In this document: piece by piece, positions 1-48,735 of the stretch | How the letters are laid out: every line of letters begins with the position of its first letter | Numbering within the stretch: position 1 is the first letter of the stretch | NCBI GenBank assembly: GCA_017656145.1 | Contig: JACDOI010000015.1 | Coordinates: 1-48,735, forward strand | DNA: 48,735 nt | DNA from: Bacillota bacterium | Lineage (GTDB): Bacteria; Bacillota; Limnochordia; Limnochordales; ZCTH02-B6 | Direction of reading: 5' to 3' | Position numbers and translations under genes: made by a program | Notes under the pieces: generated by a model | Seen by the model: the letters and a program-made list of their open reading frames with translations, nothing else | The model's database searches: none | Told to the model about the DNA's origin: nothing

Positions 1-68
1 GGGACAACGGCGAGGTCTCCCACACTCCGTGCGACAGTGGGTTGACGCTATCCGCCGGCCCCGGCCGG

Positions 69-97
69 TGGACACCCCCCGTGCCGGGAGGTACAAT
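69..97 (+). promoter_or_regulatory. folE promoter
   Basis: A TGGACA box at 69-74 is followed by exactly 17 bases and a TACAAT box at 92-97. Each differs from the sigma-70/SigA consensus at one position. Transcription would start near 104, giving a short leader before the folE ribosome site at 114-121. No second gene lies between, so this promoter most likely serves folE. Confidence 0.7.
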
Positions 98-131
98 AGC
101 CCCAGGCTGCGCAAAGGAGGAAACCCGATCC

Positions 132-731
132 ATGGTTCCAGACTCCATGCCCCCACGATCCGTCGACAAGGCAAAGATCCAGGCAGCCGTGCGCATGATC
201 CTGGAAGCCATCGGCGAAGATCCCGAGCGGGAAGGGCTCGTGGACACGCCCCGGCGGGTGGCCGACGCGTACGCGGAATTGTGCAAGGGCGCGTACGAGG
301 ACGTCCGGCGCCACTTGGAGGTCTATTTCCAGTCGGACCACGACGAGATGGTGCTCGTGCGGGACATCCCGTTTTACTCCTTGTGCGAGCACCACCTTCT
401 GCCGTTTTTCGGCAAAGCCCACGTGGCCTATATTCCCCGAGACGGCCGGGTCACGGGCCTGAGCAAACTGGCCCGAGTGGTGGAGGCCTTCGCCCGCCGG
501 CTGCAGATGCAGGAGCGGATGACGTCCCAGATCGCCGACACCCTCATGGAACATCTGAGACCGCTCGGCGTCGCGGTCGTCATCGAAGCGGAGCATTTGT
601 GCATGAGCATGCGGGGAATTCAAAAGCCCGGTTCCAAGACGATTACGTCCGCGGTGCGGGGAGCGTTTCGCACCGACGACAAGACGCGGGCTGAAGCGTT
701 TGCGCTGCTCCGGGGGCGCCCAATGGGCTAA
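132..731 (+). CDS. folE: GTP cyclohydrolase I
   Basis: This enzyme converts GTP to 7,8-dihydroneopterin triphosphate, the first step of tetrahydrofolate synthesis, in the cytoplasm. The protein has 199 residues, the usual length for bacterial FolE. The zinc and active-site signature is intact: a [12 protein letters not shown] stretch near residue 80 supplies the first Cys and the His pair, and the HLCMSMRG stretch near residue 150 supplies the second Cys. The [11 protein letters not shown] block near the C terminus is also typical. The ATG at 132 was chosen because AAAGGAGG lies 10 bases upstream; the frame stays open further upstream but that part has no family similarity. The gene is monocistronic and its TAA overlaps the stop of the convergent DUF2203 gene. 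Confidence 0.96.
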
Positions 732-1180
732 AAGAGCTCGATGGGCGTGTCATCGTCGTCGGGACGCAGGCGGCGCCGGCCGGCGTAGCCGTCCCGCCAG
801 GAGTGGTAATACATGATCTCCGGCTCGCCCAGGCGCCAGCACAAAAGCACTTCCTGACCGTTGATGACCGCCGGGAAGTCCACAAGGCCCAATTCGATGC
901 TCTTGAGCTGGCAGCCCGTCTGCTGGATGCTGTCGACGATCCGGTTGGCCTCGGCCACCGCCGCCTCAAACCGCTCCTTCGCGGCCCGGTAGTCGGCGGC
1001 CATGATCAGCTCGCCACCGTCCCGATAGCCGATCGCCTTAATCAGCTCCAGCTCCCGGTGGCGGGCCCGGGCTTCCTCAAGCAGCGCTTGCAGGCGGCCG
1101 ACCAGCTGCTCAAGGGTAGGGATCATCGCGTTGGCTTCAGCAAGACGGAAATACCTGGGCTTGGCCGCCTGTTCATCCAC
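728..1180 (-). CDS. DUF2203 family protein
   Basis: The product is 150 residues. It matches the DUF2203 pattern: an N-terminal [16 protein letters not shown] segment, a helical middle, then an ELGLVDFPA segment and the C-terminal [17 protein letters not shown] motif. The function of the family is unknown. The GTG start at 1180 has AAGGGGG upstream and sits 8 bases inside the end of the upstream 2-hydroxyacid dehydrogenase gene, so the two are probably translationally coupled. Its TAG overlaps the folE stop by 3 bases in a convergent arrangement. Family assignment rests on the conserved motifs recalled from the family; no role should be read into the pairing beyond co-expression. Confidence 0.82.
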
Positions 1181-2183
1181 GGGGACCGCCCCCTTCCCGC
1201 AGGCGCTCCCACACCTCGGGGTTGACGAGGTTGGGCGGCCGCCGGCCGGTGACGCCGGCCAACAGATTCTCGGCCGCGACGACCGCCATCCGCGTCCGGG
1301 TGGCGATGCTGGCTGAGCCGATGTGCGGCAGCGCGACGACATTGGGCAGGCCCAACAGCGGATGGTCGGGGCCAATGGGCTCCTTTTCCCACACGTCCAA
1401 GCCCGCCCCCCAGATCCAGCCTTCTTTTAGCGCCCGAACCAGCGCCGCCTCGTCCACGACGGGACCCCGGGCGGTGTTGACCAGGACGGCGGTCGGTTTC
1501 ATCTTTCGCAGCGCGTCCTCATCGATCAGGTGGCGGGTCTCGGGCGTGAGAGGCACGAGGATCACCACGAAATCGGACGAGGCGAGAAGCTCGTCCAAGG
1601 ATACGTACCGGGCCCCGGTTTCCGCCTCCAATTCCGGCCGGCGCCGCCGGTTGTGATAGAGCACAGTCATGTCGAACCCCCGGGCCCGCCGGGCCACCGC
1701 TGCCCCGATGCGGCCGGCCCCAATGATCCCCAGCGTCCGCCCGTAGACGTCCTGCCCGGCGAGAAACATGGGGGACCACGCCCGCCACCGGCCCTGCTCG
1801 ATGACCTTCTGGGCCTCCACCAACCGGCGGGCCGCCGCCAAAAGCAGCGCCCAGGTCAAGTCCGCGGTCGTTTCGGTCAAGACCCCGGGCGTGTTGGCGA
1901 CCATCACGCCCGCGCGGGTGCAGGCGTCCACATCGATGTTGTCGTACCCGACCGCCATGTTGGCCACCATCTTCAAGCGGGGAGCGCCTGCCAGCGCCTC
2001 CTCGTCGATGCGCTCGGTCAGGAGGACGAACGCCCCGTCCGCGCCGGCCAGCTCATCAAGCAGGATGGCGCGTGGAACGGGAACGTCCTCTTCGTCCCAC
2101 AGCCGCACGTCGCATCGCTCTTGGAGCAATCCCATCGCCGCGGCGGGAATGCGACGGGTGACGTAAACTTTCGGACGGGCCAT
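1173..2183 (-). CDS. D-isomer 2-hydroxyacid dehydrogenase (glyoxylate/hydroxypyruvate reductase type)
   Basis: This is an NAD(P)-dependent dehydrogenase of 336 residues, expected to reduce glyoxylate, hydroxypyruvate or a similar 2-oxoacid. The Rossmann motif GIIGAGRIGAAVARRA lies near residue 150. The catalytic set is complete: the Arg in the VNTARGPVVDE motif, the Glu further on, and the His in LPHIGSAS. The N-terminal VYVTRRIP start and the ANTPGVLTETTADL motif match the GyaR/GhrB group. The ATG at 2183 follows GAGGGAGAG; a longer upstream reading frame has no family similarity. A promoter with a perfect -35 lies just upstream. The exact substrate cannot be told from sequence. Confidence 0.92.
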   Translation of the reverse strand: MARPKVYVTRRIPAAAMGLLQERCDVRLWDEEDVPVPRAILLDELAGADGAFVLLTERIDEEALAGAPRLKMVANMAVGYDNIDVDACTRAGVMVANTPGVLTETTADLTWALLLAAARRLVEAQKVIEQGRWRAWSPMFLAGQDVYGRTLGIIGAGRIGAAVARRARGFDMTVLYHNRRRRPELEAETGARYVSLDELLASSDFVVILVPLTPETRHLIDEDALRKMKPTAVLVNTARGPVVDEAALVRALKEGWIWGAGLDVWEKEPIGPDHPLLGLPNVVALPHIGSASIATRTRMAVVAAENLLAGVTGRRPPNLVNPEVWERLREGGGPRG

Positions 2184-2241
2184 GAACACTCTCCCTCGCC
2201 GGCGTTCCCTCTCCGGTCCCACGGCGCCGGCCGGCGATCTC

Positions 2242-2270
2242 AACGTAATGTACACCAGCCATTTTGTCAA
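2242..2270 (-). promoter_or_regulatory. promoter of the 2-hydroxyacid dehydrogenase operon
   Basis: On the minus strand a perfect TTGACA (2270-2265) is followed by 17 bases and TACGTT (2247-2242). The -10 is weaker than the -35. It lies about 60 bases upstream of the dehydrogenase ATG and would drive that gene plus the overlapping DUF2203 gene. Confidence 0.6.
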
Positions 2271-2395
2271 TGTTCTGCCACCATCCAGCGTCCCCCCTCC
2301 CCGGCCTGCGGGTTCATCCGGCCGAAGGCAGCGCTGTCAGGTTCGTTGCCCCCCTGAGCAGGGAAAGCCCAATGTCGGGAAAGGACATCTGTCCC

Positions 2396-2424
2396 TTGAC
2401 GCGACTCCTTTTGGCTCATAAACT
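2396..2424 (+). promoter_or_regulatory. promoter of the cupredoxin gene
   Basis: TTGACG at 2396-2401 is followed by exactly 17 bases and TAAACT at 2419-2424. It lies about 53 bases upstream of the cupredoxin ATG. The rest of the 2271-2395 gap shows no gene. Confidence 0.68.
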
Positions 2425-2477
2425 CTCAGGGTGGAATGCGCTGTTCATCATCAACATTTCAGAAAGGAGTCTTGGCC

Positions 2478-2900
2478 ATGCCGAAGCGGCGCCCGGTCGC
2501 GGCGTTGGCGGCCATTCTCGCGTTGTCGGCTCTGTTGACCGCTTGCGGTGGCGGCGGCGGTAGCCAGCAACAGGCGTCAACCCCGGCTCAGCAGAGCAGC
2601 AGCGCCCAACAGGCTCAGCAAGTTCGGGAGATTACCGTTGTCCTGAAGGACTTCGCTTTTGAGCCGGAGGACATCGTCGTCAAGCGGGGCGAGCGGATCC
2701 GCCTGGTACTGGACAACCAGGGCACCGTTCCCCACGACTGGCACGTGGACGCGCTGAACTTGGCATCCCCCAAAGTGCAGCCGGGCCAGACGGCTAGGTT
2801 TGAGTTCACCGCCGACCAGGTCGGCGAGTTTGAAAGCAAGTGCGTAGAACCCGGCCACGATGTGCTGGGGATGGTCGGCAAGCTGGTCGTCGAGGACTGA
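2478..2900 (+). CDS. cupredoxin-domain lipoprotein
   Basis: This is a predicted blue-copper (type 1 copper) lipoprotein of 140 residues. The N terminus is a lipoprotein signal peptide with a lipobox ending LLTAC near residue 24, so the mature protein should be anchored outside the membrane. A Gly/Gln/Ser-rich linker follows. The cupredoxin fold fills residues 50-140, with copper ligands visible as the His of VPHDWH and the Cys, His and Met of the KCVEPGHDVLGM stretch. It probably carries electrons for a membrane respiratory complex, but no partner gene is adjacent. ATG 2478 follows AGAAAGGAG. It is a single-gene unit with its own promoter and terminator. Confidence 0.9.
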   Translation: MPKRRPVAALAAILALSALLTACGGGGGSQQQASTPAQQSSSAQQAQQVREITVVLKDFAFEPEDIVVKRGERIRLVLDNQGTVPHDWHVDALNLASPKVQPGQTARFEFTADQVGEFESKCVEPGHDVLGMVGKLVVED

Positions 2901-2930
2901 CGGCCTGGATTGCCGAACAGATCGGTCGAA

Positions 2931-2969
2931 GGCGGCGCTGGCCGGCAGGCGGCGCCGCCTCCTTGTTTT
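2931..2969 (+). terminator. terminator after the cupredoxin gene
   Basis: GGCGGCGC (2931-2938) pairs with GCGCCGCC (2952-2959) around a 13-base loop, followed by TCCTTGTTTT. It is a reasonable intrinsic terminator for plus-strand transcription and stops it before the convergent M29-like gene. Confidence 0.55.
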
Positions 2970-2983
2970 CGGCCTACGCCCCG

Positions 2984-4120
2984 CTACAGGCAAAACTCCC
3001 CTTCTCGGAGCAACGGACGTCCGTCGGCCAGCACCGTCGGCCGTTCGAGACAAAGCTGCCAGGAGAGCGTGGCGGCGTTGGCGCCGCCGATGAGCCGGTT
3101 GTCCCCCACTCCAACGTACACCGCGCCGGCCCGCCGGGTGTCTAAAGTGTCTGAGCCGGTGAAGCGATCCACCGCCGGGTTGATCCCGATGCCCAACTCT
3201 CCGATGCGATCCTTGTCTCCGTGACCTGCGTCCAGCACCCGCCCGAATTCCCGTGCCTCGGCATCGCTTCCGCTCACCCGGATGCGGCCTTGGGAAACGA
3301 CCAGCTCGACGTTTCTCCACCGCCGGCCGCCCCACGTCGCGGAATCCACGACCAGCCGGCCGTTGGCCGAGTCTTCCGCCGGGGCGGTGAACACCCGCCC
3401 GGCGGGCAGCGTGACGGCCGTGTCTTGCTCGGCTGCATCGTCATCCGAGATGACCCCGTCGTCCGCCAGCACAGGACGTCCCGCCAGCGTCAGGGTGAGG
3501 TCGGTGCCTTGAGGCGTCACGATGCGCAACGTTCGGCTCTCCTCCAGCCGGCGGACCACCGCCGCGGCCCGGGACGCCATGGCTTCGTAATCCGCGTCCA
3601 CCGCCCGCCAAAACGCGGTCCACCAGCGGCAAAACGGTATCCCCAGCTCTTCCGCCGCGGCCCGCGTCGGGTAGCCGACGTACGCCCAGCGCACATCGGA
3701 CTCGGCCAGCCGGCGCTGCACGGCCTCCACCGCGGCCTGGGCTGCCAGGCGGCGGTTGAGGCAAACCCGCTCGGCACGGCGGGGATCCTCGGTCCAATCG
3801 GTGACGATCATGGCGTGCACGTCCTCCAGCCACTTGAGCCGGTAAGCGGGCACCTGTTGCAAATACTCGATGGGAACCGTCTCCAATGTTTCGAGCTGCA
3901 AATCGTCGGATGTGACGCTCAGCTCGGCAAACCCGCCGGCCCGCCGCACCGCGGCCGCAACGGCCGACAGGAAACCAAAGGCATGGATGCCGCCGCCCAC
4001 CTGGACGACTTGTCCCGGACGAATGCGCAGGCACGTGCGGACGATCTTTTCAGCGATGGAGCGAAAATCGGGTTCCGGGCACGGATCCCGCCCGGCTTCT
4101 TCCCGGTCATGGCAAGGCAT
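2984..4120 (-). CDS. M29-aminopeptidase-like protein, metal site apparently degenerate
   Basis: The 378-residue protein has the length and overall pattern of M29 aminopeptidases (AmpS/aminopeptidase T, COG2309), including the VFTAPAEDSANG segment and the ELGIGINPAVD segment near the C terminus. The expected metal ligands look mostly lost. The GEVF glutamate is an Arg (AGRVFTAP), the HxALG histidine is absent from AVYVGVGDN, and the final HWD motif reads LSWQ. Only the glutamate of ELGIGINP is kept. It may be a non-peptidase homologue or act with other residues. ATG 4120 has AGGAGT about 14 bases upstream, which is long, so the start is uncertain. It is divergent from the DUF1540 gene. Confidence 0.75.
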   Translation of the reverse strand: MPCHDREEAGRDPCPEPDFRSIAEKIVRTCLRIRPGQVVQVGGGIHAFGFLSAVAAAVRRAGGFAELSVTSDDLQLETLETVPIEYLQQVPAYRLKWLEDVHAMIVTDWTEDPRRAERVCLNRRLAAQAAVEAVQRRLAESDVRWAYVGYPTRAAAEELGIPFCRWWTAFWRAVDADYEAMASRAAAVVRRLEESRTLRIVTPQGTDLTLTLAGRPVLADDGVISDDDAAEQDTAVTLPAGRVFTAPAEDSANGRLVVDSATWGGRRWRNVELVVSQGRIRVSGSDAEAREFGRVLDAGHGDKDRIGELGIGINPAVDRFTGSDTLDTRRAGAVYVGVGDNRLIGGANAATLSWQLCLERPTVLADGRPLLREGEFCL

Positions 4121-4363
4121 GGGCTGGCAAATCGACTCCTTCTTCGCGCCGTAAGGCCAACATGCTCGGCAAGGATCGGCAGGAAGGTTGCCCGGCCAAG
4201 CCGGGTCGTCGCCTTCCCGCTTAGCAGTTCCGCCGCCGCTAACCGGATATTCCCTCCGGATCCTCCGTTCCCTTCCCGGCTTCTTCGACCTGCGCATCGG
4301 CGTTCCTCGTATCCGCTCGCCGAGGTTTGGGCACGCTACTTCCGGGAACGAGGAGGTGCCGTT

Positions 4364-4573
4364 GTGCCCGAGGTGCGCTGCACGGTGAACAACTGCGTGT
4401 ACTGGGACTATGGAAACCGCTGCGGGGCCGAGGCCATCCTGGTCATCAGCGACAGCGCCGTTGCCCAGGCCGGCCAGGCGGACGAAGAGATCGGCGAGAT
4501 CGGCCACACGCCCGCCACCGCGTCCGAGGAGACTTGCTGCTACACCTTCCGGGCCAAGGACAAAGCACGGTAG
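4364..4573 (+). CDS. DUF1540 domain protein
   Basis: This 69-residue cysteine-rich protein carries one DUF1540 unit: the pattern VRCTVNNCVYWDYGNRCGA followed later by a CC pair. Such small proteins are common in spore-forming Firmicutes and are thought to bind metal, but their role is not known. The GTG at 4364 was chosen because AGGAGGT lies 6 bases upstream; the frame is open far upstream only by chance in GC-rich DNA. A strong terminator follows. Confidence 0.85.
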   Translation: MPEVRCTVNNCVYWDYGNRCGAEAILVISDSAVAQAGQADEEIGEIGHTPATASEETCCYTFRAKDKAR

Positions 4574-4640
4574 AAGGCCACGGCGCGGGAGCTCCAAGAC
4601 GCGTACCGGCGAAAATCCCCGCAAAAGCCCGCGAGCAGTA

Positions 4641-4680
4641 GGATGTCCGGTTGCGCTGACCCGGACATCCGCTTTTTCTT
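4641..4680 (+). terminator. strong intrinsic terminator after the DUF1540 gene
   Basis: GGATGTCCGG (4641-4650) and CCGGACATCC (4661-4670) form a perfect 10-bp stem with a 10-base loop, followed by GCTTTTTCTT. It separates the DUF1540 gene from nrdJ, so nrdJ needs its own promoter. Confidence 0.88.
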
Positions 4681-4706
4681 CCCCTGCGCGCTCGACCTCC
4701 AATATG

Positions 4707-4754
4707 TTGTATGTTATCATGTCTGAGCTACACTTAAGACACAACATCTAGTAG
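4707..4754 (+). promoter_or_regulatory. nrdJ promoter with putative NrdR boxes
   Basis: An AT-rich patch stands out from the GC-rich surroundings. TTGTAT (4707-4712), 16 bases, then TACACT (4729-4734) form a plausible promoter. The 16-mer at 4739-4754 (ACACAACATCTAGTAG) resembles the NrdR box (consensus acaCwAtATaTwGtgt). A weaker half-match lies 32 bases upstream at 4707-4722, about three helical turns away, the usual spacing of NrdR box pairs. NrdR represses ribonucleotide reductase genes, so the context fits. The upstream box is poor. Confidence 0.45.
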
Positions 4755-4817
4755 TGCGTTGGCGGCATCGTCAGGCCGCCGAATTCTGTTAAGACAGCAA
4801 GGCAAGGAGGCTGGGCC

Positions 4818-7439
4818 ATGGCCCGGGAGCGACGCGCGGCTGCCCGTTCGGAGAGCGGGGCTGGCCGCCGGTACCGCTGGAGCGATTTGCAAGAACTCAT
4901 CTTTCTCGACCGTTACGCCCAGAAAGGCTCGCGCGCCGACATCGCCGCGGGCGACACGGTGGTCGTCCTTACCAAGGAACATCCCAAATATCCTCAAAAA
5001 GAAGTCGGCGTCGTGGAAACCGTAAACGGCGACGACATCACCGTCCGCCTGCGATCCGGCGAGCTGTTTACCCAAAAGCGGGCCAAAATCGACCGGCCGC
5101 TGGAAACGAAGCCGGAAGATATGTGGGACCGGATGGCCAAAGCCGTCGTCGCGCCCGAACCCGCATCCCGCCGGCGGGAGCTCGAGCAAGAGTTCCGCTG
5201 GCTGCTTTCGGATTGGCGCTTCGTGCCCGGCGGGCGAATCAACGCGATGCTCGGCACCGGGCAAAATCTTACGGCTTACAATTGTTACGTCATACCGATC
5301 CGCCCGGACGATCCTTCCTACGGCAACGACAGCCGGCGGGCCATCATGGACACGCTGCGCAACATGGTCGAGATCATGTCCCGGGGCGGTGGAGTGGGCA
5401 TCAACTTGTCCACCTTGCGGCCGCGCCTTGCTTACGTCCAGGGGGTCAACGGCAAAAGCTCGGGGGCCGTCAGCTGGGGCCAGCTCTTTTCCACCGCGAC
5501 GGGCTTGGTAGAGCAGGGCGGTTCCCGCCGGGGCGCGCTGATGCTCATCCTAAACATATGGCATCCCGACGTTCTGGAGTTCATCAACGCCAAGCGGGAT
5601 TTCGGCGTGCTGACCAACGCGAACGTATCCGTAGGGCTCACCGACGACTTTGAGCGGGCGCTGGACGAGGACGCCGACTGGCAGCTGGTGTTTCCCGACT
5701 ACGAAGCGGTGGGCAAGGACGTGTACGACCGTGAATGGGACGGCGACATCCGGCGCTGGCGGGACAAGGGCTACCCGGTAAAGGTGTACCAAACCGTCCG
5801 GGCCCGGGACCTTTGGCGCAACATCGTGGAGTCGGCATGGGCGTCGGCGGAGCCGGGCATCGTGCGCCTTGACTACGCCAACCGCATGTCCAACACGTGG
5901 TATTTCCACGATCTCATCTCGACAAACCCATGCGGCGAACAGCCGCTTCCCGCCTGGGGCGTATGCAATCTCGGACATTTGAACTTGAGCCGATTTGTGG
6001 AAAACGGCGAAATCCAATGGGACGACCTCAAGCGGGCGGCCCGGCTGGGCGTGCGTTTTTTGGACAACATCATCGACATCACGCCCTACTTCTTTGAGCA
6101 GAACGAGCAAGTGCAAAAGTCCGAGCGGCGCATCGGCATGGGCACCATGGGCCTGGCGGAAATGCTGATCAAGCTCGGGGTGCGCTACGGATCGCCTGAG
6201 TCGCTGGCCATCATCGATCAGGTGTACCGGACGATCGCGGTGGAAGCGTACTTGGCTTCGGCGGATCTGGCCCAGGAAAAGGGACCATTCCCCCGCTTTG
6301 ACGCCAGGAAGTTCCTGCAATCCGGATTCATGCAGGGCATGCCGGAGGAAGTGCGCCAGGCGGTAGCCGCCAAGGGCATCCGCAATTGCACGTTGTTGAC
6401 CCAGGCGCCCACCGGCACTACCGGCACCATGGTAGGCACCTCGACCGGCATCGAACCGTACTACCAGTGGACGTACTGGCGCATGGGGCGCCTCGGGCGC
6501 AAGGAAGTGAACGAGGCCATCGTGCAGGAATGGTTCGAGGCTCATCCCGAGGTGGAGCCCAAGCTCGAAAATTTGCCCGACTACTTCGTCACCGCCCTGC
6601 AGCTGGCGCCGGAGGATCACGTTCGCGTCCAGGCGGCCATTCAGCGGTGGGTGGACTCAAGCATCAGCAAGACCACCAACTGCCCGGCCGACTGGACCGT
6701 GGAACAGGTGGAGGAACTGTACGACCTCGCCCGCTCGCTGGGATGCAAAGGCATCACCATTTACCGGGACAAGTCCCGGGACGAGCAGGTGCTTTCCCGC
6801 AAAGAGGACGGTTCCCAGGCCGGCGCCGCGCCGGCACCGGTGACAGGGGCCAAGATAACCGCCCCGGTCGCCCAGACCGCGGCTTCCGGGCTAAACGGCA
6901 ACGGCAAGGGCGCCCTGGCCGCGATGCGGAACGCGTCCCAGACCATCGGCGAGGTGCCTGAAGAAGTGGACGGCGTTACCTTCCGCCAGAAGACGATGGT
7001 GGGCACCGCCCGGATCACGATCAACGAAAAGGACGGCGAGCCGTTTGAGGCCATCATCGTCCTAGGCAAAGGGGGCATGGACATCACCGCCGACTCCGAA
7101 GCCATTGGCCGGCTGATCTCGCTGTACTTGCGGACGCCAAGCCCGGTTTCCAACATCAAGAAGCTGGCCCTGGTGGTGGAGCAGCTGCGGGGCATCGGCG
7201 GCGCGCAGCCGTTCGGATTTGGTCCCAACAAGGTGCTCTCCCTGCCGGACGCGCTGGCCAAGGCGCTGGAGCGGTACCTCCACCGCAAGTACGGCCATGC
7301 CCAAAACGGTGACTCCGGGGCTGACGCCTCAGAGCCGGTGACCGCGGGCGCCGACCTCTGCCCCGCCTGCGGGACGTTCTCGTTCATCAAAGCCGAAGGC
7401 TGCGGCTATTGCCGCAACTGCGGCCACAGCACGTGCTGA
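4818..7439 (+). CDS. nrdJ: adenosylcobalamin-dependent ribonucleoside-diphosphate reductase (class II)
   Basis: This enzyme reduces ribonucleotides to deoxyribonucleotides using adenosylcobalamin as radical source, independent of oxygen. The protein has 873 residues with no intein. Visible motifs: YNCYVIP near residue 155 (first redox Cys), SRGGGVGINLS near 195, NPCGEQPLP near 373 (radical Cys and Glu), and APTGTTGTMVGTSTGIEPYY near 533. A TSCPD-type domain (about 700-800) and a C-terminal cysteine cluster with CPAC, CGYC and CGHSTC follow; the latter probably passes reducing power to the active site. ATG 4818 has AAGGAGG at good spacing. No other dNTP reductase gene lies nearby. Confidence 0.96.
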   Translation: MARERRAAARSESGAGRRYRWSDLQELIFLDRYAQKGSRADIAAGDTVVVLTKEHPKYPQKEVGVVETVNGDDITVRLRSGELFTQKRAKIDRPLETKPEDMWDRMAKAVVAPEPASRRRELEQEFRWLLSDWRFVPGGRINAMLGTGQNLTAYNCYVIPIRPDDPSYGNDSRRAIMDTLRNMVEIMSRGGGVGINLSTLRPRLAYVQGVNGKSSGAVSWGQLFSTATGLVEQGGSRRGALMLILNIWHPDVLEFINAKRDFGVLTNANVSVGLTDDFERALDEDADWQLVFPDYEAVGKDVYDREWDGDIRRWRDKGYPVKVYQTVRARDLWRNIVESAWASAEPGIVRLDYANRMSNTWYFHDLISTNPCGEQPLPAWGVCNLGHLNLSRFVENGEIQWDDLKRAARLGVRFLDNIIDITPYFFEQNEQVQKSERRIGMGTMGLAEMLIKLGVRYGSPESLAIIDQVYRTIAVEAYLASADLAQEKGPFPRFDARKFLQSGFMQGMPEEVRQAVAAKGIRNCTLLTQAPTGTTGTMVGTSTGIEPYYQWTYWRMGRLGRKEVNEAIVQEWFEAHPEVEPKLENLPDYFVTALQLAPEDHVRVQAAIQRWVDSSISKTTNCPADWTVEQVEELYDLARSLGCKGITIYRDKSRDEQVLSRKEDGSQAGAAPAPVTGAKITAPVAQTAASGLNGNGKGALAAMRNASQTIGEVPEEVDGVTFRQKTMVGTARITINEKDGEPFEAIIVLGKGGMDITADSEAIGRLISLYLRTPSPVSNIKKLALVVEQLRGIGGAQPFGFGPNKVLSLPDALAKALERYLHRKYGHAQNGDSGADASEPVTAGADLCPACGTFSFIKAEGCGYCRNCGHSTC

Positions 7440-7448
7440 ACTACCGCC

Positions 7449-7483
7449 CGGCCCCCGGTCCCGCCGAAGCGGGCCGGGGGCCG
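7449..7483. terminator. GC-only hairpin between convergent genes
   Basis: CGGCCCCCGG-T-CCCGC and GCGGG-CCGGGGGCCG fold around a CGAA tetraloop with a single bulged T. No T run follows on either strand. It lies between the convergent nrdJ and chromate-transporter genes and could end transcription from both sides, although not as a classical U-tract terminator. Confidence 0.45.
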
Positions 7484-7543
7484 CATCGCGCCCGTTGACG
7501 GGTCCCGGCGCCCGCGTTGGGCAGCCGCCGGGACCGCGCGGGT

Positions 7544-8065
7544 TCACCGGTACAGCCACAACCCGAACAGGCCGGCGGCCACCAGCGCCAGCGCCGGGTC
7601 GACCCGGAAAAAGCCGACTGCCGCCGCCACCGGCACCGCCAGCCCAAAGGCCCGGGGTTCGAGCGGTCCCTCCCGGGCCAGCGACAGGGCGAAGCCCACC
7701 AGAAGTCCCCACGTCCCGGCCCGCACACCGGCAAGAAACGCCTGGGGACCGGGCAGCTCCGCCGCCCGGCGCAGCACGCCGAAGATGGCCAGCATCAGCA
7801 GGCACGGTACGGTGAAATGACCAAGATTGGCCGCCAAAACGCCCGGAATCCCGGCCAGCTTGTAGCCGGTGTACGTTGCCATCTTGATGGAGATGGCCCC
7901 GGGAATGCCCGCGCTGGCCCCATACACCTCCAGGAACTCCTCACGGGTCAACCAGCCGTGCACGCCTACGACCTGGCGTTCGATGAGCGGCACCAGCGCA
8001 TACGCGCCGCCGACGGCAAAAGCGCCCACCTTGAAAAACGCGATGTATAGGTCGAACAGCACCAT
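7544..8065 (-). CDS. half-size chromate transporter (CHR domain)
   Basis: This 173-residue membrane protein consists of a single CHR domain with about five or six hydrophobic segments. Typical features are the FFKVGAFAVGGAYALVPLIER start, the LTREEFLEVYGASAGIPGAIS segment and the GYKLAGIPG motif. Short CHR proteins are usually encoded as adjacent pairs whose products act together. No partner is beside this one, so either it lies elsewhere or this works as a homomer. ATG 8065 follows AGGAGGGG. Chromate may not be the physiological substrate. Confidence 0.88.
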   Translation of the reverse strand: MVLFDLYIAFFKVGAFAVGGAYALVPLIERQVVGVHGWLTREEFLEVYGASAGIPGAISIKMATYTGYKLAGIPGVLAANLGHFTVPCLLMLAIFGVLRRAAELPGPQAFLAGVRAGTWGLLVGFALSLAREGPLEPRAFGLAVPVAAAVGFFRVDPALALVAAGLFGLWLYR

Positions 8066-8169
8066 GCTCCGCCCCTCCTGACCCGGGGCCGGCCCCCGGC
8101 CCGGCATACCCGGTGGGATGCCCAGGGATACTAGTCGTACCCCGCAAGCGCAAAGGAGAGGAGCCTGTC

Positions 8170-9000
8170 ATGATGGCCCGACGCCGTCACGGGCTGCGCA
8201 CGCTGGCCGTTTCGGCCGGTGCGGCGGTGGCCGCGGGCTTTATGGCCTACGCCGCTTTGGAAAGAGCCGTGCGCGCCGACTACCCGGCCCTCGCCCTCGC
8301 CCGGGGACGGCAACTGTTGCGCAAGAGCCGCCGGGTGCTCATCGCCACCGGCATTTGGGATGATGCGCCGTTGTGGATCGGCGGCACGATGCGCCTGCTG
8401 GCCCAACAGGGCGCCGACATCACCGTCGCCGGGCCGGCGCCGGTGCCCTGCAGGCCCCCGTGGCGGGATATGGCCGATTTCCGGCCGCTGTTGCCGGAAG
8501 ACTTGCCCGGGGACCAAGTTTATTCCCCCGCGGCCCAAAAAGCCCTCCGGAGCCTTTGGATTGAATTGAAACCGGACCTGGTGTTCACCTTCGATCCATC
8601 GTTTCCAGTCGTCTTAGGTCACCCCGCGCGGGCCGTCGTCGGCAACGCGGTCATCGATTTGGTCCTCTCCGGCGCGGTGGCGGCGGCCGGCGTGTACGCG
8701 TTCGGCACCCGTCGCCCGGACACCCTGGTCGACATCGGGCCCCTCATACGGGGAAAGCAGCGGGCGATGGCCCCTCGACCTGGAACCACCGGCCTTCGCG
8801 CCCGGCTCGCGCCGGCCGCGGTAGGACTGTTGGGCCGGCTGTATGGCAAGGGCGCGGGGCTTGCCTACGCCGAGGCGCTGCGGGCTGTCGGCCCGGCGTC
8901 CCGGATACCGGCCCAGGCCTGTGCGACCGCCGGGCGAGAACCGGCGTGGGACGGAACCGCGGCCGGCGGTTCGCAACGAATGGCCTGGGAGGACAGCTAG
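8170..9000 (+). CDS. PIG-L-like protein with altered metal motif, membrane-anchored
   Basis: The 276-residue protein starts with an uncleaved signal anchor (about residues 10-32). A domain resembling PIG-L/LmbE N-acetylglucosamine deacetylases follows. The first metal motif, normally AHPDDE followed by GG, reads [14 protein letters not shown], keeping the Asp pair but losing the His and Glu. The second motif, normally HPDH, reads HPARAV. Both zinc-ligand histidines therefore appear lost. It may be catalytically inactive or act differently. ATG 8170 follows GGAGAGGAG; a second ATG is directly adjacent. Its stop overlaps that of ridA by 3 bases. Confidence 0.6.
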
Positions 9001-9380
9001 CCGGTGTACGCGATGGCGTCGATCTCCACACCCACGTCGCGGGGAAGCCGGCTCACCTGAACGGCCACCCGGGCCGGGGGATTCTCGGGAAAGTACTGGG
9101 AATACACTTCGTTCACCGCCGCGAAATCGTTCATGTCCGCCAGGTACACCGTGGCCCGGACGACGTCGGCCATCGAGGCGCCCGCGGCTTCCAGCACCGC
9201 CTTGACGTTCTCCAGCACCCTGGTGGCCTGGGCGGCAATATCCCCCCGGACCAGTTCGCCGGTGGCGGGATCGAGGGGAATCTGACCGGAAACGAACACG
9301 AAGCCGCCGGCCCGCACCGCCTGGGAGTACGGTCCGATGGCCCGGGGCGCCCGGTCGGTCCGAATCACTTCCTTGCTCAC
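8997..9380 (-). CDS. ridA: RidA family reactive enamine/imine deaminase
   Basis: This is a 127-residue RidA/YjgF protein, which hydrolyses reactive 2-aminoacrylate and related imines released by PLP enzymes. The family signature is complete: [12 protein letters not shown] near residue 15, [15 protein letters not shown], and the C-terminal [20 protein letters not shown] segment with the catalytic Arg. GTG 9380 has AAGGAGGGT at the right distance; the upstream extension has no similarity. It is a single gene with no obvious metabolic partner. Confidence 0.93.
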
Positions 9381-9741
9381 GCATCGCACCCTCCTTCGAT
9401 CTATGCCCGCGCCCGTTCGGCTCCGCCCGTGCCTGAGCACCGATCGCCTGCGGGCTGCCCGGTGTTTCGCCGCGGCCTGTGCCCTTCCCTCCGAACGATC
9501 GCCGCATCCTGAGAGAAAGGAGGCGGCCCAGGACCGTGGCCATGCTCCGAATGGGTCGGCTCAAGGCTGGACGCCCGCAGCGGTGGACGCCCGCTACCGA
9601 TTGTATTGCTACGGCGCCGGCTCGCCGGGACCCGTGCTGGATCGCACCCCGGGCCTTATGCTACACTAAACACCGGCAGGCCTGCCGATTATCCAATTCC
9701 AACAAACTTCATATTCCACGGACAGCAGGAGGGAGTGCACA
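9381..9741 (+). promoter_or_regulatory. 361-bp gap with extended -10 promoter for the NEW3/ABC operon
   Basis: No credible gene lies in this gap. An extended -10 element, TG-C-TACACT at 9659-9667, lies 75 bases before the NEW3-protein ATG and is the likely promoter of the three-gene export operon. The -35 region is poor. A free-standing AAAGGAGG near 9520 is followed by an open frame without coding character. Confidence 0.4.
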
Positions 9742-10962
9742 ATGCAGTTCCTGCGAGAGCAGTGGGACTGCGCCTTCCGTCGCTGCCGATCGGCCTGGCG
9801 CAGCCCCTGGTTTCGGCGAACGTCAGCTCTCCTGACAGCTGTTGTCCTCATCGCCGCTTGCAACCCTATATCCTTAGCGGCCGTCACCCTAACGACGGAG
9901 TTTCCCGGGATCGCAGTCGAACCCGGGGAAACCCGCTCGATTTCCCTCAATCTCCGCAATTACAGTCAGGAAGGACAAACGGTGGATCTCGCGGTGCTAG
10001 AAGCCCCGGAAGGCTGGGACGTTCGATTGGTGGCCCGGGGCAGCCAGGTGCACCGGGCCTATGTCGGCCCGATGGAAGGCGACCGGCCGGGCAGCGGGTT
10101 TCTCAACGTCGATGTGACCGTACCCCAGGGTGCGGCGCCCGGCGACTACCCGGTCGTGCTGACCGCCGGGTCTGAGCGCTTGGAGTTGAGCCTGCGGGTC
10201 ACCGAAGGCGGAGAGCCCGGACAGGTGGAGCTCACCACCCAGTACCCGCAACTGGCGGGGCCCAGTGCGGCCGAGTTCGAGTTCCCCGTCACCTTGGCCA
10301 ACCGCTCCCCGGAAGAGCAGACGTTCCAGCTGCTGGCCGAGGCGCCCGCGGGCTGGCAAGTGCGAATTACGCCGCGGTTTGAGGATCGACAAGTGGCCAG
10401 CATCGGCGTGCAATCGGGGGCTACCCAGCAACTGGAAGTGACGGTCATCCCGTCGCCCCAGGCGGAGACGGGCGAGTATCCCGTCATCGTGCGCGCGCTC
10501 GCACCCGGAATGGAAGCGGCCCTGCAGTTGACCACGGTCATCATCGGCACGTTCGATCTGGGCCTGACGACGCCCACCGGGCGGCTCAACGCGGAAGCCA
10601 CCGCGGGGCGGGACAGCCCGTTCACCGTTGTGGTGGAAAACCGGGGAAGCGCGGAACTGCGCAACGTGACGCTGTCGAGCGTCGCCCCGCCCAACTGGAC
10701 GGTATCTTTTGAGCCCAACCGCATCGACCGGCTGCCCCCGGGCGAAACCGAGACCGTCACCGTGACCCTGCGGCCCCACGAACGAGCCGTCGCGGGCGAT
10801 TACGCGGTCAGCGTCACCGCTCGGGCTCCGGAAGCCATCGCCACCAGCACCTTCCGGGTCGCGGTGCGCACGCCAACCGTTTGGGGCTGGGTCGGCGTCG
10901 GGATCGTCGCCTTGGTCATCGCCGGGCTCGCGGGGACGTTCCGGGCTTACGGTCGGCGGTGA
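9742..10962 (+). CDS. membrane-anchored NEW3-domain surface protein
   Basis: The 406-residue protein has an N-terminal signal segment (about residues 25-46). Three tandem immunoglobulin-like NEW3 units follow (about 48-155, 162-265 and 275-375), each with an APEGW/APAGW/APPNW core and a GDYPV/GEYPV/GDYAV strand. A C-terminal transmembrane helix (about 380-400) ends with a short basic tail. This is the COG1470-type layout often found beside ABC-2 exporters. ATG 9742 follows AGGAGGGAG. It is first in an operon with the ABC ATPase and permease and may be an external accessory of that transporter; the exported substrate is unknown. Confidence 0.85.
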
Positions 10963-10987
10963 CGGCTCGTCAGGCGGGAAAGGTGGG

Positions 10988-12037
10988 ATGGTCGCCATGG
11001 CAAACGAAGCGCCAGCCGTCGAAGCCGGCGGAGGCCCGGAATCGGGCCTGGCTTCGGCGGTTATAGAAACCACCGGACTCTGCAAGCGCTACGGTGAGCA
11101 CTGGGCCGTACGGGATTTGAACCTCACCATCCGCGAGGGAGAGGTGTTCGGCCTCTTAGGCCCCAACGGCGCGGGCAAAACGACTACCATCCTCATGTTG
11201 CTGGGACTCACCGAGCCCACGTCGGGCTCGGCCCGGGTCCTCGGGCACAACCCGTTCCGGGAGCCGCTTCCGGTCAAGGCCGCGGTGGGGTACTTGCCGG
11301 AAAACGTCGGTTTCTACGACGACATGACGGGCAGGGACAATCTGCTGTACACGGCACGGCTCAACGGGCTGACCGAAACCGATGCCCGGGCCCGCATCGA
11401 CGCGCTGCTCGAAGCCGTAGGCCTGGCGGGCGCCGCGGACCGCCCGGTGAGGGTGTATTCCCGAGGCATGCGGCAGCGGCTCGGTCTTGCGGATGTGCTG
11501 GTCAAGTCTCCCCGGGTCGTCATTCTCGATGAGCCCACCCTCGGCATCGACCCCGCGGGAACCCGGGAGATTCTCAGCCTCATTTCCCGGTTGGCCCGGG
11601 AAGAGCGGGTCACCATCCTCATTTCGTCCCATCTGTTGCACCAGGTGCAGCAGATCTGCCATCGGGTGGGCATCTTCGTCCGCGGGAAGCTCATCGCCCA
11701 CGGTTCGGTGGACGAGCTTTCCCAACAACTCGCCGGCGGAGCTCCGCTGGTGGTCGATGTGGAAGTTGGTGAGGCGGGTTCCCGGGCTCGGGAACTTCTT
11801 GAGCGGCTGGACGGCGTGACCGCCGTAGACGGGGACCCGCAGGCGGGCCGGCTCAGCGTTCGGTGCGCTCGGGACGTGCGGGCGGACATCGCCCGGACTC
11901 TGGTGGGCCACGGCTTGCCCCTGCTCGGCCTGCACGTGCACACCTACGGCCTTGACGATATCTACCACACGTATTTCGAAGGGGGCAGCGCCGATGGAGA
12001 GCACGTCCGCGACGCGGCTCGGCGCCTTCCGGCGTGA
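10988..12037 (+). CDS. ABC transporter ATP-binding protein (ABC-2 export type)
   Basis: This 349-residue ATPase has Walker [11 protein letters not shown], the Q-loop region, signature [12 protein letters not shown], Walker B VVILDEP and the switch His of LISSHLLHQ. The C-terminal third (about 250-345) is the extension seen in drug and bacteriocin-type exporters. The ATG at 10988 and another at 10997 are both possible; the ribosome site GGGAAAGGTGGG fits the second slightly better. The coding end overlaps the permease gene by 44 bases, indicating tight coupling. It powers the permease encoded next. Confidence 0.93.
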
Positions 12038-13007
12038 GCTTCCGGCCAAGCCCGGCCCGGCGGGGCTGGCGGCGGTATACCGCAAAGAGATTGCCGATCA
12101 TTACACGGGCCTGCGGTTCCTGATCATGGCCGGGCTGGTAATCCTTTCGGGCGTGGCCGCGGCTTACGTCGCGGGCCAGACATTGAGCGACACGCTGGCG
12201 TCCGCGGGAGAGTACGACCCGTTTGTGTTCCTGCGGCTTTACAGCACCGGAAGCCAATCGCTGCCACCGTTCACGTTCTTTGTTGCCGTGCTCGGGCCGC
12301 TTCTGGGCATTGCGCTCGGATTCGACGCGATAAACGGCGAGCGCAACCGGGGTACGTTGAGCCGGCTGGTCAGCCAGCCCATCCACCGGGACGCGATCAT
12401 CAACGGCAAGTTTCTCGCGGGTCTGGCGGTCATTGCCACCATGATCGCGGCGCTGGTGCTGCTTGTGGGCGGCATGGGCCTTGAGATCATCGGAGTCGCG
12501 CCTACGCTGGAGGAGTTCCTCCGGTTGGCCGCGTTCGTAGGCCTGAGCATCGTGTACGTTGCGTTCTGGCTCAGCCTGGCCATCCTGTGCTCGACGTTGC
12601 TGCGCCAGACGGTGGCGTCAGCCCTGGCGGCGCTGGCTTTGTGGCTGTTTTTCAGCATCTTCGCGGGGCTACTGTTTGGCCTGGTAGCGGACGCGGTCGC
12701 GCCCATAGTCGATCCGCTGGACCCGGTACAGGTGTTGAGGCATACGGCTTGGCTGAACAACTTGAACCGGTTGTCTCCGACGCTCTTGTACGAGGAAGCG
12801 GTGCAGACGCTTCTCAATCCCCAGGTGAGGACGCTCGGCCCGCTTTTGCTTGAGCAAGTCGTCGGAGCGGTGCCGGGAGCACCGTTGCCGTTGGGGCAAA
12901 GCCTGCTTTTGATCTGGCCGCATGTGACGGCTCTGCTCGCGTTGACTGCGGTATGCTTCGCCGGGGCCTACATCGCCTTCATGCGCCAGGAGATCAGAGC
13001 TTGGTGA
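11994..13007 (+). CDS. ABC-2 type permease
   Basis: The 337-residue protein has about six transmembrane helices and a large extracytoplasmic loop between the first two. The [21 protein letters not shown] segment is typical of ABC-2 subunits with the NosY/YhaP-like layout. ATG 11994 has AAGGGGG upstream and lies within the ATPase gene. With the ATPase and NEW3 protein it forms an export system of unknown cargo. A GC-rich hairpin follows the gene. Confidence 0.9.
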
Positions 13008-13020
13008 AGCTCATCCAGCC

Positions 13021-13052
13021 GCCTGCGCGCCGCCCGTACGGGCGGCGCAGGC
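13021..13052. terminator. GC-only hairpin between convergent genes
   Basis: GCCTGC-GC-GCCGCCC pairs with GGGCGGC-GCAGGC around a GTAC loop, with one 2-base bulge. It sits between the convergent ABC permease and the 83-residue gene. As at 7449-7483, no T run is present on either side. Confidence 0.45.
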
Positions 13053-13071
13053 AGCCCTTTGGGGAAGCGGC

Positions 13072-13323
13072 TCACGGGCCAGCGGAAGAGACCGAAGAGA
13101 CCATGACCGGCTCCCAACCCTTCCCGGTACACCGCTCGGTAACCAGCCGATCGCCGTCTACCCGCAGCCGCCACTGGCCGTTGGGGCTTTCCCACGAGCC
13201 CTCGGCCTTCACCGCTCGGTAGATGTGGCTTGCTGCCAGCTGCAAGGGGCGGCGGGCCGCGCCCCGCATGAGGGTCGCCTCAACATGCCGCCGGATCTCG
13301 TCCTTGAGAGAGGTTTGGGCCAT
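13072..13323 (-). CDS. small hypothetical protein, 83 aa
   Basis: I do not recognise this protein. It has an amphipathic basic N-terminal half (LKDEIRRHVEATLMRGAARR) and a C-terminal half that looks like a small beta hairpin (GQWRLRVDGDRLVTERC). There is no signal peptide or transmembrane segment. The ATG at 13323 shares one base with the TGA of the upstream gene, and GGGAGGC precedes it, so the two genes form a coupled pair. Confidence 0.65.
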   Translation of the reverse strand: MAQTSLKDEIRRHVEATLMRGAARRPLQLAASHIYRAVKAEGSWESPNGQWRLRVDGDRLVTERCTGKGWEPVMVSSVSSAGP

Positions 13324-13910
13324 CACCGTTGCCTCCCGGAATCGGACGAACCGGATTGCCCGCGCCGACGGGGACGGCGATACGCGGTGTGGTCATACTG
13401 GATCTTGTGAAAAAACCGCAGCACGCCGTCGACGATCATGTCCGCGGCCCGGCGAGCCCGCCGTTCCAGATGCGGGTTCGCGGGCACGCCGGCATCTTCC
13501 ATGCCTTCCAGAAATACGGTGGCATACAGGACGATGTCCCCAAGCGGCGGCAGATCGGGCTGGCCCGGAAAGACGTACCCGGCGCGGCTTGGGACGATAA
13601 GTCCGATCTCCTCTTCCCCCGCGGCCCGCGGAGCCGCCACCACCGTGAAACTGGCTCTCCAGAGCTCCCCGTGCCGCGCCCACGCCTCCCGGATGTTCCC
13701 GGCATGCACCGGCTCATCCAAGGTGCCGAACACCCGAGGATGGTATTCGGCCAGCGCTTCGCCTACGGGCTCGACCAGAAAGCCCGACGGCGTAGCCGGA
13801 TCGCCCAGGCAGATAAGGCACAGGTCCTTGTGCCGGGCATCTTGGTAGGCGGCGAGAATCTCTCGCCCGACGGCCCAGTCGGATGTCCACTTGCCAGCGT
13901 CAATGGCCAT
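13323..13910 (-). CDS. hypothetical protein, 195 aa
   Basis: I do not recognise this protein. It looks soluble and acidic in the middle, with a KDLCLICLGDP segment near residue 27 and a tail of basic residues (RRPRRRG). No catalytic motif is apparent. ATG 13910 was chosen because a weak AGGCG site precedes it and protein-like composition starts there. It is translationally coupled to the 83-residue gene and lies divergent from the zincin gene with 134 bases between. Confidence 0.65.
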   Translation of the reverse strand: MAIDAGKWTSDWAVGREILAAYQDARHKDLCLICLGDPATPSGFLVEPVGEALAEYHPRVFGTLDEPVHAGNIREAWARHGELWRASFTVVAAPRAAGEEEIGLIVPSRAGYVFPGQPDLPPLGDIVLYATVFLEGMEDAGVPANPHLERRARRAADMIVDGVLRFFHKIQYDHTAYRRPRRRGQSGSSDSGRQR

Positions 13911-14044
13911 GGGTCTCGCGCCTCGCTTTCGCTGCCCCTCTTGGATTCGGGTAGGAGTCCGGCGCCCGGACGGGAATTGCTGATCGGGCCCAGGTCTTGT
14001 CGCCACCGCACGCCTGGCGGAACTTTTCCCGGCGGAGGTAGACC

Positions 14045-14497
14045 ATGGTCAGCTTGAGGCGGTTCACGCGCATGGCGAACCGGTTGTACGATCGGATCCC
14101 GCAGCGGTTTCTGGTCGAACTGAACGGAGGAATCATCATCTCCGAAGAAGCCGAGCAGCGGGATCCGGACTTGCCCGACGTGTACATTCTCGGCGAGTAC
14201 GTCGAGGATCCGTACGGACTCGGCCGCTACATCGTCCTCTACTACGGCTCCTTCCGCGCCCTGTTCGGCGACAGCCCCCCAGACGTTTGGGAGGCGGAAC
14301 TGTGGGAGACGCTGCTCCACGAGATTCGCCATCATCTCGAATCGCTGGCCGGCGTCGACGATCTGGAAATCGAAGACATGCGGCAGCTGGCCGAGTTTCG
14401 CCGCTGGGCAGAAGAGCAAGAGCACCGGAGCCGGCGCCCGCCTACGCGCCAGGGCGAAACCGGCCCGCCAGGGCCCGCCGGCCCAGCTCCCCCATGA
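14045..14497 (+). CDS. small zincin-like metallopeptidase family protein
   Basis: This 150-residue protein matches the PF06262-type (Zincin_1) family: an N-terminal FLVELNGGIIISEEAEQRDP block, an YILGEYVEDPYGLGRYIVLYYGSF segment, and the HExxH-type LLHEIRHHLE motif near residue 98 with a later ED pair. It is probably a cytoplasmic zinc peptidase with unknown target. The last 25 residues are a Gly/Pro-rich low-complexity tail that overlaps the 3' end of the opposite-strand gene by 56 bases. GGAGGTAGACC precedes ATG 14045. Confidence 0.85.
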   Translation: MVSLRRFTRMANRLYDRIPQRFLVELNGGIIISEEAEQRDPDLPDVYILGEYVEDPYGLGRYIVLYYGSFRALFGDSPPDVWEAELWETLLHEIRHHLESLAGVDDLEIEDMRQLAEFRRWAEEQEHRSRRPPTRQGETGPPGPAGPAPP

Positions 14498-15638
14498 TCC
14501 GCACGGGCTTCGTGGCGGCCCGGCCCGGCATGGACAAAAGAGCACCGGCCCCGTCCTGCAGAACTTCGCGCCACAGCCGCCCCGGCTTGGTCCAGATCCG
14601 GGCCGGCCAGCCGGCCAAAAGCGTTCTGGCCGGCGGCAACGGCCCCTTCCTCGAATGGGCCAGCCGGGCGACCGTCATCTGCACCCGGGGCGGCCGGGCG
14701 GCGACGGGTAGCCACAAGTCCATCAACAGCTCCCGGGCTTCTGCCACCCGGGCGGCCGCGTCCAAGGCCGATCCCGCGGCCGGCGTTGAACCCAAAGCCG
14801 CGGGCGCTTGGGCGGCGCCCGCCGCTCGGACTGAGCCGCCAACCGCGACCGTCCAGGAATCGCCGAGCCTTTGGCGGAGGAACCTTTCGAGAACAAGCCC
14901 ATCCTGCTCCCCACCGGCGACTGTCCGGCCGGCGCCGGCAGGGCCGAGCGGCATGTTCAGGTGAAACGGGCACGAAAGCTTCTTCGCGGCCTTTTCATAA
15001 CCCGCCAGGCACTGCCCCGGGTCGTCGCTTTCCAATGACAAAACGGCATGGCCGCTATCAGGCGAGGCGGCCAGCGCTTCGACCACGTCGCTGAGCTCGA
15101 CGGACCGCAAGTCGGCCGAGACAAGCAACAGCATGCCCCGCCGCCGGGCGGCCGCCAAAAGCAGGGCGAGGTGACCCCGTTGGCGGTTGTACACCCAGCG
15201 CACTGCGGAGATCCCCGATTCCTGAGCCCGATTCTTGGTCAAGAGCTGGTACGCGAGTCCCGACCGCTGTCCCGCGTCGGCCACGATGGCAACGGGCGCC
15301 TCGCCGGCAAGCCGCGGGCATCCCGGCTCGCCGGCGGCCCGGCCGTCCACTTCCACCGCGTGGCAACCGGCATCGGCCATCTCCCGCACCGCCGCGGCCA
15401 GCGCTCGACTGCGCAAGCCGGACGGAACTCGCCCGAATAACAGAATGGGAGCGCCCCCGCCCAAGGGGTACGGCCCCAGCCGGACCCGCAGGCTCCGGCG
15501 CCACGGAAGTTGCAAGGCGCGGCCGCAAGCCGTGCATACCGTCTCTACCGCGGAACCGTTCCGCCATACGATGCGGTGGAGCTTCTCGGCACCGCACCGG
15601 GGACAAAGAAGCATGGACAGATCGGTCATCTCGGTCAT
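14442..15638 (-). CDS. zinc-ribbon protein of unknown function
   Basis: I do not recognise the family. The 398-residue protein begins with a zinc ribbon (LLCPRCG and VCTACG, about residues 8-35). A mixed alpha/beta region (60-250) follows, then a low-complexity Ala/Gly/Pro stretch, and a basic C terminus (about 300-398). ATG 15638 follows GGGAGGTGG; another ATG lies 9 bases downstream. It is the last gene of the six-gene unit that starts with the solute-binding protein and is 23 bases from the PHP gene. Its 3' end overlaps the zincin gene on the other strand. Confidence 0.7.
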   Translation of the reverse strand: MTEMTDLSMLLCPRCGAEKLHRIVWRNGSAVETVCTACGRALQLPWRRSLRVRLGPYPLGGGAPILLFGRVPSGLRSRALAAAVREMADAGCHAVEVDGRAAGEPGCPRLAGEAPVAIVADAGQRSGLAYQLLTKNRAQESGISAVRWVYNRQRGHLALLLAAARRRGMLLLVSADLRSVELSDVVEALAASPDSGHAVLSLESDDPGQCLAGYEKAAKKLSCPFHLNMPLGPAGAGRTVAGGEQDGLVLERFLRQRLGDSWTVAVGGSVRAAGAAQAPAALGSTPAAGSALDAAARVAEARELLMDLWLPVAARPPRVQMTVARLAHSRKGPLPPARTLLAGWPARIWTKPGRLWREVLQDGAGALLSMPGRAATKPVRIMGELGRRALAGRFRPGA

Positions 15639-15661
15639 CACGACCGCCACCTCCCGCCGGA

Positions 15662-16501
15662 TCAAGTCGCCCGGCGCAGCGCCAGGCGCGCCTTGCGCTC
15701 CATCAACCGCTCCACCACGTCGGCCGGGGCCGACACCGAGCCGATGCGCCGCTCATGCCGCGAGCCGGGACCGTGCGCGTCGGTGCCGCCGGTGACCACC
15801 AGATCGTGCTCGTTGGCCAGGGCCAGAAACCGGTCGGTCTGCTCGGGTGTGTGTTCGGGATAGTAACATTCCAATCCCTGCAAACCGGCGGCCAACAGCC
15901 CGGGAATGATGCCCTCATCCGACAAGCGCCCGGGATGGGCCAGCACTGGGACGCCGCCGGCCTTGAGCACCGCCTTGACCGCTTCCTCCGGAGTGAAGTT
16001 CTCCCGCTTCACATAGGCAGGCCCGCCGGTGTACAAGTAGCGGGCGAACGCATCCTCCACCGAGCGGGCATAGCCCGCCTCCACCAGGGCCCGGGCCACA
16101 TGCGGGCGGGTAATGGCGCCACCCCTCGCCAACCGCTTCACCGCATCAAAGGAGATGTCACAGCCCAATTCCCGCAGGCGGCGGACCATCTTTTCGCCCC
16201 GCTCCACCCGGGCCCTCCGCCGGCTGGCCAGCAATGCCTGAAACCACTCCGAGTCCAGCGGGATGAAGTACCCGAGGATGTGCACCTCACCGGCGTCCAC
16301 GTCGGTATTCAACTCCACCCCCGGGATGAGTTGGACCCCCAGCCGGGCCGCCGCGTCCACGGCCTCAGGCACCCCGTCCATGCTGTCATGGTCGGTGAGA
16401 GCCAGGACGGACACCCCCTGGTCCAAAGCGTCCCGGACTACCTCCGCCGGGGAGAGGGTTCCGTCAGATGCTGTAGAGTGAACGTGCAGGTCGATCCGCA
16501 T
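15662..16501 (-). CDS. PHP-domain phosphoesterase (RNase AM/nucleoside bisphosphate phosphatase type)
   Basis: The 279-residue protein has the full set of PHP metal motifs: HVHSTASDG at the N terminus, LTDHDS near residue 36, the Glu of GVELN, HILG, a later LAHPGRL and the C-terminal TGGTDAHG. It matches the YciV/TrpH group, which removes phosphate from nucleoside 3',5'-bisphosphates or short RNA ends. The start at 16501 (or the ATG at 16507) lies inside the end of the isomerase gene. In this operon a phosphatase for an imported phosphorylated compound is also possible. Confidence 0.9.
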   Translation of the reverse strand: MRIDLHVHSTASDGTLSPAEVVRDALDQGVSVLALTDHDSMDGVPEAVDAAARLGVQLIPGVELNTDVDAGEVHILGYFIPLDSEWFQALLASRRRARVERGEKMVRRLRELGCDISFDAVKRLARGGAITRPHVARALVEAGYARSVEDAFARYLYTGGPAYVKRENFTPEEAVKAVLKAGGVPVLAHPGRLSDEGIIPGLLAAGLQGLECYYPEHTPEQTDRFLALANEHDLVVTGGTDAHGPGSRHERRIGSVSAPADVVERLMERKARLALRRAT

Positions 16502-17315
16502 GGACATCCCCTTTTTGGGCCTCCTCTTGCGCCCGGGCCAGCCCGTCGAACACCGCCTTGTTCCACCAGGCCAGCCAGTCGTTGGGCTTGGCCCAGTACC
16601 CCTCCAGCACGATCCACCCGTCGTAGTGATTCCGCAGAAAGCGGACAATGGCCGGCAAGTCAATGGTACCTCTGCCCAGCGGGCGGTGCAATGCAGTCCC
16701 GTCGGCGTCGCTGAGGTGGACGAGAACGACCCGATCCAGTTGCTGGAAGCACTCGACGGCGGAGCGCTCCAGCGCCACGTGGGCGATGTCGTAGGTACAT
16801 CCGACCCGGGGGTCGCCGACCTCGTCAAGCAGCCGGTTGACATCGGTGGGCCAGTTGATGAACTCCTTGCGAATGGGCTCCATATTTTCCACCGCCAGGC
16901 GCACGCCCCGCTCGGCCGCCACCGCCGCCAGCCGGCGCAGCGATTCCACAAGCCACGCCCAGTGCTGATCGATGTTCTCCATGGTAAAGGAAGCCCGTCC
17001 CGGGTGAACGGTGACCAGCCCGGCCCCCAGCTGGGCGGCCAGGTCCATGGAGCGTTCGACCTCCCGGCACGATTGTTCCCGGATGCCCCGGTTAATGGCC
17101 GCCAGGTTCAGGTCCCAGCTCGCGGCGTGGACGGTGAGGGAAAGCCCGAGGGACTCGGCCAGCCGCCGCACGGCTTCGGGGTCGTCGGCCCGCTGCCAGA
17201 CGTGTTCGGCCCACACCTCCACCCCGTTGTAGCCCAGATCGGCCGCCATGCGGAGCACGTCGGCCAGGCGAAAGTGCCACAATTGGGTTGAAGACAGCGC
17301 GACGCGGTCCAACAC
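16464..17315 (-). CDS. sugar phosphate isomerase/epimerase-like TIM barrel
   Basis: This 283-residue protein belongs to the xylose-isomerase-like TIM barrel group (AP_endonuc_2). Visible features are the GYNGVEVWAEHVW segment, VTVHPGR, LAVENMEP, the CTYDIAHVAL metal-binding segment and the late IVLEGYW. It likely binds a divalent metal and isomerises or epimerises a small sugar or sugar acid. GTG 17315 has AAAGGAGAG upstream. It lies 51 bases after the ABC ATPase gene and overlaps the PHP gene by 38 bases, so all are probably one transcript. Confidence 0.88.
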   Translation of the reverse strand: MLDRVALSSTQLWHFRLADVLRMAADLGYNGVEVWAEHVWQRADDPEAVRRLAESLGLSLTVHAASWDLNLAAINRGIREQSCREVERSMDLAAQLGAGLVTVHPGRASFTMENIDQHWAWLVESLRRLAAVAAERGVRLAVENMEPIRKEFINWPTDVNRLLDEVGDPRVGCTYDIAHVALERSAVECFQQLDRVVLVHLSDADGTALHRPLGRGTIDLPAIVRFLRNHYDGWIVLEGYWAKPNDWLAWWNKAVFDGLARAQEEAQKGDVHADRPARSLYSI

Positions 17316-17366
17316 CGGTTTCTCTCCTTTGCTCCCGCTGTTCGCAAGTTTCGCTGGCTGCACAAG

Positions 17367-18461
17367 CTAGCGGGTGATGGGGCCAATCACATACGCCCGC
17401 TCGATGATCAAGGCGATCCGATCTCCAGGAGCCAGATCGCCCATGGGTTCCCCTTCGATGCGCAACCGCTTGTTTCCGACTTCCACGACGTAGTCCATCC
17501 TATTGCCCAGGTATGTGCGGCGCACCAAGACCGCCGCAAAGCCCCCTTCTGGCTGCTCGGCGGATGAGATGCGGCCGGCGATGCGCACGTGTTCGGGGCG
17601 CACAAGGACTTTTACCAGCTTGCCCGGGGCGAGGTCCGGCGGGCACTCGGCCCCAATCCGCGCGCGGCCGTCCAGCACGTCCAGGACGGCCTCGCTCCCC
17701 TCACGCGCGATCACGGTCCCCTGCAGGAAATTGGCCAGCCCCACAAACCGGGCCACGAACTCGCTGGCCGGGCGCTCGTAGATTTCCTCGGCCGGCCCCA
17801 CCTGTTCGACGCGCCCCCGGTTCATCACCACGATGCGATCGGACATGGCCATGGCCTCGGCCTGGTCGTGGGTGACGTAGATGATGGTGACCTGCATCCG
17901 CCGCTGCAGCTCCTTGATCTCGAAACGCATGGACTCGCGCAACTGCGCGTCCAAGTTGCTGAGGGGCTCATCCAAAAGCAGCACCCGCGGCCGCATGACC
18001 AGCGCCCGGGCAAGAGCCACCCGCTGCTGCTGGCCGCCGGAAAGCTGGTTGGGGTACCGGTCGGCCAAGTGATCGAGCTGGACCAGGGAAAGAATTTCTT
18101 CCACCCGCTGCCGGATCTCGTTCCGGGGCCGCTTTTGCACCTTGAGCGGGTAGGCCACGTTGGCGAATACGTTCATGTGCGGCCACACCGCGTACGATTG
18201 GAACACCATGCCCATGCGGCGCCTCTCCGGCGGGATGAAAATGCCATCCCGGGGCGACGCCAGGCAGTCGTCGTCCAGGAAGATGCGTCCTCCGGTAGGT
18301 TCCACAAAGCCGGCGATCATGCGCAGGGTGGTCGTCTTGCCGCATCCGGACGGGCCCAGCAAGGTAACGAATTCCCGGTCGGGAATCGTCAGGTCCAAGT
18401 CCGCGACCGCCGTCGTCTCGCCGTACCGCTTGGTGATGCCCTCCAAACGCACCTGTGCCAC
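17367..18461 (-). CDS. ABC importer ATPase of the Fe3+/putrescine/phosphonate class
   Basis: This 364-residue ATPase has Walker A GPSGCGKTTT, signature LSGGQQQRVALARAL, Walker B VLLLDEPLSNLD and switch His IYVTHDQ. A C-terminal TOBE-like regulatory domain (about 280-360) follows, as in FbpC, PotA and AfuC. GTG 18461 follows GGAGGG. It lies 17 bases after the permease gene and energises that permease. Substrate class is discussed under the binding protein. Confidence 0.93.
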   Translation of the reverse strand: MAQVRLEGITKRYGETTAVADLDLTIPDREFVTLLGPSGCGKTTTLRMIAGFVEPTGGRIFLDDDCLASPRDGIFIPPERRRMGMVFQSYAVWPHMNVFANVAYPLKVQKRPRNEIRQRVEEILSLVQLDHLADRYPNQLSGGQQQRVALARALVMRPRVLLLDEPLSNLDAQLRESMRFEIKELQRRMQVTIIYVTHDQAEAMAMSDRIVVMNRGRVEQVGPAEEIYERPASEFVARFVGLANFLQGTVIAREGSEAVLDVLDGRARIGAECPPDLAPGKLVKVLVRPEHVRIAGRISSAEQPEGGFAAVLVRRTYLGNRMDYVVEVGNKRLRIEGEPMGDLAPGDRIALIIERAYVIGPITR

Positions 18462-18478
18462 GAAATGTCCCTCCAACA

Positions 18479-20284
18479 CTAAAAACCGAGCTTGCCCCGG
18501 GTGACCGCTCGAACCGTCACGTTCAGCACGAGCACGACTATGATCAGCACCACGGAGAGGGCCGCCGTCAGAAGCATCTTCCCTTCCTCGTGCAGGGAAT
18601 AGACCAGCACGCCGATGGTCTCGTTGCCCACAGCCCACAAGAGCGCGGACAAGGTCAGCTCGGTCAAGCTCGGGATGGCCGCCAGGAACCACGCCGCCAC
18701 CAATCCGGGCCGAATGAGCGGCCAGACTACGTCGGCGAACGAGCGCCACGGCGAAGCCCCGGACATGCGGGCCACTTCCTCCAAGGTGTCGTCGATCTGA
18801 TGCAGGTTGGAACCGACGGTGCGCACCCCAAGAACGAGAAACCGGGCCACGTACGCAACCAAAAGGAGCCAGATGGTGTTGTACAGCGCCCAATCGACAA
18901 TGGGCAGCGGTTTGAGAAAGGCCAGGATCATGCTTAAGGCCACTACCGTTCCCGGAACCGCGTAAGGGATGGCCACCAGCGCCTCCAGCACCCCCGCACC
19001 CCGGGCCCGGGCCTTCACGTTCAAGTACGCGAGGATCGTCCCCAGCAGAGCAACCACCGTGCCCGTGGCCGCGGCCAAAAACAGGCTGTTGCGGATGGCC
19101 CGGTGGACCGCCGGCAACTGGAACAGGGAGGCGTAATTGTCCCAGGTAAAGTTGCCCGCACCTAGAGGAATCCCGTACGCCCGCGTGAGCGATGTGGCCA
19201 CGATGGCCAGAATCGGTGCGAAGGTGGTGAGGCAGACGAACACAAGCAGCGCGGCGAACACCGGCCAGCGCCAGCGGCGCAGGCGCACCAGCTGGGGGGT
19301 GGTATGCTTGCCCGCGATGACCGTATAACTGCCCCGTCGCAGCAGCAAGCGCTGCGCTTGCATGGTCAGTATGGCCACACCGACCAATAGCATGGACAAG
19401 GCCGCGGCGAGCTGCAGATTGGCCTCGAGATCGAAATTGAGCACCGTCAGATAGATGCGGGTGGTCAGAACGTAAAACCGATCCGGAAAGCCGATGACGG
19501 CCGGGATACCGAAATTGCCCAAAAGGAACATGAACAACAGCACAGCGCCCGAAAAGATGCTGGGCATCATCAAGGGAAGGGTGATGTCGCGCATGGTGCG
19601 CCATGGGCTTGCGCCTGACATCTGTGCCGCCTCTTCAAGGGACGCGTCCATCCGGCTGAAGGGCCCAACGGTGACGATGTAGGGAATCGGATAGCCATAG
19701 AGGATCATCACAAATACGACGCCCCACTTGCCGTAGAGCCGCACCAGGGGATCCCACGATCCGGTCAGCCACATCCAGAACTCGTTGACATATCCCACAG
19801 GCCCAAGCAAATAGATCCAGGCAATGGCCCCGATGAAGGGCGGGATCAGGTAAGGGACGATCAGGATGGTACGGAAAAATCCCCTTCCCGGCACGTCGGT
19901 GCGGGTCACCACCCATGCCAGGGAAACCCCGATCAACACACCGCCCAGCGTGGCCCACAGGCTCACCGACAGGCTGTTGATCAGGGCGGTGAAGTTCTCA
20001 TTGCGGGTGAACACCCGCTCAAAGTTGTACAGCGAGAACTGGCCGTCCACCAGCAGGCTGTTCCACACCAGGGTGATGGCCGGATACGCGACGAACAACC
20101 CGACGACGATCAACAGGGCCAGCCAGACCAGGTACATGGAGGATGCGCTTCGCACCTTGCGCCATATCCGCACCTGGAGCGCGGAGGGTCCAGGTGTGAT
20201 CGCCAACGCCGTGATCCCCCGCTTTCGCGCTGGAGAGGGAGCCTGCGGGCCCCCTCCCCGGTCTATCCGGGACTCAGCTCTCAA
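18479..20284 (-). CDS. two-domain ABC importer permease (FbpB/AfuB type)
   Basis: The roughly 601-residue permease has two fused membrane domains, each with about six helices. Each has an EAA loop: EEAAQMSGASPWRTMRDITLP and EEVARMSGASPWRSFADVVWP. This internal duplication is typical of ferric, hexose-phosphate and 2-aminoethylphosphonate importers. The start is uncertain; a TTG at 20284 overlaps the end of the binding-protein gene by 11 bases and has a GGAAGAG upstream, but the first 40 residues have no clear homology and a later start is possible. Confidence 0.9.
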   Translation of the reverse strand: MRAESRIDRGGGPQAPSPARKRGITALAITPGPSALQVRIWRKVRSASSMYLVWLALLIVVGLFVAYPAITLVWNSLLVDGQFSLYNFERVFTRNENFTALINSLSVSLWATLGGVLIGVSLAWVVTRTDVPGRGFFRTILIVPYLIPPFIGAIAWIYLLGPVGYVNEFWMWLTGSWDPLVRLYGKWGVVFVMILYGYPIPYIVTVGPFSRMDASLEEAAQMSGASPWRTMRDITLPLMMPSIFSGAVLLFMFLLGNFGIPAVIGFPDRFYVLTTRIYLTVLNFDLEANLQLAAALSMLLVGVAILTMQAQRLLLRRGSYTVIAGKHTTPQLVRLRRWRWPVFAALLVFVCLTTFAPILAIVATSLTRAYGIPLGAGNFTWDNYASLFQLPAVHRAIRNSLFLAAATGTVVALLGTILAYLNVKARARGAGVLEALVAIPYAVPGTVVALSMILAFLKPLPIVDWALYNTIWLLLVAYVARFLVLGVRTVGSNLHQIDDTLEEVARMSGASPWRSFADVVWPLIRPGLVAAWFLAAIPSLTELTLSALLWAVGNETIGVLVYSLHEEGKMLLTAALSVVLIIVVLVLNVTVRAVTRGKLGF

Positions 20285-21278
20285 AGCGCTCTTCCCAAGT
20301 CGTCTTCAGTTCCTCCCGGTGCTCCTGGATATACTCGCTGTCAGTAGGGGCAATTTGCAACCGTTCCAGATCCGGCGTCCCCGGCGGCACGCCCATGTTC
20401 GGCCGCACCGGGATGTATCCCTGCTTGACGAACAAGCGCTGCCCCCGCTCGGACAGCAAGTACTCAACGAACGCCGTCGCCGCCCCCGGGTTCCGGCTGG
20501 TCTTCAGCACCGCCACAGGGGTCGGGATGAGGATGGCGCCCTCATCGGGCCAGATGTGCTCTACGGGCGAACCCTGGTTCTTGAGGTTGCGGATCATGAA
20601 GTCGACGACGGACACCATCGCGTATTCGCCTGATGCCAGCTTTTGAGCGAGCACGCCGTTGGAGCGCTCGATGACGACGCCGTGTTCCTGCAACTGCTCG
20701 AAGTAGGACCAGCCGAACTCAGGGATGTTCACCAAGGTTCCCAGCGTGGAGAACGCGGCACCCGAATAAAGGGGGCTGGCCATCGCGATGCGCCCACGGA
20801 TGTTGGGATGGAGCATGTCCTTCCAGCTGGTAGGCGGCTCCCCGCGCCAACGCCGGGTGTTGTAGGCGATCACGTTGAAGATCTGGCGCACCTCGTGGTA
20901 GCGGCCGCCCGCGTAGCGGAAATGTTCAGGCAGGTCGGCAACATGGATGTCGAGCGGCAGCAGCAGATCCTCGCGGGCCAAGTAGTCAAAGAAGGCGATG
21001 TCGGCAAACCAGATCACGTCCGCCTGGATCTCGCCGGCCTCCATCTCCGCCTGGAGTTTGGCGATCACCGGGCCCGTTCCCGACCGAAAGATTTCCACCT
21101 TCACGCCCGGATGCAGTTGCTCGAAATCCTGGGCCATCTCGCTCACCTGATCCAGCGATTCGGACGTGTACAAGGTGATGGTGCCCGACGCGCCGGCCCA
21201 GGCCACAGGGCTTAGCAGCAGCACAAGAAGCGGGACGATCGCCAACAAGAAGTTACGGCCTAGAAGCGCCGTTTTCAC
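20274..21278 (-). CDS. periplasmic-type solute-binding protein of the Fe3+ family, non-iron variant
   Basis: This is a 334-residue extracytoplasmic binding protein with a signal peptide (cleavage near ALA/AWA at about residue 25) and a type II fold. It matches the FbpA/AfuA/AepX superfamily: ITLYTSESLDQV, ADVIWFAD, and the late EYLLSERGQRLFVKQGYIPVRP motif. The twin-tyrosine iron site near residue 220 of true ferric proteins is replaced by VSVVDFM, so an organophosphate or sugar phosphate is more likely than iron. GTG 21278 follows GGAGGAGG. It heads the importer operon, and a TACAGATGTAA motif lies 33 bases upstream. Confidence 0.88.
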   Translation of the reverse strand: MKTALLGRNFLLAIVPLLVLLLSPVAWAGASGTITLYTSESLDQVSEMAQDFEQLHPGVKVEIFRSGTGPVIAKLQAEMEAGEIQADVIWFADIAFFDYLAREDLLLPLDIHVADLPEHFRYAGGRYHEVRQIFNVIAYNTRRWRGEPPTSWKDMLHPNIRGRIAMASPLYSGAAFSTLGTLVNIPEFGWSYFEQLQEHGVVIERSNGVLAQKLASGEYAMVSVVDFMIRNLKNQGSPVEHIWPDEGAILIPTPVAVLKTSRNPGAATAFVEYLLSERGQRLFVKQGYIPVRPNMGVPPGTPDLERLQIAPTDSEYIQEHREELKTTWEERFES

Positions 21279-21310
21279 CGTCGATTCCTCCTCCTCACCG
21301 GTGGAGCCTG

Positions 21311-21479
21311 TACAGATGTAACGCCAATCAAGGTCCGCATCCCACGCAGTTCCAGTGAGCCGTACCACCTCCCCCACGTGAACTGTCGTTCAAATATGCA
21401 GACAAATGTTTCTCAAGGAGTTGTGTTCGCCGGCCCATCCTGCCCCCCTACCCCTGCGGTGAGAATTTACAGATGTAAA
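21311..21479 (-). promoter_or_regulatory. paired TACAGATGTAA motif, putative operator of the importer operon
   Basis: The 11-mer TACAGATGTAA occurs at 21311-21321 and again at 21468-21478. The second copy is part of a perfect 14-bp palindromic frame, TTTACA-GA-TGTAAA (21466-21479). The first lies 33 bases before the binding-protein GTG. The copies are 157 bases apart in an otherwise gene-free region that is AT-richer than its surroundings. They could be two half-sites for a repressor looping over the promoter. The regulator is not evident in the window. Confidence 0.4.
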
Positions 21480-21491
21480 AAGCCACTTTAC

Positions 21492-21556
21492 AGGGGCAAA
21501 ACGCAAGGGGCCCGGATTATCCCGGCAACGCATGAAGCCAGGATATCCGGGCCCCT
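21492..21556 (-). terminator. terminator at the end of the PTS-dehydrogenase operon
   Basis: AGGGGCCCGGAT (21506-21517) and ATCCGGGCCCCT (21545-21556) are perfect 12-bp inverted arms around a 27-base loop. On the minus strand the second arm is followed by TGCGTTTTG. It sits 36 bases after the E1-beta stop and marks the 3' end of the long operon. Confidence 0.75.
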
Positions 21557-21591
21557 CGGGAAAGAACGCACCATAGAGCCCCGGTACCGGA

Positions 21592-22602
21592 TTATGCCAT
21601 GCCGCCCACCCGCACGCGGCGGCTCTCCCGCATCAACCGCCGGCATGCCTCGACGATGTCGTCTTCCTGAGGAACCGCTGCTTTCTCCAACCGGGGATTG
21701 TACGGGATGGGCACATCTTTGCCCGCCAGGCGCAACACCGGCGCGTCCAAGAAGTCGAAGGCTTCGCTTTCTACGATGGTGCCGACGATTTCGCCGCCGA
21801 ATCCGGCGAACTTGTTGGCCTCGTGGACGACCACCGCCCGGCCGGTCTTGCACACCGACGCGATGACCGTTTCGGCATCGAGCGGCCGCAGGCTTCGCAG
21901 GTCGATGACTTCCGCCGAAATGCCCTCGTCGGCCAGCCGTTCGGCCGCTTGCAGGCTTCTAGGCACCATCACCGACGTTGCGACGACGGTCACATCCCGC
22001 CCTTCCCGCCGGACGGCGGCTTTGCCGATGGGCACGGTGTACTCGTCCTCGGGCACGGGCCCTTTCGTCTTGTACAACAGCTTATGCTCGAACACCACGA
22101 CCGGGTTGTTGTCCCGGATAGCCGCCTTCAACAGCCCTTTCGCATCATGAGGAGTAGCCGGCGCGACCACTTTCAGCCCGGGGATGTGCATAAACCACGT
22201 CTCCAGGCTCTGCGAATGCTGGGCCGCGGCGCCGGTGCCCGAGCCGGCGGGAGTTCGCACGACCATGGGCACCTCAGCCTTGCCCCCGAACATGTACCGC
22301 ATCTTGGCCGCCTGGTTGACCAGCTGATCCGCGCCGATGGTCAAGAAGTCCGAAAACTGGACTTCCGCCACCGGGCGCATGCCGACCACCGCCGCTCCGA
22401 CTGCCGCACCGATGATGGCCGCCTCGGACAAAGGCGTATCCATCACCCGGTCCTCACCGAACTCTTCCACAAGACCGAGCGTCACGCCGAACGCGCCGCC
22501 GTAGACGCCGATGTCCTCGCCCAGGAGAAACACCCGCGGGTCCCGGCGCATCTCCTCCGCCAACGCTTCTCGAACCGCCTGAGCATACGTGATCTCGCGC
22601 AT
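21592..22602 (-). CDS. 2-oxoacid/acetoin dehydrogenase E1 beta subunit
   Basis: This 336-residue protein is the beta subunit of a thiamine-diphosphate E1 heterotetramer. Signature parts are [42 protein letters not shown], the AQHSQSLE segment and the [11 protein letters not shown] block. Its length (336) fits AcoB and PDH E1-beta alike. Cobinding with the alpha subunit, it forms the thiamine-diphosphate site. ATG 22602 has a GGGGGATCAGG site. It is the last gene of the operon, 14 bases after the alpha gene and 36 bases before the terminator. The ligand is discussed in the findings. Confidence 0.95.
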
Positions 22603-22616
22603 GACCTGATCCCCCG

Positions 22617-23612
22617 CTAGGCGTAAACCCCGTCGGCCAGCTGGGCTACGTCCGGTTCCGGCTGCTCTTCGGCAAACTCGATGGCCGCCTGGATTTCCGC
22701 CTTGATGTCTTCACCGATGCGCTCCGCCTCGGCCGGCGACAGGATCCCGGCCGCGATGAGCCGCTCCTCAAGCCGCCGGATGGGACACCGCGCTTTCCAC
22801 TCTTCGATCTCTTCCCGGGTTCGGTACCGGTTGGCATCGCTTTTGGAATGGCCCCGCCACCGGTACGTCCGGGTCTCGATGAGCGTCGGTCCTTCGCCCG
22901 CGCGGGCCCGGTCCACGGCCTTTCGGGCCGCTTCATACACGGCTAAGACGTCATTGCCGTCCACCGAAACGCCGGGCAAGCCGTACGCCCGGGCCCGGGC
23001 TTCGATGTCGGGATTGCCGAGGCCTTTTTCGACCGGCATGGACATGGCGTACTGGTTGTTTTCGCACACGTACACCACCGGAAGCCGGAAGACGCTCGCG
23101 AAGTTCACCGCTTCGTGAAACGACCCTTGAGCCAGGGCGCCGTCGCCGAAGAAGCACATGACTACCCGGCCAAGCCCCAGCTTCTTGCACGCCAGCGCCG
23201 CGCCGGTGGCGATGGGGATGCCGCCGCCGACGATGCCGTTGGCGCCCAAGTTGCCCGCGGCGACGTCGGCAATGTGCATGGACCCGCCCCGCCCGCGGCA
23301 ATAGCCGGTCTCCTTGCCCCGCAGTTCGGCCATCATCTTCGGGATCGACGCGCCTTTCGCGATCCCATGCCCGTGGCCCCGGTGGGTGCTGGTGATGTAG
23401 TCGTCGGGGGCCAGCGCTTCAATGGCTCCGACGGCTGACGCTTCTTCGCCGATGTAAAGATGGAACGTTCCCCATATGCGGCCCGCCTGAAACAGCTTAT
23501 CGACCTCTTCCTCGAAATGCCGGATGCGGCGCATCTGGCGGTACATGTGCAGCAGCCGCTCGGGCCCAAGCCCCAATTGCCGGGCTTTCGCCTGCCAGTC
23601 CTGTTCCTTCAT
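22617..23612 (-). CDS. acetoin-dehydrogenase-type E1 alpha subunit
   Basis: This 331-residue thiamine-diphosphate E1 alpha subunit has the diphosphate-binding motif [17 protein letters not shown] followed by the VVYVCENN end. The upstream [10 protein letters not shown] and [12 protein letters not shown] motifs are typical of acetoin dehydrogenase AcoA and related enzymes. The protein is also of AcoA length, shorter than most PDH E1-alpha subunits. It would decarboxylate a 2-oxoacid or cleave an acyloin and hand the acyl group to E2 lipoate. It lies between E2 and E1-beta, an order (E2, alpha, beta) unlike the usual alpha, beta, E2. Confidence 0.93.
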
Positions 23613-23645
23613 CGGTCTCCCCCCATTCGCTTGGCCGCGCGCCTG

Positions 23646-24995
23646 CTACAAGAGCAGTAGCTCCGGGCGCTGGCTGAGCTCAGCAATCTGCCGGAGAAAC
23701 TCCGCCGCCGGAACCCCGTCCACGACGCGATGATCAAAGGAAAGACTGAGCACCATCATGGACCGGGCGCACACCTGGCCGTCCCGGATGACCGGCTTTT
23801 CCACGATGCGGCCCAGGCCCAAGATGGCCGTTTCGGGCGCGTTGATGATGGGCGTGAAGGCGTCGATCCCGTACGCGCCCAGATTGCTGATGGTAAACGT
23901 TCCTCCCCGCATCTCGTCCGGGGACAGCTCCCCGCGGCGGGCAGCTTCCACCAGCCTTCGCCGCTTCCGGGCGACGGCTTGAATGCCTAGGCTCCCGGCC
24001 CGGCGAATGACGGGCACCAATAGTCCCCCCGGAACCGCGACCGCGATGCCGATGTGCGCCTCGGGTTCCAGGACGATCTCGTCGCCTTCCAGCCGGGCAT
24101 TGAGGTAGGGGTGGTCGGCAAGCGCCCGGGCGGCAATGCGCACAAACAGATCGACGTACGAGATGCCGTCCCCGCCCCGGTTCCGGTCCGCTTCGTTCAA
24201 GGCCGAACGAACCCGAACCAGCTCCGTTACGTCCGCCTCGGTGGTGAGGGTCACGTGAGGGGCCGTAAAGGCGCTCTTGGTCATCCGCTGGGCGATGGCG
24301 CGGCGCATGGGGCTGATGGGAACCCGCCGGGGCACCGGGGAGACGCCTCCGGGGGCCGTCGCCGGCGACGCTGAGCTTGCGCCTCCGGCGACGGCCGCAG
24401 GCTCCGCCGAACTCTCGGCGGATGGCGTCTTGGAGGCCTTCTGCACGCCCGCGGTCCCCAGCCCCGTCCGCGCAGCGTACTCCTCCACGTCAGCCCTGGT
24501 CACCCGCCCCCGGGGCCCGCTGCCTGGCACGGCGGCCAGGTCGAGGCCCAATTCCCGGGCCATTCGCCGCGCCACGGGCGTCGCCCGCACCCGCCCGCCG
24601 CCCCCGGTCTGGGCCCGTTCCTCAGGCGCGCCTGCTTCGGCCTGGAGAATCTCCGCCAGGCCGGAACCGTCCGGAGCCTTCCCACCGGCCGCGGTTGATT
24701 CGGCCGGGCCTTGCGGCGGGCTGCCGGCAGCCGGCAACAGGGCCGAGATGTCCTCATCGGCTGCGGCAATGATCGCGATGGGCGTGTTGATGGGCACGGT
24801 CGTGTCAGGGCCGACTAAGATCTTGCGCAACACGCCGCTCGCGGGGGCCTCTACCTCGATGTCGACCTTGTCGGTCAAGACGCTGAGGAGCGGCTCCCCT
24901 TCCTGTACGGGCTCCCCTTCCGCCTTGAACCACTTGGTGACGGTGCCTTCCTCCATCGTCATGCCCAGTTTCGGCATGGTGACCTGCGTCGCCAC
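23646..24995 (-). CDS. dihydrolipoamide acyltransferase (E2) with one lipoyl domain
   Basis: This 449-residue E2 has one lipoyl domain (1-80) with the lipoylated lysine in the [12 protein letters not shown] motif. A long Ala/Gly/Ser/Pro linker follows, then a peripheral-subunit-binding domain (about 135-170; [21 protein letters not shown]). The catalytic domain ends with [16 protein letters not shown], the active-site His/Asp motif. It transfers the acyl group from lipoate to CoA. GTG 24995 follows AGGAGGGT. No E3 (dihydrolipoamide dehydrogenase) gene is in the window, so a shared E3 must be used. It is first of the three complex genes. Confidence 0.95.
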
Positions 24996-25007
24996 GCGTC
25001 AACCCTC

Positions 25008-26330
25008 CTAGGACGCGGCCGCCGCGGACGGTCGGCGGCCCGTCTCATCCATCGACTGTTGTAGCCGCCACAGGCTGACCAGCGTCGACGCCTCATCCAT
25101 CTGGACGTCGTCCAAGGTGAGGACCGTTTCCGCGGGAACGTCCCGCACGACCGTCGTGCCCTGTCCGGCCAGCCCAAGCGGCAACGCCCCCAGCTCCCGG
25201 GCCTGCTCCGCCGGCATGATGCGGCCGTATACCGTGAATCCGCCGATGCCGTCCAGCCGCTGGCCCGCTTTCAGGGGCTGTTTGGCCACTGCGACAGTCT
25301 CGGCCCGGTGAAACCGCTGCACGATCGTGGGGCGGCCATCCAGCGCGGCCCGGGCGATGCTGACCGGCGTCTCCAGGCTGCACAGGTGGAACGGGCGGTA
25401 CAGCAGGAAATACGGTCCTTCGCCCATGCCCAGATATGTCATCTCGCGACGGACTTCGGGCTGATCGGTCCGCACGACGACGAACACCCCAGGCGCCACG
25501 CCCCGGACGTAGTCGACGACGCCGGTGCGGGACAAAATGCCGCCCTCGGCCTGTGGGCGGAACAGCCGCACTAGGTCGTCCAAGCCCCCCGCGGGACCGT
25601 GCATCCCAGGCCGGTCGGGCACAAGCCCGGTGGCGTTGGCGAGGATGGTCATCTCGATCATGGTCTTGCTCCCGTCGACGAACGAGGCGAGCATCCGGGG
25701 GTTCATGCCCTGCCGCCGGGCCCGGTCCGCGACGGTGTCGGGAGTGGCCTGCACGTCCAGCGGGTTGTTCTTGCCCTTACCGGCCGCGACCACCTCGAAT
25801 CCCAACCCGTCGGCGAACTCAAACAACTCGTAGCACACAGCCGGCTCGTCTCCCGCCGCGCCCGTGTACACGACGCCTGCCATGCGGGCCAGCCGGTACA
25901 GCATCCGGCCGACGGTCGCATCCGCCTCGGCATTGAGCATGACCACGTGCTTCTTGCGGGTGATAGCTTCCAGGGCTATGCGTGCACCGGCCTCGGGATG
26001 GCCGGTAGCCTCCACCACGACATCGACATGGGGAATGTCCAGAGCGATGTCCGCGCTGGACAGGGCCAAAACCCCGCCTTCCTCCACCCATCCGGCGGCT
26101 TCAGACACCCTCGCCGGTTGCCGAATGGACCCTTCCGGCACCCCGGCGGCGCGGTGCGCCTCAACGGCCCTGCCGGGCACCACGTCGGCCACCGCGACGA
26201 CGCGGATGCCCCGCATCCCCGCCACCTGGGCCACGAGCCCCCGGCCCATTTGTCCGGCTCCGACGACGGCCACCCGCACCGGACAACCTTGCTCCTCCAG
26301 CTCACGCAACCGGTCGTTGTACCCGAGCAT
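25008..26330 (-). CDS. COG4091 SAF-domain oxidoreductase, DXR-like (DRL) family
   Basis: This 440-residue protein begins with an NAD(P)-binding Rossmann domain ([13 protein letters not shown] near residue 20). It continues with the characteristic [36 protein letters not shown] and [15 protein letters not shown] motifs. It ends with a SAF domain (from about 340: [19 protein letters not shown] and YGR). Such proteins are often annotated as homoserine dehydrogenase-like. The family also contains the Brucella DRL enzyme, which interconverts 1-deoxy-D-xylulose 5-phosphate and 2-C-methyl-D-erythritol 4-phosphate. Not all members need have that activity. ATG 26330 has GGAGGCGGG upstream. It lies between the PTS enzyme I gene (145-base gap) and E2 (12-base gap), which suggests a catabolic step on a PTS-imported phosphorylated polyol. 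Confidence 0.8.
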
Positions 26331-26475
26331 CGCTTGCCCGCCTCCATTGTCGGCACTTTCGTTCTGTCCACGACACAAAAGTTAGTCGATGATCGCTTTC
26401 GTCCCCATGCGGCGAATCCCTGCCCCTTCTCCCGGGACGGTCGCCGCTTCTTGGGAAACCCGGCGCCAGGCGTCG

Positions 26476-28218
26476 TTACTGTCTCGCCCCGTCCTCAGGC
26501 GGCCTGGCGACCCGGCAACACGTTTCCAGCACGGTCATGGCGGCCGCGCCGTCGGGGGCCGCGAGCGCCTCCTGGGCCGCGGCCAGCGCGTCTTCCCGCC
26601 GGATGGACCGGATAAACCCCTTGACATGGGCGATGCGATCCGGCGCCACGCTCAGCTCGTTCACCCCAAGGCCGGCGAAAAACGCAACAAACGGCAGCTC
26701 GCCTGCCAGCTCACCGCAAACGCTGACCCACCGGTTCTCGCGCCGGCCGACTTCGATGACATGAGCGATGGCCTTCAAGACGGCGGGATGGGCCGGCTGG
26801 TACAGTCCAGACACCTTCGGATTGGTCCGGTCGACGCCGAGAACATATTGCACCAAATCGTTGGTGCCCAGGCTGAAGAAGTCCACCCACGGAACGAACC
26901 GGTCGACCACCATCGCCGCGGCCGGCGTCTCCACCATCATGCCGACGCGGACCGAACGGGCCACCGGCAATCCGGCGTCCCGCAATTCCTGCTCCGCTTC
27001 GGCCAGCAGCTCCCGAGCGCGCCGCACCTCTCCCGGATCCGACACCATGGGGAACATGAGCCACAGCTCCTCGGGCACCGCCTGCAGCATGGCCCGCAAC
27101 TGGGGCTTGAAAATGTCCGGCCGATCCAGGCAAAACCGGATGCCCCGCCAGCCCAGGAACGGGTTCGATTCGGCCTCGAGGCCCAGCGACGGGATCGGCT
27201 TGTCTCCGCCTGCGTCCAGGGTGCGGAACACCACGGGCCGGCTGCCCATGGCCGCGACGACGCGGCGGTAGATCTCGACCTGTTCCTCCTCGGGGGGCGG
27301 CTTGTGCCGGTTCATATAGACAAATTCGGTCCGGAAAAGGCCGATGCCGTCGGCACCGGCTTCGGCCGCCCAGCCCGCCTCGTCGCAGGAAGCGATATTG
27401 GCAGCCACCATGATCCGGTGGCCGTCGGCGGTGGCCGCGGGATGCGGGTCGGAAGGTCGCCGGCGCGCCGCGCTCGCCTGCCCCGCTTGCCGGCGATACC
27501 GGGCCACGGTATTGGCGCCGGGGTGGAGGATCACCTCCCCCCGGGTGCCATCGACGATGACCAGCTCCCCCGGTGCGACGCGCCCCAGTAGGGGCCCGGC
27601 GCCCGTAACCGCCGCCAACCCGCGGGCCCGGGCGAGGATGGCGGCATGGGACATGGCTCCGCCCCCTTCCAGGACGATGCCCGCTACCGTCGTCAAGTCG
27701 AGTTCCGCCGTCTGCGAAGGGGTCATATCGCGCGCGACGATGACCCATGGGCCGTCCGCCGGGGGAGCGGTCTGCCGGGCGCCCGTCAGCTCCTGCACGA
27801 TGCGCCAGCCCACATCCCGCACGTCCCCGGCCCGCTGGCGGAAATACTCATCGTCCATCGCGGCGAAGACTTTGGCCAGTTCCTCCGCCGCACCGGCCGC
27901 CGCGTCCTCGGCCGCGGCCCCGGCCTCGATCCGCTCGCGAATGGGCCCAAGCAGTGCCGGATCTTCCAACATGAGCCGGTGGGCGTCAAACAGCGCCGCT
28001 TCGCCCGCGTGCCCTTCCGCGGCGAGGCGCATCTTCAGGCCTTCCAGTTGCTCCGACACCCGCTCCTTCGCGGCCTGAAACCGTTCCCATTCGCCGGCCG
28101 GATCCTGGCCGGAGCCGGCTGGTGACGCCCGTCGAGGGCCGCCGTCCCAAATCCATGCAGAGCCGATGCCGATCCCCGGGGCTGCCCCGGTCCCTCGCAC
28201 CACTTCCTGCCGATTCAT
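26476..28218 (-). CDS. ptsI: PTS enzyme I (phosphoenolpyruvate-protein phosphotransferase)
   Basis: This 580-residue enzyme takes phosphate from phosphoenolpyruvate and passes it to HPr. The swivelling-domain phospho-His is His191 in GGAMSHAAILARARG. The PEP-binding domain is complete: DGIGLFRTEF, FRTLDAGGDKP, NPFLGWRG, the SLGTNDLVQY and VCGELAGE (catalytic Cys) motifs. ATG 28218 overlaps the HPr stop by 4 bases (ATGA). A dedicated enzyme I inside a substrate-specific PTS operon is unusual, because ptsHI normally serves all permeases from its own locus. Confidence 0.96.
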   Translation of the reverse strand: MNRQEVVRGTGAAPGIGIGSAWIWDGGPRRASPAGSGQDPAGEWERFQAAKERVSEQLEGLKMRLAAEGHAGEAALFDAHRLMLEDPALLGPIRERIEAGAAAEDAAAGAAEELAKVFAAMDDEYFRQRAGDVRDVGWRIVQELTGARQTAPPADGPWVIVARDMTPSQTAELDLTTVAGIVLEGGGAMSHAAILARARGLAAVTGAGPLLGRVAPGELVIVDGTRGEVILHPGANTVARYRRQAGQASAARRRPSDPHPAATADGHRIMVAANIASCDEAGWAAEAGADGIGLFRTEFVYMNRHKPPPEEEQVEIYRRVVAAMGSRPVVFRTLDAGGDKPIPSLGLEAESNPFLGWRGIRFCLDRPDIFKPQLRAMLQAVPEELWLMFPMVSDPGEVRRARELLAEAEQELRDAGLPVARSVRVGMMVETPAAAMVVDRFVPWVDFFSLGTNDLVQYVLGVDRTNPKVSGLYQPAHPAVLKAIAHVIEVGRRENRWVSVCGELAGELPFVAFFAGLGVNELSVAPDRIAHVKGFIRSIRREDALAAAQEALAAPDGAAAMTVLETCCRVARPPEDGARQ

Positions 28219-28484
28219 GATCCCTCACCCAGCCCCCCGGCGATCAGGCGGGTGAGGGCGGCAACCGCCTCTTCGGCGTCCGGGCCGTCCGCGGTCAGCC
28301 GGACCTCAGTTCCCGGTTTGACCGCCATCGAGAGTACGGCCAGAATGCTCTTGGCGTCCGCGGAACGGTCTCCGGCAAAGATCCGGACGTCCGATTGGAA
28401 TTTTCTCGCTTCCTGCACAAGCAGCGCGGCCGGCCGCGCGTGCAGACCGCTGGGATTGACGACCCGGACAATCGATTCCTTCAC
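28215..28484 (-). CDS. ptsH: PTS phosphocarrier protein HPr
   Basis: The 89-residue protein has the HPr signature NPSGLHARPAALLV with the phospho-His near residue 16. The regulatory-serine region is AKSILAVLSM, so HPr kinase control of the Ser is possible. GTG 28484 overlaps the glucitol IIA stop by 4 bases, and its own stop overlaps ptsI, so the three genes are coupled. An upstream in-frame extension belongs to a chance reading frame over the IIA gene. Confidence 0.95.
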   Translation of the reverse strand: MKESIVRVVNPSGLHARPAALLVQEARKFQSDVRIFAGDRSADAKSILAVLSMAVKPGTEVRLTADGPDAEEAVAALTRLIAGGLGEGS

Positions 28485-28891
28485 GGCCGACCCGACCTTT
28501 CCGGAGCCTGGGGCCCGGCCTCGATAGACAACACCATACCCGGTTCCAGAGAGGGCACGGGCGCCGCGACGACGCAGAGGTCCCCGGGCAGTTCGGGTTC
28601 TTTGCGGCCATTGAACTTGATCACCGCATGCCCCAGTTCCCGCAGCCGCTCGTTGGCTCCGTCCCCCACCGCCGTAATGGGATACGGGCGACCGTTCACC
28701 CGCAGGATGTCCCCGGACGAGCACGGCCCGTTCCATACCTCGGTCCGATGGACGACGGACACCGCTTGCAACTCCGGCGGCGCCTGCTCGCCGAACAGCA
28801 CGAGCATGCCCGCCTGGATGAACTCTTCCGCCTCGGGTCCAATGCGGACCACGACGCCTTGCCACCTCACCTGTGGTTGCACCGCCATCAT
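28481..28891 (-). CDS. srlB: PTS glucitol/sorbitol-type IIA component
   Basis: This protein of about 136 residues matches PTSIIA_gutA: the LVLFGEQAPPELQ segment, the HRTEV segment with a candidate phospho-His, the DILRVNGRPYPITAVGD motif and the GHAVIKFNG motif. It accepts phosphate from HPr and passes it to the IIB domain. Start choice: ATG 28891 has GGAGGCGG upstream; a GTG 18 bases further up is possible. It is followed directly by ptsH. Confidence 0.88.
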   Translation of the reverse strand: MMAVQPQVRWQGVVVRIGPEAEEFIQAGMLVLFGEQAPPELQAVSVVHRTEVWNGPCSSGDILRVNGRPYPITAVGDGANERLRELGHAVIKFNGRKEPELPGDLCVVAAPVPSLEPGMVLSIEAGPQAPERSGRP

Positions 28892-28947
28892 TGCCGCTTC
28901 CGCCTCCACTCCCCATCCACAGCGCAGGGCCCCGCCAAGCCCGCGCC

Positions 28948-29988
28948 TTAAGCGTACAGACCAAAGCTAGCGAAGTACGCAATAATCACCGCCGCCGGTC
29001 CCGTGATGAGCCGGGAAATGAGCACCGCCGGAACCCCGTCCTCGACGGTTTCAGGCTTGGCCTCCCCCAGCGTCAACCCCACGGGCACAAAGTCGCAGCC
29101 CACCTGGGGATTGATCGCGAACAGCGCCGGCAGCGCGAGGGAGGGCGGGATATTTCCCCGGCCAATTTCCACCCCCACCAGCACGCCGACTACTTGCGCG
29201 ATGACCGCCCCCGGACCCAGGACCGGCGACAGAAACGGCAGGGCACAGATGACCGAGATGATAAACAGGCCTGGGAGCGTCCCCGCCAGGGGAGTCAAGA
29301 TATTGGCGATGACCTCGCCGATCCCCGAAGCCAGGATGATGCCGATCAGCGTCGCCACAAAGGCCATGAAGGGCAGGACGTTGCGCAGCACTTGTTCGAT
29401 GGTCTCTCGCCCTGCCTGGTAGAAGATGCCAACTACTCCGCCCGTACTGCGGCCGATGCGAGCGATGAACTGGCTGATCCCGCCCCGGCTGGCTGGAACC
29501 GTCGCCGCGGGCGAGGCCGAACCGGTATCGGGCCGGGATTCCGCAGCCGCCGGCGGTTCCGGCGCGGTCAAGGACCCTGCCGCCGGAGCCGCTTCGTTCG
29601 GCTCCGCGACCCCCTCGGGCGCCAGCCGGACGTTTCGGGTCGTCACCCCGGACACGAAGTTATCCTCCCGAATGTACCGCAGCAGCGGTCCCGACGGAAG
29701 CGTGGGCGTGACGTCCACCGTCAGCACCCCCATCCTCGGGTACACCCCGCACCGGGCTGTGCCGCCGCAGTCGATGACGACGCACGCCATGTTCTCCGGA
29801 GGCACCGAATTGCGGAACGCGTCCACCACCTGCGCCCCGGTCAGCTCGGCGATGGCCTGAGCCACGGGGTGGATGCCGCCGCCGGTGATGCAGGCGACGA
29901 TGTTCTTTTCGTTCGTCGGTGTAATGATGAGCGGTCCGCCCCAGCCGCCGGGCCCCCGCTCGACGTACACGCTCCTGTACTCGCCCAT
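28948..29988 (-). CDS. srlE: PTS glucitol/sorbitol-type IIBC component
   Basis: The 346-residue protein fuses a IIB domain (about 1-140) to a membrane IIC domain (about 185-345). The phospho-Cys motif [14 protein letters not shown] matches that of E. coli SrlE. The N-terminal [17 protein letters not shown] motif is also typical. The domains are joined by a Pro/Ala-rich linker. ATG 29988 follows AAGGGGG; a GTG at 30006 overlapping the srlA stop is the alternative. Together with SrlA it forms the sugar-alcohol channel and phosphorylates the substrate during entry. Confidence 0.93.
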
Positions 29989-30002
29989 GCTCCCGTCCCC
30001 CT

Positions 30003-30560
30003 TCACCGGGCCAGCCCGGCCGAAACGCCCCGGGCTGCCTGCTGCTGGCGGCGGGCCATCATCTGCGCGGTGATGGCCTCGGTGACGATGCCCCTCAGCA
30101 AGATAACGACGACGCCCACGAGAAAATAGCGCACGGCCAGCGGCCCCAGGGGCAGCCCCAGCTCCTGAATGCCCTGGGCGATCCCCAGCCAGACGAACAG
30201 TTCAGCGGGATTGGCGTGCGGAAACAGGCCGGTGATCGGATGGACGAACGACACCGCCGCATCGTAGAAGGCAGGCTTGTATCTTTCGGGCAAAAACCGG
30301 CCAAAGGTGTACGCCATCGGGTTGGTGAGGAAGAAAACAGCCAATATCGGCAACAGCGTGTACCTCAAGATGATGTTACCGCTGAGACGAACCGCCCACC
30401 GGTCGACCCGGGCCTGGCCGACCAGTTTGATCACTGCGTTGACCGCGGTGATCAGGCAGATGAGCACCGGCAAAATTCCCCCGGCCAAGTTGAGGAACAC
30501 TTGGCCCCCTTCCTGAAACAGGCCGATGAACCACTCGGCCGCCCCCGCGAGGAAATCCAT
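30003..30560 (-). CDS. srlA: PTS glucitol/sorbitol-type IIC2 component
   Basis: This 185-residue membrane protein has about four helices and the SrlA motifs: [13 protein letters not shown] at the N terminus, the [20 protein letters not shown]-like block (here [16 protein letters not shown]), and [18 protein letters not shown]. It pairs with the IIBC protein as the transmembrane part. ATG 30560 follows GGAGGGC. The 36-base gap from gutM and the close srlE gene show one transcript. Confidence 0.93.
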
Positions 30561-30595
30561 GCGTTTGCCCTCCTCTCCACATTGCACTTGCCGGA

Positions 30596-31027
30596 TCACA
30601 CGCCACTGGCCAGGCTCTTCGCTTCCTCCCCCCGGCCTTTCACCATCTCATCGAAGATGCGTTCCAACGCCGTTCGGGTCGCCTCTCTGAGAGCCGCACC
30701 TCCTTCCCACGGGCCGTTATCGAGACGCTGGGCCATCTCCGCCACATTCCAATCCCTCACGGCGGGGTAATCCTGCAGACGGGCGAACACGCTGAATCCC
30801 GCCAGTCGATGGCCTTCCACGATGCGCCCGGCCGGGTCCGCCACCAGAATGACCATCGCCCCGGGCTTGCCCGGGCGGCGGAACGTGCCGACACCCATGT
30901 AGCCCGCCCGGTACCTGCGCTGGATGTCCGCCACCGCCTGCCGAACATGGCGGATTTGCCGGTAGGCCAGCACGGACTGGACTCCCCACGCGAGGCCCAA
31001 GACGAGGATGACCCATTGCCACGCCAC
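30596..31027 (-). CDS. gutM: glucitol operon activator-type protein GutM
   Basis: This 143-residue protein has one N-terminal membrane helix and matches GutM (PF06923): the helix, a VRQAVADIQRRYRAGYMGVGTFRR block and the GMVILVADP-like segment. In enteric bacteria GutM is an accessory activator of the glucitol operon, but how it works is not settled. It is upstream of the permease genes here rather than downstream as in E. coli. GTG 31027 follows GGGGGAGA. Confidence 0.85.
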   Translation of the reverse strand: MAWQWVILVLGLAWGVQSVLAYRQIRHVRQAVADIQRRYRAGYMGVGTFRRPGKPGAMVILVADPAGRIVEGHRLAGFSVFARLQDYPAVRDWNVAEMAQRLDNGPWEGGAALREATRTALERIFDEMVKGRGEEAKSLASGV

Positions 31028-31070
31028 GAGCCGTCTCCCCCGTTTCCCCGGCAGGTTCTCGCGCTGCGGC

Positions 31071-32321
31071 TCACTGGAAGAGCCTGGACAGCTGCAGGAG
31101 CACCCACGTCAACGGGTTGGCGCCGTCGCCGATGCTTGAGATTTCCGCGGCGCCCGCCGGGATATCGAACTGCGCTGCGATGGCCGCCGCTGTATGCAGC
31201 GACGCGACGCTGGTGGACATCAAAAGCCCGACCGTAATGGCCACCATCCCGATGAGCACCGACCGGAACACGTTGCCCCGAACAATCGGCGCGATCATGC
31301 AGACGACAAACGGAATCGTCGCCAGGTCCCCGAAGGGCAACAGCCTGTTGCCGGGGACGATGACCGCAAGGAGCAGCGTAACGGGAACGAGGATGAGGGC
31401 TGTGGCGATCGAGGCCGGATGCCCGACCGCGACGGCCGAGTCGAGGCCGATGTAAAATTCGCGTCCTTGAAACCGCCGCCGCAAATACTCTCGGGCCGCC
31501 TCGCTGACGGGCATCAAACCTTCCATCAAGAGGCGGACCATGCGGGGCATGAGCAGCATGACGGCCGCCATGCTGACCCCGAGCTGAAGCGTCTCCTGCA
31601 CGCTGTAACCGGCCAAAAGCCCCAGCGCGATGCCGAGGAGCAGGCCGAGCATCATCGGATCGCCGAACACCCCGAGCCGCTGTTGAATCTTGGCCGTGTC
31701 CAGATCGATATCGCGCACGACCGGGATGCGGTCGATGAGCGCGTTCAGCGGGATAGCGATGGGCACGTACGCCGCCGAGAGCCCGTGCGGCAACGAGATG
31801 CCGGGTACACCGTAAAACTCCTGGATCGGCTTGGCAGTCCAGTCCGCCAGCTTCAGTATGATGGCGGCATTGACCGCCGCGGCCGCCACTCCCAGCCACA
31901 GCTTTCCTGTGGCTTCGGTGACCAGCGCGCCGGTAAACGCGAAGTGCCAGAAGTTCCACAAGTCGATGTTCAGCGTCTGGGTGGTGCGGGTAAGGAGCAT
32001 CACCAGGTTGACCAGCAACCCGACGGGGATGACGACGGCCCCCACTTGGGAGGCGAACGCGATGGCCGCCGCCGCCGGCCATCCGACGTCCAGCACATTG
32101 AGCTGGATGCCGAACCGTTCAACCATGGCCTGGGCCGCAGGCCCCAAGCTGCCCGTCAGCAAGCCGATGACCAATCCGATCCCGACGAACCCGACCCCAA
32201 TGGTCACCCCTGCCCTGAACGCCCGGCCCGCTTTCAGACCGAACGCGATTCCCATGACGAAGATGATAAGCGGCAGCATGACCGACGCACCCAGGTCGAG
32301 AATGAACTGGATGACCGGCAT
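31071..32321 (-). CDS. PTS galactitol-type IIC component
   Basis: The 416-residue protein is a GatC-like IIC permease with about ten membrane helices. Typical blocks are the VIQFILDLGASVMLPLIIF start, FWHFAFTGALV, and the later AVAVGHPASIATALILVPV block. It forms a full permease with the IIB and IIA proteins encoded just upstream. It is distinct from, and unrelated in fold family to, the glucitol-type SrlA/SrlE pair in the same operon. The ATG at 32321 has GGAGGTGC upstream. Galactitol need not be the substrate; the family moves several polyols. Confidence 0.92.
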   Translation of the reverse strand: MPVIQFILDLGASVMLPLIIFVMGIAFGLKAGRAFRAGVTIGVGFVGIGLVIGLLTGSLGPAAQAMVERFGIQLNVLDVGWPAAAAIAFASQVGAVVIPVGLLVNLVMLLTRTTQTLNIDLWNFWHFAFTGALVTEATGKLWLGVAAAAVNAAIILKLADWTAKPIQEFYGVPGISLPHGLSAAYVPIAIPLNALIDRIPVVRDIDLDTAKIQQRLGVFGDPMMLGLLLGIALGLLAGYSVQETLQLGVSMAAVMLLMPRMVRLLMEGLMPVSEAAREYLRRRFQGREFYIGLDSAVAVGHPASIATALILVPVTLLLAVIVPGNRLLPFGDLATIPFVVCMIAPIVRGNVFRSVLIGMVAITVGLLMSTSVASLHTAAAIAAQFDIPAGAAEISSIGDGANPLTWVLLQLSRLFQ

Positions 32322-32338
32322 ACCCGCACCTCCTCCCG

Positions 32339-32623
32339 TCAGTCTTTCAGCGCCTCAATGATCCGGCGGGAAAGCTCTTCCTCCCCTACCCCCGTCAAGA
32401 ACCCGATCGCGTTGATGACGGGTACGGACACCGGGGTCGCGATGGTCGTCGTGGCCACGACGAGGCTCGCCCCGGGCGCGTGCGTCGCCACTTCTGTCGC
32501 CTTGCACTGGATGATGTCCACGTCGATGCCCTCGCGCCGGCAAGCTTCGGCCACCTTTTCGGCCACCACCGTCGACGTGGCAATCCCCGTTCCGCATGCG
32601 ACCACGACCCGCTTGCGGTTCAC
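32339..32623 (-). CDS. PTS galactitol-type IIB component
   Basis: This 94-residue protein has the phospho-Cys loop VACGTGIATSTVVAEKV near residue 10, as in GatB. It takes phosphate from the IIA protein and passes it to the substrate through the IIC permease. GTG 32623 follows GGGAGGTG. It lies 17 bases from the IIC gene. Confidence 0.94.
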   Translation of the reverse strand: MNRKRVVVACGTGIATSTVVAEKVAEACRREGIDVDIIQCKATEVATHAPGASLVVATTTIATPVSVPVINAIGFLTGVGEEELSRRIIEALKD

Positions 32624-32680
32624 ATCCCCACCTCCCTTCCAACCGGGCAGCGACCGTTACCCTCGCCCTAGTCCGTCTAA

Positions 32681-33160
32681 TTACTCGAATTTTCCGAATA
32701 CATTCCTGAGCACAGCGAGCGCCGCGTCCTTATCCCGGGCACGTTTGAGCATGTTGAGCCGCTCGTCGTCTTGGATGAATTGGATAAGGCGGCGCAACGC
32801 GTCCAGCTGTCCTTCGGAATCCCGGATCGCCAGCATGAACACCAGCTGCACCGGCACGGCGGCCTCAGGATTGCCCATTTCCCCGAAGAAGACCGGCCGG
32901 GTCAGCTTGGCGAAACCGATAGCCGGCACGAGCACGAATTCGGGGTCCGCATGGGGGATGGCGACACCTGCTCCCCGGGCCGGTAACCCCGTAGGCGACA
33001 CCCGCTCCCGCTCCCGCACGGCCGCCCCGTACCCGGGCCTCACAAACCCCCGTTCCGCCATGCCCTCGGCCAAGCGGTTGATGACCGCATCAGCCGAATC
33101 CGCCTCCAGCTCCAGTTCCAGCACGGCCAGACGCAATCGGGCACCCCCGGACAGATACAT
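32681..33160 (-). CDS. PTS fructose/galactitol-type IIA component
   Basis: The product of about 159 residues is a PTS IIA type-2 domain (PF00359): INRLAEGMAERGFV, the phospho-His motif GAGVAIPHADPEF, and the C-terminal QDDERLNMLKRARD segment. It accepts phosphate from HPr. The start is uncertain: ATG 33160 has no clear ribosome site, and GTG 33196 would add 12 residues. It is the first gene of the long operon, 162-198 bases from the SorC-type regulator. Confidence 0.85.
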   Translation of the reverse strand: MYLSGGARLRLAVLELELEADSADAVINRLAEGMAERGFVRPGYGAAVRERERVSPTGLPARGAGVAIPHADPEFVLVPAIGFAKLTRPVFFGEMGNPEAAVPVQLVFMLAIRDSEGQLDALRRLIQFIQDDERLNMLKRARDKDAALAVLRNVFGKFE

Positions 33161-33196
33161 TTGACTTTTTGGATCATCATATGTTCGCTGGCACAC

Positions 33197-33358
33197 AATC
33201 TTCTACATCTTATCCCCACGTCCTTCCCACGATGGGATTTTTTCCACGGCGACGTTAAGGCCCGTTTTCTCCAAACACTATATAAACGGCGCGCGAACAG
33301 GGCCGGCGCTGCCGGCGGGCGGCGGCGAGCGGGAAAGCGGGGTTGGGGAGTTGTGCGG
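33197..33358 (-). promoter_or_regulatory. probable promoter/operator region of the PTS-dehydrogenase operon
   Basis: This gap between the SorC-type regulator and the IIA gene is partly AT-rich, unlike the flanking coding DNA. On the minus strand a TATATAGTG element near 33285-33277 could serve as -10, but no good -35 was found. A near-palindromic TGGAAAAAATCCCA lies at about 33245-33232. The regulator gene just upstream would be expected to bind here. The site itself is not established. Confidence 0.4.
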
Positions 33359-34315
33359 TCAGTCGCTGGCCAAAACCCGCAGGGCGGTCCGCTCGTCGGT
33401 GACGAGCACGTCGACGTAGCCGCCCCGCAAAGCGCCCCGGATGGCATCGGCCTTTCGCTCGGAGCCGGCCACGGCGATGACTTGCGGGATGCGCCGGAGG
33501 GTTTCCAGCGGCATGGCGATGGCCCGTCCCGACAGCGAGGAGACGACGGGGCGCCCGTCCCGGTCGTAGTGCCGCCCCAGGATGTCGCCGACGGCGCCCA
33601 GCCGTACCGCTTCCGCCAGCTCCTCCGCGCTGAGAGCTCCCCAGCGGATGAGAGAGCATTGCGAGCTCACGTCGCCGATGCCGACCAGCGCCTTGGTGGC
33701 CGCCGCGCCGGCTTTTAGGGTCTGGGCGATGCCGTTATCGGACAACAGGGCGTCCCGGATGCCCGGCGTATCCACGAACGCCGGCGTATGAAGCATCCGG
33801 GTGTCCCCGTGCAACTTTTCCGCGACAATGCGGGCGATATCCAGGGGCGTAACGAGGCCGCCCGCGTTCAACCCACCCATGAGCTGGACGACCGTGACAT
33901 TGCGCACATCCTTGGGGCGCAGGTGACGGGCCACCTCCCGCAGCGTCACGCCCCAAGCGGTGCCGATGACGTCCCCCTCGGTCACGGTCCGCTCAAGGTA
34001 CATGGCGCCGAACTGGCCCAGCGCCTCCAAGTTCTGTTCCTCGGTAGCGCCGGACGGTGCGACGACGGCCTCCTTGAGCCCAAATCTGGCCTTCAGGGCT
34101 TCCTCCAGCTCCATCCGTCGAAGGGAGGGGTGGTCGATGCGGATCTGCACAATGCCCTCGTTCCGGGCCCGGGCCAGCAGGCGCAGCACTTTTATCCGCG
34201 ACATCCCGAGCCGGTCGCCGATCTCTTGCTGGGTCATCCCCTGGCGGTAATACATCCACGCCACCCGGGCCATGAGGGCCCGGTCCTGTTCGGAAGCGCC
34301 GCCTGCTTGAGTCAT
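33359..34315 (-). CDS. SorC/DeoR-type sugar-binding transcriptional regulator
   Basis: This 318-residue regulator has an N-terminal helix-turn-helix (about 20-60; MTQQEIGDRLGMSRIKVLRLLARARNEG). A SorC-type sugar-phosphate-binding domain (about 65-315) follows, with the GDVIGTAWGVTLREVA, VVQLMGGLN and VGIGDVSS motifs. Such proteins usually respond to a phosphorylated sugar made by the genes they control. The position just upstream of the PTS operon, same strand, makes it the likely controller. ATG 34315 overlaps the stop of a TIM-barrel remnant and has GGAGGAG upstream. Confidence 0.92.
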   Translation of the reverse strand: MTQAGGASEQDRALMARVAWMYYRQGMTQQEIGDRLGMSRIKVLRLLARARNEGIVQIRIDHPSLRRMELEEALKARFGLKEAVVAPSGATEEQNLEALGQFGAMYLERTVTEGDVIGTAWGVTLREVARHLRPKDVRNVTVVQLMGGLNAGGLVTPLDIARIVAEKLHGDTRMLHTPAFVDTPGIRDALLSDNGIAQTLKAGAAATKALVGIGDVSSQCSLIRWGALSAEELAEAVRLGAVGDILGRHYDRDGRPVVSSLSGRAIAMPLETLRRIPQVIAVAGSERKADAIRGALRGGYVDVLVTDERTALRVLASD

Positions 34316-34434
34316 GGCCGCTGAAACTCCTCCAGTACTGCCAAGGATGCCTGCACGCCGTCTTCCCGGCCGGCCACCTCAAGCACCAAGCCTCCCCGGT
34401 AGCCGCCGTCGGCCAAGGCTTGGAACCATCCTCG
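34312..34434 (-). pseudogene. C-terminal remnant of a TIM-barrel isomerase/epimerase
   Basis: A 40-codon open segment reads WFQALADGGYRGGLVLEV, then a REDG segment and a LAVLEEF end. This resembles the C-terminal end of sugar phosphate isomerases/epimerases, where a GYxGxxxxE strand and a final helix occur. No start codon or the rest of the gene lies upstream; the frame runs into the SirB1-like gene without any match. Its TGA overlaps the regulator ATG (ATGA), so the original gene was probably in an operon with the regulator and lost its 5' part. Confidence 0.55.
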
Positions 34435-34465
34435 CCCACCTCCGCCGGGAGTCTTTCGACGACCG

Positions 34466-35320
34466 TCAGCCTCTTTGGGTGAGAATATCCTGGAAACTCT
34501 TGATGTGTTCGGCCTGAACGGGCTGATCGGTTTCGACGTAGATCCGGTGCAGGTTGCCGAGCATGCGGACGAGGATGGCCCGAGTTTTGACGGGCTTGAG
34601 GAAATGCTCGCGGAAGGGGTATCCCATCGCCCGCACGTGGCGGACGCAGTCTTCCCGGGATAGCAGCCTCCCCCGGTGGAACGGATCGATCCACACCACT
34701 TCCTCCGGGTGGTTGTAGCGCACGAGGAAATGGCCCGGCAACCCCACGCCCTCCAGGGGCAGGCCCAAGCGGCGGCCGACCAAAAGGTAGATGACCGAGA
34801 GGGTGATGGGAATGCCCCGCCGGCGGTCGATGACCCGGTTGAGGCAGCTGTTGTCGGGGTCGTAGTAGCGCACGTCGTCACCCTGAAGGCCCAGCTTGTC
34901 GAAGAGCTGCACGTTGAGCAATCCGATGGTGTGGTACATGCCCAACTCGGGCCTCAGGCGGTCGGCCACCGCCGCGGCCGCGTCGTTCAGCCACTTCCGG
35001 TACGGCGCCATGTCCACCTCGGGGTAGCGGTAGCGGGCCACGAGAAACGCCCCGGCCTCCAGGTCCATGGCGCTGTCGGGCTGGCTGGCCAGCTCGCCCC
35101 AGCTCCGGCTGAGCTCCTTAAGCCGCAGCTCTTCCAGCAAAAGGCGCGCCCTGCCCCGGATGAGCGGATCCGGATCCTTGACGGCCCGCCCGAGGTGCGG
35201 GAGGACGTCCTCCACTGAGGCTTCCTTTAGCTTCTTCCGGGCCAAGGCGGACGTTCGGGGATCGATGTCCCCCAAAAGCCGCACGAGGGCCTGGATGTCT
35301 TCCCCCCTCAGCCGCCGCAT
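34466..35320 (-). CDS. SirB1-family transglutaminase-like protein
   Basis: The 284-residue protein has an N-terminal helical repeat region, then a Transglut_core2-type domain (about 90-250) with the segments YYDPDNSCLNRVIDRRRGIP, LVGRRLGLPLEGVGLPGHF and YVVIDPF-like VVWIDPFHRG, and a TPR-like tail. In SirB1/YchA proteins the Cys of the NSCL motif and the His of LPGHFLV resemble a catalytic pair, but function is not settled. ATG 35320 follows GGGGGAG. The 44-codon gene ends 14 bases upstream. Confidence 0.85.
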   Translation of the reverse strand: MRRLRGEDIQALVRLLGDIDPRTSALARKKLKEASVEDVLPHLGRAVKDPDPLIRGRARLLLEELRLKELSRSWGELASQPDSAMDLEAGAFLVARYRYPEVDMAPYRKWLNDAAAAVADRLRPELGMYHTIGLLNVQLFDKLGLQGDDVRYYDPDNSCLNRVIDRRRGIPITLSVIYLLVGRRLGLPLEGVGLPGHFLVRYNHPEEVVWIDPFHRGRLLSREDCVRHVRAMGYPFREHFLKPVKTRAILVRMLGNLHRIYVETDQPVQAEHIKSFQDILTQRG

Positions 35321-35334
35321 GGCACTCCCCCGCT

Positions 35335-35469
35335 TTACGCCAGTCCCTCGGGTCCTTTGCCGTCCCGCTCCAACAGCCGCGCCAACGGTATCCCTGTCAA
35401 ACGGGCGAACTCGCGCGCCAAACGCCGGACCATCGGGGACAGGCGGAAATCGACGGTGATCACCCGCAT
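35335..35469 (-). CDS. small hypothetical protein, 44 aa
   Basis: A 44-codon frame starts at ATG 35469 with GAGGCG upstream and ends with TAA. The peptide begins MRVITVDFRLSP and continues with an amphipathic basic segment (MVRRLAREFARLTGIP). It lies 14 bases before the SirB1-like gene on the same strand, suggesting co-translation. I do not recognise it. It is too short for confident calling, but start, spacing and composition fit. Confidence 0.45.
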   Translation of the reverse strand: MRVITVDFRLSPMVRRLAREFARLTGIPLARLLERDGKGPEGLA

Positions 35470-35603
35470 CCGGATCGCCTCACAATCCCCGGCTCTGTTA
35501 CGTCATTATGTTCTACAATGCCCCGGGCAGACCTCCCCTCTCGCGCGGCGCAGGGCGTTTGGCTCCCGAGCGAGAAATATCGCAAAGCAAGGGCGGTGAA
35601 CCG

Positions 35604-35876
35604 GTGAAGCGGGTGGTCGCGTACCACGACGCCTGCCATCTCGCCCACGCCCAAGGCGTGCGCCAAAAACCGCGGCGGCTGTTGGCCCGCATTCACGGCT
35701 GGAGCTGGTCGAGCTTCCGGAGGCGGACCTGTGCTGCGGCAGCGCCGGCGTGTACAACCTTTTGCGACCGGACATGGCCTGCCGGCTGCTTGACCGAGGT
35801 TAAGGCCATCGTTGACGTTCGCCATCCCGTGGAGCTTTTGGCGGAAAGCTACGGCTTGGATCATGCGGCGAGATGA
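35604..35876 (+). pseudogene. glcF: frameshifted, deleted remnant of glycolate oxidase iron-sulfur subunit
   Basis: From GTG 35604 the frame reads VVAYHDACHLAHAQGVRQKP, the first CCG (cysteine-rich) motif of GlcF. Near 35698 one base appears lost; the sequence continues in the next frame as LELVELPEADLCCGSAGVYN and then RPDMACRLLDR, the second CCG motif. A stop follows, about 45 codons of the family are missing, and the C-terminal DVRHPVELLAESYG returns in the first frame. Only the C-terminal part of the gene is present. The remains cannot give a working glycolate oxidase subunit. Its TGA overlaps a possible ATG of the next gene. Confidence 0.82.
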
Positions 35877-35887
35877 GGTGGGGTCGG

Positions 35888-36712
35888 GTGTCGGTTTTTG
35901 AGTTGTTCTGGCTGTTTTTGGTTCTGAGCTGGATCGTTCCCGTCTGGCAGCGATGGCAGCTCATTCAAGCCCGGAGGGCTATCATCCGCCGGCTCCAGCG
36001 GGAGCGGGGCTCGCGGATCATCACCCTCATTCACCGTCAAGAATCGATGAGCGTGCTCGGACTGCTCTCCCGGCGGTTCATCGACATCGAGGACTCCGAA
36101 CAAGTCCTGCGAGCCATCCGAAACACGCCGAAGGACGTGCCTATCGACGTCATCCTGCACACCCCCGGGGGACTGGTGCTGGCTTCCGAGCAGATCGCCC
36201 GCGCGCTCAAGAAGCACCCAGCCCGGACCGCGGTGTTCATACCGCACTATGCCATGTCAGGCGGGACGATGATCGCCCTGGCCGCGGACGAGCTGTGGAT
36301 GGACGAACACGCCGTCGTCGGGCCCATCGATCCGCAGCTGGGTTCCTATCCCGCAGCCTCGATCCTCAAGGTGGTAGAGGAAAAGAACAAGGACAAAATC
36401 GACGATCGAACGCTCATCATGGCCGATATGGCCCGCAAGGCCATGCGACAAGTTGAAGAAACCGTCTACGACTTGGTTCGGGACAAGTTCCCGGAGGAGA
36501 AAGCGCGGGAGATCGCCCGCACCCTGACGGAGGGCCGCTGGACCCACGATTACCCGATCAGTTGCGAGCAGCTTAACGAGCTTGGGGTTCCCGTCAAGTG
36601 CGATCTCCCGCCGTCCATCTACCAATTGATGGAATTGTATCCCCAGCCCCCCGGACGCCGGCCGTCGGTCACCTATTCGCCGCTGCCCATCCGGGAGGCC
36701 GGGCGGGAATGA
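35888..36712 (+). CDS. SDH-family Clp-fold serine proteinase, membrane-anchored
   Basis: This protein of 274 residues (279 if the ATG at 35873 is used) has an N-terminal membrane helix (about 3-22) and a crotonase/Clp-fold domain. The IDVILHTPGGLVLASEQIARAL and HYAMSGGTMIALAADELWMD motifs, with the candidate nucleophile Ser in MSGGT, fit the SDH/DUF114 group related to SppA and ClpP. It would cleave or process proteins at the membrane, but substrates are unknown. GTG 35888 follows GAGGTGG. Confidence 0.85.
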   Translation: MSVFELFWLFLVLSWIVPVWQRWQLIQARRAIIRRLQRERGSRIITLIHRQESMSVLGLLSRRFIDIEDSEQVLRAIRNTPKDVPIDVILHTPGGLVLASEQIARALKKHPARTAVFIPHYAMSGGTMIALAADELWMDEHAVVGPIDPQLGSYPAASILKVVEEKNKDKIDDRTLIMADMARKAMRQVEETVYDLVRDKFPEEKAREIARTLTEGRWTHDYPISCEQLNELGVPVKCDLPPSIYQLMELYPQPPGRRPSVTYSPLPIREAGRE

Positions 36713-36762
36713 GTGGAATCAGGACAATTGTCTAGCGGAGGCCGGACCATCGCGAAGGGCCT

Positions 36763-38421
36763 CTACAGCATGGGAATGCGAATCCCCTTTTCCCGGGCCG
36801 TGCGAACGGCCCGCTCATAGCCGGCGTCGGCATGGCGCACAACGCCCATTCCGGGATCCGTCGCGAGCACCCGAGAAAGCCTCCGGGCTGCGTCGTCGGT
36901 CCCGTCGGCCACCACCACCATCCCTGCGTGAATGGAGTACCCGATGCCGACGCCGCCGCCGTGGTGCACCGACACCCAAGTGGCCCCGGCGGCTGTGTTG
37001 AGCAATGCGTTGAGTATAGGCCAGTCCGCGATGGCATCGCTGCCGTCCCGCATCCCCTCGGTCTCTCGGTACGGCGAGGCCACCGAACCCGCGTCCAAAT
37101 GATCCCGGCCGATGACGACCGGGGCGCGGACCTCGCCCCGCCGCACTAGATCGTTGATAATCAAGCCGAGCTTGGCCCGGTCCCCATAGCCCAGCCAGCA
37201 AATGCGGGCCGGCAATCCTTGGAACTTGACCTTTTCCCCTGCCATTCGAATCCAGCGATGCAGCCGCTGGTCATCCGGAAAGGCTTCCAGGACTGCCCGG
37301 TCGATGCGGAAAATGTCCTCGGGATCGCCTGACAAAGCGGCCCAGCGGAACGGCCCTTTGCCCTCACAGAACAGGGGCCGGATGAACGCGGGGACAAACC
37401 CCGGGAAGTCGAACGCCCGCTCAAGCCCGGCCTCTCGAGCCTGATGTCTGATGTTGTTGCCGTAGTCGAAGGCGACCGCGCCCCGGGCTTGCATGTCCAG
37501 CATCGCTTGCACATGTACCCGCATGGACTCCATGGCCCGCTTGACGTAGCCCGCGGGGTCGGTCCGGCGCAACTCTTCCGCCTCGGCCAGGCTCAACCCG
37601 GCCGGCACGTAGCCGTTCAGCGGGTCGTGGGCCGAGGTTTGATCGGTCACCACATCGGGGATGCGGCCCCGGCGCACGAGCTCGGGATACACCTCAGCCG
37701 CATTGCCGACCAGCCCCACCGACAGGGGACGGCGCGCCGCCCGGGCCTCGTCGACCCAGGCCAAGGCTTCCTCCAGATCGGCGGTCATGCGGTCGCAATA
37801 GCCCGTATCGATCCGGCGTTGGATGCGGTTCGGGTCCACCTCAACAACCAGCACGACGCCCTCGTTCATGGTGACCGCCAGCGGCTGGGCTCCGCCCATG
37901 CCGCCGCAGCCCGCGGTCAGCACGAATCGGCCCCGCAACGTCCCACCGAAGTGCTGCGCGGCGCACTCGGCGAACGTCTCGTACGTCCCTTGCAGGATAC
38001 CTTGGGTACCGATGTAGATCCAGCTTCCCGCGGTCATCTGCCCGTACATGGTGAGGCCCATGGCCTCAAGCTCCCAGAATTTTTCCCAGGTGGCCCAGGC
38101 CGGCACGAGCAACGCGTTCGCCAAGAGCACCCGCGGTGCGTCAGGATGCGTTCGGAACACGCCGACGGGCTTGCCCGACTGGATCAAAAGGGTTTCGTCG
38201 CCTTCCAGCTCCCGCAGGGCGGCGACGATCCGGTCGAAGCACTCCCAGTTGCGGGCCGCCTTGCCGCTGCCGCCGTAGACGACGAGCTCCTCCGGGCGCT
38301 CGGCCACCTCCGGATCCAGGTTGTTCATCAACATGCGCAAGGCGGCCTCTTGCGGCCAGCCCTTGCAGCTGAGGACGGTGCCGCGCGGGGCCCGGACGAC
38401 CCGGGCTGTTTCTTTTGCCAA
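36763..38421 (-). CDS. hutU: urocanate hydratase
   Basis: This enzyme hydrates urocanate to 4-imidazolone-5-propionate in histidine degradation, using tightly bound NAD. The 552 residues match the usual length, as in Bacillus HutU. Key parts are [49 protein letters not shown] (NAD-binding loop), [12 protein letters not shown] and the catalytic Cys region near [17 protein letters not shown] 38421 follows AAAGGGGG and gives the right N terminus; an upstream in-frame extension has no match. It is the last gene of the operon. No hutH is in the window. Confidence 0.97.
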
Positions 38422-38474
38422 TGTGGAAACCCCCTTTCCCGTAGTGCAGGCCTTCAAGTACTCTGGCTCACCCC

Positions 38475-39750
38475 TCAACCCCCGGCCCGGCGCTCCAGAA
38501 CAACCTGGCCGTCGATGATCACCGTCTCCACCAAATTGATCCCCGGCTTATACGGGATGAACTGGTGGCTCGGCGCCCCAAGCACCACCACGTCTGCCCG
38601 CTTGCCCTCCTCCAGGCTCCCCACTTCGCGGGCGCGCCCGATGGCGTGGGCCGCATTGATGGTGGCGGCCGCAACGGCCTCAGCCGGCAGCATCCGCAGG
38701 CACAAGCACGCCAGAGCCACCACCAGCTGCATCGACTCGGTGGGGGACGAGCCCGGATTGCAATCGGTGGCCAGCGCGACCGGCACCTCGGCCTCGATCA
38801 TGGCCCGGGCGGGCGCGTACTGCCGGCCCATGAGGAACAACGTCGTGGCCGGCAGCAAAACCGCCACAACCCCTGCGGCCGCCAGCCGGCGGATTCCTTC
38901 TTCGGAGACGTGCACGAGATGATCCGCGGAAATGGCCCCGACGTCCGCGGCCAGTTCAGCCCCGCCCAAGGATACGATCTCGTCGGCGTGCACTTTCGGG
39001 CGCATGCCCAAAGCCGCGCCGGCCTCCAAAATGCGCCGGGACTGGGCGACGGTGAACACCCCCTCCTCGCAGAAGACGTCGCAAAATGCCGCGATGCCCT
39101 GGCGGGCCACCGCCGGGAGCATCTCGTGGACGACCAGATCGACGAACGCACCGGCGTTTCCCCGGTATTCGGGCGGCACCGCGTGGGCGCCCATGAACGT
39201 CGGCACCAGCCGCACGGGGTGGTCTTTGGCCAGCTCCTGAACGGCTTCCAGCATGCGCAGCTCGCTCTCGGTCGAAAGGCCGTATCCGCTTTTGGCCTCA
39301 ACGGTCGTCGTACCGTGGGCCAGCATCGTGTCCAACCGGCGCCGGGCCTGGGCGACCAGCTCCGCCAGGCTGGCCCGGCGGGTGGCCTGGACCGTATGGA
39401 GGATGCCGCCCCCTTGCGCCAGGATGTCGAGATACGAGCGGCCTTCCAGCCGCATGGACAACTCAAACTCGCGGCTGCCGGCGTGGACCAGGTGAGTGTG
39501 GGGATCGACAAAGCCCGGCATGACCGTCTTGCCGGAGGCGTCGATGACGACGGTCTTGTCGCCCACCCGCACCCGCTCGTTCACCGCGGGCGTTGGCCCG
39601 ACGGCGACGATGCGCCCGCCGGCCGCGGCCACCGCACCGTCGGGGATGATTCCGATATCCCGGAGTTCCGCTCCCCGCTTGGGACGATAGCTGGCCCCGG
39701 CTACGGTGACCAGTTCCGACGCACTGTGGATCAAGAGCTCGACCTCGGTC

Positions 39751-39770
<20 letters not shown>
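38475..39770 (-). CDS. hutI: imidazolonepropionase
   Basis: This enzyme opens the ring of 4-imidazolone-5-propionate to N-formimino-glutamate. The 431-residue amidohydrolase has the metal motif [15 protein letters not shown], the [10 protein letters not shown] motif, and the later [14 protein letters not shown] and [14 protein letters not shown] motifs. ATG 39770 follows GGGAGGG. It overlaps the end of livF by 20 bases and is followed by hutU after 53 bases, consistent with one operon. Confidence 0.96.
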
Positions 39771-40483
<713 letters not shown>

Positions 40484-40491
<8 letters not shown>

Positions 40492-41239
40492 CGGCGACTT
40501 CCTTTCCCAAGTACGCCTCGATGACGTCGGGATGACGGGCGATATCACCGGGCGTTCCCGCGGCGATTTGTACGCCGTAGTTCAACACCTCGATCCGGTC
40601 GCACAAGTTCATGACCATTTGCATGTTGTGCTCGATCAGCAGCACAGTGGTACCCTTGTCCCGCAGCTTCCGGATCAAGGCCATAAGCTGTTGCCCCTCT
40701 TCGTGGCTGATACCCGCGGCCGGCTCATCGAGCATGAGCAGGCGCGGTTCCAGCGCCAAGGCCCGGGCGATTTCCAAGCGGCGCTGCAAACCGAGCGAGA
40801 GGTGCCTCGCTTCGGTCTGGGCGTGCTCGGCTAAGCCTACCAGTTCCAGTAGTGCTCGGGCCCGCTCGCGGTGCTGAGGGGTAAACGCCCGGCCCCACAT
40901 GGCGCGCCAGCCCCCGTGAAAGCGCGCGCCATACGCGGACAGCACGTTGGCCTCCAGCGAGAGCTGCTGGAAAGGGCGGGACGCTTGGAACGTACGGCCG
41001 ATTCCCAACCGGGCGATGCGGTTGGGCCGCAATCCGTGGATGGGCCGGCCCGCGAACCAGATTTCGCCGGACGAGGGCCGGTACACGCCGCAGATGGTGT
41101 TAAACAGCGTCGACTTGCCCGCCCCGTTGGGCCCGATGATCCCGACGATCTCTCCCGCCTCGACGCGAAGATTGACGTCTTTGACCGCCTGCAGGCCGCC
41201 GAACTGCTTGCACAGTCCCCGGGTTTCCAGCAACGGCAA
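40484..41239 (-). CDS. livG: branched-chain-type amino acid ABC importer ATPase (LivG)
   Basis: This 251-residue ATPase has Walker A GPNGAGKSTLFNTICG, the GIGRTFQASRPF block (LivG-type), signature LSLGLQRRLEIARAL, Walker B LLMLDEPAAGIS and the LLIEHNM motif. The TTG at 41239 has GGGAGGTG upstream, spacing about 10; a TTG 6 bases later is possible. The stop overlaps livF by 8 bases. It is 18 bases after livM. Confidence 0.94.
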
Positions 41240-41257
41240 TGGGTCGGCACCTCCCTC

Positions 41258-42172
41258 TCAAGAGGCGGAAAGCGGGCGCCGACGGTGAGCGATCAAACGC
41301 TGCCAGCGCCGCACCAGAACGCTATCCCGGCCGAGCAATCCCGTCGGCTGGACGCGCATCATCAGCACGAGCAAGCCCCCGTACACGAGCAATCGATAAT
41401 CCATGACAAAGCGGAAAATCTCGGGGGCGAGACTGAGGATCACAGCTCCGGCCACCGGCCCGCGGATGGTACCCAACCCGCCGACTACCGCCATGCACAA
41501 GATCGTAATGGACAGCGGAAACGTGAAATCGCCCGGCGAAATGAACGTCATGAAGCTGGCGTAGATTCCTCCGGCAAGCCCCGCCAGAGCCGTCCCTAAA
41601 GTGAAGGCGATCACCTTAAACCGCCGAGTGTCGATGCCCGCCGCTTCCGCAGCCGCCTCGTCCTCCCGCAACGATTCCAGCGCCAGTCCGAACCACGATC
41701 CTTCTATACGCCGGGACACCCAAACGACCAGCAGGACCGCGGCCGCCACCAGCGCCAAAAACCCCGTACGCCCGAACGCAACGCCGAAAAGCGACGGCGC
41801 CGGGATGCCCCCGATGCCGAACGCCTGGCCGAAGAAGGGGTGATAAAGGAAGATCGATACGACCACAAAATTGATTCCAATGGTGGTGATGGCCAGAAAG
41901 TCTTCGCGCACCCGCAATGAGATGAGGCCGAGAATGGATCCGACGGCGCCGGATGCGACGGCGGCCGCCAGCAGGGCCAGCCAGAAGGACATCCCGAACT
42001 GCGTGGTCAAAATGGCCAGGGTGTACGCGCCGATGCCGAAAAAGGCTGCATGGCCCAAGTTGGGCTGCCCGGCAAATCCGGTGATGATGTTCAAGCTGAG
42101 GGCCAAGATGATGTAGATTCCTGTTACGATGCCGACGGTCACATAGTACGCCGGAATGGCCATCTCAGGCAT
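41258..42172 (-). CDS. livM: branched-chain-type amino acid ABC importer permease (LivM)
   Basis: The 304-residue permease has about eight to ten helices and the LivM motifs ITGFAGQPNLGHAAFFGIGAY, the EAA-like ALESLREDEAAAEAAGID block, and the GLGTIRGPVAGA segment. ATG 42172 has GGGAGGAG close upstream and overlaps livH by 8 bases; an ATG at 42163 is a second choice. It forms the membrane channel together with LivH. Confidence 0.94.
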   Translation of the reverse strand: MPEMAIPAYYVTVGIVTGIYIILALSLNIITGFAGQPNLGHAAFFGIGAYTLAILTTQFGMSFWLALLAAAVASGAVGSILGLISLRVREDFLAITTIGINFVVVSIFLYHPFFGQAFGIGGIPAPSLFGVAFGRTGFLALVAAAVLLVVWVSRRIEGSWFGLALESLREDEAAAEAAGIDTRRFKVIAFTLGTALAGLAGGIYASFMTFISPGDFTFPLSITILCMAVVGGLGTIRGPVAGAVILSLAPEIFRFVMDYRLLVYGGLLVLMMRVQPTGLLGRDSVLVRRWQRLIAHRRRPLSAS

Positions 42173-43028
42173 CGCTCCTCCCGAACAGCCCTTCAGGCCG
42201 CAACAGCAAGATGGCGATGAGCGCGACGAACGCGATCGCATCTCGGGGCAGCACGAACCCGGCGAATCCCACCAGCAACGTCTCCACCAGCCCGAGGAGG
42301 AAGGCTGCCACCACGGTTCCGGGAACGCTGCCAAGCCCCCCCAGTACGACGACGGCCAGCATCTTGTACGCAGGCATCTCCCCCATAGCCGGGTAGACCG
42401 AATTGTAATGCATGCCCACCAAAATGCCCGCAATGGCCGCGATGGACGAGCCGAAGAGGAAATTGAACGCCACGACTCGCGGCACGTTCACGCCCATGGC
42501 CACCGCGGTTTCCGCATCTTGGGAGACGGCGGTCCACGCCAGGCCTAGCCTGGTCCGGCCGACCACATACCACGTCAGCGCCAGGAGCACCGCCGTCACC
42601 GCGAGGATGAACACCTGACGGCCCGGGATGACGGCGTCGCCAAGCTCGAGCAGGCCGAACGGAACAGACGCCGGGAACGACATGGCATACGGACCGAACA
42701 ACAGCCGCAAGAAGTCCTGGGAGAAAATGAACAAGCCGATGCTGGCGATCAACGGCACGATCCTGGGCTGGTCGAGCAAAGGCCCGTACACGAAGCGGTG
42801 AATCATCACCCCGAATAGGCCGCAAAAAACGGCTGCCGCTGCCAAGCCCAGCCAGAGGTTGTCCGTCCGCTGAAAGGTTATCAGGCCCACGTAGGCGCCC
42901 GTCGCGTACACGGCCGCATGAGCCACATGCAAGATCCGTAGCACGCCGTAAACCAGGGTCAAGCCCATGGCGATGAGGGCATAGACGCCTCCGATCACGA
43001 TTCCCGAAACGAATTGCTGCGCCAGCAT
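42165..43028 (-). CDS. livH: branched-chain-type amino acid ABC importer permease (LivH)
   Basis: This 287-residue permease has about eight helices. Recognisable parts are the QQFVSGIVIGGVYALIAMGLTLVYG start, the HVAHAAVYATGAY motif, and the later AVSQDAETAVAMGVN and GLGSVPGTVV blocks. ATG 43028 follows GGAGGAG. A G/C-only tract of about 40 bases separates it from livK. With livM it makes the heterodimeric channel. Confidence 0.94.
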   Translation of the reverse strand: MLAQQFVSGIVIGGVYALIAMGLTLVYGVLRILHVAHAAVYATGAYVGLITFQRTDNLWLGLAAAAVFCGLFGVMIHRFVYGPLLDQPRIVPLIASIGLFIFSQDFLRLLFGPYAMSFPASVPFGLLELGDAVIPGRQVFILAVTAVLLALTWYVVGRTRLGLAWTAVSQDAETAVAMGVNVPRVVAFNFLFGSSIAAIAGILVGMHYNSVYPAMGEMPAYKMLAVVVLGGLGSVPGTVVAAFLLGLVETLLVGFAGFVLPRDAIAFVALIAILLLRPEGLFGRSDA

Positions 43029-43051
43029 GCCCGGCTCTCCTCCCCGGAGCC

Positions 43052-43092
43052 GGGGGGGGGGCGCCCCGGGGCGGGGGGGCCCGCCCGCCCCC
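43052..43092. repeat. G-rich homopolymer tract between livK and livH
   Basis: The spacer holds a run of 10 Gs (43052-43061), then C-separated runs of 4 (43068-43071) and 7 (43073-43079) Gs, then C-runs. On the plus strand four G-runs could form a G-quadruplex; the plus strand is the template for the liv genes. Long G runs are also prone to length change and sequencing error. Confidence 0.7.
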
Positions 43093-43095
43093 ACA

Positions 43096-44244
43096 TTACT
43101 GCGGTGGCGTGATCAAATCGATGTCGTCGATGACGGCCAAGAACCGGTACCGGCCGTCCCGGAACTGCTGGACCTGCACGGACTTGAGCACCTCGCCGAC
43201 CTCGGTGTACCCGGCGATGAGCCCGGTGACCCCTTCGAAGTTCCGCGTTTCCGCAATGGCATCCCGAATGGCCCGAGGATCCGTACCTGCCTTGTCGATG
43301 GCCATTGCCAAAATAATGAAGGCGTCGTACGTGCTGGCGGCCACCATGTCGGGTTCGTGGCCGAAACGGGCCCGGTACAACTCCATGAAACGGCGGGCAA
43401 TCGGCCGCTCGTCGTCGCGGTTCAAGTTGGTGGTAATGACGACGCCCTCTGCTGCATCCCCGGCGATTTCAGGAAACTGGAACGAGTCGGCCCCTTCCGT
43501 GCCGAGAATCTGGGCGGTGATGCCCAACTCTCGGGCCTGCTTTACGGTCAGGGCAGCCTCCATGAAGTATCCCGTGGTGTAGATCAAGTCGGGATTCATG
43601 CCCCGGATCCTGGCCAGGATCGGCGTAAACTCCTTCTCACCGAAAGGAAACAGCTCTTCGTGCACCGTGGCGCCCAGCGATTCGGCATGCTCCCGGAACG
43701 CCTTCCCCAGCGAGCGGCCGAAGTCGTTGTCCATGACCAGCGAAACGATGTTGCGGGCATTCAGCAGCTTGACCGCAACCTCGGCTCCGGCCTTGCCCTG
43801 CACAGGGCCGATGAAGCTTTGCTGGAAGATGTAGTCTCCCGCCAAGGTGATGTCCGGATGGACGCCGTAGGCGGAAATCATGGGAATGCCGGCCCGCTGG
43901 AAGATGGGGGCCACAGCCCGCGTCGGGCCGCTGTACGAACCGCTGACCACCGCGACGACCCGGTCCTGCTCGATCAACTTGTTGGCGATGGCCACAGCTT
44001 CCCTCGGGTCAAACCGGTCGTCGTAGGCCACCAGCTCGACAGGCTTGCCCGCTGCACCCCCGCGGGCGTTGATCTCGTCTACGGCCAGCTGAGCCGCCTG
44101 CATGACGCTTTTCCCGTCGGCGGCAGCCGGACCGGTGAGCGGGGCAAAAAATCCGATTTTGATCGTCTCCGCGGCCAAGGCCGGCCCCGCGGCCGCCGTC
44201 ACGCTGATCAGAATCGCCAAAACCAGAAGCAATCCCCGGCTCAC
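43096..44244 (-). CDS. livK: branched-chain-type ABC importer substrate-binding protein (LivK)
   Basis: The 382-residue protein has a signal peptide (about 1-26, ending ALAAE) and the Periplasmic-binding-protein type I fold of the leucine-binding group: ETIKIGFFAPLTGPAAADG, VVSGSYSGPTRAVAPIF, and a late TYDAFIILAMAIDKAG block. It delivers the ligand to LivHMGF. GTG 44244 follows AAAGGAGGAG. Given hutU and hutI downstream, the ligand may be histidine, urocanate or another imidazole, but binding residues were not compared. Confidence 0.93.
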   Translation of the reverse strand: MSRGLLLVLAILISVTAAAGPALAAETIKIGFFAPLTGPAAADGKSVMQAAQLAVDEINARGGAAGKPVELVAYDDRFDPREAVAIANKLIEQDRVVAVVSGSYSGPTRAVAPIFQRAGIPMISAYGVHPDITLAGDYIFQQSFIGPVQGKAGAEVAVKLLNARNIVSLVMDNDFGRSLGKAFREHAESLGATVHEELFPFGEKEFTPILARIRGMNPDLIYTTGYFMEAALTVKQARELGITAQILGTEGADSFQFPEIAGDAAEGVVITTNLNRDDERPIARRFMELYRARFGHEPDMVAASTYDAFIILAMAIDKAGTDPRAIRDAIAETRNFEGVTGLIAGYTEVGEVLKSVQVQQFRDGRYRFLAVIDDIDLITPPQ

Positions 44245-44361
44245 ATTCCGCTCCTCCTTTGCAATCTGGGTGATCTTCATCTTCTGGCAACTTTGCCGCG
44301 CAACTGTCAAAGCGATCGCCGGCCGCTGCCTCCCCCCTTCCTGGCGATGATACCCGCCGGC

Positions 44362-45699
44362 CTAAACGACAGCCTCCCGCCAGCGAGCGGTGACCTGCTC
44401 CACCAGGCGACGGATGCGCGCCAGCGGAAAAGTCAATAGTTCGCCGTCGGCCCAAACGAGCCGGCCCCCGACCATTACCCGGCGGATGGCGGTGGGAGAC
44501 ATGGAGTACACGATGTTCTTTAACAGATTGTGGTGGGGGTAAAGGGATATGTCAGCCAGGTCCAGCGCGACGAGATCGGCCCTGTATCCCGGTGCAATGC
44601 GGCCGACCGGAAGGCCCAGCACTTCGCCGCCGCCTGCGGTGCCCAAGTGAAACACGGTTTCCGCGGTCATGGCCGCACCGTCGAGCCGCGCGACTTTCTG
44701 CAGCAGGCTGCACGTCCGCATTTCGTCGAAAATGGACGTGCGGTTGTTGGAGCAGCCGCCGTCGGTTCCCAGGGCCACCCGCAGGCCGGCCTGAAGCATT
44801 TCGGGAAGCCGGGTGATCCCATCGCCCAGAAACATGTTGCTGGCCGGGTTGTAGACGAGGGCAGCTCCGGCCGCGCCCATGCGGCCGATGTCCTCATCGT
44901 CCAGCCACACGCCGTGCACCACCACAAGGCGCGGGCCCAGCACCCCCAGGCTCTCAAGCCACGCCATGGGCGACAGCCCGTACCGTTGCTTGATCTGCTC
45001 CACCTCGTAGCGCCCTTCGGCCACATGCATGTGGAAGTACGTATCCGTTTCCTCGGCCAGGCGCCAGCCGGCCCGGATCATCTCCGGGCTCGCGGCGTGG
45101 GGAGAGTGGGGAGCCGGGTACACCCGGACCCACGGGTCCGAGCGATACTTGTCGATCAAATCCCGGCACCGCCGGCTGGCCTGCTCCACCGTCTCGACGA
45201 ACGACGCCGGCGCCCCTGACCAATCGTACATGGTCCGGGTCAGCACCAGCCGAATGCCCACGTCCCGGGCGGCGCGGATGACGGCCTCGGCGTTGTCGTT
45301 GCCGCCGTCATGGACGTAGAAAAAGTCGTTGACGGTCGTGACGCCGTAGCCCAGCATCTCGCCGAAGGCCAGCAAGGCGCCGGCGTATACACCTTCCGGT
45401 CCCAGGCGGGGCGCAAACCGGTACAGCGCCTGGTCGCGCCAGGAAAAGAACGGTTCATCGTCCGCGATGCCCCTCAGCAGCGACTGGAACGAATGATTGT
45501 GCGCGTTGACGGTCCCGGGCACCAGGGCCACCCGGCCCCAGTCCTCCACCGGCCCACTCCCAGGGGCGGTGCCGCCCTGTTCTCTGGGACGTTCGGCGGC
45601 CGGTCCGACCCAAGTGATGGTGTCGCCTTGAATCACCACGGCGTAACCGTCCCGAAATGCGCCATCCACCCAAATCTTGTCTGCTTTGATAATCTTCAT
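44362..45699 (-). CDS. HutF-like amidohydrolase (COG0402 superfamily)
   Basis: This 445-residue metal-dependent amidohydrolase has the VNAHNHSFQSLLRG motif, FFSWRDQALYRF (which resembles formimidoylglutamate deiminase HutF), FHMHVAEG, VVHGVWLDDEDI and ALGTDGGCSNN motifs. The last is more like cytosine/guanine deaminases than HutF. In a hut operon the natural job would be deiminating N-formimino-glutamate, the product of HutI, to N-formyl-glutamate. Another purine- or imidazole-type substrate is possible. ATG 45699 follows GGGAGGCG. It lies 25 bases after the M20 gene and 117 bases before livK. Confidence 0.75.
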   Translation of the reverse strand: MKIIKADKIWVDGAFRDGYAVVIQGDTITWVGPAAERPREQGGTAPGSGPVEDWGRVALVPGTVNAHNHSFQSLLRGIADDEPFFSWRDQALYRFAPRLGPEGVYAGALLAFGEMLGYGVTTVNDFFYVHDGGNDNAEAVIRAARDVGIRLVLTRTMYDWSGAPASFVETVEQASRRCRDLIDKYRSDPWVRVYPAPHSPHAASPEMIRAGWRLAEETDTYFHMHVAEGRYEVEQIKQRYGLSPMAWLESLGVLGPRLVVVHGVWLDDEDIGRMGAAGAALVYNPASNMFLGDGITRLPEMLQAGLRVALGTDGGCSNNRTSIFDEMRTCSLLQKVARLDGAAMTAETVFHLGTAGGGEVLGLPVGRIAPGYRADLVALDLADISLYPHHNLLKNIVYSMSPTAIRRVMVGGRLVWADGELLTFPLARIRRLVEQVTARWREAVV

Positions 45700-45724
45700 G
45701 GCCGCGCCTCCCTGCCCCGCCGAT

Positions 45725-46975
45725 TCACGGTAAAGCGGCGTCCAGCTCCATTACCGCCGCCAGCATGACCTGGGCGGCCTGTTCGATGGCTTTCGGATCA
45801 GACCATTCTTCCGGCGTGTGGCTTTTGCCGTCGCGGCTGGCCACAAACAACATCCCGGTCGGGGCGATGGCCGCGATGTGGCCCGCGTCGTGGCCGGCCA
45901 TCGAGTGCAGCCGCAGATAAGGAACCTCAAGAGCGTCGCAGGCGCGGGCTAACGTTTCCACAATGACGGTGTTCATCGGCACCGGCCGGAATGCGGTCAC
46001 CGTCTCCACCAGGCCCTCCAAGCCCCGCCGGGCCGCCACCTCTTTGACCCGGCCCTCGAATGCTTCGGCCAGGCGGTCGAGCGCCGCCGGGTCCGCGTGG
46101 CGAAACTCGACCGCCAGCGACACTTGTCCCGGAACGATGTTCGGCGCATTGGGGATCACTTCGATGCGGCCCACTGTGCCTACGGCCGGATCGCCCGCCG
46201 ATCGGGCCAGCTCCTCGACGGCCAGCGTCAGCTCGGCGGCGCCGGCCAGAGCGTCTTTGCGATCAGCCATGCGGGTCGTGCCGGAGTGGTTGGCCTCGCC
46301 CGAAAGCCGGCACGAAAGCCGCCGGATGCCGGCAATGTGCGTGACGACCCCCACAGGTACGCCGGCCGCCTCCAGTCGGCGCCCCTGCTCAATGTGGAGC
46401 TCGAGAAAGGCGGCGATGGTGCCCTCGGGGCGCCGCGCCTGTTCGATCCTGTCCGGGTCACCCCCAACCCGCCGCAACCCCTCAGCGATGGTTTGCCCGC
46501 CAGGGTTGCGGGCGGCCAGCTCGGGCAAAGCCAGGCGGCCGGCTACCGCCCGGCTGCCGATGGTGGAGCGGCCGAAGGCATTGGGCTCTTCGGCCGTAAA
46601 GTTCACCAGCTCCAATGGGTGGCGGGTGGTGATGCCGGCCTCGATCAGGCACCGGACGACTTCCGTCGCGACGATGACCCCGAGGGCCCCGTCGAACCGG
46701 CCACCTCGGGGCACCGTATCGAGGTGCGAACCGAGAAGAATCACCGGCCTCGCTTCCGTTCCCTCCCGCCGGGCAAACATGTTCGCGGCCGGATCGGTCC
46801 GCACCACCAGGCCCATCTGCTCCCACCAACGCCGTAACTCTTCGCGGCCGGCCCAATCTTCCTCGGAGAAACACAGCCGTTCCACGCCGCCATCGGGTGT
46901 GGCGCCGATGCGGGCGAATCGGTCTAAGGCTTCCTGTATCCGGGCGCTGTTCACACGGGGCATCGTGAAATGCAT
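45725..46975 (-). CDS. M20-family amidohydrolase (amidase/hydantoinase/carbamoylase type)
   Basis: The 416-residue enzyme belongs to the dinuclear-metal M20 group that contains allantoate amidohydrolase and N-carbamoyl-amino-acid hydrolase. Visible motifs are GSHLDTVPRGGRFDGALGV, AEEPNAFGRSTIGSRA, LELHIEQGRRLE, GEANHSGTTRM and the late HSMAGHDAGH. These enzymes cleave C-N bonds of N-substituted amino acids. In the hut operon it could release glutamate from N-formyl-glutamate, replacing HutG, but this is inference. ATG 46975 shares one base with the regulator stop (TGATG). Confidence 0.9.
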   Translation of the reverse strand: MHFTMPRVNSARIQEALDRFARIGATPDGGVERLCFSEEDWAGREELRRWWEQMGLVVRTDPAANMFARREGTEARPVILLGSHLDTVPRGGRFDGALGVIVATEVVRCLIEAGITTRHPLELVNFTAEEPNAFGRSTIGSRAVAGRLALPELAARNPGGQTIAEGLRRVGGDPDRIEQARRPEGTIAAFLELHIEQGRRLEAAGVPVGVVTHIAGIRRLSCRLSGEANHSGTTRMADRKDALAGAAELTLAVEELARSAGDPAVGTVGRIEVIPNAPNIVPGQVSLAVEFRHADPAALDRLAEAFEGRVKEVAARRGLEGLVETVTAFRPVPMNTVIVETLARACDALEVPYLRLHSMAGHDAGHIAAIAPTGMLFVASRDGKSHTPEEWSDPKAIEQAAQVMLAAVMELDAALP

Positions 46976-47919
46976 CAGGGCAACTCCCTTGCGGACGAAA
47001 GATCATTGGACAAAAACACGCCGTGACGGGCTGCCATCTCTTCGAACCGGGCCAGCCGGTGCCGGGTGCGCTCTGGATGCCGTTTGGCCACCTCCTGCAC
47101 CAGGGCGTTGGTCAGCGCGATGGGGGCGCAGTACGAGTCGAACAGGCTGCCGAACGCCACAGGAGCCGCCAACACCCAGCGCGCCTGCGCGACCAAGGGC
47201 GAGAGGGGGTTGTCCGTGATCAAGACAACCGGAAACCCTTGATCCGCGGCGAACCGCTGGAACGCCTGCGTTTCCCGGGGGTAGCGGGGGAAGGCATGGA
47301 CCAGCACCGCGGTATTTTCGGGTTCCAGGGGCAGCAACGCTTCCAGGGCCGTGCTGTCCCCATGGGTTAGGGCCCGCACGCGGGGATGCACCTTCGCCAA
47401 GAAGAAGGCCGTGTACTCGGCCAGTGCGGCCGACGCCCGAAACCCGGCCACCACCACGGTGTCCGCCTCCGCCAAGTTCGCGGCCACCTGCTGGAACACC
47501 GGCGACGCCAAGGTTTCTGTCAACCGGTCCAGGTTGCGGATTTCCTCCCGGAGCAGGTCGCCGTACGGGATGCCGTCGCTGTGGCGCTCGACCAGCGCCT
47601 GCATCCGGTCGGGCCCGGTCATCTCATGGCGCACCAGCTGCTGGAGGCTGCGTTGGAACTCGGGAAACCCGCGGAATCCGAGATACGCGGCGAACCGGGT
47701 GACCGACGGTTGGCTGACCCCCGCGACCTCGGCCAGTTCCTGGGCCGTCATGAAACAAGCCCGCCGGTAATCCGAAAGAATGAACGCCGCGATCTTGCGG
47801 AACGTCTCGGAAAATCCATGGCTTTTGCCCTGCAGCAACGCCACAAGATCGTCCCGGTTTTTCAGTACCGTCCCCACCGGCCACCGCTCCCGCCCGGCAG
47901 AATGGATTCTTTCATTCAT
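46975..47919 (-). CDS. MurR/RpiR family transcriptional regulator
   Basis: This 314-residue regulator has an N-terminal RpiR helix-turn-helix (about 30-105; MTAQELAEVAGVSQPSVTRFA and LGFRGFPEFQRSL). A C-terminal SIS sugar-binding domain (about 130-280; VVVAGFRASAALAEY, VLVHAFPRYPRET, VVLITDNPLSPL) follows. RpiR-type proteins regulate sugar or amino-acid catabolism in response to phosphorylated or amino metabolites. It is first in the hut-like operon and coupled to the M20 gene. The ATG at 47919 lacks a clear ribosome site; a GTG at 47877 is a second choice. The gap to aroC is divergent. Confidence 0.92.
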   Translation of the reverse strand: MNERIHSAGRERWPVGTVLKNRDDLVALLQGKSHGFSETFRKIAAFILSDYRRACFMTAQELAEVAGVSQPSVTRFAAYLGFRGFPEFQRSLQQLVRHEMTGPDRMQALVERHSDGIPYGDLLREEIRNLDRLTETLASPVFQQVAANLAEADTVVVAGFRASAALAEYTAFFLAKVHPRVRALTHGDSTALEALLPLEPENTAVLVHAFPRYPRETQAFQRFAADQGFPVVLITDNPLSPLVAQARWVLAAPVAFGSLFDSYCAPIALTNALVQEVAKRHPERTRHRLARFEEMAARHGVFLSNDLSSARELP

Positions 47920-48080
47920 GGATATTGAGCACGGATGTATTCATTCACCCCAAATTGCGCGTCTCCTTCCGACCAAGGAAACAATTTCCCGGTTTGTAAA
48001 CATGGATGCGTCCGGAGGCGGAGGCGACTGCGCCAATGTCTTGTCGCAGTGCTTGTTCGCCGGAGGCTGGCCCACGGATT
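47920..48080. promoter_or_regulatory. divergent control region between the RpiR operon and aroC
   Basis: No gene is supported here. An inverted repeat GGAAA-CAA-TTTCC at 47977-47989 and short AT-rich stretches stand out and could be an operator. No convincing -35/-10 pair was found on either strand. Confidence 0.3.
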
Positions 48081-48180
48081 ATCGAGAGAGCTCGGTCAAG
48101 GGGGAGTGGTGGTACCGGCGCATCGGGCCCCGCCTGCCCTAGTTCTCGCCCAAAACGGGGAGGTCTCCTCCCGCCTCAAA
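48081..48180 (+). ncRNA. probable T-box leader element upstream of aroC
   Basis: The sequence GTGGTGGTACCGGCG at 48106-48120 matches the T-box core (consensus GGGTGGTACCGCG) over GGTGGTACCG, with one extra G before the final CG. The consensus pairs with the uncharged tRNA acceptor end. It lies 172 bases before aroC in a gene-free leader. A strong hairpin of GGGAGG-TCT-CCTCCC type follows at about 48158-48172. A specifier codon or full stem I could not be identified, so the call is tentative. If correct, aroC responds to charging of an aromatic tRNA. Confidence 0.5.
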
Positions 48181-48291
48181 GCGAAAAGAGCCTTCATTGC
48201 TCCCGGGTTTGCGTCCGGGGGACGTGCTTCCCGAAACTGACCGCAAGACTACCGGCCGGTCCCGGTGCGGCCCGTCGAGGAGGAACCTGGT

Positions 48292-48735
48292 GTGCCGTTG
48301 CGCTATTTGACCGCCGGTGAGTCCCACGGACCGGCCATTGCCGCCATCTTGGAAGGCATGCCCGCGGGGGTGCCCCTTTCGCCTGCGGACATCAACCGGC
48401 AGCTGAAACGGCGGCAACTGGGGTACGGTCGGGGCCGCCGCATGCAGATCGAACCCGACGCGGTGGAGATCTTGGGGGGCGTTCGCCACGGCGTCACGCT
48501 GGGCAGCCCCATCACGTTCTTGATTCGAAACCGGGACTGGAACAAATGGCAAGCGGCCATGGCCGTCGAACCGCCCGGCCCTGAAGGCTCTGGAGACAGA
48601 CCCGGCCCCGCGCCTGATCCGGGATCCGGCGCGGAACCAACCGGGCCAGAACCCGCCGCGACAGCCAAAAACGACTGGCGCCACCGCCCCGTCACCCGGC
48701 CGCGCCCCGGCCCTGCGGCCGTGAGCGGCGCGCGG
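48292..48735 (+). CDS. aroC: chorismate synthase, 5' part (cut by window end)
   Basis: This is the start of chorismate synthase, which makes chorismate from 5-enolpyruvylshikimate 3-phosphate with reduced FMN. The 148 codons present show [27 protein letters not shown], the [13 protein letters not shown] block and the NRDW motif, all diagnostic. After [11 protein letters not shown] there is a Pro/Gly-rich insertion of about 40 residues. Where the family usually has RPRPGHAD the sequence reads RPRPGPAAV, so the conserved His appears missing. GTG 48292 has GAGGAGG at 8 bases. The gene continues beyond the window. Confidence 0.9.

Follow-up and report, generated by a model that had tools for sequence, protein, structure and literature searches.

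The window, by which we mean the whole 48,735-nucleotide stretch of DNA analysed here, probably carries a catabolic operon that would run the first two steps of the MEP pathway in reverse. In the proposed route, a DRL oxidoreductase working in reverse with NAD+ would convert MEP to DXP, an E1 alpha/beta would attack the ketone of DXP with its ThDP and release D-glyceraldehyde 3-phosphate, and the two-carbon unit would be passed to the lipoamide of E2 and leave as acetyl-CoA, with the E3 being encoded elsewhere in the window genome. The cleavage step would amount to the acetoin dehydrogenase reaction performed on a longer, phosphorylated alpha-hydroxyketone. The operon would take up and phosphorylate a branched sugar alcohol, 2-C-methyl-D-erythritol being the likeliest substrate of the pathway, and the SorC/DeoR regulator at its head would probably sense a phosphorylated intermediate. 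The cleavage of DXP is deduced from comparative and active-site evidence together with known chemistry, and we found no report of methylerythritol catabolism or of DXP cleavage by an E1 complex in the open-access literature. Since DXP is also an intermediate of isoprenoid synthesis, some lineages may use this E1 to make it. We therefore also put forward, much more tentatively, that a distinct E1 family (alpha T49 plus K/R257, beta T123-G124) could act as a reversible DXP lyase/synthase, serving in most hosts in 2-C-methyl-D-erythritol degradation with an NAD-type DRL and being the missing DXP synthase in the window's dxs-less family.

The DRL and its operon

The DRL gene, for which the initial annotation gave no strand, lies on the minus strand; it is open throughout its length and starts at an ATG (26330) that is preceded, approximately 10 nt away, by a GGAGG ribosome site. 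Its product is matched strongly by PF21135 (DRL_cat; 237 bits, E 1e-70) and weakly by the SAF domain (22.3 bits against a cut-off of 21), and the Brucella DRL structures (PDB 3UPL/3UPY) match residues 9-427 with an E of 6e-105. The initial annotation had described the core motifs of COG4091 as intact, which was borne out, GMHGP being among the motifs present, albeit with SAF at the low score given above. The active-site residues agree with those of Brucella DRL as well, in that K185, K187, T223 and R312 correspond to Lys191, Lys193, Thr229 and Arg320, all four of which are kept and, as substrate-site and dimer residues, have been named as important for DXR-II (PMC3847144). Judged by its sequence, the protein is a DXR-II/DRL enzyme, and it departs from the biosynthetic type in its predicted cofactor and in its setting. 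The residue at the end of Rossmann beta-strand 2 usually selects NAD (if acidic) or NADP. At this position the window DRL has Asp49, where Brucella DRL has SARR, and NAD rather than NADP is the predicted cofactor, which gives a provisional answer to a question of preference that the initial annotation had left open. The non-acidic beta2 end of the NADPH type is absent from the window DRL as it is from most family members, which also have Asp; NADPH dependence is a trait of the biosynthetic Brucella enzyme and no proven criterion for the DXR-II family.

The gene lies in one co-directional minus-strand run of 14 genes (34315-21592) that extends from the SorC/DeoR regulator to E1 beta (Table 1), and only 12 bp separate DRL from E2. 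The bracketing of DRL by PTS enzyme I (upstream, 26476-28218) and a lipoate-dependent complex (downstream, E2-E1 alpha-E1 beta, 24995-21592) was thus correctly recognized at the outset, and all of these genes are co-directional. Beyond that earlier description, the run holds a complete gat-type EII complex (A/B/C) and a complete glucitol-type one (SrlA/E/B), together with GutM, HPr and the SorC/DeoR-type regulator, and the families of the glucitol PTS were all matched (PF03608, PF03612/PF07663, PF03829 and PF06923). When used as a query, the HPr found matches beside other cassettes, while an ortholog of the regulator (71-73% identical) heads the E2-E1 locus of two members of the window's family (G002 and G004).

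Table 1 Genes of the minus-strand run that contains DRL, in order of transcription.
Feature	Position	Strand	Support
SorC/DeoR-type sugar-phosphate-responsive regulator, first gene of the run	33359..34315	-	NF053881, 246 bits
PTS EIIA, galactitol/fructose type	32681..33196	-	
PTS EIIB, galactitol type	32339..32623	-	
PTS EIIC, galactitol type	31071..32321	-	TIGR00827 above cut-off
GutM, glucitol operon activator family	30596..31027	-	PF06923
PTS EIIC2, SrlA (glucitol/sorbitol family)	30003..30599	-	PF03608
PTS EIIBC, SrlE	28948..30006	-	NF049924 above cut-off
PTS EIIA, SrlB	28481..28909	-	PF03829
HPr, ~89 aa, overlaps the PtsI start	28215..28484	-	translation
PTS enzyme I (PtsI)	26476..28218	-	TIGR01417 above cut-off
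DRL/DXR-II oxidoreductase, 440 aa	25008..26330	-	PF21135, 3UPL
E2 lipoyl acyltransferase (lipoyl, E3-binding and catalytic domains)	23646..24995	-	
E1 alpha with T49 + K257 (GHSKSD) signature	22617..23612	-	
E1 beta with T123-G124 just before the active-site His	21592..22602	-	

Directly downstream of E1 beta, the minus strand encodes an ABC importer (binding protein, permease and ATPase), a xylose-isomerase-like TIM barrel and a PHP protein (15662-21377). A small zinc-ribbon-like protein, for which no convincing Pfam family was found, is encoded at 14442-15665 (minus strand) in the window and at 3267-3605 (minus strand) of locus L050; it is longer in the window and recurs beside many cassettes. 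A search of the window for RNA families found none.

Recurrence of the DRL-E1-E2 cassette

Searching for DRL in 398 genomes of the phylum and in the named genome collection returned 120 further loci, which with the window makes 121, although some are the same genome under two names and the true count is slightly lower. Of the 121 loci, 52 have an E1 no more than 12 kb away from DRL. Their hosts belong to Bacillota, Chloroflexota, Actinomycetota, Spirochaetota and Aerophobetes, and a glucitol PTS is also present in 49 of these 52. Four annotated plasmid loci add to the cassette set, three of them being alphaproteobacterial. Plasmid pRM41A of Sinorhizobium meliloti carries an ABC transporter, a sugar kinase, a regulator, DRL, E1 alpha, E1 beta, E2, lpdA and lipA, the loci of Nitratireductor and Terrarubrum combine a PTS with DRL and E1/E2, and in Priestia DRL is accompanied by E1/E2/E3, an MFS transporter and an FGGY kinase. 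The part for uptake and phosphorylation is thus swapped between cassettes (PTS, ABC transporter plus sugar kinase, or MFS transporter plus FGGY kinase) around a constant DRL-E1-E2 core, as expected if one phosphorylated compound is the shared intermediate. Some cassettes are accompanied by lipoyl synthase and others by lipoate-protein ligase.

The occurrence of DRL beside E1/E2 is no local accident, and the arrangement of PTS or kinase, DRL and E1/E2 seen in the window recurs across phyla. The linkage is seen in numerous families from several phyla as well as in alphaproteobacteria (naive binomial 1e-40), which makes it very improbable that DRL is a spare isoprenoid enzyme whose position next to a sugar PTS and an ordinary PDH or acetoin dehydrogenase is due to chance. 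Such an explanation could draw on the ability of DXR-II members to rescue dxr mutants and on their frequent coexistence with dxr (PMC3847144), but it sits poorly with the separate PDH, acetoin-DH-like and BCKDH sets of the same genome and with the private active-site residues of the linked E1, both of which are presented below.

Asp or Glu occupies the NAD-selecting position in all 56 of the 56 E1-linked DRLs scored, while a non-acidic residue (S/N/T/A) was seen in 10 scored DRLs, none of them linked to E1. Because 28 of the 38 unlinked DRLs are acidic at this position too, a comparison of phylogenetically independent pairs for acidic residue against E1 linkage was not significant (~3:0, p ~0.25). 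The DXR reaction is reversible, with an equilibrium towards MEP (Keq ~45). The use of NAD would favour oxidation by DRL in the cell.

Many loci with DRL and PTS have no E1 and harbor instead either an aldolase and TIM-like pair or a transaldolase and transketolase, implying that DRL may serve more than one route. These enzymes suit other ketose phosphates, and the PTS families found here serve polyols generally, which together lend something to the view that DRL linearises another branched polyol phosphate (e.g., apiitol phosphate to a pentulose 5-phosphate) and that E1/E2 would then cleave the ketose phosphate to a different acyl-CoA. We consider this unlikely for the window operon, given that the window DRL has the substrate-binding residues of DXR-II enzymes for which MEP formation has been demonstrated and that an acetyl-yielding 1-deoxy ketose best explains an E1 of acetoin-DH-like character.

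Several loci of other composition were also recorded. In seven of them (L063, L064, L072, L106, L108, L141 and L157), which mostly lack E1/E2, DRL is accompanied by a class-II aldolase and a TIM-like gene, perhaps reflecting another branched substrate or another way of splitting the product. A plasmid of Ligilactobacillus salivarius (L254) has DRL, a glucitol PTS, an annotated fructose-6-phosphate aldolase and a transketolase but no E1, a content consistent with a ketose 5-phosphate being formed and feeding into the pentose pathway. In genomes that lack dxr (L056, L058 and L047-L049), a second type of DRL is found next to PtsI and a transaldolase-type gene; in L056 and L058 its beta2 end is Asn-Arg, which is NADP-like, and this DRL is possibly the biosynthetic copy.

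The linked E1 and the isoprenoid pathway

The window genome holds three further E1/E2 sets, namely a PDH set accompanied by an E3 of its own, an acetoin-DH-like set with an AcoX-like gene, which we take to be AcoX, and a BCKDH-like set next to lipA/lipB. The E1 beta tree groups the cassette sequences in one clade (88/99) with these PDH, acetoin-DH-like and BCKDH paralogs outside it, and only the placement of L061 and L103 is not resolved. A weakly supported split in the tree places the cassette E1 with the acetoin-DH-like sequences rather than with PDH and BCKDH. We considered and rejected the possibility that the E1 next to DRL is an ordinary PDH, because a PDH set with its E3 exists elsewhere in the genome and the cassette E1 lies outside it.

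Two residues of E1 alpha, Thr49 (mostly Phe in others) and Lys/Arg257 in the GHS[KR]SD loop (mostly Glu or Met in others), occur together in 48 of 48 cassette sequences as well as in L061, L103, L186 and L200, and every other E1 in the comparison lacks the pair. The signature was derived without the three alphaproteobacterial E1s and the partial Priestia E1 alpha, all of which carry it wherever their sequence extends over these positions. In E1 beta, Thr123-Gly124 stands a few residues before the active-site His in 45 of 45 sequences. The window E1 alpha scores 392.5 bits with TIGR03182 (PDH E1 alpha), just below the cut-off of 393.85, compared to 457 for the genome's other set, and it has T49 and K257 in place of the Phe of GF.HL and the GHSM loop of PDH E1 alpha. 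The GHS[KR]SD loop of the linked E1 alpha corresponds to loop A around Ser264 of human PDH, which becomes ordered on ThDP binding (PMC10216297). Signature E1/E2 sets were also observed apart from DRL in the same genomes (G142:C42, L248; G165:C1, L245; G107:C35, L246), beside galactitol-type PTS or Zn-dependent dehydrogenase genes.

Chemistry of the proposed kind has precedent in PDH. The E. coli aceE mutants L633R, E636Q, E636G and Q408R produce DXP (PMC3424233); L633 and E636 lie just before His640, adjoining the positions of the E1 beta T-G pair, and Q408 follows His407 (numbering checked). Since aligning the E1 profiles with AceE by hhalign did not yield a usable match of the loops, this equivalence rests on the shared QH motif aligned by eye, and the comparison of Q408 with alpha K257 is only suggestive. 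Purified PDH makes 1-deoxyxylulose from pyruvate and glyceraldehyde, according to work cited in PMC3424233, and by analogy this is the reverse of the proposed cleavage. No DXS/transketolase-like phosphate-binding Arg or His unique to E1 beta was found, alpha K257 being the only private basic residue.

The window genome contains ispF and a canonical dxr, the latter in its usual tsf-pyrH-uppS-cdsA-dxr neighbourhood, so that the normal dxr about which the initial annotation had asked is indeed present, while a PF13292 search of this genome found no canonical dxs. All five genomes of the family (G000, the window genome, to G004) lack canonical dxs, with ispF in four of the five (not G001) and dxr shown in G000. 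The signature E1 is present in 5/5, whereas DRL and PTS occur only in the window genome; no DRL was found in G001-G004, two of which (G002 and G004) have SorC-E2-E1 alpha-E1 beta in the window's gene neighbourhood without the PTS-DRL block. Four relatives with E2-E1 and neither DRL nor PTS indicate that the E1 has some use outside the proposed catabolism, and the E1 subunits of the family are as conserved as those of PDH (81 and 87% vs. 78 and 86%).

Such a use could be a biosynthetic bypass, in which E1, with or without DRL, would decarboxylate pyruvate and join the two-carbon unit to GAP to form DXP in place of dxs, after which DRL or dxr would give MEP, much as AceE point mutants do in E. 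coli (PMC3424233). Besides the five dxs-less family genomes, the bypass finds encouragement in the absence of dxs from 16 of 24 signature-E1 genomes, when 181 of ~4,400 species lack Dxs with an unknown bypass (PMC10663253). However, the other eight signature-E1 genomes have dxs, the losses are clumped in few families, and the signature E1 is absent from dxs-less G225 and from the order-mates G006 and G009. Moreover, E2 would divert the two-carbon unit to CoA, and PTS, sugar kinases, SorC regulators and a plasmid location are ill-suited to a purely biosynthetic unit, so we regard the bypass as possible but doubtful. As a general substitute for dxs the signature E1 is unsupported, G225 and the f3 order-mates tested lacking dxs without it. 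Genomes with the MEP pathway and without canonical dxs (PF13292 at most ~45 bits) comprise G000-G004 and the order-mates G006, G009, G011 and G013, with ispF in all but G001.

The loss of dxs together with the signature E1 suggests that this E1 handles DXP, and it may also be used to make DXP alongside the catabolic role that we prefer. Families f49 and f102 have ispF without dxr and dxs, so that MEP would have to come from their DRL, which is often the one in the cassette, and in some cassette genomes the cassette DRL is the sole DXP reductoisomerase found; where dxr is missing and ispF is present, the cassette DRL is probably also biosynthetic. The most fitting view is that DRL can work in either direction and that the operon determines which. 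The earlier proposal of a catabolic rather than isoprenoid role consequently stands as to catabolism, which the presence of dxr, the predicted use of NAD and the recurrence of the arrangement support, but not as to a clean separation of the two, in view of the dxr-less cassette genomes with ispF and of a window genome without dxs. The degradation of a phosphorylated substrate, as first suggested, can be given a more specific form from the known chemistry of both enzymes, namely MEP via DXP to acetyl-CoA and GAP.

Implications and comparison with known systems

DXR-II has so far been interpreted solely in terms of isoprenoid synthesis, and its patchy and redundant distribution has been puzzling (PMC3847144). 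If our interpretation holds and many NAD-type members are catabolic, this would account for the patchiness as well as for the coexistence with dxr, and fosmidomycin-type inhibitors, which inhibit DRL, would act on a catabolic enzyme in such species. The operon would further represent a new degradation pathway and a route for the breakdown of 2-C-methyl-D-erythritol, which is a plant MEP-pathway product and an isoprene-aerosol compound. The signature E1 would in turn become a candidate answer to how DXP is synthesized in bacteria lacking only Dxs (PMC10663253).

With DXR-II/DRL of Brucella abortus (3UPL/3UPY; PF21135), the window DRL has in common a full-length match, the catalytic and fosmidomycin-site residues and a SAF-like C-terminus, while it differs in having Asp (NAD) for SARR (NADPH-type), an operon with PTS and E1/E2, and a canonical dxr in the same genome. 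Acetoin dehydrogenase (AcoA/AcoB/AcoC) resembles the cassette complex in its ThDP E1 alpha/beta and lipoyl E2, and its conversion of an alpha-hydroxyketone to acetyl-CoA and an aldehyde would be the same chemistry; the cassette E1 is set apart by T49 for Phe, GHSKSD for GHFEGD, the beta TG before His, the linkage to DRL and sugar uptake, and the lack of an AcoX-like gene in the run. The cassette E1 would share DXP, hydroxyethyl-ThDP and GAP chemistry with DXS, for which it may substitute in dxs-less relatives, yet it is no DXS by sequence (PF13292 at 19.6-20.2 bits vs. a cut-off of 21.2) and has split alpha/beta subunits with a lipoyl E2. Finally, the DXP-making aceE mutants of E. coli are likewise a PDH-type E1 that handles DXP, with changes in the same active-site segment, but they are laboratory variants of a single-chain E1, whereas the cassette E1 is a natural and widely conserved alpha/beta enzyme.
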